From NCBI GenBank assembly GCA_019454045.1, contig SKCR01037660.1, forward strand, positions 1-64,000: a DNA stretch of 64,000 nt, given 5' to 3'. Positions 1-64,000 of this stretch are shown here, piece after piece (the first letter of the stretch is position 1; each line of letters starts with the position of its first letter). The notes beneath the pieces are model-generated. The model was not told the origin of the DNA and made no database searches. It saw nothing but the letters and a program-made list of their open reading frames with translations. The position numbers and the translations under genes were made by a program. The stretch comes from Zanthoxylum bungeanum. Its lineage: Eukaryota; Streptophyta; Magnoliopsida; Sapindales; Rutaceae.

Positions 1-261
1 CTGAATTGGAATTCAAAACAAATAACAAAAAAAAATTACTATTCATATAAATAGTAATTTTTATATTATTCCAATTCTCAAAGTGCCCCCATCGGCATTC
101 ACCAATCCCTAAGCCCTATGGAACCTCATAAATGATTTGTTCAATAATTAAACACATTTAACCATTTACGAACAATTCCTACAACAATCATATATGTTGT
201 TATATTTGTACTGTGCACTGTTAACCATTGATTTCGACTTTGTTGTGTGTGACCTTTTGGG
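1..261. other. AT-rich flank, no gene seen
   Basis: No open frame, RNA gene or complete repeat could be recognised. The sequence is AT-rich and ends where a degenerate copia LTR begins. It is probably the remaining flank of an older repeat into which that LTR inserted. Confidence 0.4.
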
Positions 262-2223
262 TGATAGACAATTATGACCCATAGCGTCACTATTTGTAAA
301 AGACAAAGGAAATTGCTATTTTATCATTTTGTAATTAGATTACTTGAATATATAAATGATAAAATTCCTTATGATTATCTCCGGATTATAAGATGTGAGA
401 CAGTATCAATCCACTAAGGTTTAATCCTTAAATATCCCTAGTCCTAGTATTATCAAGACTGGACATCGATAATGCGGAATAGACTAGTATTGCACTTGTG
501 CGCGTTGTGGAAGCAGAACGACATAGTTCTCATATATTTAAGTATTGGATACTTATGCAATTGTGATAGGAGGTTGTGTTTACCGATGATACGGGAACAG
601 CTTCGCTCTGGATAGACCCCTCAGAATCCCATTGGTAGTATGACTATGTGTCTATGGGAATCTGATTCAGGGTATGTGTATTTGGTCTTAACCTGAGACT
701 TGCATCGCTAATACTTATGACAATCAATACGCTTTGGTTTTGGTCATCCGGGACTTTAACAGGTTCTGGGTACGCCTCTTCTGGGTTTATTGAGAATCGT
801 AGTGTATTGGGTGTGATGTCAAGACGGAAGTATCACTTTATTCATATGGAGATGATGATCACGCAGAGATACAAAATTGTTTCTCTATTATGTTGCAACT
901 ATCGGGATAATATGACAAGGTCATGATTATTCGATTATAGAGACTAGTTGTTTGTGATTCGATAAATGCTTTGTACGAGGCATACAATATTCCAGCCTCA
1001 GGCCTTGCATGTGACATCATATACTGGATCGCAATACGCAATACTACATATACTACACCTGACAAAGATTATATATTCCTTAAAGAATATTTCTGGGGAA
1101 TTGGGTAGGCACGACGCTTTGCTAGAAGCCAACCATGTCTCGTAAATCGGTAAGAATGTGGTACCGGGTACGCACGTGTTCGGATAGTCCGACGACCGGA
1201 TTTACTGCCAACATATCCAGGGATCTCATGGGTCGCTTCCCGAAGATTCACCGATGACATTTGACTCGAACATAATTAATCTGGGATTAATTAGAAGAGA
1301 GAGAAAATTAATCTAGGATTAATTACAGCAAGAATTTATCTGGGATAAAATTCAACTAGAAGAGAGAGAACGATTAATTTGGAATTAATCGATTAAATAA
1401 TATATTCGATATATTAAATGAAATTAGATTTCATAACGGAATTAAAATTGGATTTTAATTCAGGCGAACGAATTAATTTAGAATTAATTCGTGAGCGACT
1501 TTGATAGTAATTTTGCTAGGCATAATTATTTAATTAAATTTGATTTAATTAAGTCGTAATGGAAAATTTGTTAATTCGGAATTAACGAACCCGAGCCCGG
1601 AATGTGTTTGCGGTCCCACTTGGATTTTGAATCAAAGTGGGGCCCACATCAAGTCATATCACTAGTCAATCTCATCACTTTTTTGGTTGATGGAAGTTGT
1701 TGGTTTTTGGTCACTTGTAGCTTACACAAACTTGAGAGATGAATGACATTTTACCAACTTTGGATTTTGGTATATGACATTTTGATTTTGGATAATTAAA
1801 AACACTTTACATTTTTTTTCACTCATCACTCTTTTTCTCTCTTCACCGTGACTCTCCATCTCTTTTATCCACACATTGCTGAGACTTATAAAAAAACAAG
1901 GGGAAGACTTTTATTGCAAATTTCTTCCATAGCTAGCACTTAAAGAGTCATTCAAATGTGAAAGGGAAACATCCCTTGAGTTTGGAATTCATTCACCAAG
2001 GCTTGGAGCTCAACATACAATCAAGGAGATCTTGGAGAACAACATCAAAGGATTCAAAGTTTTGAAATTTCCAAGATCCAAGAAACCGATCAATGTTAGT
2101 TATTCCGTAAACTTCGTTGATTAGATGGTCGTGAAATGAATCATGGTAATTTAATCGAACATAAATTATCCTCCGATCAGAAGGTCGTTCGATTTCAATT
2201 ACCAAGGTTGACATTTAGCAACA
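262..2223 (+). mobile_element. Old Ty1/copia LTR, forward, probably solo
   Basis: The whole stretch aligns by eye with the other LTRs of the main copia family in this window (30124-31822, 38515-40567, and reversed at 4493-6254 and 11696-13649). Shared landmarks in order are the start ACAATTATGACCCATAGCGTCAC, the segment around the altered TGTTGG start, the TATCGAGACTGGACATCGAT-like stretch near 460, the hairpin array near 1275-1600, and the ACCGATCAATGT segment near 2090. The first bases are mutated (TGATAGACAATT) and the 3' end is approximate. No primer site or pol follows, so it is a solo or truncated LTR. No matching target duplication was found, which fits age or rearrangement. Short open frames inside it are not genes. 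Confidence 0.75.
1277..1600 (+). repeat. Hairpin array inside the old copia LTR
   Basis: Consecutive inverted repeats have arms of about 6-10 bp separated by three bases. Examples are AATTAATC-TGG-GATTAATT, the same arms around TAG, CGATTAATT-TGG-AATTAATCG, GAATTAAAAT-TGG-ATTTTAATTC, CGAATTAATT-TAG-AATTAATTCG and CGTTAATT-CGG-AATTAACG. The order matches the arrays in the other LTRs of the family. Confidence 0.8.
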
Positions 2224-3096
2224 TGCCAAAGCCCCCAAATGAGAAGGAAACATATATATACCGATTTTGTATGCGATTTACATATAATACGGTCCCTCGC
2301 CTAACTGTATCCCCACCTATTGACCTAGGGTACAGAAAGTGTCTACCCATATGGTCAAATGTATGATGTTGATAGTGTCATGAATCGTACTAACCCAAGA
2401 ATCTCACATGATTCTTCCGCTGTGGCCACAGTTTCAAGCACTGATCACACATATCAACCCGTGAACTAGAATACTACTCTTATAAGAAAATATTATCCGA
2501 GAGAGTGGCGATTCTCTGTTGTATCTTTACAAACTTCATGTGTTTCAACAAATGACCCAAACATACCCTTATGACCGGATCTTTTGAACCGGGGAAGGAG
2601 AATGTCAAAGTTATTTGATCCACACATAGATTGTAAAGACCTCAAGTTTAAGGACTAGTCATATAATCGATACATGAAAATTCTCACAGACACATGGGAT
2701 AAACACTCCATATGAAAACTTTCGGCGGTCAGTTCGATGGACACGAGCAACTAATGCATCCATGTGATACACCAAGCGGACGGATCTCCGCTAGTAGCCT
2801 ATGAGATCGGCTACCCCACTTAAGGGCAGATCATATCATCATGCTAGTCTCTCCGCTTTGTGAAAGCCCAGATTATTCACAAAACTATGACTAGGAACAT
2901 TTAGGAGTAATGATTCTCATAAGGCGTGGAAGCCATCGTCTTATTACTCAAAGGGCTTTATTACAGTGTTGATGATTCATATAAGTTATGTAAGACACGT
3001 ATAATAAAGATTGTCATTTTATTAATTAATGAAAATATTATAAATACATGTACATATAGCCCATCCACAAGTTGGGTATAGGGCATATCCCTAATA
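2224..3096 (-). mobile_element. LTR-like relic, reverse orientation
   Basis: Read on the reverse strand, this begins with GGGATATGCCCTATACCC near 3094 and continues as non-coding sequence without pol. That opening resembles the TGTTGGGATGTATGCCCTAG start of the copia LTR at 26092 and is typical of one class of plant copia LTRs. Both ends are eroded and no partner LTR is present. The identification rests mainly on the start motif and on family knowledge. The left boundary is set only by the end of the preceding LTR. Confidence 0.45.
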
Positions 3097-4492
3097 TTTT
3101 TTCTATTACGTTTTTGTTGTGCTGAGCACGCTGGTTTGTATTAATAAGTTAAAGATTTGTTTTGCATTGATTTTGTAGGCATTGAGCCCTTAAGTGTTGT
3201 TAGATATTGTGGGCACAAAGCATTTTAAGTGTTGATATTGATGTGTTTTGTATGGACTTGAGGTCATTTTGTTTGTTTGATGTTTTTCTGAGATTCCATT
3301 TTTATTCTGGACTGTGACCTAGGTTGTCCAGGTTTAGGATACATCATGCCCGTTTTTATATAAATTTGGAGGCTTATGAAGATAGGTTAATCCTGTCTCC
3401 TATCGGTAGCATCCTGCGTCTAGTGGTGTGTTACAATATGCATGAACTAATCTGAATATCTAATTTTAACATGCATGATACTGATATGACTATCAAAACT
3501 ACAGGTGCGTTAGATGAGTCTGAATGTTACCCTACATGCAGGCATTAAGCCTGAATACTAAACTAATCTTGCATGTCCTATCTGAAAGCTACATGAACTG
3601 AATCTAAATTCTTGAATTGTACATGCATGAACTGAATCTGCATCCTAAACATAAATGAGCTATACCTAAATGTTAAACTGAACATGCATGCACTAACCTA
3701 AAATACCTAAACTGATGATGCATGAGTTAACATGAATTTCTTATTTGAACATGCATGACCGAAAACTAAATTTATGATTTGAAATTATATAAGCTAAGTA
3801 TTAATATCTGAAATACATATGCATGAAAAAAACATGTTTGAATCTGGCTTGCATGTTATTACCAAACCACCTATACCCATGGTAAACGCCGACTCAATAT
3901 CGTGGTGGCTTGGTTAAATTCTAACCTATGCATGGATCATGAAAACTAGGTATGGCTACAAGAGCTGAAATATGTGAATCCTAATACTGAATTGAACTAT
4001 CTAACCTAACTGCTAACGTGATTTGACCTTCACTGATTCTGATCTGAGCCTACATGGTCTGAAACTAACATGAGCTAAATACTAATATATGATTCTCACT
4101 CAATTTTGATGCTACCTAAACTGAACTTGATTCTGGATCTACATAAAGAATGCGGAATCATTTGAAAACATGATTATACGACATGGAAAAACATTCATAT
4201 AATCTAAACACAGTACTGTGTGCTGAAAAACATGAAACTAATTTTTGAAAACATATCATTTCCTGAAATCAATGAATGTGTACAAAACCTATCACTTATA
4301 AAATCACATGTGTGAGCTGAGAAAATCTACAATAGCATAGTAGCGTTGAGAAGCTGAAACACTATTTAGTTGGACATAGCACCGCGTAAGTAGATGGAAT
4401 TAAACTATAACTCAATTGCTGAGCATATGGGGTGATTAGTGTCCAATAGACTATCAGAGCAGTGTAGACTAGCGGTGTAAAGTCATGTATAT
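3097..4492. other. Decayed repetitive DNA with CATGCATG motifs, no gene
   Basis: No coding region was found. From about 3430 to 4270 the words ACATGCATGA, CTGAA and CTAA recur at irregular spacing, which suggests a strongly decayed tandem repeat or the interior of an old gypsy-type LTR. It ends at the TGGGTTTCTAGG boundary of a copia LTR. The origin is unresolved. Confidence 0.4.
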
Positions 4493-6254
4493 TGGGTTTC
4501 TAGGTTAGTCCCAAGTTCAATTTCAAGCAAGAAATCATGTGCGAATACAACAAATAAGCATGGCGGAATCATACTTACATTGATCGGCTTTTGCGATGCG
4601 AGGAACAACAAAAATCTTCAAGGTTTTTGTCCATGAGGCTCACGGAAAAGCTCCTCCAAGTTGTGCTCCATTTGCTCGGCCAAGCTCCAAGCTTGGGTGT
4701 GCATTCCATGCCCACGGGTGGGTTTCCCTATCACCTTCGGAAGACTCCTAAAGTGTGCTAGAACTTGTGAAAAACTTGAATGCTCTCGGCAATGGCAGAT
4801 TTTGGAGAGCAAAATTAGCCCTTGGCCGAATAAGGGAGAAGAGAAGAGAGAGAGAGTTGTGTTGAGTTTTGTGTATCTAATACACTTTAATTGATTTACC
4901 AAAATCAATTAATGATATACCAAATTCAAAATTGGTAAATGGCATTCTATCTCAACAACTTGGAGTGTAACATAAGCCACAATCATTCCATCACCTAATA
5001 CTATCACCATAAAGGTAAAAGGTTGACAAGTGATGTGACATGATGTGACTTATGGGCCCCACTTGAATTCAAAATCCGAGTGGGCCCGCAAACACTCCCG
5101 GGCTCGGGTTCGCTAATTTCGAATTAATGAATTTTCCGTTGCGACGTAATTAAATCAAATTTAATTAAATAATTATGCCTAGCAAAATTACTATTCACGT
5201 CGCTAACGAATTAATTCTAAATTAACTCGTTCGCCCGAATTAAAATCTAATTTTAATTCCGTGTCGAAATCCAATTTCGATTAATATATCGAATATATTA
5301 ATTTATCGATTAATTACAAATTAATCGTTCTCTCTCTTTAAATAATATTTTATCCCAAATAAAATATCTCCGTAATTAATCCTATATTAATTTTCTCTCT
5401 CATATAATTAATCCTAGATTAATAAAGTGCGAGTCATACATCATCGGTGAATCTTCGGGAAGCGACCCATGAGATCCCCGGATATGTTGGCAGTAAATCT
5501 GGTCGCCGGACTATCCGAACATGTACGTACCTAGTACTACATTTTTACCGATTTACAAGACATGGTTTTCTTCTAGCAAAGCATCGTGCCTACCCAATTC
5601 TACAGAAATATTCTTATAGGAATATGTGATCTATTTCAGGCGTAGTATACGTAGTATTGCGTATTACGATCCAGTATCGGATATCACGTGCAAGGCCTGA
5701 GGCTGGAATCGTATCTGCCCCGTACGAAGCACATATCGGATCTCTGGTAACTAGTCTCTATAATCGGATAAACATGACCTAGTCATAATATCCCGATAGT
5801 TGCAGCATATAATAGCACCAGTTTCATACCTACGGATCATCATCTCCACTATGATTGGAGTGATACTTCCATCTCGACATCACACCCAATACACTACGAT
5901 TCTCAATATACCCAGAAGAGGCGTACACAGAACCTGTTAAAGCCCTGGACGACCAAAACCAAAGTATATTGATTGTCGCAAGTATTAACGGAGCAAGTCT
6001 CAGGTTAAGACCAAATACACCTACCCTGATTCAGACTTCCATAGACACATAGTCATACTACCAATGGAATTCCGAGGGGTCTATCCAGATCGAAGCTATT
6101 TCCGTACCATCGGTAAACACAACCTCCTATTACACTTGCATGAGTATCCTATACCCAAATATATGAGAACTATGTCGTTATGCCCTCACAACGCGCACAA
6201 GTGTAATACTAGTCTTTTACGCATTATCGATGTCCAATCTCGATAATACTCTGA
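4493..6254 (-). repeat. 3' LTR of the old copia element, truncated
   Basis: It aligns with 11309-11695 plus 21782-23322 from the TGGGTTTCTAGG end through to the TCTCGATAATACTCTGAC segment. It then stops, lacking the last stretch that would carry the TGTTGGA terminus. The hairpin array lies around 5160-5425. Small open frames here are LTR shadows. Confidence 0.8.
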
Positions 6255-6286
6255 CATATCATCATTATTTTATAGGATATTCATTG
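6255..6286. other. Deletion junction with filler sequence
   Basis: LTR sequence ends after CTCTGAC and RT-type sequence resumes at GTCAGTGCGCTCCCACTAACC. Between them lie about 30 AT-rich bases that match neither side. This looks like a repaired double-strand break that removed the LTR start, polypurine tract, RNase H and the RT active-site region. Confidence 0.6.
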
Positions 6287-8960
6287 TCAGTGCGCTCCCA
6301 CTAACCTTCTTATATACACAAGAATCATTTCGTTTTGAATTAAATCATATACAATTATGATTACATCAAAACGATAGTTCCAAGAATCCAATGCTTGCTT
6401 CAATCCATAAATGGATCGAATAACTTGCAAACCTTGTTTTCCCGTTTTGGTATGAAAAAACCGTCAGGATGTTGTAAACATCCTCCAAAAGGTTTTCGTT
6501 AAGGAAAGAGGTTTTGGCATTCCTGCTGCCATATTTCATAAATGAAACATGCAGCATTAGCAAGCATTATCCGAATGGATTTAACAATGGCAACTGTTAA
6601 AAGGTTTCGTCATCATCGACACAATGTGGATAACCATACCTTTTCGCTACAAGCCTAGCTTAGTACGTGGGTATGTTTCCTTCCATGTATGTCTTCCTTG
6701 AAGACTTATATAGTACCAATAGCCACAATGCCTTTCGGTACAACAACTAGTATCCAAACTTAGTTGATATACATGGAATCCATTTCGGACATCATGGCAC
6801 TTTGCCATAATAGGGAGTCGATACCTTGTATCACTTCCTCATACGTAGTCAGTTCGTCTACCTCAATAAGATTGACATCTTTACGAGGTGAGATCAGAAA
6901 CCCATACCTCCCAGGTTGTTTTTTGACTCTCTCCGACTTACGCGGTTCTTGTGTATTCGAAGATTATTGGTATAGTTTCATCCTTGATGAACTATTTGTG
7001 TTCCATTAAGGAATCGGTGCCTGGAATAGTATTACTCCGATTTTCATCGAGTTTTACTTTCCTCCCACTTACCACTGCATATAAGTATTCCTCTTAGGAA
7101 AATTGCATGGTCAGCAACAATTACATTGTTCTCTTGTGAGTTGTATAAGTACTATACTTTGGTTTCCTAACTTAGGCACTTATCCTATCTGGGTTCTAGT
7201 TTGGTATCATCCAAACATATGCCTAACATACCCAAATCTTCAGGATTGAGAAAAGCCGGTTTCTTTCATGTTCATATCTAATATGAAGTCTGTCAAATAG
7301 ATTTTCATGGAACCTTATTCAAAATAAGTTTTTCACTGTTTAAAGTTTATCCCTTGAAGGAAATGGTAGCTCAGAGCGACTCATGATTAACCTTATCATG
7401 TCCAACAAAATTCGGTTTCTCCATTCAGACACACCGTCAAACTGACGTGTTCCGGGAGGAGTCCTCATTGAAAGAATACTATACTCTTTCAAGTATTTGA
7501 GAAACTTATTGCATAAGTATTTTCCATCATGGTCTAACCGTGACGGTTTTAATACTTTAGCCGATCTGTTTGTCTACTTCGTGTCGAAACTAAAAAAGTT
7601 TCCATTTTGTGTTTCAGAAGAAACACATAACCATAACGCGATGCAACATCCGTAAAGGTCACGAAACATTCATATCCACCTCTAGCCTAGCTAGACATGG
7701 GCCCACTTATGTCACTATGAACAAGGGCTAACAGATCGGTGGCACTTGCACTTTTACCAAGTAAAAGGTGTTATAGGCACTTTGCCCAATAAACTAGATT
7801 TGTAGACATCATTTGAATAGAATCAAATCCGTCCTAGTATCCACTCTTCGAAAGTGTGGATATACGAGTCTTGTTAATTGTGTCACAGACAACAATGCTA
7901 TAAATAAGTCTTATCTAATCAAATCAGTTTGAGCTATTTGTTTGTCATGTATTATGTTTGAGATTCATTTATATTCTAAATATAAATACTGTTATTCACA
8001 TCCAATGTGTTTATCTCAATATCATCTTTATAAAATAAAACACTTTAGTGTTCTAGAATATAAAGGTATACCTGCAATGGGTTAAACCCTGATATAGAGA
8101 TAATGTTCCTAGTCAAACTAGTTACATTGTAACAGTTTCCTAATTTAAGTACATACCTGAAGGGTAGTTCCTAAACTTAGGTTTCTACGGTTAAAACAGC
8201 GACTCTCGTCCCGTTTTCGATTCGCAGATCAATCTCAACTGAAGTCAGTATCCTGCTAATCAGCAGATTCTGCACACCAGCACATATTTATGTACCAAAT
8301 TTTGTATCTAAAATCCAATTTTAATACTAGAAGTGAACATGTTTATGACAAACATATTTGAAGTCGGAGCCTTACACCGTCTTCACTTCCTTTATGTCTG
8401 CCTTGTCCATACGACAGTCACGCTTCATTGACCCCGTTTGCCACAGTTTAGGCAGACATTTTGGGATATGTCCTTTGTCTTCCCAGAAGATTATAATGAT
8501 TTTGCCTTTGCCCATTTTCCACACCCCAGAAGCCTTTGGCCAAGCCTTGGCCTTCCGGAATGTCGAAGTAAGGTGCGCCTTGCGCTTCTTGCCTTATTAC
8601 AAACTTTGGCTTTGTCTCCTTGAGTATAGCCATTAACTCTCTGAGTTTACTATTGCAATTTAGTACTTCTAAGATCTAAGGATAGATCTATGAAGATCCT
8701 TCAATTTCAATATCATACTTTAAGGATCTAATACTTAGTTCTAATTAAGAAATTAAGGAATCTATTTGGCAAATATAATGGATTAAGCACTAAAGTTATC
8801 ATCACATGAATATTCCAAATATCATGTTCTACTATTTGCTCAACTCCGGGCTTAGGCTTGAGACGTCACTCTATCAAATAAAGTAACTTCTCGGTCTCCA
8901 GGACTATCCTGAGATTTTATTCCCAATTTGAAAATTAAAGCCGTTTAAAAATATTTCCAC
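6287..8960 (-). pseudogene. Degenerate copia gag-pol remnant (gag, protease, integrase, partial RT)
   Basis: On the reverse strand this stretch is collinear with 17570-14661 of the young element. The parts in order are a gag start near 8960-8870, a gag C-terminus and zinc-knuckle region near 8600-8400, the protease region near 8330, integrase near 7900-7060, and RT N-terminal sequence near 6760-6287. Many frameshifts and stops break every domain, and the RT active site with YVDD is absent because of the deletion just below 6287. The middle of gag (about 8870-8641) is replaced by unrelated AT-rich sequence, and the same replacement occurs in the forward remnant at 43000-43230. The two remnants share other changes too, so both descend from one already defective copy. 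Confidence 0.75.
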
Positions 8961-9239
8961 CCAGGTTTAAGTTTTAAATGCTAATCTTTCAATTATTTTG
9001 ATTCTAATAGTCCAACTATTTAATCAACTATTTTAGGTACTATTTTTTATAATGATTACTACAGTCTAACTATATAATCAACTATAATTTAATTGGTTAA
9101 ATTCAATTATATTGATTACTATAATCCAATTATAAAATCAACTATAATTGAAATAGTTTGAATACAGTCCAACTGTTTTATTTAAAACAATGATTAAATA
9201 TTAGTCCAACTAATATATTGACGAAAAATTGAAATGAGC

Positions 9240-11290
9240 GCGTATGGCAAGTAACTAAACGAATATTGAAAATTTAATACTTGCCTCCCACTATTTTTCG
9301 GCGAGCCTCTAACCCTCTGTGGAGTACTCGGGAAACCTTGTTTCCTAGTGGGCTAGGATCCCGTTAAATAAAACACAATCTTGACTTTGGCCAACAAATT
9401 GTATGATAATTAACTAGGTAGATCTCTAAGATCAATGGATCCCATCCAATTCCTAGATCTAGTAGGTGGACATCCAAGTCCGAAACATATATCTTATATA
9501 TGCCAATATATCCAATATATTGCCTAACTTTTTTCCTCTGAATCAATTAAGCCTTGGCTTTGGCACAACAAACTTAATGATCCCAGTTAAGCGTGACCCA
9601 TTGATTATGGAAAGCTTCGTAATCAATGTCGATAGACAAGAAGTGATCTTGACTTTAGCCAACAAATCACAACTTGGACAAGACACCGATATGGAACAAA
9701 GCTTTCATGATTCAAACACATCCGCGACGGACAAAGGTCTTGACTTTGGCCAACAAACCAGTGCCAATCTTGGATCTTGAGTAAGAATCACTCAATGGAA
9801 GGAAAAACGCTTAATATGTTTTGAGGGTTTTTTCGCGTAATTGGCAACCAATTAATTATCTTTGTTAAGGTCTCATCATCATACACCCTTAAACATGCGT
9901 TCTAAACACATAATAAGGCGTGTAAGTAAATAAATATAATAATGATATGCGGATGGATATTTAACATTGTTCCTAGAACAAATCTCTCCATTTCCTCTCT
10001 CCCGCTAGCACAAGTATTACTTCTACCCAATTACATAACACTTCTAAAGAATCCTCATTTACATTGAGGGGAATAGGTGAGAAGAGAAATACACAGAGTC
10101 AAGAGGTAATAGGCTGGACACGCAGGTCTAATTAATAAATTCTAAATGTATTACAACAATTTCCAAAATTGCCCTCACCCATCTAATATCCATCTGATAT
10201 ACATTATTCATACATTGCATCCATGTATTCACACAATGCATGTTATCAATCAATCTAATACAATTAATTAATCTGAAATTAATGACCATCCAATGTTCAA
10301 ACAACGATTTGATTTTGCGCGAGTCAAACTCGTTTTGCGAATAAGTACTCAAAGTATGAATTCACGAATTATATTAAACTACAACATTAAATCCAATTTA
10401 ATTTGTATTTAATACTAATTCATTATTTAATTCCAAATTAAATATTTACACTTTTTAATGTACCTTTACGACTTAGATTCTAAATCTAATCGTTACGGGT
10501 CTCAAAGCCCGATTAACATCTAATGTTAATTTAATCAAAGTCCAATGGGCTTAAATTAATTTCATAAGGAATGGACTTTTGGTCAATATGGGTCAAACCC
10601 AAATACCAAAGCCCATTTAAGGAATCACCCTTATTTGCCAGAAACCAATTTAGGCCCATTAAAATTAAAGGTCCATTAAGTCATATTTGGACTTTATGGA
10701 TATGGTTTTGGGGCCAATTGGATCCAACCAATTATCCTAAACAAAAACTTGGCCCAACCAAGCCCATTAAGCCCAATTACAACTTTACAAGCCCAATTCC
10801 AAATTTGCCCAATTAATTAAATTACAAAAATCCAAATTTCATAATTAATTAACCTAAAGTGTATAGCCATAATTAATTAAATAAATTAACATTTCCAAAA
10901 TACTAATTTACTCATTAATTATGCTCATTATCATCAAAACATGTCCAACACATTTGAATCAAAAATCAATCATTTTCCATGCTTAAACACTCACGGCAAT
11001 AGGGTTTTCATGTCCGATTCCAAATTCAATCAAATTAAATCCTAAATCAACATTCCTCAAATGATTTCAACTCATCCAATGATCAAAATCAAAAAATACC
11101 ATGACTTAGGGCAACTACTCACATTCGGCCAAGCCAAAAATGGGGAAAAAATTTGATCCAATCCAATTTTCATCAAATTGATCATGCAACACCATGTTAT
11201 CATAATTTAAGCATACTAAACAATCAATTTCACTCAAACATGCTCAAATCAATTTTGTCCAATTTTACCCTAATTTCAATTTCATGCTCA
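9240..11290 (-). other. Long untranslated leader of the old copia element
   Basis: This non-coding stretch lies between the primer site and gag and is collinear with 17750-19810 and, reversed, with 40587-42650. It holds several copies of the TTGGCCAAAGTCAAG word (about 9380, 9540, 9650, 9730). Near the primer site, about 10550-10810, are many copies of GCCCAATT/AAGCCCAT. The short frames inside are not conserved as proteins. Confidence 0.7.
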
Positions 11291-11291
11291 A

Positions 11292-11306
11292 AATGGCTTT
11301 ATACCA
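11292..11306 (-). promoter_or_regulatory. Primer-binding site (initiator Met tRNA type), degenerate
   Basis: The reverse strand reads TGGTATAAAGCCATT just inside the LTR end. The first six bases match the 3' end complement of plant initiator methionine tRNA (TGGTATCAGAGC). The rest is diverged. Confidence 0.65.
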
Positions 11307-11308
11307 TG

Positions 11309-11695
11309 TGGGTTTCTAGGTTTGTCCCAAGATCAATTTCAAGCAATAAATCATGTGCAAATACAACAAAAAGCATGGTGGAATCATACTTACATTGATC
11401 GGCTTTTGCGATGCGAGGAACAACAAAAATCTTCAAGCTTTGTCAAGAGGCTCACGACAAAGCTCTTCCAAGTTGTGCTCATTTGCTCGGCCAAGCTCCA
11501 AGCTTGGGTTGCATTCCATGCCCACGAGGGGTTCCTATCACCTTCAGAAGACTCCTAAAGTGTGCTAGCACTTGGAAAAAATTGCAACCAATCTTTACAA
11601 AGCTTCTACCATGTCCGGTAATGCAGATTTTGGAGAGCAAAATTGGGCCTTGGCAGAATAAGGGACAATAGAAGAGAGAGAGAGTTGGTTGAATG
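11309..11695 (-). repeat. 5' LTR of the old copia element, first piece
   Basis: It runs from TGGGTTTCTAGG next to the primer site to the insertion point of the young element. It aligns with 4493-4860. The LTR continues at 21782 on the other side of the insertion, where the sequence GTATCTAATACACTTTAATT matches the copy at 4869. Confidence 0.85.
11691..11695. repeat. Target-site duplication, left copy (GAATG)
   Basis: GAATG directly precedes the terminal TGTTGG of the young element and is repeated exactly at 21777-21781. Confidence 0.95.
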
Positions 11696-13649
11696 TGTTG
11701 GAAATCTAATAACCATGTCCCAAGATCAAAAACCAAGCAAGATATATATAAGAATGAACTAAAAGAAGAAGTAATGGCGGAAGGAAACATACTCACAAAA
11801 GCCAAATGTGGATGCAATGGATGAAGCAAAAATGCTCCTATGTGCAGTGAAGATTTCGGCCAAGCAGTAAAGAGAAGCTCCAAGCTTTAGTTGATCCTTC
11901 CAAGCTCTAAGATGAGTTTCCCATAACACCTTGTATGATCCCTTGATGGTGCTAGCCAAAGATGTGTCTTTATGTTCCAAACAAACACAAATTCTTCAAG
12001 CTTTTGCAACAAAAACTGAAAATGGAGAGCCAAGAAACTGTCACAGTTTCGGTAATGAGAGAGGAGAGGAGGATATGATTTTTTGTCTCAAAAATCAATT
12101 TATATTTATGTATAATTATATTAAATAATAATATAAATATAACACAAACCATGCAAGACTTAGAGTGTCTAACACTCAATTTCCATGCATTATCTTTGAG
12201 TGCTTTGTACACTATCTTCATGCATTGCATCTTGATTAAAAAATACAAATAATGACAAGTGTCATGTGGGCCCCACACGTTTCCAAATGAAAGTGGGCCC
12301 ACTTGCACTCACGCGTTCGGGTTCGATATTTCCGAAATATCGAGCTTACGTCGCGACGTTAATTAAATCGAATTTAAATAAATAATTGCGCCTAGCGAAT
12401 TTATTATTTACGTCGCTAACGAATTAATTCTAAATTAATTCGTTTGCCCGAATAAAATCTAATTTCAATTTCGCGTCGGAATCGAATTCCGTTTATTATA
12501 TCGAATATAATAATTTTATGATTAATTCTAAATTAATCGATCTCTCTCTTTATACAGTACTTTATCCAAGATAAAGTCTCTCCGTAATTAATCCAAGATT
12601 AATCGAGTTTGAATCATACGTCATCGGTGAATCTTCGGGAAGCGACCCAAGAGACCTCTAGATATGTTGGCAGTAAATCCGGTTGTCGAACTATCCGAAC
12701 ACGTACGTACCAAGTACTACGTTTTTACCGATTTACAAGACAAGGTTAGCTTCTAGCAAAACGCCATGCCTACCCAATTCTCTAGAAATATTCTTACTGG
12801 AATATTAGATCTATAACAGGCGTAGTATACCGAGTATAGTGTATATCGAACCAGTATCGGATGATCACATGTAGGGCTGGGGCTGGATAAGTGTCTGCCC
12901 CTCCGAAACACATATCGGATGTCAAGCAACCAGTCTCTTTGAATCGGATAATCCTGACCTAGTCATATTATCCCGATGGTTGCAACCATTATAGAGTACT
13001 AGTTCTGAATCCCTCGCGATCATCATCTCCATATGTCTGAAGTGATACTTCCATCTTGACATCACATCCAATACACTACGATTCTCGATAAACCCAGAAG
13101 AGGTATACACAGAACTCGTTAAAGCCCTGGACCACCAAACCTAAATTTTACCGATTGTCGTAAGTACTAGCGATGCAAATCTCAGGTTAAGATCATATGC
13201 ACCTACCCTGAAGCGGACTCCCATAGACACGCAGACATACTACCAATGGGATTCCGCGGGGTCTATCCAGAGCGAAGCTGTTTTCCGTACCATCGGTAAA
13301 ACACAACCTCCTACCGCACTTGCATAAGTATCCTATACTTAAATATATGAGAACTATGCCGTTGTGCCCTCACAACATGCACGAGTGCAGTACTAGTCTA
13401 TTCCGCATTATCGATGTCCAGTCTCGATAATACTACGACTAGGGATATTTAATGATTAAACCTTTATGGATTGATACTGTCTCATATCATCTCAATCCGG
13501 AACTAATCATAGGGACTTTTACCATTTATATTTCTAAGTAAATAAATTACAAAACGGTAAAAGGCAATTTCATTACTACATAGTTAATTTTGTACAATAA
13601 TACAATATCATTTACAAATAGTGACGCTATGGGACATTACTGTCTAACA
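11696..13649 (-). repeat. 3' LTR of the young copia element
   Basis: It is 1954 bp long and paired with 19825-21776. It contains the inverted-repeat array at about 12310-12610 and the conserved block near 13250-13440 shared by all LTRs of the family. Open frames inside it are not genes. Confidence 0.95.
12319..12605 (-). repeat. Hairpin array in the young copia LTR
   Basis: The perfect or near-perfect inverted repeats with 3-base spacers, read on the + strand, are: CGATATTT-CCG-AAATATCG, TTAAAT-CGA-ATTTAA, ACGAATTAATT-CTA-AATTAATTCGT, GGAAT-CGA-ATTCC, ATTATAT-CGA-ATATAAT, GATTAATT-CTA-AATTAATC, ACTTTATC-CAA-GATAAAGT and ATTAATC-CAA-GATTAAT. They have the same order as in the other LTRs of the family, with different loop bases. 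The second LTR carries the same array at about 20448-20733. Confidence 0.85.
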
Positions 13650-13660
13650 ATCTCCCACTT
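13650..13660 (-). promoter_or_regulatory. Polypurine tract
   Basis: The reverse strand reads AAGTGGGAGAT immediately before the 3' LTR start TGTTAGACAG. This is the plus-strand priming site and is typical of plant copia elements. Confidence 0.92.
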
Positions 13661-13663
13661 GGC

Positions 13664-13945
13664 CTATAGCCAGTCACTCAAGCATCTAATACCTGAACTA
13701 TGTACATGTCGCTCAAACTTTTCCCGAGGGATAGCCTTCGTCAGCGGATCTGCAATATATCCTCTGATGCGATCTTCTCGATCTTACATCGCCACGATGT
13801 ATGATCTCTCGAATCAGATGGAATCGTCGAAGAACATGTTTGGATCGTTGATGAGACCTTGGTTCCTTAGCCTGTGCTATAGCCCCGCTATTGTCACAAT
13901 ACAATGGAACGGGCTCAGCTGCTAACGGAACTACTCCTAATCCAA
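13664..13945 (-). pseudogene. RNase H C-terminal tail, frameshifted
   Basis: This continues RNase H of the young element. It includes the conserved YCDNSGAIAQA segment and the KHVLRRFHLIREI helix, then shifts frame once more near 13750 before reaching the stop at 13664-13666. The reverse complement of this region gives open frames on the + strand that are not genes. Confidence 0.85.
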
Positions 13946-15190
13946 TTAGGAATTTACGGATCCAAACTGCCTCTTTTCTGCTTCAGCTGCTGCAATGTAC
14001 TCCGCTTCAGTTGTTGAATCGGCAACAGTATCTTGCTTGGAAGATTTCCAGCTCACTGCTCCGTTATTCAAGCAAAATATGTACCCGGTTTGCGACTTAA
14101 AGTCGTCTCTGTCGGTTTGGAAACTTGCATCAGTATACCCAGATACCTCAAGTTCTCCATCTCCATAGATTAAGAAAACATCCTTAGTTCTTTTAAGATA
14201 CCTAAGGATATTCTTAACCGCCATCCAGTGATCTTGTCCTGGATCGGCCTGATATCGACTGCACATGCTCAAAGCATAGGACACATCAGGTCGTGTACAT
14301 ATCATGGCATACATGATCGATCCGACTGCCGAGGCGAACGGAGTCCGACTCATGTTGTCTCTCTCATCTTGTGTTTTAGGACACATGTCCCTAGATAGAA
14401 AGACGCCATGTGATGTTGGCAACAGTCCCTTCTTGGACTGATCCATGTTGAATCTCTTCAACACTTTATCAATATATGTACTCTGGGAGAGTCCAAGTAG
14501 CTTTCTAGATCTATCCCGGTAGATCTTTATTCCTAGAATAAAAGCTGCTTCTCCCAGATCTTTCATGGAGAATTTCAATGAAAGCCAAGCTTTCACCGAC
14601 GTTAACATGGGAATGTCATTGCCTATTAGCAATACATCGTCGACATAAAGGACAATAAAAGTCAGTGCACTCCCACTAACCTTCTTATACACACAAGGAT
14701 CATCTACGTTTTGAATGAAATCATATTCTTTTATGACCTCATCAAAACGTTGGTTCCATGACCTCGATGCTTGCTTCAGTCCATAAATGGACCGATTTAA
14801 CTTACAAACCTTGTTTGCAAGTCTTGGTGCGATAAAACCGTCAGGTTGTTGCATATAAACATCCTCCAACAGGTTTCCGTTAAGGAAAGCGGTTTTAACG
14901 TCCATCTGCCATATTTCGTAATCGTAATATGCAGCTATCGCAAGCATTATCCGAATGGATTTAATCATGGCAACGGGTGAGAAAGTTTCGTCATAATCAA
15001 CTCCAAGTTGTTGACGATACCCCTTCGCTACAAGCCTAGCTTTGTACGTTTGAACGTTGCCATCCATGTCTGTCTTCTTCTTGAAGACCCATTTGCATCC
15101 AATAGGCTTTACGCCTTCTGGTGCATCAACCAGTGTCCAAACTTGGTTGGTATACATGGAATCCATTTCGGCTTCATGGCTTCTTGCCAT
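13946..15190 (-). CDS. Reverse transcriptase and RNase H (414-codon open segment)
   Basis: The segment opens in the conserved copia region that precedes RT (NQVWTLVDAPEGVKPIGCKW, residues 15-34). It carries the RT motifs MDVKTAFLNG (96-105), YGLKQA (136-141) and the catalytic YVDD (182-185). RNase H follows with TDASF and the TEAEYIAA segment near residue 400. The C-terminus shifts out of frame at about 13960, and the rest of RNase H continues in another frame down to 13664. It copies element RNA into DNA inside the particle. The overlap with the upstream segment reflects a frameshift, not a separate gene. Confidence 0.94.
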   Translation of the reverse strand: MARSHEAEMDSMYTNQVWTLVDAPEGVKPIGCKWVFKKKTDMDGNVQTYKARLVAKGYRQQLGVDYDETFSPVAMIKSIRIMLAIAAYYDYEIWQMDVKTAFLNGNLLEDVYMQQPDGFIAPRLANKVCKLNRSIYGLKQASRSWNQRFDEVIKEYDFIQNVDDPCVYKKVSGSALTFIVLYVDDVLLIGNDIPMLTSVKAWLSLKFSMKDLGEAAFILGIKIYRDRSRKLLGLSQSTYIDKVLKRFNMDQSKKGLLPTSHGVFLSRDMCPKTQDERDNMSRTPFASAVGSIMYAMICTRPDVSYALSMCSRYQADPGQDHWMAVKNILRYLKRTKDVFLIYGDGELEVSGYTDASFQTDRDDFKSQTGYIFCLNNGAVSWKSSKQDTVADSTTEAEYIAAAEAEKRQFGSVNS

Positions 15191-17193
15191 AAAGTGGATT
15201 CGATACCCCGTATCGCTTCCTCATACGTAGCCGGTTCAGTATCCTCAATAAGATTAATATCTACATGAGGTGAGATCAGGAATCCATACCTCTCAGGTAT
15301 TACCCTGACTCTCTCCGACCTACGTAGCCCTTGTGTAATTGAAGATTGTGGTTCAGTCTCATCCTGGATGGACTGTTCGTGTTCCGTTCTAGATTCAATG
15401 CCAGGAACAGTATCACTACGACTTTCATCGAGTTCTACTTTCCTCCCACTAACCACTGCATTTAGGAATTCCTTCTCAAGGAAAACCGCATGTAGAGCAA
15501 CAAATACTTTGTTCTCTTTTGGGTTATAGAAGTAATATCCTTTGGTTTCCTTAGGATATCCAACAAATAGGCATTTATCTGATTTGGGTTCAAGTTTGGT
15601 ACCTTCCAAACGTTTGACGTATGCCCAGCAACCCCAAATCTTCAGGAATGAGAAACCTGGTTTCTTTCCTGTCCATATCTCATACGGAGTCTGTTCAACA
15701 GACTTTGACGGAACCCTATTCAAAATAAGAATTGCACTTTCTAATGCATGTCCCCAGAAGGATATAGGTAGCTCAGTGCGACTCATCATCGACCTTACCA
15801 TGTCAAGCAAGGTACGGTTTCTCCGTTCAGACACACCATTTAATTGTGGTGTTCCAGGAGGAGTCCATTGTGAAAGAATACCATATTCTTTCAAGTAATC
15901 TTGAAACTCATTACTTAAGTATTCGCCACCACGGTCCGACCGTAATGTTTTAATACTCTTGCCTGTTTGTTTTTCAACTTCGTGTCGAAACTCTTTGAAT
16001 TTCTCAAAAGTTTCCGACTTGTGCATCATTAGATACACATAACCATAACGTGATGCATCATCCGTAAAGGTTACGAAGTATCGATATCCACCTCTAGCCT
16101 GGCTAGACATGGGCCCACAAACGTCACTATGAACGAGGGCTAACAGTTCAGTGGCGCGTTCACCTTTACCACTAAAAGGTGATTTAGGCATTTTGCCTAA
16201 CAAGCAAGATTCGCAGACGTCATATGAATTTGGATCAAATCCGTCCAAGTACCCACTCTTCGAAAGTGTGGATATGCGAGTCTTGTTGATGTGTCCCAGA
16301 CGACAATGCCACAAATAAGTTTCTTCTTTTGGATTACTCATTTTGAGCCTTTTGTTTGTTATTTTACATTTTGGAGATTCATTTATATTCAAAATATAAA
16401 GACCATTATTTGCATCAGCACTGCAAATTTCTGCATCATTCATATATAAATAACACCTGGTGTTTTTAAATACAAAAGTGTACCCTGTTTGGGTTAACAA
16501 AGATACAGAAATAATATTCCTAGTTAAACTAGGAACAAAATAACAGTCATTTAGTTTAAGTACATGCCCCGAGGGCAGTTCCAAAACAAAAGTGCCTACG
16601 GCCAAAACAGCAACAGAAGTTCCATTTCCAACACGTAGATCAACCTCCCCCGAAGCCAGTCTCCTGCTATCATGCAGATCCTGCACATCAGTACAAATAT
16701 GAGAACCACAGCCAGAATCAAAAATCCAATTTTTATTAAGACTTGAAGTAGTCATATTTATCTCAATAACAAACATACCTGAGGCCGGTGCCTTGCCCGC
16801 CTGTATGTCCTCCTTATGTCCCTTGTTCATGCGGCAGTCACGCTTCCAGTGACCTCTTTTGCCGCATTTCAGGCAAACATCTTGAGACTTGTCCCTTGGC
16901 TTCCCAGAAGCCTTTGTTGACTTGGCCTTGCCTTTGTTCTTATGCTTCTTCTTCTTAACACCCCCAGTTGCCTTGAGCCCAGCTTTCGGCGTTTGAGATG
17001 TTGTTGCAAAGTGCGCCTCGCGCTTGTTGCCTTTCAGAAGTTCTTTCTCTGACTCCTTGAGAATTGACAACAACTCTCCAAGAGTGTCATCCGAATTCAT
17101 CAGTTTGTAGTTGATGACAATCTGTTTCCAAGTATCGGGTAGTGACTGTAGAAGTACATCTATAGCCAGCTCAGACTCCAAGACTATACCCAT
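15109..17193 (-). CDS. Gag C-terminus, aspartic protease and integrase (694-codon open segment)
   Basis: This is the largest open segment of the young element. Residues 107-120 form a CCHC zinc knuckle (C107, C110, H115, C120) after a lysine-rich stretch, marking the nucleic-acid-binding end of gag. The protease active site is D159-S160-G161. The integrase zinc-binding set is H296, H301, C327 and C330. The DD35E catalytic residues are D357, D420 and E456, all intact. The last 20 or so codons are out of frame: the RT start should continue after a small shift near 15180 into the overlapping segment 15190-13946. Its own ATG is probably not the true start, since gag lies upstream in another frame. 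In a working element these products cut the polyprotein and insert the cDNA into chromosomes. Confidence 0.93.
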   Translation of the reverse strand: MGIVLESELAIDVLLQSLPDTWKQIVINYKLMNSDDTLGELLSILKESEKELLKGNKREAHFATTSQTPKAGLKATGGVKKKKHKNKGKAKSTKASGKPRDKSQDVCLKCGKRGHWKRDCRMNKGHKEDIQAGKAPASGMFVIEINMTTSSLNKNWIFDSGCGSHICTDVQDLHDSRRLASGEVDLRVGNGTSVAVLAVGTFVLELPSGHVLKLNDCYFVPSLTRNIISVSLLTQTGYTFVFKNTRCYLYMNDAEICSADANNGLYILNINESPKCKITNKRLKMSNPKEETYLWHCRLGHINKTRISTLSKSGYLDGFDPNSYDVCESCLLGKMPKSPFSGKGERATELLALVHSDVCGPMSSQARGGYRYFVTFTDDASRYGYVYLMMHKSETFEKFKEFRHEVEKQTGKSIKTLRSDRGGEYLSNEFQDYLKEYGILSQWTPPGTPQLNGVSERRNRTLLDMVRSMMSRTELPISFWGHALESAILILNRVPSKSVEQTPYEIWTGKKPGFSFLKIWGCWAYVKRLEGTKLEPKSDKCLFVGYPKETKGYYFYNPKENKVFVALHAVFLEKEFLNAVVSGRKVELDESRSDTVPGIESRTEHEQSIQDETEPQSSITQGLRRSERVRVIPERYGFLISPHVDINLIEDTEPATYEEAIRGIESTLWQEAMKPKWIPCIPTKFGHWLMHQKA

Positions 17194-17206
17194 ACAAGCC
17201 AGTTCA

Positions 17207-17619
17207 TCAATATGCTATCATTTGAGTCCCATGGACCTCAACAGAACTACCATCAGTCATACGGGTGCGAAAGATCCTCTTCACCAACTCGTACCTCGCC
17301 ATCCGCTTATTAGTGCGGTGAAGATCTTGCAATCTTGCCATCATATTATAAGGATCCAAGTCCCTATTTTGGCGACGAAAGTGTTGAGTCATTGAAGCAA
17401 GCATAATCGACTGAGCTGTGTCACAATCATCACTGTGAGTTTTCCATAACTCCAGCTCAAGTGGCTCAGTGGGCTTAGGCCCGAGAGGTCTCTGAATAGT
17501 ATACAGTATCCTCTCTGCCCCAAGGACTATCCTTAGGTTCATTTCCCAATCAGCAAGTTTATCCCTTTAAAGACATTGTCTCCCATGATAATGTCACGGA
17601 CATTTACCTTGCTAGCCAT
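17207..17619 (-). pseudogene. Gag N-terminal part (first pieces)
   Basis: This is the start of the gag nucleocapsid precursor of the young element. The ATG at 17619 opens a frame that shifts near 17560 into the frame of the open segment 17542-17207. That segment contains gag-type helices with the words LWKTHSDDCDTAQ and ELVKRIFRTRMTDG. It ends in two adjacent stops at the next shift near 17207, after which gag continues in another frame from 17193. Gag builds the virus-like particle in the cytoplasm. The assignment rests on position and on the continuing zinc-knuckle segment; no fold can be verified here. Confidence 0.8.
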
Positions 17620-19810
17620 CTTAACTACGATAGTCCAACTATCTAGTTAACGAAAAATGGGTACAGTCAAACTGTTACAAGAAAAATAACATTTTTATTA
17701 GTCCAACTAATGTTAAAAATTGACGAAATAAATTTTTGTAAGCGCGTAAAGCTAAGTATCTGAATGAAATTGCAAACTCAATACTAGCCTCCCACTATTT
17801 TCTACAAGTCTCTAACCCTCTGTTGAGTACTCGGGAAATCCAATTTCCTAGTGGGCTAGGATCCCGTTAAATAACACACAACCTTGACTTTGGCCAACAA
17901 GTTGTATGATATTTAACTAGGTAGATCTCGAAGATCAATTGGATCCCATCCAATTCCTAGATCCGGTAGGTGGACATCCAAGTCCGAAACATATATATCT
18001 AATACATACGTCAATGTATCCAATACATTTTCCTAACCATTTCCTCTGAATCAACTAAGCCTTGGCTTTGGCACAACAAACCTAATGATTCCAGTTAAGC
18101 GGGACCCATTGACAAGGAAAGTTTCGTAATCAATGTCGATGGACAAGAAGTGATCTTGACTTTGGCCAACAAATCACAACTTGGACAGGACACCGATGTG
18201 TAACAAAACTCTCATGATTCAAACACATCCTCAATTGACAAAGGTCTTGACTTTGGCCAACAAACCAATGCCAATTTTGGATCTTGAGAAAGAATCACTC
18301 AACGGAAGGAAAATCGCTTAATATTGTTTGAGGGATTTTTCGCGTAATTGGCAACCAATTAATTTATCTTTGTTAGGTCTCTCATCATACACCCTTAAGC
18401 ATGCTTCTAAAACATCATAAAGTGCATAAAGTAAAGTAATAGTGATATACGGATGGATATATAAACAACTTGTTCCTAGAACAAATCACTCCCTTTCCTC
18501 TCCCCGCTAGCACTATTCTACTTCTACCCAATTACATAATACAATAAGAGAAACCTCATTTACATTGAGGGGAATTAGGTGAGAAGAGAATACATAGAGA
18601 TAAAGAGATAAGGCTGGACACGCAGGTCCAATTTATAAATTCCAAATTTACAATAATTTCTAAAATTACCCTTCCCTTCTAATATCCATCCGATATGCAC
18701 TATTCATACAACACATCCACATTCATTCATTCATTCAAGGCATGTTATACAACCAATCAAATCCAATTAATTAGTCTTTAATTAGGTGACAATACAATGT
18801 TCAAACAATTGTTTGCATTTGCGCGAGTCCAACTCGTTTTGAGAATAAATACATATGGTATGAATTCACGAATATATCGAACTACTCGTTAAATCCAATT
18901 TAAGTCGTATTCAATACTAATCCTATTATTTAATTCTAAATTAAATATATACACTTTTATTGTGCTTTTATAACTTAGATTCCAAATCTAGTTCTATTGG
19001 GTCTCAAAGCCCAACCAACATCTAATGTCCGTTTAATTAAAGTCCGATGGGCTTTCTATTGATTTCATTAGGCTTGGGCCTTGGTCAATGTGGGTCAAAC
19101 CCAATTTCCAAGCCCAATAAGGAATCACCCTCATTTGCCATAAAACCAATATCAAGCCCATAAGGCCCAATTAAACATAAAAGCCCATTTATTACATTTG
19201 GACTTAAATGGTGTGATTTAGGCCCATCTTGGATCCAATCCAAATGGTCCAAATCTACTTGGCCCAACCAAGCCCATTTATGACCAAATATAATAGTTTT
19301 AGGCCCAATTCCAATTTAAGCCCAATTAACTAAATTTAAAAATTCCAAATTTTACAACTTAATTAATTAAAGTGTATGTCATGATTAATCCTTTAAATCA
19401 ATATTTCCAAAATATCAAATTAATCTATTAATCATATTTTTATCTTAAATACATGTCCAACATTATTTAATCAAAAAATCAAGTCCCTAATATGTCATCA
19501 AGCATTCGGCCAAGGTGACAATATGGTTCCGATTTCGTTTTCAATCCAATCAAGTCACAAATGATCATCTCCATATTATTTCAAGTCATCCAATGTCTTA
19601 AAATTAAAAAATCATCTAGTCCTCATGCTTGCATGTATTCGGCCAAGCCACTTTGGGGTTGGAAAAATTAATCCAATTTATTTTCCATGAAATTGATGAT
19701 GTATAAACCATTTTAACATACATCTAAGCATATTCAACAAGCAAACTCATCAAATCATGCTTCAAACAATTTTCCCAAATAACATCCTAATATATTTGCA
19801 TGCTTTTAGG
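17620..19810 (-). other. Long untranslated leader of the young copia element
   Basis: The 2.2 kb between primer site and gag ATG contains no conserved protein. It holds three copies of TTGACTTTGGCCAACAA (17884, 18157, 18247) and one variant (18060). Near the primer site (19000-19330) lie about ten copies of GCCCAATT/AAGCCCAT-type words. It is collinear with the leaders at 9240-11290 and 40587-42880, so its length and repeats are features of the family. Such leaders usually hold packaging and dimerisation signals. Confidence 0.8.
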
Positions 19811-19823
19811 CTCAATGATACCA
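19811..19823 (-). promoter_or_regulatory. Primer-binding site (initiator Met tRNA type)
   Basis: The reverse strand reads TGGTATCATTGAG one base inside the 5' LTR end. TGGTATCA matches the initiator methionine tRNA complement used by most plant copia elements; the remainder deviates. Confidence 0.88.
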
Positions 19824-19824
19824 T

Positions 19825-21776
19825 TGTTGGAAATCTAATAACCATGTCCCAAGATCAAAAACCAAGCAAGATATATATAAGAATGAACTAAAGGAAGTAA
19901 TGGGGAAACAATACTCACAAAAGCCAAATGTGGATGCAATGGATGAAGCAAAAATGCTCCTATGTGCAGTGAAGATTTCGGCCAAGCAGTAAAGAGAAGC
20001 TCCAAGCTTTAGTTGATCCTTCCAAGCTCTAAGATGAGTTTCCCATAACACCTTGTATGATCCCTTGATGGTGCTAGCCAAAGATGTGTTCTTTATGTTC
20101 CAAACAAACACAAATTCTTCAAGCTTTTGCAACAAAAAACTGAAAATGGAGAGGAAGAAAACTGTCACAGTTTCGGTAATGAGAGAGGAGAGGAGGATAT
20201 GATTTTTGTTCAAAAATCAATTTATATTTATGTTATAATTATATTAAATAATAATATAAATATAACACAAACCATGCAAGCACTTAGAGGTGTCTAACAC
20301 TCAATTTCCATGCATTATCTTTGAGTGCTTTGTACACTATCTTCATGCATTGCATCTTGATTAAAAAATACAAATAATGACAAGTGTCATGTGGGCCCCA
20401 CACGTTTCCAAATGAAAGTGGGCCCACTTGCACTCACGCGTTCGGGTTCGATATTTCCGAAATATCGAGCTTACGTCGCGACGTTAATTAAATCGAATTT
20501 AAATAAATAATTGCGCCTAGCGAATTTATTATTTACGTCGCTAACGAATTAATTCTAAATTAATTCGTTTGCCCGAATAAAATCTAATTTCAATTTCGCG
20601 TCGGAATCGAATTCCGTTTATTATATCGAATATAATAATTTTACGATTAATTCTAAATTAATCGATCTCTCTCTTTATACAGTACTTTATCCAAGATAAA
20701 GTCTCTCCGTAATTAATCCAAGATTAATCGAGTTTGAATCATACGTCATCGGTGAATCTTCGGGAAGCGACCCAAGAGACCTCTAGATATGTTGGCAGTA
20801 AATCCGGTTGTCGAACTATCCGAACACGTACGTACCAAGTACTACGTTTTTACCGATTACAAGACAAGGTTAGCTTCTAGCAAAACGCCATGCCTCCCAA
20901 TTCTCTAGAAATATTCTTACTGGAATATTAGATCTATAACAGGCGTAGTATACCGTAGTATAGTGTATATCGAACCAGTATCGGATGATCACATGCTAGG
21001 GCTGGGGCTGGATAAGTGTCTGCCCCGTCCGAAACACATATCGGATGTCAAGCAACCAGTCTCTTTGAATCGGATAATCCTGACCTAGTCATATTATCCC
21101 GATGGTTGCAACCATTATAGAGTACTAGTTCTGAATCCCTCGCGATCATCATCTCCATATGTCTGAAGTGATACTTCCATCTTGACATCACATCCAATAC
21201 ACTACGATTCTCGATAAACCCAGAAGAGGTATACACAGAACTCGTTAAAGCCCTGGACCACCAAACCTAAATTTTACCGATTGTCGTAAGTACTAGCGAT
21301 GCAAATCTCAGGTTAAGATCATATGCACCTACCCTGAAGCGGACTCCCATAGACACGCAGACATACTACCAATGGGATTCCGCGGGGTCTATCCAGAGCG
21401 AAGCTGTTTTCCGTACCATCGGTAAAACACAACCTCCTACCGCACTTGCATAAGTATCCTATACTTAAATATATGAGAACTATGCCGTTGTGCCCTCACA
21501 ACATGCACGAGTGCAGTACTAGTCTATTCCGCATTATCGATGTCCAGTCTCGATAATACTACGACTAGGGATATTTAATGATTAAACCTTTATGGATTGA
21601 TACTGTCTCATATCATCTCAATCCGGAACTAATCATAGGGACTTTTACCATTTATATTTCTAAGTAAATAAATTACAAAACGGTAAAAGGCAATTTCATT
21701 ACTACATAGTTAATTTTGTACAATAATACAATATCATTTACAAAATAGTGACGCTATGGGACATTACTGTCTAACA
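19825..21776 (-). repeat. 5' LTR of the young copia element
   Basis: It is 1952 bp long and pairs with 11696-13649. It should hold the promoter and the RNA start, but no TATA box can be assigned with confidence in such AT-rich sequence. The hairpin array lies at about 20448-20733. Confidence 0.95.
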
Positions 21777-21781
21777 GAATG
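21777..21781. repeat. Target-site duplication, right copy (GAATG)
   Basis: Exact match to 11691-11695. Confidence 0.95.
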
Positions 21782-23322
21782 TTGTATCTAATACACTTTA
21801 ATTGATTTTCAAAATCAATTAATGATATACAAATTCAAATTGGTAAATGGCATTCTATCTCACCACTTGGAGTTTGTAACATAAGCATCATCATTCCATC
21901 ACCAAATACCATCACCATAAGGTAAAAGGTGACAAGTGATGTGACATGATGTGACTTGTGGGCCCCACTTGAATTAAAATCCGAGTTAACGAATTTCCCG
22001 TTGCGACGTAATAAATCAAATTTAATTAATAATTATGCCTAGCAAAATTACTATTCACGTCGCTAACGAATTAATTCTAAATTAACTCATTCGCCCGAAT
22101 TAAAATCTAATTTTAATTCGTGTCGAAATCCAATTTGGATTAATATATCGAATATATTAATTTATCGATTAATTCCAAATTAATCATTCTCTCTCTTTAA
22201 ATAATATTTTATCCCAGATAAAATATCTCTGTTTATCCCAGATTAATTTTCTCTCTCATATAATTAATCCCAGATAATAAATTGCGAGTCATACGTCATC
22301 GGTGAATCTTCGGGAAGCGACCCATGAGATCCCGGATATGTTGGCAGTAAATCCGGTCGTCGGATTATCCGAACACATACGTACCTAGTACTATTGTTTT
22401 ACCGATTTACAAGACATGGTTGGCTTCTAGCAAAGCAATGTGCCTACCCAATTCTCCAGAAATATTCTTATAGGAATATGTGATCTATATCAGGCGTAGT
22501 ATACGTAGTATTGCGTATTACGATCCAGTATCGGATGTCACGTGCAAGGCCTGGGGCTGGAATTGTGTCTGCCCCGTACGAAGCACATATCGGATCTCTG
22601 GTAACTAGTCTCTACAATCGGATAAATATGACCTAGTCATAATATCCCGATAGTTGCAGCATATAAGAGCACCAGTTCCGTATCCTACGTGATCATCATC
22701 TCCACTATGACTGGAGTGATACTTCCATCTCGACATCACACCCAATACACTACGATTCTCAAAATACCCAGAAGAGGCGTACACATAACATGTTAAAGCC
22801 CTGGATGACCAAAACCAAAGTATATTATTGTCTCAAGTATTAGCGGTGCAAGTCTCAGGTTAAGACCAAATACACACCTACCATGATTCGGACTTCCATA
22901 GACACATAGTCATACTACCAATGGAATTCCGAGGGGTCTATCCAGAGTGAAGCTGTTTACATACCATCGGTAAACACAACCTCCTATTACACTTGCATGA
23001 GTATCCTATACCCAAATATATGAGAACTATGTCGTTATCCCTCAGAACGCGCACACGTGTAATACTAGTCTTTTACGCATTATCGATGTCTAATCTCGAT
23101 AATACTCTGACTAGGGATATTTAATGATTAAACCTTCGTGGATTGATATTGTCTCATATCATCTCAATCTGAAACTAATCATATGGACCTTTCATAATTT
23201 ATACATCTTGGTAATCCAATTACAATTGATAAAAGGGCAATTTCCTTTGTCACATAGTTAATTTGTACAACAACACCATGATCTGTACAAATAGTGATGC
23301 TATGGGTCATAATTCTCCAACA
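21782..23322 (-). repeat. 5' LTR of the old copia element, second piece
   Basis: This continues the LTR interrupted at 11695 and runs to the terminus TGTTGGAGAATTATGACCC (element orientation) at 23322. It aligns with 4869-6254 and extends about 220 bp further, showing what the truncated 3' LTR has lost. Confidence 0.88.
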
Positions 23323-25384
23323 ATGCATAAGTTATAATACTGAATGACTTACAGGTGATTCCTAATAGTTGGAAGTACACACCATCGTCAATAGGAATCT
23401 CCTCGAGTCGAGTAGCATATGATATCCTTTGACTATAAGATAACATTGATTTTATGTGTGATCTTCCATACTTTGATGCCATATATATCAGAGACCATTC
23501 ATGGTCTGACCGCTAGATGTTCGTTGGGTATAGACTGATGCACTCATTAATCAAGTGCGTACCAAAATAGGATCTGTCGGCTCTTATGTGAACCATAAGG
23601 GGCTAGGTATCCACGTGAGTAAGTCACGATTCCTAAGACTTTGGTGCCAAAGACGATCACCTAGGGTGGATTGTTTTTAGCAAAAATGATTTTCGATTAA
23701 GTTGTAAAGAATTAGAAACCATTTCTTATATGAAAAATGTGTCTAGAGGTGGCCGAATTGCATACATATATGCTAGGCGTATATGACGAACATGTCTGGA
23801 CTTCGAGAGTCTCACAATATGAAGTATACTAGTTGAGCACATGGGTAGCCGATAATTTTTTATAATAAAAAATTTTGATATTATAATTATCAACTAAAAT
23901 AATTAAGTGTTATTGCATAACATTAATTATTTACTTTGACCAAATTGGATTAATTTAATTAATCCAAAATCACACAAGGGCTTTGTTGTGATTTCATAAA
24001 TATCTTTACAATTGGAGGATATTTTGGTAATTATAAATATGTAATAATTGGTGTATTTGGCTTGATTTAATTGGATTAAATCAAAGTAATAGTCATTAAA
24101 CTAATCCATTGATTAAAATTTGTCTTAATTTAATTGGATTAAATCAAAGTGGTAGACAAAGGTGATTAGTCACACCTAATTATACATATTTGAACAAATT
24201 GGATTAAGCCCACATAAAAGTCTATTAGGACTTTCATTTTATTAAAAATTGCATAATTATTTCAATAAAATGCAAGCTTGAGCAAGTTTTAATCAAGGCA
24301 GAATAAGCTAAAATAAACATCAAGTAAAAGAAAGAAATATTAGCCTAAGTAAAGTTTTATCGGGAGAAGCTCTGAAAGTCCTCTACAACAACAAGGATAA
24401 GAAGATTGGATCTTTGAATCACGTTTGCTAGCTTTGAAAGTTCTCTACAACAATAAGGAGAAGAAGATTAAATCTTCGTATCAATCTTGCTATCTTTGGA
24501 AGTTCTCTACAATATTTTAACAAGGAGAATAAGATTGGATATTGGAATCAAGCTTGCTAAGTAAATATTATATTCTTGAAATCTATGTTTTCATTAGTGA
24601 TTTGTTATCATTAATGAAACATATAGTGATGTATTACTTTTGGATACTTATTGACATAGTTTGATGTTGAAATTATTCTAATGAATTATGTATAGATGCT
24701 TTGGAAGCATAAACACAATATACTTGTGATTGGGTCAAAATGTTTATGTTGGACATCAACATAAAATTAGAGTTTGGAACTCTAGATAAAAGGTTCGACC
24801 TATGACTATCATTCTAGAATCACTTGACTACCTTTGAGTGACCTAGTTCATGAATCACTTCATTGTGGAAGTCTAATTTGATTTGTGTTTTGATTCATAT
24901 TAATACATATATGTATTTAGAATACATGTATGTTTGTTATTTAGCATGTGTAGAGATATTTTGATGTTAGAATTAGATTTTAGGTGTATTGAAGTGTTTG
25001 GAGAAAATTAGAAGTGTTTTGGATTGGATTCAAGGCAAATTTACTCACTGCCAATATTTTACACATGGTAGCATCTCGATTCAGATCTCAGACGTTGTGA
25101 CACTCAACTTTCAGAGCTTCGGGTGTCACGACACTCTCCCTTGCACATTGCGACGCCAAGCATTCACAGATTGAGCATTAGAACTTATAAGCCTTCGTGT
25201 CACAACATGTCGAGAGCTGCTACCAATGAGCATTGAAACTTTATTTTCTCCATTTCGGAGTTTCCGGACTCTGATTAGGCCCCGGTTTTTTCATTCGGAC
25301 TCGTAATGGAATATAGTATTCCATAAAATAATTTTAAAATATACCAATAGTCAATTACCATAGGGTCCCAAAATCGCCCCAACA
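23323..25384 (+). repeat. 3' part of a copia-type LTR, forward
   Basis: This non-coding stretch ends in CGCCCCAACA, directly followed by a primer-like site, which is the layout of a 5' LTR meeting its leader. Its own start is not visible because the old copia element abuts it on the left. The text resembles the long LTRs of the copia family at 26092 in style but does not align closely with it. The frames inside are short and unrelated to known proteins. Confidence 0.6.
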
Positions 25385-25387
25385 GAA

Positions 25388-25402
25388 TGGTATCAACACA
25401 AG
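25388..25402 (+). promoter_or_regulatory. Probable primer-binding site
   Basis: TGGTATCAACACAAG follows the LTR end after three bases. The first eight bases match the initiator Met tRNA complement; the rest is diverged. Confidence 0.65.
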
Positions 25403-26091
25403 TCTTAACCACACAACACATGTTACATGTTTGATAAGTACTTGAATCTATGGCTCTATAATTTTAATTTAATTATGCATAAGTCATATTGGAAATGCAT
25501 TGCATGTCTTAAATTAAAATATTTATTTTGACCCAAGCATATTTATGACTTGATTATTATAAATTTATCGTGATTAGGTGATTACTTTATTTTAAGTAAT
25601 AGTATTAATAATGTTGGAGCATTATTGGATGGTCCGTCTTGTCAATATGAATATGAATGAGTTCTTATTACTTATGCTCAATACCGTCATTATTGTGAGG
25701 GTATAAGTTGTCGAAACTTAGGTCGCTCTTGTAAAACATTAGATATAGCGTGATGAATTGACATAGTTACCCATTGCTATCATTATTATGAGGGTGTACA
25801 TATGAAGCTTATTAGTGCACATTGACAAGTATACACCTTGAACATATCTTAATCTAATATCGTCATTATTATAATAATAAGAAACGGTTCAGGACCAAAA
25901 TTAAGAGTTACATGAATGTGATTGACCTTGGAGTTCTACCTAATGAGTTTATGAAGGCCAATATCATCATTATTGCGAGGCTGGAGTAAATGTCATGGGA
26001 TCCACTTCCTGCTATGAAATTTTGATTATCAAATTTTTTTTTTCCGTTAAGGGAGATTACAGAATTACGTAAAGTTGTGGGATGGCAATAA
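25403..26091 (+). other. Leader of the partial copia element, with four imperfect repeats
   Basis: There is no coding sequence. The phrase (A/C)T(C)ATTATT(G/A)TGAGGGT occurs near 25685, 25780, 25865 and 25965, spaced roughly 80-100 bases apart. The region is cut at 26091 by the LTR of the next element. Confidence 0.5.
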
Positions 26092-28223
26092 TGTTGGGAT
26101 GTATGCCCTAGAGCTGCATGTAATGTAGATGACTTTATATGTTTTGAAATAAAATGATGCATTATTTATTTATCAAAATGTTTGTTTAATTTTCGCATAT
26201 TATAAATTATCTTGATCATCTAGATTACTTATGTGCATTCAGACTTAGTATATGATTGTCATACATAAGAGGATTTAAGTTTGAAGTTAGTAATCTTAAA
26301 TAGTCCATAGAGAGCAAACAAAGCGGGTGCTTTGTTTATGGTTTATCTATAGCTGCGGTCCTTTCTATATTTGTATAACGACCTTGATCTGGGATCGTCC
26401 ATGTAGAGACATGAGAATAGAGGCACCTTGTACGATGTGATCATATAGGACTAGACACATATGGAAATGACTTTCTTATAATATCTGTTAAGCAAAGAAA
26501 ATCATTTCGATCTACTAAATGGTCATATATGGATTGATCTTAATCCTGAGTGTACTACGAACTCCTGCATGGCAGGCTATGTCCTTTGATTTACAAAGGT
26601 GAGGTTGGTGTAGCAATCCCGACCAATAGCTACGTACTTTGGGGCATGGTCTGTTGTGTAGCTGGGAATATTTTATATAGATATGGAGTTCACTCCTTCC
26701 TGCGAGAAGTAGATGAGTATCTTTCTTAAGGGTTGATTCGGTACTTGAATGGTTTGAGTGCTCAAGTCTTTCTATTAAGAATTGAAAGATTAAAATTCTT
26801 AATGGTTATGAATAAATCGTTCATTAAAGAATCAATGGTACTTAAGGTATAAATAATTAGAGGGGTATAACAAATATTATGAACCGGCTCTAATTACGAG
26901 ATACTCGTGAAAGATCAATTTGTATATAGTGACTATATCGATGGACTGCGACAACGAGAGTGCAACTTCGGGATTATTAAGAGTATTTAATTAAGAGCTT
27001 AATTAATATTTCGAGATTATTGGAGCTCAGAACTGTAGGTCCATTTGGTCCTCTTACTAGCTCGATATACTATAGCAGATTTAGTATAATTGGATAGTCC
27101 GATTATATACTCACAAAGGTGTAAATATTGTTAATATGATTAATAATATTATTTTGTCAAACTTGAAATTTTATATTAAAATATAATATATGATTTTATT
27201 AAATATATGATATTTAAAAAATGTATTAAATTATATAAGATATAATTTAAGGTCAAATTAGGAATTCCAAATTTGTTTGATGTAAGGTTAAATTATGAAT
27301 TCCAATTTTTGGGTTTTGGAAACCCTTGGCATTATTTTGGAAGTTAAACCTTTTAATAAGGTATTAACTTTTTTTTTTGGTAACATATATTGCCTTTATT
27401 GAAAGTTAATACAATTGCTATAAAATTAATGAAAAATATATGCATTGGCCGAATATACACATGGAGAAATAAGAAGGGTTTTGTTTGTTTTGGAAACAAA
27501 TAACCCTAGGTATAAAAAGAAGATTTATTTTTCTTTTTGGGGAAGCCTTTCATTCTAACCCTAGCGTCCATCTTCTTCTTCTCCAAATCCTCTCAAGTTA
27601 TTGAGAAAACAAAAGAAGAACAAAAGATAAATAAAAATAAAATAATAAAAGTTGTTGTGTGACATTCATCTCTGAATAGTTTAAGGATTGATTTTGTGAG
27701 GCTTGCCCATACAAGTTACCGTTGATAATAAAATATAGTTCGGAAGACTTTGTGGTGTCAAACAAATCATCATCTTCATCTCACTCTTGTTGTACTCGGC
27801 AGTGAGGTTTTGTTTTGCTCACTGCCACCCCTATACTTGGTGAAACGGAACTCAGTTTTGTTTCGTTTTAAACCAATTTTTTTGGGGAATATTTTGTGGT
27901 GTTTTGGGACTGTGTTGGGGCTGTTTTCAAGTGAAAAATCAGAACTGAAACACAGCTATAGTCCACACATTTCAGGGGTTGTTTCTGCAGTGCAATGGGC
28001 GCGAATCGAGTCCAAAATAGTCAAGTCTTTGTCCAACTGTTCGGGGCTGTTTGGGGACTGTTCCGAAGCTTTTTCAGGGTTGGAATTTTGTCTAAAACTG
28101 TAGTAAAATTTCAGTGGTGGTGGCAGTAACATTAGGCAATCTAAGGGAAGGGCGGAAAAAACATTTCAAGTCCGATCTTTGTGCCTAAGTCGTTTCCGCT
28201 GCGCAAAGAAAGTGTTTCCTACA
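26092..28223 (+). repeat. 5' LTR of the forward copia element
   Basis: It starts TGTTGGGATGTATGCCCTAG and ends GTTTCCTACA, with a primer site two bases later. The length of 2132 bp is long for copia. The 117-codon frame at 27750-28103 lies entirely within this LTR and has no recognisable domain. Confidence 0.85.
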
Positions 28224-28225
28224 AT

Positions 28226-28240
28226 TGGCATCGAGAGCAA
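28226..28240 (+). promoter_or_regulatory. Primer-binding site
   Basis: TGGCATCGAGAGCAA lies two bases after the LTR end. It is a variant of the initiator Met tRNA complement TGGTATCAGAGC. Confidence 0.8.
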
Positions 28241-29911
28241 GGTTGAAAAGTATTCTAATCCTTCTCTTTTTCATTTAAAGTTACTGTTTTTAATATGTTT
28301 ATATGAGTTATAAATATTGATATGCATATTTAGATGAGTAGCCACAAAATAATATTCATGTGATGAATGGTTATTGTTTTTCATGTGATGAATGGATTTT
28401 GCATTGGTCGTAAATTTTTTCCGGCTCTTATTTTATTGTTGGTTTTGATTTTTGGATGTAAGGCCATAAGGCCAATTTTTTGCAATTGTTGTAATTTTTA
28501 TTTTCCAATGTAAATATTTCAATTGTTGTAATTTGGAACACCGAAGTCGCAAAAGGAACCAACACCACCTTGGAGTGTGATTTGAAGACCAAGGGATGCC
28601 TTGGGTATTTTTGTACTAATTAGATTAGTATAGGAAAAATAAGAGTTCGGTCAATGCAAATTTGTTTTGTTATATGTATGTTTAATTCGAATTATTTGAA
28701 TAACATGTCATATAGCTTAGGGTGCCTACTTTTTGCATTTCACATGCCATAACATGCTTTAGATGCATTGTCATTATAGACATGAAATATGATTTTATGT
28801 GATTTAAAGTGTTTAAACTAGAATATGATATGCATGGAAAAACAATTAATTGGATTAATTGGTTTTAAGGTTTAAAATTTGAATTATAATATATTGGGCT
28901 TAATAAGTGCATAATAAATTCCATTGGTATATAGGATGGAAACCCGGACATAAATTCCATAGCCAAATCTGAATGGACGGTAATGTGGTCTGCACTCGGG
29001 ATACAATTCCACGTACCATTGGATTTTATAACGCACTAAGATTAATTAAATAGTTTAATATAAATCTTGACCATTTTAGGATTCTAAAATTTTAAACCAA
29101 TTAGTGTTCTAGTATTTTAAAAGTTCAAATATAATAGGTTGCTAATACCACTCTAATTAAATTAGTTTAATTGAGTATTACAATTAGTAGAGACTAATGG
29201 AAATTAGTGATACAATTTTTAAGAGTTAAAATTAGTTAGGTCACTAATAGTGAACTAGTGTAAATAAGAGTTATGATTAAGCCACCATAAATTTATTCAC
29301 ACTAGTTAAATTAAAATATTAGATATTTTATAATTAGAAACCTTAATTTTAAAATAGTGAGTGGGAGAGGGATATACGAAAGTATATCCCGCGATCTCTA
29401 TTGTTAGTCCGAAAACGTGAGATTCAAAAGGCACCTCGAGACGGCTTTTCTTTCTTCCCCCTATGGATGGTGTCCATTTTGGGTGAATATCAGGTATGGA
29501 TTCCGAGAGGATAGGGATTCTAGATGTATCTTGTGAACTGACCTACCCTATGGCGGCACTTCACTTGTTAAGTCCAAGGATCCTAAAACGGCAGGTCACA
29601 CTCACAAAGGAATAATTAACTGTTAATGAAATTCCTTGATTGAATCAAACGATAGTTGGTTAATATAGGAATAAGAGTTATTCTTTTATTTATTAATCAA
29701 CTAATATTGTCTCGATCTATCATGCAAGTACTTGACCTACCCTACAGCGGCACTTACTTGTGGGATAATAAATTTCTGTGGCATAGTAATTCTCTTAGGT
29801 TTCTAATTTGTTACTAATGGTCTATGCATCATGTTTAATTTTATGCCAAAATTGTTTGATGATTTTAATATGCGAGAAATGTTAAATGCATGTTTATTTC
29901 ATTTTTCAGCC
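28241..29911 (+). other. Leader of the forward copia element
   Basis: This 1.7-kb non-coding leader runs up to the gag ATG. It contains the 95-bp shared module at 28926-29020 and two copies of a phrase close to ACCTACCCTAYRGCGGCACTT near 29540 and 29735. A pyrimidine-rich TTTTTCAG directly precedes the gag start and could be a splice acceptor, but that is only suggestive. Confidence 0.7.
28926..29020 (+). other. 95-bp shared module, copy 1 (in copia leader)
   Basis: This aligns without a gap with four other copies in the window (47983-48077 and 62251-62345 reversed, 52851-52945 and 59052-59146 forward). By hand count, about 85 of 95 positions match the copy at 47983 and about 83 match the copy at 52851. 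Flanking sequence is unrelated. Invariant cores are GGATGGAAACCCGGACATAA and CTCGGGATACAA. GGTA at the start can pair with TACC near the end, and CCCGG (module 18-22) with TCGGG (71-75). Its function is unknown. Confidence 0.85.
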
Positions 29912-30123
29912 ATGGTTTCTCCGATTATTTCAATACTTTCTAATGACAAATTAACGGGAGAAAACTTTGTTAAGTGGAAAAGTAACATGAATGATATCCT
30001 GGTATGTGAAGACCTAAAGTTTTTCCTGACGGAGGAGTGTCCTCCCGAGCCGGCCAGAAATACTGGCCAAGCTGTGCGCGATACCTACCAGAAATGGGTC
30101 ACAGCTAATGAGAAAGCCCGCTG
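29912..30123 (+). pseudogene. Copia gag N-terminus, interrupted by a solo LTR
   Basis: The ATG at 29912 opens a gag frame beginning MVSPIISILSNDKLTGENF, with the FVKWKSNMNDIL segment typical of plant copia gag. The frame stays open to 30123, where the solo LTR begins, and gag resumes at 31828 after the LTR. The N-terminal domain normally drives particle assembly. The ORF could be extended upstream to 29831 without a stop, but the start at 29912 fits the family length better. Confidence 0.82.
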
Positions 30124-31822
30124 TGTTGGACAATTATGACCCATAGCATCAGCTAAAGGACATGGTGTTCTTGTACAAAATTAACTATATGACAAAGGAA
30201 ATTGCTCTTTTATCATTTGTAATTGGATTACCGCGATATATATAAATGATAAAAGTCCATATGATTAATACCGGATTAATAAGATATGAGACTGTATTAA
30301 TCCATGTAAGGTTTAATCATTAAATATCCCTAGTCGTAGTATTATCGAGACTGGACATCGATAATGCGGAATAGACTAGTATTACACTTGTGCGTGTTAT
30401 GGAAGCGTAACGTCATAGTTCTCATATATTTGGGTATTAGATACTCATGCAAGTGTAACAGGAGGTTCTGTTTACCGATGGTACAGAAACAGCTTCGCTC
30501 GGGATAGACCCCTCGGAATCCCATTGGTAGTATGACTATGTGTCTATGGGAATCCGAATCAGGGTAGGTGTATTTGGTCTTAACCTGAGACTTGCATCAC
30601 TAATACTTGCGAAAATCAGTATACTTTGGTATTGGTCATCCGGGGCTTTAACAGGTTCTGTGTGCGCCTCTTCTGCGTATACTGAGAATCATAGTGTATT
30701 GGGTCTGATGTCAAGATGGAAGTATCACTTCAGTCATATGGAGATGATGATCACGCAGGGATACAGAACTGGTACTCTTAAGTACTGCAGTCATCGGGAT
30801 AATATGACTAGGTCATGATTATCCGATTATAGAGACTAGTTTCCAATGATCCGATATATGCTTCGTACGGGGCAGACACAATTCCAGTCCCAGACTAGCA
30901 TGTGACATCCGATATTGGAACGTACACTACGCCTGACAAAGATCTTGTATTCCGCAGAAGAATATTTCTGGAGAATTGGGTAGGCACGGTGCTTTTCTAG
31001 AAGCCAACCATGTCTTGTAAATCGGTAGGAACATGGTACCGGGTACGCACGTGTTTGGATAGTTCGATGACCGTATTTACTGCCAACATATCCAGGGATC
31101 TCTTGGGTCGCTTCCCGAAGATTCACCGATGAGATTTGACTCGAACAAAATTAATCTGGGATTAATTACGGTAAGAATTAATCTGGGATTAATTATCAGA
31201 GAAAGAATTAATCAAGGATTACTTTCGTCGAGAATTTATCTGGGATTAAATTCGTCGAGAAGAGAGAACGCGATTAATTTGGAATTAATCGGTAAAATAA
31301 ATTTAATAGTTAAATTGGATTTTTCTATTTAATTTATTTATTTGGGATAAAATAATATATCGGATATATTAATTGAAATTAGATTTTAATGCGGAATTAA
31401 AATTGGATTTTAATTCAAGCGAATGAATTAATTTAGAATTAATTCATAAGCGACTTTAGTAATAATATTGCGAGACATTATTATTTAATTAAATTGGATT
31501 TAATTAAGTCACAATGGTAATTCGTTTAATTCGGAATTAAACGAACCCGAGCCCGAGCGAAGTTGCGTGTTGGATTGTCCGACTTAAATTTGGAATTTAA
31601 AGTGGGGCCCACCAACTTACATCAAATGTCTACACAAGTGATGAAAGTTGTTATTAGTTGAGAAAAAGCTTAGATTGCTTTTGACACACTCAAGCTAATT
31701 CCAACACACAAACTAAGTATAAATTAATTGGTCAACTTTGGAAGTGAGCACTAGTTACTATTCACAACAAAGGAACAAAAATCACTATTAGACGATCTTG
31801 GCATGTTCTATGAACACTAACA
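30124..31822 (+). mobile_element. Solo copia LTR with target duplication, inserted in gag
   Basis: This 1699-bp LTR of the main copia family begins TGTTGGACAATTATGACCC and ends ATGAACACTAACA. It is flanked by CGCTG (30119-30123) and CGCTT (31823-31827), which match at four of five bases. Gag sequence of the host element continues across the site, so this is a clean insertion followed by LTR-LTR recombination that removed the interior. The ORFs inside (for example 30540-30818 and 30836-31126) are LTR shadows. Confidence 0.92.
31149..31545 (+). repeat. Hairpin array with 3-nt spacers in the solo LTR
   Basis: The perfect inverted repeats are: AATTAATC-TGG-GATTAATT (31149-31167 and 31176-31194), CGATTAATT-TGG-AATTAATCG (31271-31291), AATATAT-CGG-ATATATT (31354-31370), GAATTAAAAT-TGG-ATTTTAATTC (31394-31416), ATGAATTAATT-TAG-AATTAATTCAT (31423-31447), TTAATTAAAT-TGG-ATTTAATTAA (31485-31507) and TTCGTTTAATT-CGG-AATTAAACGAA (31521-31545). 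Two imperfect ones lie between. Arms are 7-11 bp and the spacer is always three bases. Confidence 0.93.
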
Positions 31823-31827
31823 CGCTT

Positions 31828-32380
31828 CTACTTGCTAGCAGGGATGTCTGAGGTTCTTGCTGCAAAGCATGAACCTAAGGCTTCAGCATCTCAGATGATG
31901 GAGTCAATGCAGGGCTTATTCGGGCAGCCTTTGGAGCGTCAACATCATGAGGCCATGGTATCAGCGATGACTGCTAGGATAAAGGATGTGACATCAGTAT
32001 GAGAGCACGCCTTGAGGATGATGACCTATCTCAACACTGTTGAAACCCATGGAGCTCGTATTAATTAGCGTAGCTAGATGACCATGATTGTGGAAACTCT
32101 TTCGAAGAGTTTTCTGCAGTTTAAAAGAAACTATGTTCTGCTTGTGGATCCTCGTAAGCCCAGTTCTGAGGCAAATGTTATCGTGTCTTCTAAATATGCA
32201 AAGATAAATAAGAATAGCACTGGGAAGGCTAAGGCTAAGCCCATGAAGAATAAAAATAAGAAAGGCTCCAAAGATACCAAGCCCAAGGGAAAGTGTTTCC
32301 ACTACAATAAGAACGGGCATTGGAAAAGGAATTTTCCTAAATATCTTACTGAGCTGAAGGAGAAAAAATGTTACAGGTAA
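31828..32380 (+). pseudogene. Copia gag C-terminus with degenerate zinc knuckle
   Basis: This continues the gag interrupted at 30123. It encodes the MSEVLAAKHEPKA and MMESMQGLFGQP segments typical of copia gag, then carries an in-frame stop near 32000. A second open segment (32078-32380) holds a lysine-rich tail and a damaged zinc knuckle, CFHYNKNGHWKRNF, in which the second and fourth ligand cysteines are replaced (Y and F). Nucleic-acid binding would be lost. Confidence 0.8.
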
Positions 32381-32385
32381 AAATG

Positions 32386-32497
32386 ATTTACTCGTTATCG
32401 AAACTCTATTATTGGAGGATGATAAATCCACATGGATTGTTGATTCTGGAGCCCCTAACCATATTTATTGTTTTTTGCAGCTACTTGACTCATGGAG
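32386..32497 (+). pseudogene. Copia protease remnant
   Basis: A frame with WIVDSGAPNHI shows the aspartic protease motif; the D-S-G codons are at 32442-32450. It follows the gag remnant closely and is cut at 32497 by the gypsy-like LTR fragment. The remainder of the protease is missing from the window. Confidence 0.78.
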
Positions 32498-34080
32498 TGT
32501 AACATCCCCAATTTGGGAGATGCTATTGGCATGGAATATGCTGTACTATTCCCCTGAGTCTCTGACTCTCCAACCATAAACAATTAATAATACTCTTTTC
32601 TCTAATTATATATCATATGTATGGGACCGTAGCCCAAGCTTAAAAACTTAACATGCAAACTCAACATTAGTAACTGTATACATAATAACACATGCTTTTA
32701 CAATGACTATCACATAACACAGACTAAAACATAACTTCTATTTGACTCTAACTGGACAATCACTCTCTCTCACTTGAACTGGTGGACTTCATACCCTAGT
32801 GACTGCATCAGTATCCGTCCTTTCGAGCTCGTCCTCCGAGAATACCTCCAAAATAAGAAAACTGGGAGTGGGGGGGTTAGACCGTTGTACGATCTAAGTG
32901 AGTGGACGAAAAATGAAATATTGATATAAAAACATTTGGTTCGAAAACAAAAGTTCAAGAAATACTTTATATGAAAACTCTTTTTCTGTCTGAAACTCTG
33001 GGCTTCTTTTTGAAAATCTCTTATGTTTTGAACTCTTTTTAAAAACTTATCTTTTATGAAGGTTTCTTATAAAACTGTTGTTATTGAAAAACTTTATTTT
33101 CTAAAAAAAAAACTTTTTTTTTCTGGAAACTGTAACTGAAAACAATTTCTGTATCTGTTTCTGAAAATCTGACATATGGAGGCGTTACGTATCGTCATCC
33201 CTCCATACGCCTAACTAGAGCCAGGAGTGCAAATCCATAACTTTGGGGCATTACATATCACCGTCCCTTAAAGCATGCCACTACTATCCCTGAATCTAGT
33301 GGTCTTGGGGCGTTACATATTGTTGTCCCCCAAGCCGCTGAACTAGAACTAGGAGTGTGGATCTATGCTACCTTCCAAGCTCTGAAACTAGGATCTAGGG
33401 GCATCTGTCATCCCTAATCCTGAACTAGGATCTGGGGGCGTTACGTATTGCGATCCCTAGTCCTCTACATATGCATATGTGTTGTCTGTCAATTCCATCT
33501 TTGAATTAAGTTACATACTGAGGTGGCTTTTTCCCCCATGCTTCGAAAAACATAAAACTTTTGTTTTAAAAATATTTCTTTTCTAAATCATTTCTTAAAA
33601 CACGCTAAACAAAATGTAATCTGATAATGAATTTGGCTACCGCCCAAAAATCGAGAAAATAATTTTGTTCATTTGAAATAACAAACTGAAAATCAACTTA
33701 AGGGAAATGGTCCACTCACTGATTGGAATCTGTTTGGAGCTATATCGCTTCATTGAAGGAAATTGCAACTCCTGCAAAGGTCTATAAGCGGTAACTTGAT
33801 TAGACTAAAAACCATGAGATAAGTTCTGGAACTAGGCTAAACTACTAAATTCAAGTATGTGATATCGTAACTTGGTATATCATACTTGTACTAAGATGTA
33901 ATGTGTGCATGAAAATTGATACGAGACCCTAAGGGTGGTCTCTAATACGCTAGGGTGGAACTATGGTGGTTTAAAACTGTTTTGGGAAATGTTTGACCAC
34001 GCGTCGCGACGCGCATCGTTCCAGAGACATACCCAAACTTTCCCAGTATGCGTCTGACCGGCATATTCACACACGTATAA
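32498..34080 (+). mobile_element. Gypsy-like LTR fragment
   Basis: It begins TGTAACATCCCC exactly where the protease frame stops, a start common in Ty3/gypsy LTRs of plants. It has no coding region. A phrase like GGGGCGTTACRTATYG followed by TCCC recurs five times between about 33176 and 33460, and a run of A/T homopolymers lies near 33090-33130. No 3' terminus or target duplication could be found, so the right limit is only the start of the next LTR. Confidence 0.55.
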
Positions 34081-35800
34081 TGCAAGCGCACGTATCGTTC
34101 AAGTAGTGTAAATATATCGATCCCACGATGACTTAATACCTTAGCTGTTAATTTATGACATTAAATGCTTACTAGTGCCTAATAGATTGGTTGTTTGATT
34201 AGATGGTGACTTTTAAACTTAAAACATAAATTAAACAGTGCAAAAGTAAATTAAAGGAAAATTCAATATTAGTAAACTATCCAGGGTTGTGAATCCTTCC
34301 AATATCTTTTAAAGATGAAGTAGTTATCTCATGTTTGTTAATATCTTGGTTTACGAACCTGGAACACGAAACTATGCAAAAGCCTCTATCGATGGTCAGA
34401 TGCAAATACTCAATGTAACCCAATTAATCATATGTCTATGTCAACCAAGTTATCTGAATTCATTAAGATTAAGTTCCAATTGTGGCTACCCTCGCCCAAC
34501 AGGTATATGTATATCCTGTAAAGAAATCTATTAAGGGATTATATATCTTCAAGGAAGATCGTGGGCTATTAAGTCTAAGGCTGAAACCTAAAATTCCTTT
34601 GTCAAGTTTATTTTAAGTTTACCACATCAATCTTATTAATGGCCAGTTAACAAGAAGCATTAAGCTTAAGACTTAATAAATAAACCTTTATATTACCCAA
34701 ACTATAAAATAACCCCTTATAAACCGGTGATATTAGAATTCATCACAACCCCAGATAACGGATTTCGTTACGACATATATCTAAGGCTAATAAAAGCTTA
34801 AATAAAATAAAAGACATAAAGTAAATGCTTGGAAATTAAAAAGATAAAAATACAATAAAAGAAAATGCTGAGGTCAGAGGATCCACTTTTATTACTTCTA
34901 TTTTAGATATCTCCCTTATTATAATATGTTAACTTCACGTGATATTACCAACCGACCATATAGGCGGTATCCTGATTAAGTCAAATTTATAATTAATTCC
35001 AACCGACCATAAAGGCGGTATCCCATTAAGTCAGGTTTTAAATAGTTTATATATTATAATTAATGGATATTAATCTAAATATTAGTAATAAAATTTTTAC
35101 TTTTCACCCCAGCAGGGGGGAGTTACCTCATCATGCTGAATAGTAAAAACTGAAAAGTAAAGAAAAGAAAGTAAAATTACGTAAAGTAAATAAAATTAAA
35201 TACAGAAAGCTGTAAATAAACAAACAAGATACAATCTTCTGAGTATTCTTATGGAATTCCTTAGAAGAAAATATGATTTTACAAATGAAATTCAGCCTCA
35301 ATTTATACGCAAATTTTGTACCTCCGCGTCGCGACGCGTGCAACCTTGCGCCTCATGACACGCCGTTGATGTTGGACGCGTGGCACAGTTTTTCCGGAGA
35401 TGGTGACACGTGGCATCGACAGAAATATTAACTGAATTATTGGTTTGGCATCGCGACGCGTAAGGGTGTGCGCATCGCGACGCTGATGTCAGCATGACAT
35501 AAGCAATGATGAGTGTCGGCAGCATGTGATGGTGACACGTGTCCGGTGCACATTAGCAATCTATGGCGCACGTTAGCAGACGGCGCATTTTAGCACGGCG
35601 CATTTTAGTAGGAAATTTACATTTTTACCCTTTTTGTTCGTTTTTCACTGTTTTAGCCCCGAATTGCCTCTAGAGAGTCCTGTTATTTTATTTATCTATA
35701 AAATACCACAAAACACATCAAAATATTCACAAAACTAAAGAAAATATACAAAATATTTAGTCAAATGAGTGGGAAATAGTGATCTATTTACCACTCATCA
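34081..35800 (-). repeat. Athila-like gypsy 3' LTR, reverse orientation
   Basis: Read on the reverse strand it starts TGATGAGTGGTAAATAG after a GT-rich purine tract and ends ACGTGCGCTTGCA. The upstream words CTCGAGGACTAGCAAAA and TTTGGGGTG and the GCGCTTGCA end are familiar from plant Athila-type gypsy elements; that link is from memory of the family, not from a search. It contains GCGTCGCGACGC-type palindromes (35325-35338, 35448-35460, 35471-35483). No gene is present. Confidence 0.6.
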
Positions 35801-36190
35801 CACCCCAAACCTAACATTTTGCTAGTCCTCGAGCAAAACATTAAATTAAATTAACATAAACATCTTTAAAATAAAATAAAATTAAACTAAGCCACTTTCG
35901 TAGGGATCCCGATTGCATTTAGCGTATGCAACAAGCCTTTAAACCCCTATGTGTCCCTAGTGGACGAGTTGTAGTCTCGTGAGGGCTTACAGCAACAATA
36001 CCCACAAACGTCAATATAAAACTAATGCACACAAAAGCAAAAAGACAAGAGAAAAGAGAATAAACAAGTTAGTGACTAAACAAGTGAAACTCCTTATCCA
36101 AGTTAATAGTTGTTTTCTTTCTTTCTAAATTACCAAATAAGTAAATTCTCCGATTATTTTTACCATTCTCTATATACACAACCAACAAAG
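35801..36190 (-). mobile_element. 3' end of the Athila-like element with polypurine tract
   Basis: On the reverse strand, ATGTTAGGTTTGGGGTG abuts the LTR start and serves as the probable polypurine tract. About 370 non-coding bases precede it. The element is cut at 36190 by a copia LTR fragment; its coding region is not in the window. Confidence 0.55.
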
Positions 36191-36325
36191 TGTTGGACAA
36201 TTATGACCCATAGCATCACTATTTGTAAAAGACATGATGTTTTTGTAAAAATTAACTATGTGACAAAGGAAATTACTATTTTATCATTATGTAATTGGAT
36301 TACTTGGATTATGAATGATAAAAGA
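36191..36325 (+). repeat. 5' fragment of a forward copia LTR
   Basis: It starts TGTTGGACAATTATGACCCA and matches the first 135 or so bases of 30124-31822. It stops abruptly and passes into an LTR of the opposite orientation. Confidence 0.8.
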
Positions 36326-38323
36326 GTAAGTGTTCCTAGAACATGCCAAGATCGTCTAAGAGTGATTTGTGTGTGAATAAAATCAAAAGAGTTGCGGAAA
36401 ATACTCACATTGATCGGATGAGTTCAAAACTTTTTATGCATTTCGGTAGAAGCTCCATGCCTTCTTGAGTGTTTCCAACACTTGGGTGAGTTCCCCTATC
36501 ACCTTGATTCACTCCTTGATGTGCTAGCAAGAACAAATGAAAGAAAAAAAAATTGCTTCTCTAAGAGAGGCAAGGTCTCGGCAATTAGGAAGAAGGAGGG
36601 AGAGAGAGAGAGCTTTTGGTTTCTTTGTATTTTATTTTTAAAAAAACAATTACAAAAAAATCAAATCCAAAAGTTTGTAAATGCTTTTCCAAAAAGCAAA
36701 TGTGTTTTACAAGTTTTCATTAAAAAAACAACCAACCACTAACTACTTCCATCAACCAAAAGCTGAGTGAAGTTGACTAGTGATCTGACATATGGACCCC
36801 ACTTTTAATTCAAAATTCGAGTGGGCCCGCTAAAAAGATTTCGGGCTCGAGTTCGTTAATTCTGAATTAACGAATTTTTCGTTGCGACTTAACTAAATCC
36901 AATTTAATTAAATAATAATGCCTCGCAATATTATTATGTAAGTCACTTACGAATTGATTCTAAATTAATTCGTTCGCTTGAATTAAAATCTAATTTTAAT
37001 TCCGCTTTGAAATCCGATTTCATTTAATATCTAATATATTATTTTAGCCCAATTAAATAAATTAAATAGTAAAATCTAATTTAACTATTAAATTTACTTT
37101 ACCGATTAATTCCAAATTAATCGCGTTTGCTCTTCTCGACGAATTTAATCCTAGATAAATTCTCGACGTAATTAATCCCAGATTAATTCTTTCTTTAATA
37201 ATTAATTCCCAGATTAATTATTGCCGTAATTAATCCCAGATTAATTTTCTCTCTCATAATTAATCCCAGATTAATTTTCTGCTCGAGTCAAATCTCAATG
37301 GTGAATCTTCGGGAAATGACCCAAGAGATCTTTGGATATGTTGGCAGTAAATACGGTCATCGGACTATCCAAAAACGTGCATACCCGGTACCACGTTCTC
37401 ACCGATTTACAAGACATGGTTGGCTTCAAGCAAAGCATCGTGCCTACCCAATTCTCCAGAAATATTCTTTAAAGGAATATGTAATCTTTGTCAGGTGTAG
37501 TATACGTAGTATTGCGTATTACTATCCAGTATCGGATGTCACATGTTAGGCCTGAGGCTGGAATTGTGTCTACCACGTACGAAACATATATCGGATATCT
37601 GGTAACTAGTCTCTATAATCGGATAATCATGAACTTTGTCATATTATCCCGATAGCTGCAGCATACAAGAGTACCAGTTCCGTATCCTGCGTGATCATCA
37701 TCTCCATATGACTGAAGTGATACTTCCATCTTGACATCACACCCAATACACTACGATTCTCAGTATACCCAGAAGAGGCGTACACAGAACCTGTTAAAGC
37801 CCTGGACTACCAAAACCAAAGTATATTAATTGTTGCAAGTATTAGCGATGCAAGTCTCAGGTTAAGACCAAATACACCTACCCTGATTCGGATTCCCATA
37901 AACACATAGTCATACTACCAATGGGATTCCGAGGGGTCTATCCAGAGCGAAGCTGTTTCCGTACCATCGGTAAACAGAACATCCTATTACACTTGCATGA
38001 ATATCCAATACCCAAATATATGAGAACTATGTCGTTACGCTTCCATAACATGCACAAGTGTAATACTAGTCTATTCCGCATTATCGATGTCCAGTCTCGA
38101 TAATACTACGACTAGGGATATTTAATGATTAAACCTTACGTGGATTAATACCGTCTCATATCTTATTAATCTGGTACTAATCATATGGACATTTATCATT
38201 TATATATCCAGGTAATCCAATTACAAATGATAAAAGAGAAATTTCCTTTGTCACATAGTTAATTTGTACAACAACGCCATGTTCTATACAAATAGTGATG
38301 CTATGGGTCATAATTGTCCAACA
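36326..38323 (-). repeat. Copia 3' LTR, reverse orientation
   Basis: It is collinear, in reverse, with the solo LTR at 30124-31822. It ends at 38323 with the terminus TGTTGGACAATTATGACCC (element orientation), followed by a polypurine tract. The other end lacks its last few bases (CTAACA). The first hairpin unit is repeated four times here (about 37160-37275). Confidence 0.85.
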
Positions 38324-38514
38324 ATCTCCCACTTGGCCTATAGCCAATCACTCAAGTGTCTAACACCTGACTAAGTATGGGTTGCTCAAATTTCTGCTGA
38401 GAAACAGCTTTCGTCAGTGGATTTTCAAGGTTATCATCTGATGCAATTTATTCGATCATCACATCGCCACGATGTATGATCGAACGAATCAGATGAATTA
38501 GTCGAAGTACATAC
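38324..38514 (-). pseudogene. Polypurine tract and RNase H tail of a truncated copia element
   Basis: AAGTGGGAGAT (reverse strand, 38324-38334) abuts the LTR. Upstream, a damaged RNase H C-terminus aligns with 13664-13830 of the young element and has stops. It is cut at 38514 by the next LTR. Together with 36326-38323 this is the 3' end of a reverse-strand element. Confidence 0.8.
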
Positions 38515-40567
38515 TGTTGGACAGTTATGACCCATAGCGTCACTGTTTGTACAGATCATGGTGTTGTTGTACAAATTAACTATGTGACAAAGGAGATTGC
38601 TCTCTTATCATTTTTTATTAGATCACCGAGATGTATAAATGATATGAGGTCCCTATGATTTGGTCCTGGATTGAGAATGATATGAGACAGTATCAGTCCA
38701 CGAAGGATAAATCATTAAATATCCCTAGTCAGAGTATTATCGAGATTGGACATCGATAAATGCGTAAAAGACTAGTATTACACTTGTGCACGTTGTGAGG
38801 GCATAACGGCATAGTTCTCATATATTTGGGTATATGATACTCATGCAAGTGTAATAGGAGGTTGTGTTTTACCGATGGTACGGGAAACAGCTTCGCTCTG
38901 GATAGACCCCCTCGGAATTCCATTGGTAGTATGACTATGTGTCTAAGGAAGTCCGAAATTAGGGTATGTGTATTTGGTCTTAACCTGAGACTTGCACCGC
39001 TAATACTTGCGACAATCAATATACTTTGGTTTTGGTCGTCCAGGGCTTTAACAGGTTATGTGTACGCCTCTTCTGGGTATATTGAGAATCATAGTGTGTT
39101 GGGTGTGATGTTAAGACGGAAGTATCACTCCAGTCATATGGTGATGATGGTCACGTAGGATACGGGACTGGTTCTCTTAAATGCTGCAGCTATCGGGATA
39201 TTATGACTAGGTCATGTATATCCGATTATAGAGACTAGTTACCAGACATCCGACATGTGCTTCGTACGAGGCAGACACAATTCCAGCCCCAGGCCTAGCA
39301 CGTGATCATCCGATACTGGATCGAAATACACAATACTACGTATACTACGCCTGATATAGATCTTATATTCCTGTAAGGATGTTTCTGGAGAATTGGGTAG
39401 GCATGGCGCTTTGCTAGAAGCCAACCTTGTCTTGTAAATCGGTACAAACGTAGTACTAGGTACTTACATGTTCGGATAGTCCGACGACCGAATTTACTGC
39501 CAACATATCCGGGGATCTCATGGGTCGCTTCCCGAAGATTCACCGATGACGTATGACTCACACTTTAATTAATCTGGGATTAATTAGACGAGAGAGAAAA
39601 TTAATCTGGGATTAATTACGGAGATATTTTATCTGGGATAAAATATTATTTAAAGAGAGAGATAACGATTAATTTGGAATTAATCGATAAATTAATATAT
39701 TCGATATATTATACGAAATTGGATTTCGACGCGGAATTAAAATTAGATTTTAATTCGGGCGAACAAGTTAATTTAGAATTAATTCGTAAGCGATGTGAAT
39801 AGTGATTTCGCTAAGCATAATCGTTTAATTATGTCGCAACGGAAAATTCGTTAATTTGGAATTAGCGAACCCGAGCCTGAGATTGTTTGCGAGCGCATTC
39901 ACATTTCGAATTCGAGTACGGCACGCAAGTCAAATCAAGCGTCAAATCGCTAGTCGCATCTAGTGTCACATCATTCGTCAATCAAGTGATGGATGTCTTT
40001 CACTTTGAGTGATTGACACCAGTCACTATTCATTGATTGATGGGAGTTGATGTTGGTGGTTGTAGCCTTTATTGTTTGACTTTTTGAAAGCAAATAAATT
40101 GGTAAATTAATTTATTAATTGGGTAATTGTATTAGATACACATTTTTTTGGCAACCAAAACACTTATCTCTCTTCTCTTTCTTCCTCTCCCATTCACGCC
40201 CACTGTGGGCTGTTTTCTCCTCACTGGTTTGCCAAAACCGTGGGTCATGGAGAAGTAAATGTAATGATTTTGTTGCAAAATCACAAGTCCTAGCACACGT
40301 CGGAGTCTTGCGAAGGTGATAGGGAAGCCCACCCGTGAGCTTGGGATCATTTGACAAAGCTTGGAGCTTAACGAAGGACCACCATGGCCGAATCCAAGGG
40401 GAACCAGAAAGCTCACTGTCGAGAGGACCAAAGGCCAGAAAAAGAATTTTTGTTGTCCACCGCGTCGCTCAACCGATCGATGTAAGTATTCCGCAACTTC
40501 CTCGATTTGTATTCGCACGTATTTTCAATGTTTGATATGATCTTGGGATGCTTAGACAATTCCAACA
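38515..40567 (+). repeat. 5' LTR of a forward copia element
   Basis: This 2053-bp LTR runs from TGTTGGACAGTTATGACCC to CAATTCCAACA, followed by a primer site. It contains the hairpin array at 39567-39870. It is the same family as the young element, with many substitutions. Overlapping short ORFs on both strands are not genes. Confidence 0.88.
39567..39865 (+). repeat. Hairpin array in the forward copia LTR
   Basis: The inverted repeats are AATTAATC-TGG-GATTAATT (39567-39585, 39599-39617), GATATTTTATC-TGG with a 10-bp pairing partner (39624-39646), CGATTAATT-TGG-AATTAATCG (39666-39686), CGAAAT-TGG-ATTTCG (39714-39728) and GAATTAAAAT-TAG-ATTTTAATTC (39734-39756). A further imperfect one lies near 39850. 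Confidence 0.9.
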
Positions 40568-40568
40568 A

Positions 40569-40586
40569 TGGTATATATGAGCAAGG
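40569..40586 (+). promoter_or_regulatory. Primer-binding site
   Basis: TGGTATATATGAGCAAGG lies one base after the LTR end, the same spacing as in the young element. It is a diverged initiator Met tRNA complement. Confidence 0.75.
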
Positions 40587-42880
40587 TTGAGCATGAAAAT
40601 ATTTTAGGGTTAAAATTGGGTAAAATGAATTTGAGCATGATTCAATGAAATTGGATGATTTAGTATGCTTAAATGTTGTTGAATTGAAGATTGATTGGAT
40701 CAATTTCAAGAAATTTTGTTTGGAAAAATTTTCCCCAATTTTGGAAGGCTTGGCCGAAAATACATAGCCCTAAATGTCTTGGCATTTTTTGATTTTGATT
40801 CATTGGATGAGTTGGAAATAAATTGGGAATGTTGATTTAATGTTGAATTTGATTCAATTGGATTGGATTTGCAATTTGGCATAAAAAAACCCTAAAAGCC
40901 GAGACTTTGAAGCATGTGAATTGGGTTTGATTTTTGATAAAAATGTGTTGGACATGTTTTGTTTTTGATAAGCATGATTAATTGTACAAATTTGTGTTTT
41001 GGAAATATTGATTTGGGTAATTAATTGTGTAATACACATTAGTTAATTTAATTAAGAAATTTGGAATTTTTGGAATTAAATTATTTGGGCTTAAATTGGA
41101 TTTGGGCTTATAATGTTGTAAATGGGCTAATTGGGCTTGGTTGTACCAAGATGGGTTTAGGCTAAATTGTTTGGATCCAATTGGGCCCAAAACCGCTTCC
41201 ATAAAGCCCAAATGCGACTAATGGACCTTAATAAATTTAATTGGGCCTAATGGGCCTAAATTGATTTCTAGGCTTATGGGGTAATTCCTGGATTGGACTT
41301 TGGTTATTGGGTTTAACCCGAGTTGACCAAAATTCCACGCCTTAAAGAAATTAATTAAAAGCCCATTGGACTTTAATTAAATAAACGTTGGACGTTAATC
41401 GGGCTTTGAGACCCATAACGATTAAATTGGAATTTAAGTCGTAAAGGTTTATTAATAAAGTGTAGTATTTAATTTGGAATTAAATAGTGAATTAGTATTA
41501 AATACATATTAGATTGGATTTAATTTTGTAGTTTAATTTAATTCATGAATTCGTACTTTGAGTACGTATTCGCAAAATGAGTTTGACTCACGCAAAATCA
41601 AATCGTTATTTGAACATTGGATGGTCACTAATTATCAGATTAATTAATTTGATTAGATTGATTGATAACATGCTTGTGTGAATACATGGTTGCGATGCAT
41701 GAATAATGTATATCAGATGGATATTAGATGGGTGGGGCAATTTTAGAAATTGTTGTAATAAATTTGGAATTTATTAATTGGACCTGCGTGTCCAGCCTTA
41801 TTACCTCCTTACTCTTTGTATACTCTTCTCACCTATTCCCCTCAATGTAAATGAGGTTTCTTTAGAAGTTTAGTGTAACGGGTAGAAGAAATATTTGTGC
41901 TAGCGGGAGAGAGGAAAGGGAGAGATTTGATCTAGGATCAATGTGTTAAGTATCTATCTGCATATCATTATTATTTATTTATACGCGCTTTATTATGTGT
42001 TTAGAATGCATGTTTAAGGGTGTATGATGATGAGACCTTAACAAGATAATAAATTGGTTTCCAATTTGCACGCGAAAAACCCTCACAAATATTAAGCGTT
42101 TTTCCTTCCATTGAGTGATTCTTACTCAAGATCTAAGACTGGCATTGGTTTGTTGGCCAAAGTCAAGGCCTTTGTCCGTCGAGGATGTGTTTGAATCACG
42201 AGAGCTTTGTTCCATATCGGTGTCTTGTCCAAGTTGTGGTTTGTTGGCCAAAGTCAAGACCATTTCTTGTCCATCGACATTGATTACAAAGCTTTCCATG
42301 GTCAATGGGTCGCACTTAACTGGGATCACTAAGTTTGTTGTGCCAAAGCCAAGGCTTGGTTGATTCAGAGGAAAAAGGTTAGGCAATATATTGGATATAT
42401 TGGCATATATATTGTATATATGTTTCGAACTTGGATGTCCCCCTACTGGATCTAGGAATTGGATTGGATCCAATTGATCTTAGAGATCTACCTAGTTAAT
42501 TATCATACAATTTGTTGGCCAAAGTCAAGATTGTGCGATATTTAACGGGATCCTAGCCCACTAGGAAACACGGTTTCCCGAGTACTCGACAGAGGGTTAG
42601 AGGCTCGCCGAAAAATAGTGGGAGGCAAGAATTGAATTTGCAATATTCGTTTAATTACTTGCCATACGCGCTCAAACAAATATCATTCGTCAAATCAATT
42701 AAATGTTAGCTGGACTAATATTTAAACGTTGTTTTAATTAACAGTTGGACTGTATTCAAACAAATAAATTATAGTTGATTAAATAGTTGGACTATAATAA
42801 TCATTCTAATAACTAGTACCTAAATCGTTGATTAAATAGTTGGACTATTAAAATCAAGATAAAATTGAAAGATTGACATT
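40587..42880 (+). other. Leader of the forward copia element
   Basis: It is non-coding and collinear with the leaders at 9240-11290 and 17620-19810. TTTGTTGGCCAAAGTCAAG words occur at 42149, 42239 and 42511, with a variant at 42335. TGGGCTTAAATTGG-type words cluster at 41060-41380. Small frames in this stretch are shadows. Confidence 0.72.
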
Positions 42881-44690
42881 TAAAACATAATCCTAGGGAA
42901 AATGTACTTAAATGGTTTAATTTTTCAAATTAGGAATAAAGTTTCAGGATGGTCCTGGAAAATAATAAGTTACTTTATTTGATAAAATAACATATTATGC
43001 CTAAGCCCGGAGTTAAGCAAATAGTAGAGCATAATCTTTGGAAGATTTATGTAATGATAACTTAAATGCTTAATCCATTAAGCTTGTTGTAGTATACTCC
43101 TTAATTTCTTAATCAGAACTAAGGATTAGATCCTTAAAGTATGATACTGAAATTGAAGGATCTTCATAAATCTATACTTAGATTTTAGAAGTAAATATTG
43201 CAATAATAAACTCTTGGAGAGTTAATGGCTAATCTCAAGGAGACAAAGTCAAAGTTTGCAATAAGGCAAGTAGCGCAAGGCGCACCTACTTCGATATTCC
43301 GAAAGGCCAAGGCTTGGCCAAAGGCTTCTGGAATGTGAAAAGGGCAAAGGCAAAATCATTATAATCTTCTGGGAAGATAAAAGGACATATCCCAAAATGT
43401 CTGCCTAAAATGTGGCAAACGGGATCGCGGAAGCGTGACTGCCATTTGGACAAAGCAGACATGAAGGAATTGAAGACGAGCAAGGCTCTGACTTCAAATA
43501 TGTTTGTCAAAATTATGTTCACTACTAGTGTTAAAATTGGATTTTAAATACTTAGTGTGATACATAAATATATATTGATGTTCAGAATCTGCTATGAGCA
43601 GGATACTGACTCCAGTTGAGATTAATCTGCGAATTGGAAACGGGATGAAAGTCACTGTTTAACCGTAGATACCTAAATTTAGGAACTACCCTCGGTGTGT
43701 GCCTAAATTTGGAAACGGTTATAATGTAACTAGTTTGACTAGAAACATTATCTCTATATCAGTGTTTAACCCGCTGCAGGTGAACCTTTATAATCTAGAA
43801 CACTAAAGTATTTTATTATATAAAGATAATATTGAGATAAACACATTAGATGTGAATAACAAAATTTATATTTTGAATATAAATAAATCTCAAACATATA
43901 ACAAGACAAACAAATAGCTTAAACTGATTTGATCAGAAGAAACTCAGTTGTGGAATTGTTGTCTGGGACACAATTAAACAAGAATCGTATATCCACACTT
44001 TTGAAGAGTGGATACTAGGACAAATTTGATTCTATTCAAATAAAGTCTATGAATCTAGTTTATTGGGCAAAGTGCCTATAACACATTTACTTGGTAAAAG
44101 TGCCAATGCCACCGATCTGTTAGCCCTAGTTCATAGTGAAGCAAGTGGGCCCATATCTAGCTAGGCTAGAGGTGGATATGAATATTTCGTGACCTTTACG
44201 GATGTGGCATCGCGTTATGGTTATATGTTTCTTTTGAAGAACACAAATCGGAAACTTTTATAGTTTCGACGCGAAATAGACAAACAGATCGGCTAAAGTA
44301 TTAAATCATCGCGGTTAGACCATGATGAAAATACTTAAGCAATAAGTTTCTAATATACTTGAAAGAGTATAGTATTCTTTCAAAGAAGACTCCTCCCGGA
44401 ACACGTCATTTTGACGGTGTGTCCGAACAGAGTAACCGAATTTTGTTGGACATGATAAGGTTAATCATGAGTCGCTCTGAGCTACCATTTCCTTCAACGG
44501 AAACACATAAACAGTGCAGAACTTATTTTGAATAAGGTTCCATAAAAATCTGTTTGACAGATTTCATATCAGATATGAACAGGAAAGAAACCAGGTTTCT
44601 CATTCCTGAAAGATTTGGGAATGCTAGGCATATGTTTGGATGATACCAAACTAAAGCCATAGGAATAGTTCTATATCTTTATAATAGATG
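42881..44690 (+). pseudogene. Degenerate copia gag-pol remnant (gag to integrase)
   Basis: This is the forward counterpart of 6287-8960. It begins with a gag start near 42889, has the same non-gag AT-rich replacement at about 43000-43230, then a gag end and zinc-knuckle segment whose first cysteines (CLKCGK, about 43402) remain. Protease and integrase regions follow to about 44650. It stops in the integrase C-terminal region, before RT, where the forward element at 26092 resumes. Shared derived changes with 6287-8960 (for example ACACGTCA-TTTGACGGTG in integrase) show common descent from a defective copy. Confidence 0.75.
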
Positions 44691-45620
44691 TACATTTAAT
44701 TTTACATGACTGTTATTATATACCCTCTCTTATCAGAAAAATAATATCGCTTTCGATATTGGATAAGGAGTGATAAAAATATAAACATTAAAGATAGTGT
44801 TTTATGTTTATATGATAAAGACAATTATTTGATATGTGAATGTTTTTTATCTAACGGTCATTATGTTTTGGAAACATATAGAGATGTCTTTAATGTAGAG
44901 AAAAATACAAATAAAAGATCAGAATTAATTAATACTGAATTATGACGTATGAGATTGGGCCACATAGGTGTTAGACGCCTTTAAAAATTAGTTAAGGATG
45001 GTTTGATTGAAGATATTACCTTATATCTTTATCCGATTTGTGAGTCATGTATCCAAGAGAAGACTCTGTTTCTTAGTTTTGGACACCGTACTAAATATTT
45101 ATTGAAACTAGTACACAGTTATGTGTGTGGTCTATTGAATCATGTCACTCATGATAGTTCAACTTACTTCGTGACTTTCACTGATGATAAATCATGATAT
45201 AGATATGTCTATTTAATGAGACATATATCGGGAACATTTGAAAATTTTAAAATATTCTGAAATGAAGTAGATAAACAAACCGTTAAATTCATCAAGTACA
45301 TTCGATCATATCGATGCAGTGAATTCGAGAGTAATGAATTCAGAAGTTATTTAAGGGATAATGAGATTCTCACTCAATATAGGCCACTAGGAACTTCTCA
45401 ACACAATGGTGTGTCTGAATGAAGAAATCGTACTTTATTAGATATGATGAGATCTATGATGAGCTATACATATCTTCCATATTACCTTTGGGGATATGCT
45501 TTACTTAGTGCTGCCCACATACTTAATAGAGTTCCATCGAAAAGTGTTTCTACGATCTAATATCATATATGATTCAGTACAAATCCAAGTCTTAGATATT
45601 TAAAGATTTGGGGTTGTCCC
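44691..45620 (+). pseudogene. Copia integrase remnant of the element begun at 26092
   Basis: The frame includes RLGHIGVRRL (about 44952) and CESC (about 45040), giving the HHCC zinc-binding part. The catalytic core is recognisable, but two catalytic aspartates are lost: HSDVCG is HSYVCG and the SDRGGE-type motif is SYRCSE. The glutamate segment NGVSE remains and is followed at once by a stop. Several other stops occur. Integration activity is certainly gone. Confidence 0.82.
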
Positions 45621-46136
45621 CCGTACGTTAGAGTTGCGCAACAGGATAAACTAGCACCCATGGGGTATATAATATAGGTTCATTGGATATCCTGAAAATT
45701 TTTTGGGATATCAATTCCATGATTTTGAGCAACAAAATGTATTTATTGCTCGTTTTGCCACTTTTCTTGAAAATAAATTTTGTGAGAAAGTGGGAATTGT
45801 AGAAAGATTATAGTCGATGAGTTTAATCCTAATATTGAAGAACCTGAGATAGAACAAAAAATTCAACTAGGTGAAATATCTACGACACAAGTTCTACGGA
45901 GGTCAAATAGAATATCAAAGCCTCCAAATAGACTATTTTTAACGTCTGATGTGAATTTTGATGTTCTCCTCTTGGAGGAAACGGATCCGACTATATATAA
46001 ATAGGCGATATTGGATATCGATTCAGAAAAATGGCAGGAAGCCATGAAGTCCGAAATGGATTCTATGCATGAAAATTAAGTCTGGGACTTGGTTGAACTT
46101 CCTGAATGAGTTAAACCTATTAGTTGTAAATGGATT
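45621..46136 (+). pseudogene. Copia integrase tail, connection and start of RT
   Basis: The segments RRSNRISKPPNR (about 45900), WQEAMKSEMDSM (about 46030) and VWDLVELPE mark the acidic connection region and the N-terminus of RT. The frame is cut at 46136, inside the conserved CKW motif, by the Tat/Ogre-like element. Stops precede the cut. Confidence 0.82.
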
Positions 46137-46704
46137 TGTGGGACACAGAAACTGGGTGACGCATGATGTCCTGGGCTCGCGGCCCGGTGGGAGTACGGAG
46201 TAGCCCACGGGGACTAAACCGGAGAATAATGGAGTCGCCACCCGGTGTGAACCGGGATAAAGATTGAAGGCCGCACTCACCCCTCGCAAGGGAATACCTC
46301 AAACCGTTGGGTTCGGAATGGTCCCTCACTTATGCCACTTGTAATGAAATTATTTGTGCAATAATTTAACCAAGCCTAAGCAACACATTTCCAAGAGTAT
46401 TCTACTTTTAAGTTCACATGCATGAAAGTAATCATCATAATGGCGAACATGCAATAGCACACGGCAATCTCATGAACATACTTCGATCATATAATGCGGA
46501 AAACAAAGAATTCCAAATGCAAAATAAATGACTAATCATTCTTGAAAATGAACAATCTGAATAGGCTAAATCATGTTTGAATACCATCTCATGAACACAT
46601 CAAACAGATAAACGCAAGGATACAATTAATGTGATTGATTACATGATATAATAGAAATCACCTAAGAAATAATTATGCATGACATGTGATTAAAAGGACT
46701 CAGA

Positions 46705-46860
46705 TCAGTGTATTCGCGTTCGTGTAGCGTTCGTAAACACGTTCGAACGGTAAACAGAAGGTTCGCGTTCGTATAGCATTTGATAACGTGTTCGAACGGG
46801 ACCAGACAGAAAATATGCGTTCGTGCGGTGTTCTGAAACGCGTTCGAACGGGGTTACAAC
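46705..46860 (-). repeat. Three CpG-rich repeats of about 50 bp
   Basis: Each contains GCGTTCGTR at its start and CGTTCGAACG or a close variant at its end. The copies are at about 46711, 46759 and 46818. The same three occur in the other LTR at about 60811-60960. These words stand out from the AT-rich surroundings. Confidence 0.85.
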
Positions 46861-46942
46861 AGTGACCTCCAAAATGCAGTAAACAACATGACACATACAT
46901 GAACGGATGAATAGATGACATCTAATAAATAATAACGGGCTA

Positions 46943-47885
46943 AAAGGCGCGGCAAAGTATCGTGGTAAAGGTAGACCGTAGGCTTTTTATCCCCCCAAAT
47001 GGAGGACCTTTAATCCGACTTACTAAGCCCATGCGCAATGCAACATGATGCATGATTATGAAAGAAGATGACATACAAAGAAAAACGAATAACGTAATGA
47101 AAGGCGCGGCGAAGTATCATGGTAAAGGTTCTTTAACCCCTCTAAATGGAGGACCTTTAATCCAACTTACTAAGCCCATGTGCATCACATCATAATGCAT
47201 ATAAAAATAAAGAAAACCATATCGAACTTCGTATACCCGATTGAACATATCTCACATTCAACCGAATATACATCATCCGGCGCGGCGAAGCATCGTGGTA
47301 AAGGATTTTAACCTCTCAAAATAGAGGACCTTTAATCGCACTTACTAAGCCCATGCGCTAATAACACAATGCATATAAGAATTAAAGACAACAATATCGG
47401 ACTTTGTATACCCGATTGAACGTATCTCACATTCAACCGAATATACATCATCCGGCGTGGCGAAGCATCGTGGTAAAGGATTTTAACCTCTCACAATAAA
47501 GGACCTTTAATTGCACTTACTAAGCCCATGCGCTAATAACACAATGCATATAAGAATTAAAGACAACAATATCAGACTTCATATACCCGATTGAACATAT
47601 CTCACATTCAACCGAATATACATCATCTGGCGCGGTGAAGCATCGTGGTAAAGGATTTTAACCTCTCAAAATAGAGGACCTTTAATCGCAGTTACTAAGC
47701 CCATACGCTAATAACATAATGCATATAAGAAATAAGGATAACAATATCGGACTTCGTATACCCGATTGAACATATCTCACATTCAACCGAATATACATCA
47801 TCCAGCGCGGCAAAGCATCGTGGTAAAGGATTTTAACCTCTCAAAATAGAGGACCTTTAATCGCACTTACTAAGCCCATGCGCTT
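46943..47885 (-). repeat. Tandem array, six units of about 175 bp
   Basis: The phrase GGCGCGGCGAAGCATCGTGG starts units at about 46946, 47099, 47278, 47454, 47629 and 47802 (some mismatches). Each unit ends in TAAAGG, a CCTCT-loop-AGAGG hairpin, then CCTTTA, so TAAAGG and CCTTTA can close an outer stem. The other LTR has seven units. Confidence 0.9.
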
Positions 47886-47982
47886 TATCTCATCATTACA
47901 TAAACAAATAACATGCGGAAATCAAGTAGCAAATAATAAACAAATCAAAACAACATAACACGAAATATGCGCCGTTTACTCA

Positions 47983-48077
47983 AGTGGTACGTGGAGTTGT
48001 ATCCCGAGTACAGATCATACTACCGTCCATTCGGAATTGGCTATGAAATTTATGTCCGGGTTTCCATCCTATATATC
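47983..48077 (-). other. 95-bp shared module, copy 2 (in Tat/Ogre-like 3' LTR)
   Basis: In element orientation (reverse strand) this is the same module as at 28926-29020, with about 85 of 95 positions matching and no gap. It keeps GGATGGAAACCCGGACATAA, GAATGGACGG, CTCGGGATACAA and GTACCAC. The neighbours on both sides differ from those in the copia leader. Confidence 0.88.
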
Positions 48078-49758
48078 ACAAGAGGTGACACATTTTTTAT
48101 TTTATTCAAGGGCCACAATATACATCATTTTACAATTCATGCATTTTCTATCTATTCAAGGGCCGCAACATGCTTCACTCCACAATAATCATGCAAACGA
48201 AACTCAATAAATAATAAAAATACAACTGAAAATGGATGTGAAAAAATATCCTCAGGTCTAACATTTTTCGTCGACTTTGGGACTCGCGTTTCACGGTGAT
48301 CGGAAGGGTGAAAGCTCCGCAACTTTTTTGGTTCACTGGTTTGCGTTTTTCCTCGCTGTTTCGCTGCTCAAGCTATTGTTTTGACTCCGTTTTGCTGCTG
48401 TTTTGCTGCTGTATTTTGGCCACTATTTTTGGTGTTTAGGCTACTATTTTCTGTGGTTTTAGGCTACTGTTTTGCGGTTGAAGGGCTGCTATTTTTACGG
48501 TTAAAGGGGCTGTTGTTTGTGCGTTTTTTACTCACTGTTTTGGGGATTTAGGGGCTGCTTTATGGTAGTTTTGGGTTCAGTTTCGGGGACTATTTGGTGG
48601 TTACAGGACTGTTTTTTAGTGGTTACAGGGACTGTTTGAGGGCTGATTTTCGGTCGTTGCTTATTTGATCACGGGTTGGTGAGGGTTATTGTTTGTGAGC
48701 AGTCTCGACATTTGGGTTTATGAAGAGTGAGGCAGGGAACAAGGTGAGCGTGCTGGGCAGAGGGCGTGCTGGGAAGGTACGTGCCAGCATAGGGCATTAA
48801 TGTGGGCGTGTACGTGAAGTGAAGGGCCAGGTGCGTGGCTTTTGTGGCTTTGTGAAGGTTGATATGTGAGGCCGTGTGTTGCTTGATCTGTGAGGCTGGC
48901 TGGTGTACGTTGAGTTGTGATAGATGGCATTCTGTGCGTGGTGTTGAATGGGGTAAGGAGGGTTGTTGTGTGCGCAGGCAGATTTTTAAGGGTTTGTTTA
49001 GTTGTGTTTCTTTTGCCGAGAGAGAGTTAGGGTGAGGGCAGTGTGTGATTAGGGTTTATGGTTTGTTGTTTTTCTTTTTGGTCGTGTAAGAGAGTTGTGT
49101 CTTCCCCTCCCTTAGGGTTAGGATTGTTGTTGTTTATATAGTTGCAAGGTAGGGTTTGCATGGATTTGAATAGGAAGGAGACCAATTAGTGTCACACAAG
49201 GAAAATCAATTATTTGGTTGGAGACATGTCTTGGCTAGATTAGGAAGTTAGTATATTTAATTTGTATTGTTTAGGCATGATATTTGTTAAGTTAGGAATA
49301 CAATATTTTTAATTAAGAATAAAAATATTCTTGATTGGGAATATAATTTGTTGATTGATTTTAATTAGGCATGATTTTATTTAATGTTCTATTTAATTTG
49401 GTATGTGATTTAATTAATATTTTATTTAATTTGGTATATAATTTAATTAATTTGGTTGTATTTTAAGGGCCTTGGGCGTGTGGGCTTGTCTTTGGTGGTG
49501 GGCTTGGTGTGTTAGGTGTTGTGTTGGCTTGGTGAGTGGGTTTGGGCCAAGGTTAAATGGTTTGCGGTGTTTTTAGGCTAAAGGTGCTTTAAAACGGAGG
49601 TCTAACGAGTGAGCCTGGAGCTAAACAAGCGAATAAAAATCTAACGAAATACCAATTTCCTTCTGAAGACCGTTTCCCGCGACTTCCTCGACTTAAAAGG
49701 TAGTGTCTCCAAATAAGACTCATCATAGGGACTCACATGCAAAAATGCAGTGCCTACA

Positions 49759-49773
49759 GTCGCCCCCACTTTG
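49759..49773 (-). promoter_or_regulatory. Polypurine tract of the Tat/Ogre-like element
   Basis: The reverse strand reads CAAAGTGGGGGCGAC directly before the LTR start TGTAGGCACTG. The sister element has CAAAGTGGGGGTGAC at 57356-57370. Confidence 0.85.
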
Positions 49774-49929
49774 ATGGGACTTGTGCAATGTGTAACAGTG
49801 ACAATCCTATCAAAGTACGTGCAATGCATCTTCACTTACCTGGCTCGCCAGCTGTCACCTGGTTTGCCTGTCGCTCTGAACTGAATTTGATGATGTGCCA
49901 TTCTTGGCATGCTAAACCCCGTACCTAGG
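49774..49929 (-). other. 3' internal sequence, no gene
   Basis: It corresponds, in reverse, to 57245-57355 of the nested sister element (CTGGCGAGCCAGGTAAGT-like words), which shows that the two elements share their 3' internal ends. Confidence 0.7.
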
Positions 49930-50340
49930 GTTTCGTGGTAGTCCATAATAGTCCACGATAATCCACGGAATCCACATAGTCCACGATAATCCACGGTAGT
50001 CCACGATAGTCCACGGTAGTCCACGGTAGTCCACAGTAGTCCACATAATCCATAATACTCCACGATAATCCATGATAGTCCACGGTAGTCCACAACACTT
50101 CACGATAGTCCATGGTAGTCCACAGTAGTCCACATAATCCACATAGTCCACAACACTTCAAGATAGTCCACGGTAGTCCATGGTAGTCCACAACATTTCA
50201 CGATATTCCACGGTAGTCCACATAATCCACAACACTTCAAGATAGTCCATAGTAGTCCATGGTAGTCCACAACATTTCATGATAGTCCACGGTAGTCCAC
50301 ATAATCCACAACACTTCAAGATAGTCCACGGTAGTCCACT
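49930..50340 (-). repeat. Minisatellite of 10-bp units (GTGGACTAYC)
   Basis: About 410 bp of GTGGACTA(C/T)(C/G) units, read on the reverse strand, interspersed with GTTGTGGATTATG and TCTTGAAGTGTT variants. Because the unit is 10 bp, three units make a repeating decapeptide such as VDYRGLPWTI. All three reverse frames are nearly free of stops, so several overlapping ORFs of 69-88 codons appear. They are products of the repeat, not separate genes. Confidence 0.92.
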
Positions 50341-50852
50341 AAACTCATCATTGAGACATATTGCCACAGATGGACCCTCGGGTCCCCATTCCCGTTGAAC
50401 TTAGCCATATCAGGCATCTTGAACTGAGCTGGCAGCTCTTCTTCGAAGGTCAGCGCCTCATAATCCAACAAGTCCTCATGTTTCCCCTTCAGTTTACTGG
50501 TAACTGACTCCATCTGATCACGGAGTTTCTGTATCTCGGCCTGAGACCCGGCTATTCTTCCCGTGGCATATTCAGCCATATCATCCTCAAATATAGGGAT
50601 ATCTTCACTCAATCTGTTCAGAGGCTCTTCACGCCTTACATTCTCAGAGTTTCCCCCAGCACAGGGCACAGCCATATTTGCCATGGTAGTACTCAAGGCT
50701 TGCAACTGTTCGGTAATCTTGGCGAAACCATTTTCCAATTGATCTATCCGGGATACCTCGTTATCGGATGTATTCATATCTGTTACCGGTCTTTTAGTGA
50801 GTCTTTCCTCTTCCCTAACCCAACAGGAATCTATAATGGCTTTTAGACACAA
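50316..50852 (-). pseudogene. Gypsy gag N-terminus fused to the minisatellite
   Basis: This 178-codon frame starts at an ATG at 50852. The body is acidic and helix-rich with a coiled-coil-like stretch (SRIDQLENGFAKITEQLQAL, residues about 34-53). It then reaches the segment ELPAQFKMPDMAKFNGNGDP (about residues 145-165), which resembles the conserved start of the gypsy gag core domain. Right after HLWQYVSMMS it enters the minisatellite and ends. The gag core, zinc knuckle and all of pol are absent. It may still be expressed as a short gag-like protein, but this cannot be judged here. Confidence 0.75.
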
Positions 50853-50939
50853 TGATTAACATGATGCGTGTATGCATGAAATAAATGAGATAAATGCGAT
50901 ACAAGGAATATATCAACTCATTAAAACTTTCACATAAAT
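50853..50939. other. Short spacer, no feature
   Basis: An AT-rich stretch upstream of the gag start; nothing recognised. Confidence 0.4.
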
Positions 50940-51343
50940 CGGCCCATCATCATTTTAGAAGCTTTTGGGCTAACTGTCATAGGAGTGAACTCGTCCCAGT
51001 TTAAATGGCCCAACAAGTTCACATCTCATGGCAAGAAGTCCAACCGTATCCAAATGATAATGTTCCTAAACACAAACATATATTGGCCCATTGGCGTTTT
51101 AGAAGCTTTTGGCCCAATCATCATAAGATATGTTCTTGTCCCAGTTTAAATGGCCTAACAAGCCCATACCTCATGACAAAAGGTCTGAATGGATCCAAAC
51201 GGCAATGTTCCCAAACACAAGCATATAGTGGCCCATTGGCGTTTTAGAAGCTTTTGGCCCAATCAACATAAGATATGTTCTTGTCCCAGTATAAATGGCC
51301 CAACAAGCCCATACCTCATGACAAAAGGTCCGAATGGATCCAA
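50940..51343 (-). repeat. Tandem repeat, nearly three units of about 145 bp
   Basis: GGCCCATTGGCGTTTTAGAA followed by GCTTTTGGCCC occurs at about 50942 (diverged), 51084 and 51230. Each unit also contains TTGTCCCAGTTTAAATGGCC and CATACCTCATGACAAAAGG. Related units lie in forward orientation in the nested element at about 54040-54290. Confidence 0.88.
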
Positions 51344-51348
51344 ACGAC
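51344..51348. repeat. Target-site duplication, left copy (ACGAC)
   Basis: ACGAC precedes the LTR start and is repeated exactly at 59651-59655. Confidence 0.95.
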
Positions 51349-51931
51349 TGTAGGCACTGCATTTTTGCATGTAATTCCCGATTATGAGCCTCGTACGGAG
51401 GCACTACCTTTTTATGTTGTGGAAGTCGCGAGAAATGGACGTCGGAATGGAAGAATTGAGAATTGATGTTTTTTTGGATTTGATTCACTCGTTTTTCTTC
51501 GGGTTTGTTCGTCGGACTTCCGTTTAAAAATCATTATTGGCCTAAAACCCCGGCGAGCAATATTTCTTTGGCCCAAACACCAAACCCACGCCCATAAGCC
51601 CACCAGAACCAACCAAATCACTCACCAAGCCCACCAACACCAAGGCCCACGCCCATTACACATAATTACCTCTCCTCTAACTATTCAAACAACCAAAATA
51701 ACCTTCTACCATGCATACCCCACACATTTGACCTCAAATTTACCTTACCCTTTATTTTCCAAGCCATTTAATTCACTAACCCCACACCATTGACAAAGCC
51801 ACTCCTAATTAATGTCACCCCCTCAAAGTCAAAAGAAACCACCAATCATCCTTCCATTTTCAACAAAGCATGCCATCCTAATTAATGATATCCATTAATG
51901 CTAGCCTACCCAATAGAGGCCCCCCATTTGC

Positions 51932-51940
51932 CTATATAAA
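51932..51940 (+). promoter_or_regulatory. Possible LTR TATA box
   Basis: The sequence CCTATATAAAGAACC occurs about 580 bp into the LTR and is kept in the 3' LTR at about 57955. It is the clearest TATA-like word in this LTR, and it is GC-flanked, unlike the many chance AT runs. No experimental support is available. Confidence 0.5.
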
Positions 51941-52850
51941 GAACCATTTGCTCTCTTGAAACACTAGCACATACTTAGCATCTTCGTAACACAAACACAT
52001 CAAAAAGACTCCCCTTGTTCACGCCATTCAGCCCTCATTTCAGTCTCCTAAGGCCACGCCAATCCAACAACAAATAAGCAGCATTCACGCCAAGCAACTC
52101 TCATATTCTGCCATTCCACTGCTCACACCAAACACCCTTCACTGCATCCCTCTCTCACGCCAATTCAAGACCCCAAACCAGCCCCTGAAACACGTCCAAC
52201 CAACCCTCATTCTGCCCCCACTTCTCACGCCTAAACTGCCATATACAGCATCCCACTGCTCACGCCAATCAACCCCTGCAAACCAGCCCCTGAACACGCC
52301 AAATACTCTCACAAAACTGCATTGAAAACCCACCTTACTGCCCTCCAAACTGTATCATAAAACAGCCTCATAATTACCGAAAATTACACCCAAAACATTG
52401 GCCAAAATCGTCAAAACAGTGAACAAAAAACTGCACTTGGAAATCCTTGAATAACCGCATAAAATAGCAGCCCAAAACCCCTCAAACCACCACAAAACAG
52501 CCCCTTAACACACCTGAAGCAGTGACCAGAAAATACAACAGAAATTGCAGCGAAACGAAGTGGAAACAGCGGAGGAAAACCTTCGAACCAGCGAACCGGA
52601 TGAGTCACGGAGTGTTAGCCCTTTCGACGGCCGCATAACGCACTTCCAAGAGACGACACAAAAGGTTAGACCTGAGGTCATATGTTATATATTTTCTTCG
52701 CATGAATTAGTGATTTAGAGAGCATGTTACTTATTTTCCTCGCATGAACTAGAGATTTAGAAAGTATGTAATTTACTTTATTTCGCATGAATATTGTAAA
52801 TTAATATATGATGTGATTCCGCGGTGAATGGAATATGTGTTCCTTCTTGT

Positions 52851-52945
52851 GGTATATTGGATGGAAACCCGGACATAAATTCTGTAGCCGAATCCGAATG
52901 GAAGGTATTATGGTTTGCACTCGGGATACAATGCCCCGTACCACT
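52851..52945 (+). other. 95-bp shared module, copy 3 (nested element 5' LTR)
   Basis: It aligns ungapped with 28926-29020, about 83 of 95 positions matching. Here the outer stem can extend to GTGGTA with TACCAC. Confidence 0.87.
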
Positions 52946-53452
52946 TGAGAGATTCACATATTTCATTTCATCCAAACTTGTATTCGAGCATGATTAGGCC
53001 ATTAGAAGGTTATTTTATTTTTAGTATGACTTAGTTATTTACCATTCACAATAGGAATTTAAGTTATGTCATGTTTAGGTCGTTACTTATTTAATATGAT
53101 TAATGTGTGATATCAGGTGTTTGCCGTTATGAAAATTTACTTTTGAAGCATGCAAACTTAGATTTAGGCCTTATAGGAATTTAGATTATTTTTGCCAATA
53201 TATGTTGAGTAGACTTGGTTAAAATTGCACAAATCCATTCATTACAAATGACATAAGTAAGGGACCATTCCGAACCCAACGGTTTGAGGTCTTCCCTTGC
53301 GAGGGGTGAGTGTGGACTTAAATCATTTTCCCGAGTCACACCGGGTGGCGACTCCATTTTATTTCTCCGATTTAGTCCCCCGCGGGCTATTCCGTACTCC
53401 CAACCGGGCCGCGAGCCTGGAACAGCATCGCCGATTTCTGTGTCCTACAGTC

Positions 53453-53471
53453 TGGCGACTCCACTAGGGAT
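53453..53471 (+). promoter_or_regulatory. Primer-binding site (Tat/Ogre type)
   Basis: TGGCGACTCCACTAGGGAT lies three bases after the LTR end, matching the site of the surrounding element except for one base. By family knowledge this resembles the arginine-tRNA primer site of Tat/Ogre elements. Confidence 0.78.
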
Positions 53472-54390
53472 AGAGAATCGGCCCCGAAATAATGTCTTGT
53501 ATTGTTTGTGATTTGTGCTTTAATTAATCATATCTATTGTGGGTTTAAGGAGTTTAATCAAAGGCAATTATTAAGGCTAGGTGATGGTTTGGTGTCTTCC
53601 TTCATTCACTACCTTTCTATAAGGAAAAGCTGCGAAGGCATCTAGATAATCATTATCCGTAGCTTACTGTGACATAATAATTTAGAGGACTTGTTGTTTA
53701 TTCCTGTCACCAAGGCGATAAAAGCCTAAGAGGCTTGGGTATTTAAGAGAGTTCGCTCCACCCTCCCTCTGGGAATCTACAATAAGAAATTCATTTGACA
53801 GTTAGTCACATATCGTAACTCGTTGGCACGTACCGTAAGGTATAAAAAAGATGTGCTCACTTGGTCGTTTGAACCCTTGAGTGGGGAGTCCTAGATGTGG
53901 GAAGGCCTTCGTCAGCAAGAGCCTTTGTTTACACTCCTGAAACCTACATGTGAACCACAGTTATATAACCAGTAGAAATTATTTCCTTATGTTTATGTTT
54001 TAGACATCGTCATTTGGATCCAGTTGGACTTTTTGTCAAGAGATATGAACTTGTTGGGCCATTTAAACTGGGACAAGTTCATGTCCTTTGACAATTGGGC
54101 CAAAAGCTTCTAAAATGTCGATGGACTGTTTTGTGTTTAGGCCTCTTATCATTTGAAGTTGTTTAGCCATGTTATCGCAAAGGTATAAACTTGTTGGGCC
54201 TTTTCAACCGGGACAAGTTTGCACCGCGCAATAATATGATTGAACGCTACAAAATGATAATGGGTCAGTTAGTATAAAAATCTTGATGGACTTGTATATT
54301 TCATGCATTACATGCATACATACTAACATGCAGTTTTAAAAGACACCATAGATTCCCGTTGGGTTAGAAAAAGAAGACTTGTCAAGATGA
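53472..54390 (+). other. Leader and gag-start relic of the nested element
   Basis: 53472-53960 corresponds, in reverse, to the leader of the surrounding element (59656-60190). About 54040-54290 repeats the GGGCCAAAAGCTTCTAAAA units. Near 54340-54385 the words GATTCCCGTTGGGTTAGAAA match the gag start of the surrounding element (GATTCCTGTTGGGTTAGG), but no gag follows. Confidence 0.75.
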
Positions 54391-55261
54391 TTTTAGCAAA
54401 CATGGATATTGGGAAAAAAACCGAGAAACAGAAGACAATTGGGGATAAAAAAAATAAAAAAATAAAAAAAAAAGAGAGAAAAATAAAATTTGTTTGTTTT
54501 TAGTTCTTGATAGTTAGACATAAGTCCGATGATGAAAATGTTTGCTTTAGGGTGAAACCTTAGAAATGATAAGTGTGAAAAAAATACTCTCATCCGATAT
54601 TTTGAGTGGTTGGTCTCAATTAGACTCGCGAGCACTTGATTACAAGATCTTAACAGTGGAAGCATGAGTAGTCGGCGAAATGACTAGTCAAAGAGATGAC
54701 AGATCAGTGAATGACCGTTTGCCTAGATGTCCATCCTGGTTTACTCATGGTACAATATATGATATGGTTGAAAACAAATAAAAGTCTCTGCAAAGAAAAT
54801 AAAAATAGGCCACCTATAACCGATAAGCGTGAAGCTACCCATGGGCGAGTATTAGGACCACTATGAGGAGAAATGCAACCTTAAAGGGTAGGTGTTTCGA
54901 AAAAAAAATATTCAAAAGTGAAAAGAAAGAAAAAGGACACAAAAGAAAAAGAAGAAAACCATATCATGTTGAGTACGCGGAAGTAATCACAGAGTATGAT
55001 CAAGACATCTAGGTTGGTTAGACCCATTGATCCAATTCTCAGAGATGAAATCATTGAGTTGGCTTACTTAAGGATTAAGCTGCGAAAGAGCCTTGGCACA
55101 CACGTACTAGGAGTCTAGTTCAGATCATTCATTCAGACGAGTGGAGTGGAGTATATTAAGTACTTTAAAGGTTCTCTGGTTTCGACGCGAAGCATCCGTT
55201 GAGGACGAAAATATGTTTAGCTATCAGGGTTATCCCGTGAGAAGTAGTACAATATGTTGAA
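54391..55261 (+). other. Non-coding internal region, A-rich
   Basis: No gene. An A/T-homopolymer-rich stretch lies at 54410-54480 and another at 54900-54960. The rest matches nothing else in the window. Confidence 0.55.
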
Positions 55262-55285
55262 ATGAACCATCACAACATCAGTCAG

Positions 55286-55735
55286 TCTTGCCAGGTATGG
55301 CACCCTGGGGGCGAGGCCCACACCTTCATCAGTATCAGTTTCACCGGGTATGGCATTCTGGGGGCAAGGCCCACACTTTCATCAGTATCAGTTTCACCGG
55401 GTATGGCACTCTGGGGCGAGGCCCACACCAACATCAGTATCAATCCGGCCGGGTATGGCACTCTGGGGGTGAGCCCCACATTAGCATCACTAGTATTATT
55501 TTGCCGGGTATTACTCCGGGTATGAGACACATCATCAGTTTTGCCGGGTCTGGCACTCTGGGGGCGAGGCCCACATCATCATCAGCAGTTTGGAGATGCG
55601 TCCCACGGTTGAGGCCCACATCATCATCAACAGTTTAGGGATGCATCCCAAGGTTGAGGCCCACATCATCATCAGCAGTTTGAGGACGAGTCTCGGGGTC
55701 GAGGCCCACATCATCACCAGTTTTGGGAACGTCAC
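55286..55735 (+). repeat. Tandem array of GGGGCGAGGCCCACA units
   Basis: The first part has about five units of roughly 52 bp (GGGTATGGCACTCTGGGGGC, then GAGGCCCACA and TCATCAGTATCAG). The second has three or four units of about 45 bp (GATGCGTCCCA...TTGAGGCCCACATCATCATC). Several frames stay open through it on both strands because the unit lacks stops; these are not genes. Confidence 0.92.
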
Positions 55736-56167
55736 ATCACATAATCTTATTTGACCTAGTGAAGAAGTGAAGAATAGAAAGTTAAACCAAATCTAGGGGC
55801 GACCAGTCTACCATCTTGTGAATAAGGGATACAACAAGTCATGGAACCAAAGAGAATTGAGCAATCACCAGAGAGAATTGACATAAAGAAATTATAAAAC
55901 CAGGGGGCAGATTGAGACATTCATCACCAGAGTGAATTGACAGAATGAAAATGTAAGCAGGCCTTGGGGGGCGATCAAAGACAGTTACAGGCAAAGGACA
56001 CCGGGGCAACTGGCAGAAGACCTAACCCGACGGAATAGGAAATTCATCCATGCATGCATGCATACACGTAACACACTTGCATCCTTTTTGTGTCTTGTTT
56101 TGTTCACAGGTTTTAAAGAAAAGAAGAAAGCGACAAATGTAAGCCAACCAGAAACAGCAACACACAA
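55736..56167 (+). other. Spacer between tandem arrays, no gene
   Basis: No repeat or gene recognised beyond a double CACCAGAG(A/T)GAATTGACA phrase near 55868 and 55927 and a short CATGCATGCATGCATA run near 56050. Confidence 0.5.
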
Positions 56168-57165
56168 TCACAGCTCGGGAATAAAGCCCACTCTCAGCAC
56201 AGCTCGGGAATAAAGCCCACTATCAACGCAGATCGGGAACAAAGCCCACAATCAACACAGTTCGGGAATAAAGCCTCATCTCAAAATAGTTCGGGAACAA
56301 AGCCCAGGGGAATAAAGCCCTATCTCAAAACATCTCGGGAACAAAGCCCAGGGGAATAAAGCCCTATCTCAAAACATCTCGGGAATAAAGCCCCATCTCA
56401 AAACAGTTCGGGAACAAAGCCCAGGGGAATAAAGCCCTATCTCAAAACATCTCGGGAACAAAGCCCAGGGGAATAAAGCCCTATCTCAAAACATCTCGGG
56501 AATAAAGCCCAGGGGAATAAAGCCCCATCTCAAAACAGTTCGGGAACAAAGCCCAGGGGAATAAAGCCCTATCTCAAAACATCTCGGGAACAAAGCCCAG
56601 AGGAATAAAGCCATATCTCAAAACATCTCGGGAACAAAGCCCAGGGGAATAAAGCCCAATCTCAAAACAGTTTGGGAACAAAGCCTAAGGGAATAAAGCT
56701 CTATCTCAAAACATCTCGGGAATAAAGCCCAGGGGAATAAAGCCCCATCTCAAAACAGTTCGGGAACAAAGCCCAGGGGAATAAAGCCCTATCTCAAAAC
56801 AGCTCCGGAACAAAGCCTAGGGGAATAAAGCCCTATCTTAACACAGTTCGGGAACAAAGCCCAGGGGAATAAAGCTCTATCTCAAAATAGCTCGGGAACA
56901 AAGCCCAGGGGAATAAAGCCCACTCTCTACAACAGTTTGGGAACAAAGCCCACAATCAACACAGTCAGGGAATAAAACCCACAGTTCGGGAACAAAACCC
57001 ACATTCAGTACAGCTCGGGAATAAAGCTCACAATCAACAGTTCGGGAACAAAGCCCAGATTTAACGTAATTCGGGAACAAGACCCAGGGGAATAAAGCCC
57101 ACAGTCATAATAGTCAGTGAATAAAACCAACGTTCAGTTCAGTTCAAGAATAAAGCCCAGAGGTT
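56168..57165 (+). repeat. Tandem array of TCGGGAAYAAAGCCCA units
   Basis: About 1 kb. The core TCGGGAATAAAGCCCA or TCGGGAACAAAGCCCA is alternately followed by GGGGAATAAAGCCC and TATCTCAAAACA, giving a compound unit of about 45 bp in the centre and about 30 bp at both ends. More than 25 cores can be counted. It lies just upstream of the 3' LTR. Confidence 0.93.
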
Positions 57166-57355
57166 GAAAGCACCTCGCCATCACAATCAGCTCAATCGCA
57201 GTTTCGGGATGCGTCCCAGGGTCGAGGCCCACTACATCACCAACACAGTTCGAAGTAACAGGCAAGTCAGGTGGCAGCTGGCGAGCCAGGTAAGTAAAAA
57301 TGCATTGCACGAACTTTGATAGGACTGTCACCGTCACACACTGCACATATCCCAT

Positions 57356-57370
57356 CAAAGTGGGGGTGAC
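57356..57370 (+). promoter_or_regulatory. Polypurine tract of the nested element
   Basis: CAAAGTGGGGGTGAC directly precedes the 3' LTR. Confidence 0.87.
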
Positions 57371-58150
57371 TGTAGGCACTGCATTTTTGCATGTAAGTCC
57401 CGATGATGAGCCTCGTACGGAGGCACTACCTTTTTATGTCGTGGAAGTCGTGAGAAATGGACGTCGGAAGGGAAGAATTGAGAATTTATGTTTTGTTGGA
57501 TTTGATTCGCTCATTTTGCTTCGGGTTTGTTCGTCGGACTTCATTTCAAAATCATCCATGGCTTAAAACCCCCGCGAGCAACATTTCCTTGGCCCAAACA
57601 CCAAACCCACGCCAATAACCCCACCAAAACCAACCAAATCACACACCAAGCCCACCAACACCAAGGCCCACGCCCATTACACACAATTACTTTTCCTCTA
57701 ACTATTCAAACAACCAAAATAACCTTCTACCATGCATACCCCACACATTTGACCTCAAATTTACTTTACCCTTCATTTTCCAAGCCATTTAATTCACTAA
57801 CCCCACACCATTGACAAAGCCACCTCCTAATTAATGTCACCCCCCTCAAAGTCAAAAGAAACCACCAATCATCCTTCCATTTTCAACAAAGCATTCCATC
57901 CTAATTAATGATATCCATTAATGCTAGCCTACCCAATAGATGCCCCATCATTTGCCTATATAAAGAACCATTTGCTCTCTTGAAACACTAGCACATACTT
58001 AGCATCTTCGTAACACAAACACATCACAAAGACTCCCCTTGTTCACGCCATTCAGCCCTCATTTCAGTCTCCTAAGGCCACGCCAATCCAGCAACAAATA
58101 AGCAGCATCCACGCCAAGCAACTCTCACATTCTGCCCTTCCACTGCTCAC

Positions 58151-58460
58151 GCCAAACACCCCTCACTGCAGCCCTCTCTCACGCCAATTCAAGACCCCAA
58201 ACCAGCCCCTGAAACACGTCCAACCAACCCTCATTCTGCCCCTACTACTCACGCCTAAACTACCACATACAGCAGCCCACTGGTCACGCCAAACACCCCT
58301 CACTGCAGCCCTCTCTCACGCCAATTCAAGACCCCAACCAGCCCCTGAAAACGTCCAACCAACCCTCATTATGCCCCCACTTCTCACGCCTAAACTGCCA
58401 TATACAGCAGCCCACAGCTCACACCAAACACCCCTCACTGCAGCCCACTGCTCACGCCAA
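58151..58460 (+). repeat. LTR-internal tandem duplication (137 bp)
   Basis: GCCAAACACCCCTCACTGCA starts at 58151 and again at 58288, with a third partial unit near 58421. The 5' LTR has a single unit at about 52120-52260. Confidence 0.88.
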
Positions 58461-59051
58461 TCAACCCCTGCAAACCAGCCCCTGAACACGCCAAATACCC
58501 TCACAAAACTGCACTGAAAACCCACTTTACTGCCCTCCAAACTGCATCACAAACCAACCTCATAATTACCGAAAATTGCACCCAAAACAGTGGCCAAATC
58601 GTCAAAACAGTGAACAAAAAATTGCACTTGGAAATCTTTGAATAACCGCATAAAATAGCAGCCCAAAACCCCTTAAACCACCACAAAACAGCCCCTTAAC
58701 ACACCTGAAGCAGTGACCAGAAAATACAACGGAAATCGTAGTGAAACGAAGTGGAAACAGCGAACAAAATAACAAAACAGCGGAGGAAAATGTCAAACCG
58801 GATGAGTCACGGAGTGTTAGCCCTTCCGACTGCCGCATAACACACTTCCAAGAGACGACACAAAAGGTTAGACCTGAGGGCATATGTTATATATTTTCTT
58901 CGCATGAATTAGTGATTTAGAAAGCATGTTACTTATTTTCCTCGCATGAACTAAAGATTTAGAAAGTATGTAATTTACTTTATTTCGCATGAATATTGTA
59001 AATTAATATATGATGTGATTCCGAGTGAATGGAATATGTGTTCCTTCTTGT

Positions 59052-59146
59052 GGTATATTGGATGGAAACCCGGACATAAATTCTGTAGCCGAATCCGAAT
59101 GGACGGTATTATGGTTTGCACTCGGGATACAATGCCCCGTACCACT
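59052..59146 (+). other. 95-bp shared module, copy 4 (nested element 3' LTR)
   Basis: Same as 52851-52945 apart from one base (GGACGG here, GGAAGG there). Confidence 0.88.
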
Positions 59147-59650
59147 TGAGAGATTCACATATTTCATTTCATCCAAACTTGTATTCGAGCATGATTAGGC
59201 CATTAGAAGGTTATTTTATTTTTAGTATGACTTAGTTATTTACCTTTCACAATATGAATTTAAGTTATGTCATGTTTAGGTCGTTACTTATTTAATATGA
59301 TTAATGTGTGATATCAGGTGTTTGCCGTTATGAAAATTTACTTTTGAAGCATGCAAACTTAGATTTAGGCCTTATAGGAATTTAGATTATTTTTGCCAAT
59401 ATATGTTGAGTAGACTTGGTTAAAATTGCACAAATCCATTCATTACAAATGACATAAGTAAGGGACCATTCCGAACCCAACGGTTTGAGGTCTTCCCTTG
59501 CGAGGGGTGAGTCCGGCCTTAAATCATTTTCCCGGGTCACACCGGGTGGCGACTCCATTTTATTTCTCTGGTTTAGTCCCCCGCGGGCTATTCCGTACTC
59601 CCAACCGAGCCGCAAGCCTAGAACAGCGTCGCCGATTTCTGTGTCCTACA

Positions 59651-59655
59651 ACGAC
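59651..59655. repeat. Target-site duplication, right copy (ACGAC)
   Basis: Exact match to 51344-51348. Confidence 0.95.
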
Positions 59656-60190
59656 CATGTTCCCAATCACAAGTAAATAATTCTTACTAGTTCTACGACT
59701 AAGGTTCACATGCGAGTTTACGGGGGTGTGGACAAAGGCTCTCACTGACGAAGGATTACCCACAACTTGTTCTCCCCACTCAAGGGTCTGAGCGACCAAG
59801 TGACCACACCTTTTTTATACACTAGGGTACGTGCCAACGAGCTATGGTGTGTGACTAACTGTCAAATGGATTTCATGTTGTTGATTCCCCAGATGGAGGG
59901 TGGAGCGAGGCTCTCTTAAGTACTCAAGCCTCTTAAACTATTATCGCTTGGTGTCAGGAATGAACAACGAGTCCTCCAAATTAGTCCGTCATAGTAGGCC
60001 ACGAGTAGATGATTATCTACGTGCCTTCACAGCTTTTCCTTCTAGAAAGGTAGTGAGTGAAGGAAGACACCAAACCATTACCTAGCCTTAAAAGTGCCTT
60101 TGATTAAACCCCTTTCAACCCACTATAGGAACGGTTAACTTAAAGCACAAATCATAATATTACAAGATATTATTTCGATGCCGATTCTCT
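59656..60190 (-). other. Leader of the surrounding Tat/Ogre-like element
   Basis: It is non-coding and matches 53472-53960 of the nested element in reverse (for example CCCTCCCTCTGGGAATC-like and GACGAAGG words). No gene. Confidence 0.75.
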
Positions 60191-60209
60191 ATCCCCAGTG
60201 GAGTCGCCA
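60191..60209 (-). promoter_or_regulatory. Primer-binding site (Tat/Ogre type)
   Basis: The reverse strand reads TGGCGACTCCACTGGGGAT, three bases inside the 5' LTR end at 60213. Confidence 0.82.
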
Positions 60210-60810
60210 GACTGTGGGACATAGAAACTGGACGAGGCATGTTGTCCCGGGCTCGCGACCCGGTTGGGAGTACGGAGTAGCCCGCGGGGGACTAAACTGG
60301 AGAATAATGGAGTCGCCACCCGGTGTGAACCGGGACAAAGATTTAAGGCCGCACTCACCCCTCGCAATGGAATACCTCAAACCGTTGGGTTCGGAATGGT
60401 CCCTTACTTATGCCATTTGTAATGAAATGATTTGTGCAATAATTTAACCAAGCCTAAGCAACATATTTCCAAGAGTATTCTACTTTTAAGTTCACATGCA
60501 TGAAAGTAATCATCATAACGGCGAACATGCAATAGCACACGGAAATCTCATGAACATACTTCGATCATATAATGCGGAAAACAAAGAACAACCTAGACAT
60601 AATGAAAATTCCAAACGCAAAATAAATGACTAATCATGCTTGAAAATGAACAATCCGAATAGGCTAAATCATGCTTGAATACCATCTCATGAACACATCA
60701 AACAGATAAACGCAAGGATACAATTAATGTGATTGATTACATGATATAATAGAAATCACCTAAGAAACAATTATGCATGACATGTGATGAAAATGACTCA
60801 GTTCAGTGTA

Positions 60811-60960
60811 TTCGCGTTCGTGTAGCGTTCGTAAACGCGTTCGAACGGTAAACAGAAGGTTCGCGTTCGTATAGCGTTTGATAACGCGTTCGAACGGGAC
60901 TAGACAGAAAATATGCGTTCGTGCGGCGTTCTGAAACGCGTTCGAACATGGTTACAGCAG
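60811..60960 (-). repeat. Three CpG-rich repeats in the 5' LTR
   Basis: Counterpart of 46705-46860. Here the words AACGCGTTCGAAC are better preserved (CG instead of CA or TG at several places). Confidence 0.85.
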
Positions 60961-61039
60961 TGACCTCCAAAATACAGTAAAAAACATGACACAAACATGA
61001 ACGGATGAATAGATGAAACCTAATAAATAATAAAGGGCT

Positions 61040-62155
61040 AAAAGGCGCGGCAAAGTATCGTTGTAAAGGTAGACCGTAGGATTTTTATCCCCCCAAATGG
61101 AGGACCTTTAATCCGACTTACTAAGCCCATGCGCAATGCAACATGATGCATGATTATGCAAGAAGATGACAAACAAAGAAAAGCGAATAACGAAATGAAA
61201 GGCGTGGTGAAGTATCATGGTAAAGGTTCTTTAACCCCTCGAAATGGAAGACCTTTAATCCAACTTACTAAGCCCATGAACATCACATCATAATGCATAT
61301 AAAAATAAAGAAAACCATATCGAACTTCGTATACCCGATTGAACATATCTCACATTCAACCGAATATACATCATCCAGCGGCGAAGCATCATGGTAAAGG
61401 ATTTTAACCTCTCAAAATAGAGGACCTTTAATCGCACTTACTAAGCCAATGCGCTAATAACACAATGCATATAAGAATTAAAGACAACAATATCGGACTT
61501 CGTATACCCGATTGAACGTATCTCACATTCAACCGAATATACATCATCCGGCGCGATGAAGCATCGTGGTAAAGGATTTTAACCTCTCAAAATAGAGGAC
61601 CTTTAATTGTACTTACTAAGCCAATGCGCTAATAACACAATGCATATAAGAATTAAAGACAACAATATCGGACTTCGTATACCCGATTGAACGTATCTCA
61701 CATTCAACCGAATATACATCATCCGGCGCGGCGAAGCATCATGGTAAAGTATTTTAACCTCTCAAAATAGAGGATCTTTAATCGCACTCACTAAGCCAAT
61801 GCGCTAATAACACGCATATAAGAATTAAAGACAACAATATCGGACTTCGTATACCCGATTGAACGTATCTCACATTCAACCGAATATACATCATCTGGCG
61901 CGGTGAAGCATCGTGGTAAAGGATTTTAACCTCTCAAAATAGAGGACTTTTAATCGCACTTACTAAGCTCATGTGCTAATAACACAATGCATATAAGAAA
62001 TAAGGATAACAATATCGGACTTCGTATACCCGATTGAACATATCTCACATTCAACCGAATATACATCATCCGATGCGGCAAAGCATCGTCGTAAAGGATT
62101 TTAACCTATCAAAATAGATGACCTTTAATCGCACTTACTAAGCCCATGCGCTTCA
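61040..62155 (-). repeat. Tandem array, seven units of about 175 bp
   Basis: Units start at about 61040, 61197, 61374, 61550, 61725, 61895 and 62070 with the GGCGCGGCGAAGCATCGTGG phrase or variants. There is one unit more than in the partner LTR. Confidence 0.9.
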
Positions 62156-62250
62156 TCTCATCATTACATAAACAAATAACATGTGGAAATCAAGTAGCAA
62201 ATAATAAACAAATTAAAACAACATAACATGAAATATGCGCCGTTTACTCA

Positions 62251-62345
62251 AGTGGTACGTGGAGTTGTATCCCAAGTACAGATCATACTACCGTCCATTC
62301 GGAATCGGCTATGAAATTTATATCCGGGTTTCCATCCTATATACC
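62251..62345 (-). other. 95-bp shared module, copy 5 (Tat/Ogre-like 5' LTR)
   Basis: The LTR partner of copy 2. In element orientation it starts GGTATATAGGATGG and ends CCACGTACCACT. Here the outer TGGTA-TACCA pairing is intact, whereas copy 2 has GATA. Confidence 0.88.
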
Positions 62346-64000
62346 ATGAGAGGCGACACATTTTTCATTTTATTCAAGGGCCACAACATACATCATTTTA
62401 CAATTCATGCATTTTCTATCTATTCAAGGGCCGCAACATGCTTCACTCCACAATAATCATGCAAACGAAACTCAATAAATAATAAAAATACAACTAAAAA
62501 CGGATGTGAAAAAATACCCTCAGGTCTAACCTTTTTCGTCGACTCTCGGACTCGCGTTTCACGGTGATCGGAAGGGTGAAAGCTCAGCAACTTTTCCGGT
62601 TCACTGGTTTGTGTTTTTCCTCGCTGTTTCGCTGCTCAAGCTACTGTTTTGACTCCGTTTCACTGCTATTTTGCTGTTGTATTTTGGCCACTGTTTTTGG
62701 TGTTTAGGCTACTATTTTCTGTGGTTTTAGGCTACTATTTTTGTGGTTGAAGGGCTGCTGTTTTTACGGTTAAAGGGGTTACTGTTTGTACGTTTTTTAC
62801 TCACTATTTTGGGGATTTAGGGGCTGCTTTAGGGTAGTTTTGTGTGCAGTTTCGGGGACTGTTTTGGTGGTTACATGGACTATGTATTAGTGGTTACAGG
62901 GACTGTTTGAGGGCTGATTTTCGGTCAGTTGCTTATTTGATCACGGGTTGGTGAAGGTTATTGTTTGTGAGCAGTCTCGGCATTCGGGTTTATGAAGCGT
63001 GAGGCAGGGAGCAAGGTGAGCATACTGGGCAGAGGGCGTGCTGGGAAGCTATGTGCTGGCAGAGGGCATTAATGTGGGCGTGTACGTGATGTGAAGGGCC
63101 AGGTGCGTGGCTTTTGTGGCTTTGTGAAGGTTGATATGTGAGGCCGTGTGTTGCTTGATCTGTGAGGCTGGCTGGTGTGCGTTGAGTTGTGATAGATGGC
63201 GTTCTGTGCGTGGTGTTGAATGGGGTAAGGAGGGTTGTTGTGTGCGCAGGCAGATTGTTAAGGGTTTGTTTAGTTTTTTTTCTTTTGCTGAGAGAGAGTT
63301 AGGGTTAGGGCAGTATATGATTAGGGTTTATGGTTTGTTGTTTTTCTTTTTGGCCGTGTAAGAGAGTTGTGTCGTCCCCTCCCTTAGGGTTAGGATTGTT
63401 GTTGTTTATATAATTGCAAGGTAGGGTTTGCATGGATTTGAATAGGAAGGAGACCAATTAGTGTCACACAAGGAAAATCAATTATTTGGTTGGAGACATG
63501 TCTTGGCTAGATTAGGAAGTTAGTATATTTAATTTGTATTGTTTAGGCATGATATTTGTTAAGTTAGGAATACAATATTTTTAATTAGGAATAAAAATAT
63601 TCTTGATTGGGAATATAATTTGTTGATTGATTTTAATTAGACATGATTTTATTTAATGTTTTATTTAATTTGGAATATGATTTAATTAATATTTTATTTA
63701 ATTTGGTATATGATTTAATTAATTTGGTTGTATTTTAAGGGCCTTAGGCGTGTGGGCTTGTCTTTTGTGGTGGGCTTTATGTGTTAGGTGTTGTGTTGGC
63801 TTGGTGAGTGGGTTTGGGCCAAGGTTAAATGGTTTGCGGTGTTTTTAGGCTAAATGTGCTTTAAAACGGAGGTCCAACGAGTGAGCCTGGAGCTAAACAA
63901 GCGAATAAAAATCTAACGAAATACTGATTCCCTTCCGACGACCGTTTCCCGCGACTTCCTCGACTTAAAAGGTAGTGTCTCCAAATGAGACTCATCATAG

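Follow-up and report, generated by a model that had tools for sequence, protein, structure and literature searches.

A 95-bp noncoding module common to a Ty1/copia family and Ty3/gypsy-like LTRs in Zanthoxylum bungeanum

Copia and gypsy, the main two superfamilies among plant retrotransposons, are generally assumed to have separate histories in their noncoding regions. The locus studied here raises the question of why one 95-bp sequence, called the module below, occurs both in the leader of a copia element and in gypsy-type LTRs of a single stretch of DNA (the window: positions 1 to 64,000 of contig SKCR01037660.1). The analysis revealed that the module is real, widespread and noncoding, and that it is common to one Ty1/copia family and Ty3/gypsy-like LTRs. 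Its five copies in the window belong to three elements, copia B (+ strand), G1 (- strand) and G2 (+ strand):

28926..29020, + strand: module inside the internal leader of copia B, a relic (comparison, pattern search, BLAST)
47983..48077, - strand: module in the G1 3' LTR (comparison, pattern search)
52851..52945, + strand: module in the G2 5' LTR (comparison, pattern search)
59052..59146, + strand: module in the G2 3' LTR (comparison, pattern search)
62251..62345, - strand: module in the G1 5' LTR (comparison, pattern search)

The coordinates, strands, 95-bp length, absence of gaps and 83-85 matching positions given in the preliminary description were all right on recount. Each copy was gapless and lay in the sense orientation of its element, and the copia copy was identical to the four others at 85, 83, 84 and 83 of 95 positions. 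A two-block pattern search hit exactly five places in the window and none in 100 shuffles. Two blocks had been called invariant, which was an overstatement, as each carried one change in the 62251-62345 copy (GGATATAA, CTTGGG). BLAST of the copia region gave a single significant match of 94 bp both to the G2 LTR (E 1e-31) and to the G1 LTR (E 8e-30), with next-best matches at E 0.08 or worse. The reported absence of similarity in the flanks held for copia versus gypsy-type elements; G1 and G2, being related, were also alignable over about 60 bp upstream of the module, so the sharp module boundary exists only between copia and gypsy-type hosts.

The covariance models of Rfam 15 gave no match in the window at the gathering score and none up to E 5 in 28800-29150, so that the module matched no model of a known RNA family (ribozyme, 5S, tRNA-like), and a tRNA search gave no match to it either. 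The module pattern was found in no viral contig, no bacterial or archaeal genome contig and no plasmid DNA. The antisense frame across the module was open in 51 of 52 copies; an antisense protein gene was rejected, codon periodicity being absent (22, 23, 22).

The copia host is a relic. Its LTR ends at 28223 and gives way to a primer-site-like stretch, behind which a leader of 1.7 kb runs up to a gag frame that starts at 29912; no second LTR was found within the window. Two of its features are:

28226..28238, + strand: primer-site-like TGGCATCGAGAGC (TTGGCATCGAGAGC), just past the copia LTR end (28223)
29912..30139, + strand: first part of the gag frame of copia B, which an LTR-like insertion at 30124-31612 breaks (family assigned via relatives)

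The primer-site-like TTGGCATCGAGAGC is presumably a variant of the initiator-Met type. Relatives of copia B encode gag PF14223 (L009 and L012) and RVT_2 PF07727 (L009), which bears out the assignment of the host to a true Ty1/copia family. LTR pairs were detected in three of four of these loci (L009-L011), with none found in L012. Several side observations were made on copia elements. The insertion at 30124-31612 is a lone LTR-like sequence with about 81% relatedness to the LTR of copia A, an element at 11696-21776 (- strand) with frames of 701 and 424 aa and LTR regions of about 2 kb that are 98.6% identical; copia A is apparently the youngest element in the window. One copia B leader (L023:1110-1595) contains a partial tandem duplication with two modules. 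The motif GGGCTTA(A/G)TAAGTGC occurs at 28896-28910, where it precedes the copia module by 15 bp, and again in the 175-bp tandem repeats of G1 (47330-47877 and 61426-62145, - strand), whose nearest site follows the G1 module after about 105 bp; eight matches at up to 3 mismatches were counted against 0.01 expected, with a pattern written after the sighting.

The gypsy-type hosts G1 and G2 are nested, G2 being inserted in the internal region of G1 with a 5-bp target duplication (ACGAC):

46137..49758, - strand: G1 3' LTR with 175-bp tandem repeats
51349..53449, + strand: G2 5' LTR (TGTAGG...CCTACA), target duplication ACGAC at 51344-51348 and 59651-59655
53453..53470, + strand: G2 primer binding site TGGCGACTCCACTAGGGA
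57371..59650, + strand: G2 3' LTR, TATA-like box at 57957
60213..64000, - strand: G1 5' LTR, running past the window end, with a TATA-like box at 63412

The two G2 LTRs are 95.5% identical over 2098 aligned positions. The G1 primer site at 60209-60192 is the same as that of G2 with one G for A, and we take this site (TGGCGACTCCACTRGGGA, behind the LTR) to fit tRNA-Arg. Between G1 and G2, identity amounts to 85.6% at the U5 end, 79% over 782 bp of the internal start and 85% over 134 bp before the 3' LTR. A Pfam scan of four G1/G2 frames of at least 120 aa gave nothing above the cut-off and one FlxA match below it. A relative, L064, adjoins an LTR (L047) with a module at 86%, and its internal frame, itself without a Pfam match, shows 58% identity over 126 aa with the portion of P0079 that lies downstream of the Retrotrans_gag domain (PF03732) of that protein. 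No RT or integrase was seen, and the scanned G1/G2 frames showed none. On account of the link between L064 and the P0079 gag, together with the TGGCGACTCCACTRGGGA primer site, a Ty3/gypsy, Tat/Ogre-like origin of G1, G2 and their relatives is likely. The earlier label "gypsy-type" needed support, which came from the one relative linked to a gypsy gag and not from the scanned G1/G2 frames themselves; that the module is common to a Ty1/copia family and to elements linked to a Ty3/gypsy gag was supported. Tandem 44-bp units (CTCGGGAACAAAGCCC...) were also noticed in G2 at 56132-57128.

The abundance of the module was assessed in the source assembly (3.96 Gb, 51709 contigs). A preliminary search for the copia module returned 2045 places and one for the G1 module 1163, which are candidates and not counted copies, and 40 of each were scored. 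Among the best 40 G1-module places, identity was 99-100%, so the G1 family has probably spread recently. The best 40 for the copia module included 39 non-window places, of which 27 were read, and all 27 were copia B leaders. Two further samples were chosen by sequences other than the module. For gypsy-type LTRs, a 361-bp U5/PBS query was used and 29 non-window loci were read of 39 scored; the module was full or nearly full in 22, represented by its 3' part in one (L044) and absent in six. For copia B, a 201-bp query below the module was used; apart from the window and its near-duplicate L074, 38 loci were scored and 26 of these were read, and the module was whole in all 26 leaders.

An antisense-frame profile used as a probe recovered 16 short ENA contigs with the module, some perhaps from the species of the window. 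Ten of them align to gypsy-type or G1 loci well past the module (61-136 aa). For P0099, P0100, P0101, P0103 and P0105 the best alignment spans 30-36 aa, about the module, and for P0102 it spans 50 aa; P0099 and P0100 have an upstream flank in common (84% over 19 aa).

The occurrence in unrelated hosts could be explained by a small independent transposon, foldback or SINE-like, inserted into both families. The G2 copies have terminal inverted GTGGTA/TACCAC and are bordered by CTTG on both sides, as such an insertion might be, yet no matching duplication exists at the copia copy, no tRNA or Rfam family is matched, and the module-less LTRs that were aligned or printed have other sequence at this place and no empty site. 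MITE or SINE membership was rejected on the grounds of the missing copia duplication, empty site and tRNA match, and the transposon explanation as a whole is regarded as very improbable. The module-less LTRs are L038, L043, L046, L051, L061 and L062, and in all of these except L046 repeats of the GCATGA(A)TTAG...GTTTAG kind are present where the module would sit.

The conservation of the module was compared with that of its surroundings. In the 22 gypsy-type loci the module was 86-98% identical to the query, as against 67-89% for 255 bp downstream and 72-92% for 400 bp upstream, and it was closer to the query than either aligned flank in each of the 22; the downstream flank aligned over most of its length in about half of the loci and the upstream flank in pieces only, and the U5/PBS region, being the basis of choice, was 87-97% identical. 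In the 26 flank-chosen copia B leaders the module (90.5-96.8%) was no better conserved than its flanks (92.1-100% for the 79 bp below and 85-98% for the sequence above). Extra conservation in copia B had appeared in the first, module-chosen sample only and was gone in the flank-chosen one. The module is therefore conserved beyond its surroundings among gypsy-type LTRs and between the superfamilies, and not within the copia family.

Copia and gypsy-type modules were 76.8-93.7% identical to each other. The mean was 85.8%, below the means of 90.7% among copia copies and 92.3% among gypsy-type copies, so the exchange appears older than the sampled copies and the idea of a recent one was not upheld. 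Toward the G1 module, copia and gypsy-type copies had mean identities of 85.8% and 84.5%, respectively. In a module tree for which the copia copies had been picked by their likeness to the window copy, copia formed one clade (support 0.907), partly by construction. In the tree with the flank-chosen copia sample, the two G1 copies fell among copia with no support (0.007).

These data bear on the possibility that the module is a passenger, that is, a piece of a gypsy-type LTR brought into the copia B leader by template switching and functionless there, its conservation among gypsy-type LTRs having a cause of its own. Such an origin fits the lack of extra conservation in copia B and the grouping of copia modules, save for the two unsupported G1 copies among them. 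Gypsy-type LTRs are, moreover, visibly chimeric; L044 (1198-1258), a chimeric LTR in which the module is reduced to its 3' part, suggests that they recombine around it. A mere passenger would nevertheless hardly be expected to be whole in every one of the flank-chosen copia B leaders, the copia-gypsy match stops where the predicted outer stem stops, and the module has further flanks in some other contigs. The passenger explanation is considered rather doubtful but a serious rival. Pieces of G-type LTRs were found in four of 27 further copia B loci (L017, L022, L024 and L027), where they never adjoined the module.

The position of the module in its hosts was also compared. The distance from the TATA-like box to the module is 1.1 kb in G2 (box at 57957), 1.1 kb in G1 (63412) and 1.4 kb in copia B (27511, picked from three matches). 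The module is downstream of the box in each. Several splice-like sites were noted around it:

28240..28243, + strand: donor-like AG/GT behind the copia primer site (GT in 29 of 30 matching rows; putative splice use)
29902..29914, + strand: acceptor-like TTTTTCAG/CC, immediately followed by the gag ATG at 29912-29914 (AG in 26 of 27 matching rows; putative splice use)
58862..58879, + strand: donor-like AAAAGGTTAGACCTGAGG in the G2 3' LTR, on the upstream side of the module (putative)
62517..62535, - strand: donor-like stretch, same as that of G2, in the G1 5' LTR (putative)

Among 37 copia B rows, the donor-like AAGGTTGA behind the primer site was matched in 30 and the acceptor-like TTTTTCAG before the gag ATG in 27, with GT and AG kept as listed; four of the rows are duplicates of other loci, and a fuzzy match is in itself biased towards kept sites. 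In gypsy-type rows, a donor-like AGGT(A/T)AGACCTGAG was present no more than 420 nt above the module in 22 of 26, at a distance of 123-183 nt in 20 rows and of 300 and 381 nt in two. One of the other rows has ATGT for AGGT and three have no donor-like site. Splicing may occur at these sites.

A position in the leader, and in unspliced RNA only if the splice-like sites work, would also suit a packaging, dimerisation or reverse-transcription signal of the genomic RNA instead of an export site. The Gags concerned, on the other hand, are of different Pfam families (PF14223 in copia B and PF03732 in the gypsy relative P0079), which makes a common Gag-binding site less expected, and a signal of this type is judged quite unlikely.

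The ability of the module to form an RNA structure was evaluated by folding and by comparison of copies. The predicted folds of the five copies have a common outer stem, a CCCGG/TCGGG stem and an innermost hairpin, and the GGTA/TACC and CCCGG/TCGGG pairings suggested in the preliminary description are parts of this predicted fold. Helix 4 is whole in the copia and G1 copies. The folds predicted for both G2 copies lack its outer half, columns 38-42 being unpaired and columns 32-37 paired instead. None of the five copies was significantly more stable than its shuffles in single-sequence folding (z from -1.43 to +0.33).

For the comparison, 52 gapless copies were aligned (25 copia and 27 gypsy-type). 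This alignment, A2, left out the window duplicates L001 and L033, the identical rows L003, L019, L021 and L029, the half module of L044 and a 93-nt copy in L060. Helices 1-5 were paired in 90.6, 87.7, 96.5, 98.3 and 99.4% of cells, respectively. Pair 40-67 was AU in 34 copies, GC in 10, GU in 8 and broken in none; pairs 5-100 and 17-89 were broken in 26 and 25 of the 52. When the 3' letters were shuffled, cells with a double change numbered 5.0 compared with 13 observed, and 93.6% of cells were paired compared with 94.0% (0 of 500 shuffles in both cases), with no excess in the number of pairs with a double change (3 vs. 2.4) or of pair types (21 vs. 20.4). Sliding the partners by +2 gave 32 double-change cells, more than the 13 of the structure, though with only 32.7% of cells paired. 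RNAalifold kept 21 pairs on the 52 copies and dropped helix 2, with a covariation term of only -0.96. The covariation amounted to little beyond a single clean A-U/G-U/G-C series at pair 40-67.

When each mutation was counted once, compatible changes showed no excess (7 vs. 6.6 expected, 18 vs. 16.2 and 19 vs. 18.8 pooled). Randomly relocated mutations destabilised the structure more than the observed ones in a comparison that counts sequences and not events. Variants present in at least three copies kept the pair in 10 of 13 cases and the rest in 9 of 29 (p 0.007, relatedness ignored). With the flank-chosen copia sample and a structure derived solely from the copia copy, variants in at least three copies were paired in 13 of 23 cases against 8 of 37 for rarer ones (p 0.007) and 6 of 23 for singletons (p 0.036), and in the inner helices shared variants were paired in 10 of 16 against 5 of 22 (p 0.016), relatedness being ignored in all three tests. 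In a control in which the partners were shifted by 1-3 columns, pairing was seen in 6-11 of 23-29 cases. Such a pattern would be expected if dead copies decay freely and working elements keep the fold; the argument is weakened by the relatedness of copies and by the fact that many pairing-compatible changes are C to T, which gives G-U pairs for free. Overall, a hairpin is plausible as a model, and pairing in the inner stem is suggested by the statistics. The proposed structured RNA was supported only in part, by the common stems and the suggested inner-stem pairing, against which stand the lack of a stability excess, the different fold of G2 and the null result of the unique-mutation test.

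The last of these results would suit an element acting at the DNA level, namely a site for a transcription factor or chromatin protein (an enhancer or internal promoter) kept in unrelated leaders. The mutations counted once ignore pairing, the conserved blocks ATGGAAA and GATACAA lie mostly outside the helices, and one G1 copy of the module contains a TATAAAT string. A DNA site would, however, not readily account for the element-sense orientation of all five window copies downstream of a TATA-like box, nor for shared variants that favour pairing. A DNA-level role is considered rather doubtful but, like the passenger, a serious rival.

The reading that we prefer, tentatively and short of an even chance, is that the module serves as an RNA signal recognised by some host factor. 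It would be a cis-acting noncoding element of the transcribed leader that works as RNA, folding into an irregular hairpin of about 95 nt with an outer GGUA/UACC stem followed by a CCCGG/UCGGG stem, an inner stem CCRUAGCC / GGU..UAYGG and a UCC-GAAU-GGA cap, and its conserved A-rich internal loops would bind a host protein. Because of the donor-like site upstream of the module and, in copia B, the acceptor-like site beyond it, spliced mRNA would lack the module and full-length genomic RNA would contain it. Its task would then most likely be the handling of unspliced genomic RNA, with export by a host factor, similar to that mediated by a constitutive transport element (CTE), ahead of packaging; a host factor is favoured because it, unlike Gag, is common to copia and gypsy elements. 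The module may have crossed between the lineages at some past time and have been carried with the copia B leader ever since. Splicing, the RNA-level function, the export role and any direction of transfer are what we infer from these comparisons. If the module is kept in both superfamilies, this would point straight to a common host factor.

A literature search, with most subscription journals outside its coverage, turned up no noncoding module that copia and gypsy elements of plants have in common. The Cassandra TRIM elements, which reportedly carry a 5S rRNA sequence in the LTR, resemble the present case in having a short, conserved, RNA-gene-like sequence in plant LTR elements; they differ in that the module has no Rfam match at the gathering score and is common to two superfamilies. 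Conserved noncoding motifs of plant LTR retrotransposons are likewise the subject of a work on Sireviruses (PMC2829016), to which those motifs are limited by its title, and they are set beside the module here by description.

The closest functional parallels are the CTE of MPMV/SRV, the RTE of mouse IAP and the MTE of MusD, all of them structured cis-acting RNAs that belong to LTR elements and are recognised by host factors on unspliced RNA, as is proposed for the module. The CTE is outlined as a long stem-loop with two internal loops (PMC7551171), and the RTE and MTE as elements that export full-length transcripts (PMC12786077). They are 150-175 nt long compared with the 95 nt of the module, which in addition sits in a 5' leader and in a plant host; the likeness is drawn by description and alongside the lack of an Rfam match. 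That the module is the plant counterpart of a retroviral CTE, a host-read hairpin with whose help unspliced retrotransposon genomes leave the nucleus and which moves as a unit between Ty1/copia and Ty3/gypsy elements, is a suggestion by analogy and an unlikely one. According to PMC12786077, direct studies of LTR-retrotransposon RNA export are lacking for plants, and introns are present in Ogre and EVADE. A candidate element that is compact and has many natural variants would bring this question within reach of tests. As regards the movement of such an element, the primate retrovirus SERV-K is described as having taken over the MER11 transport element by recombination, with export activity measured (PMC11379458). 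Whereas both partners in that case are retroviruses and the activity was measured, the module concerns Ty1/copia and Ty3/gypsy-like elements and is known from sequence alone; what the two cases have in common is a noncoding cis element of one retroelement family that was taken over by another and kept.
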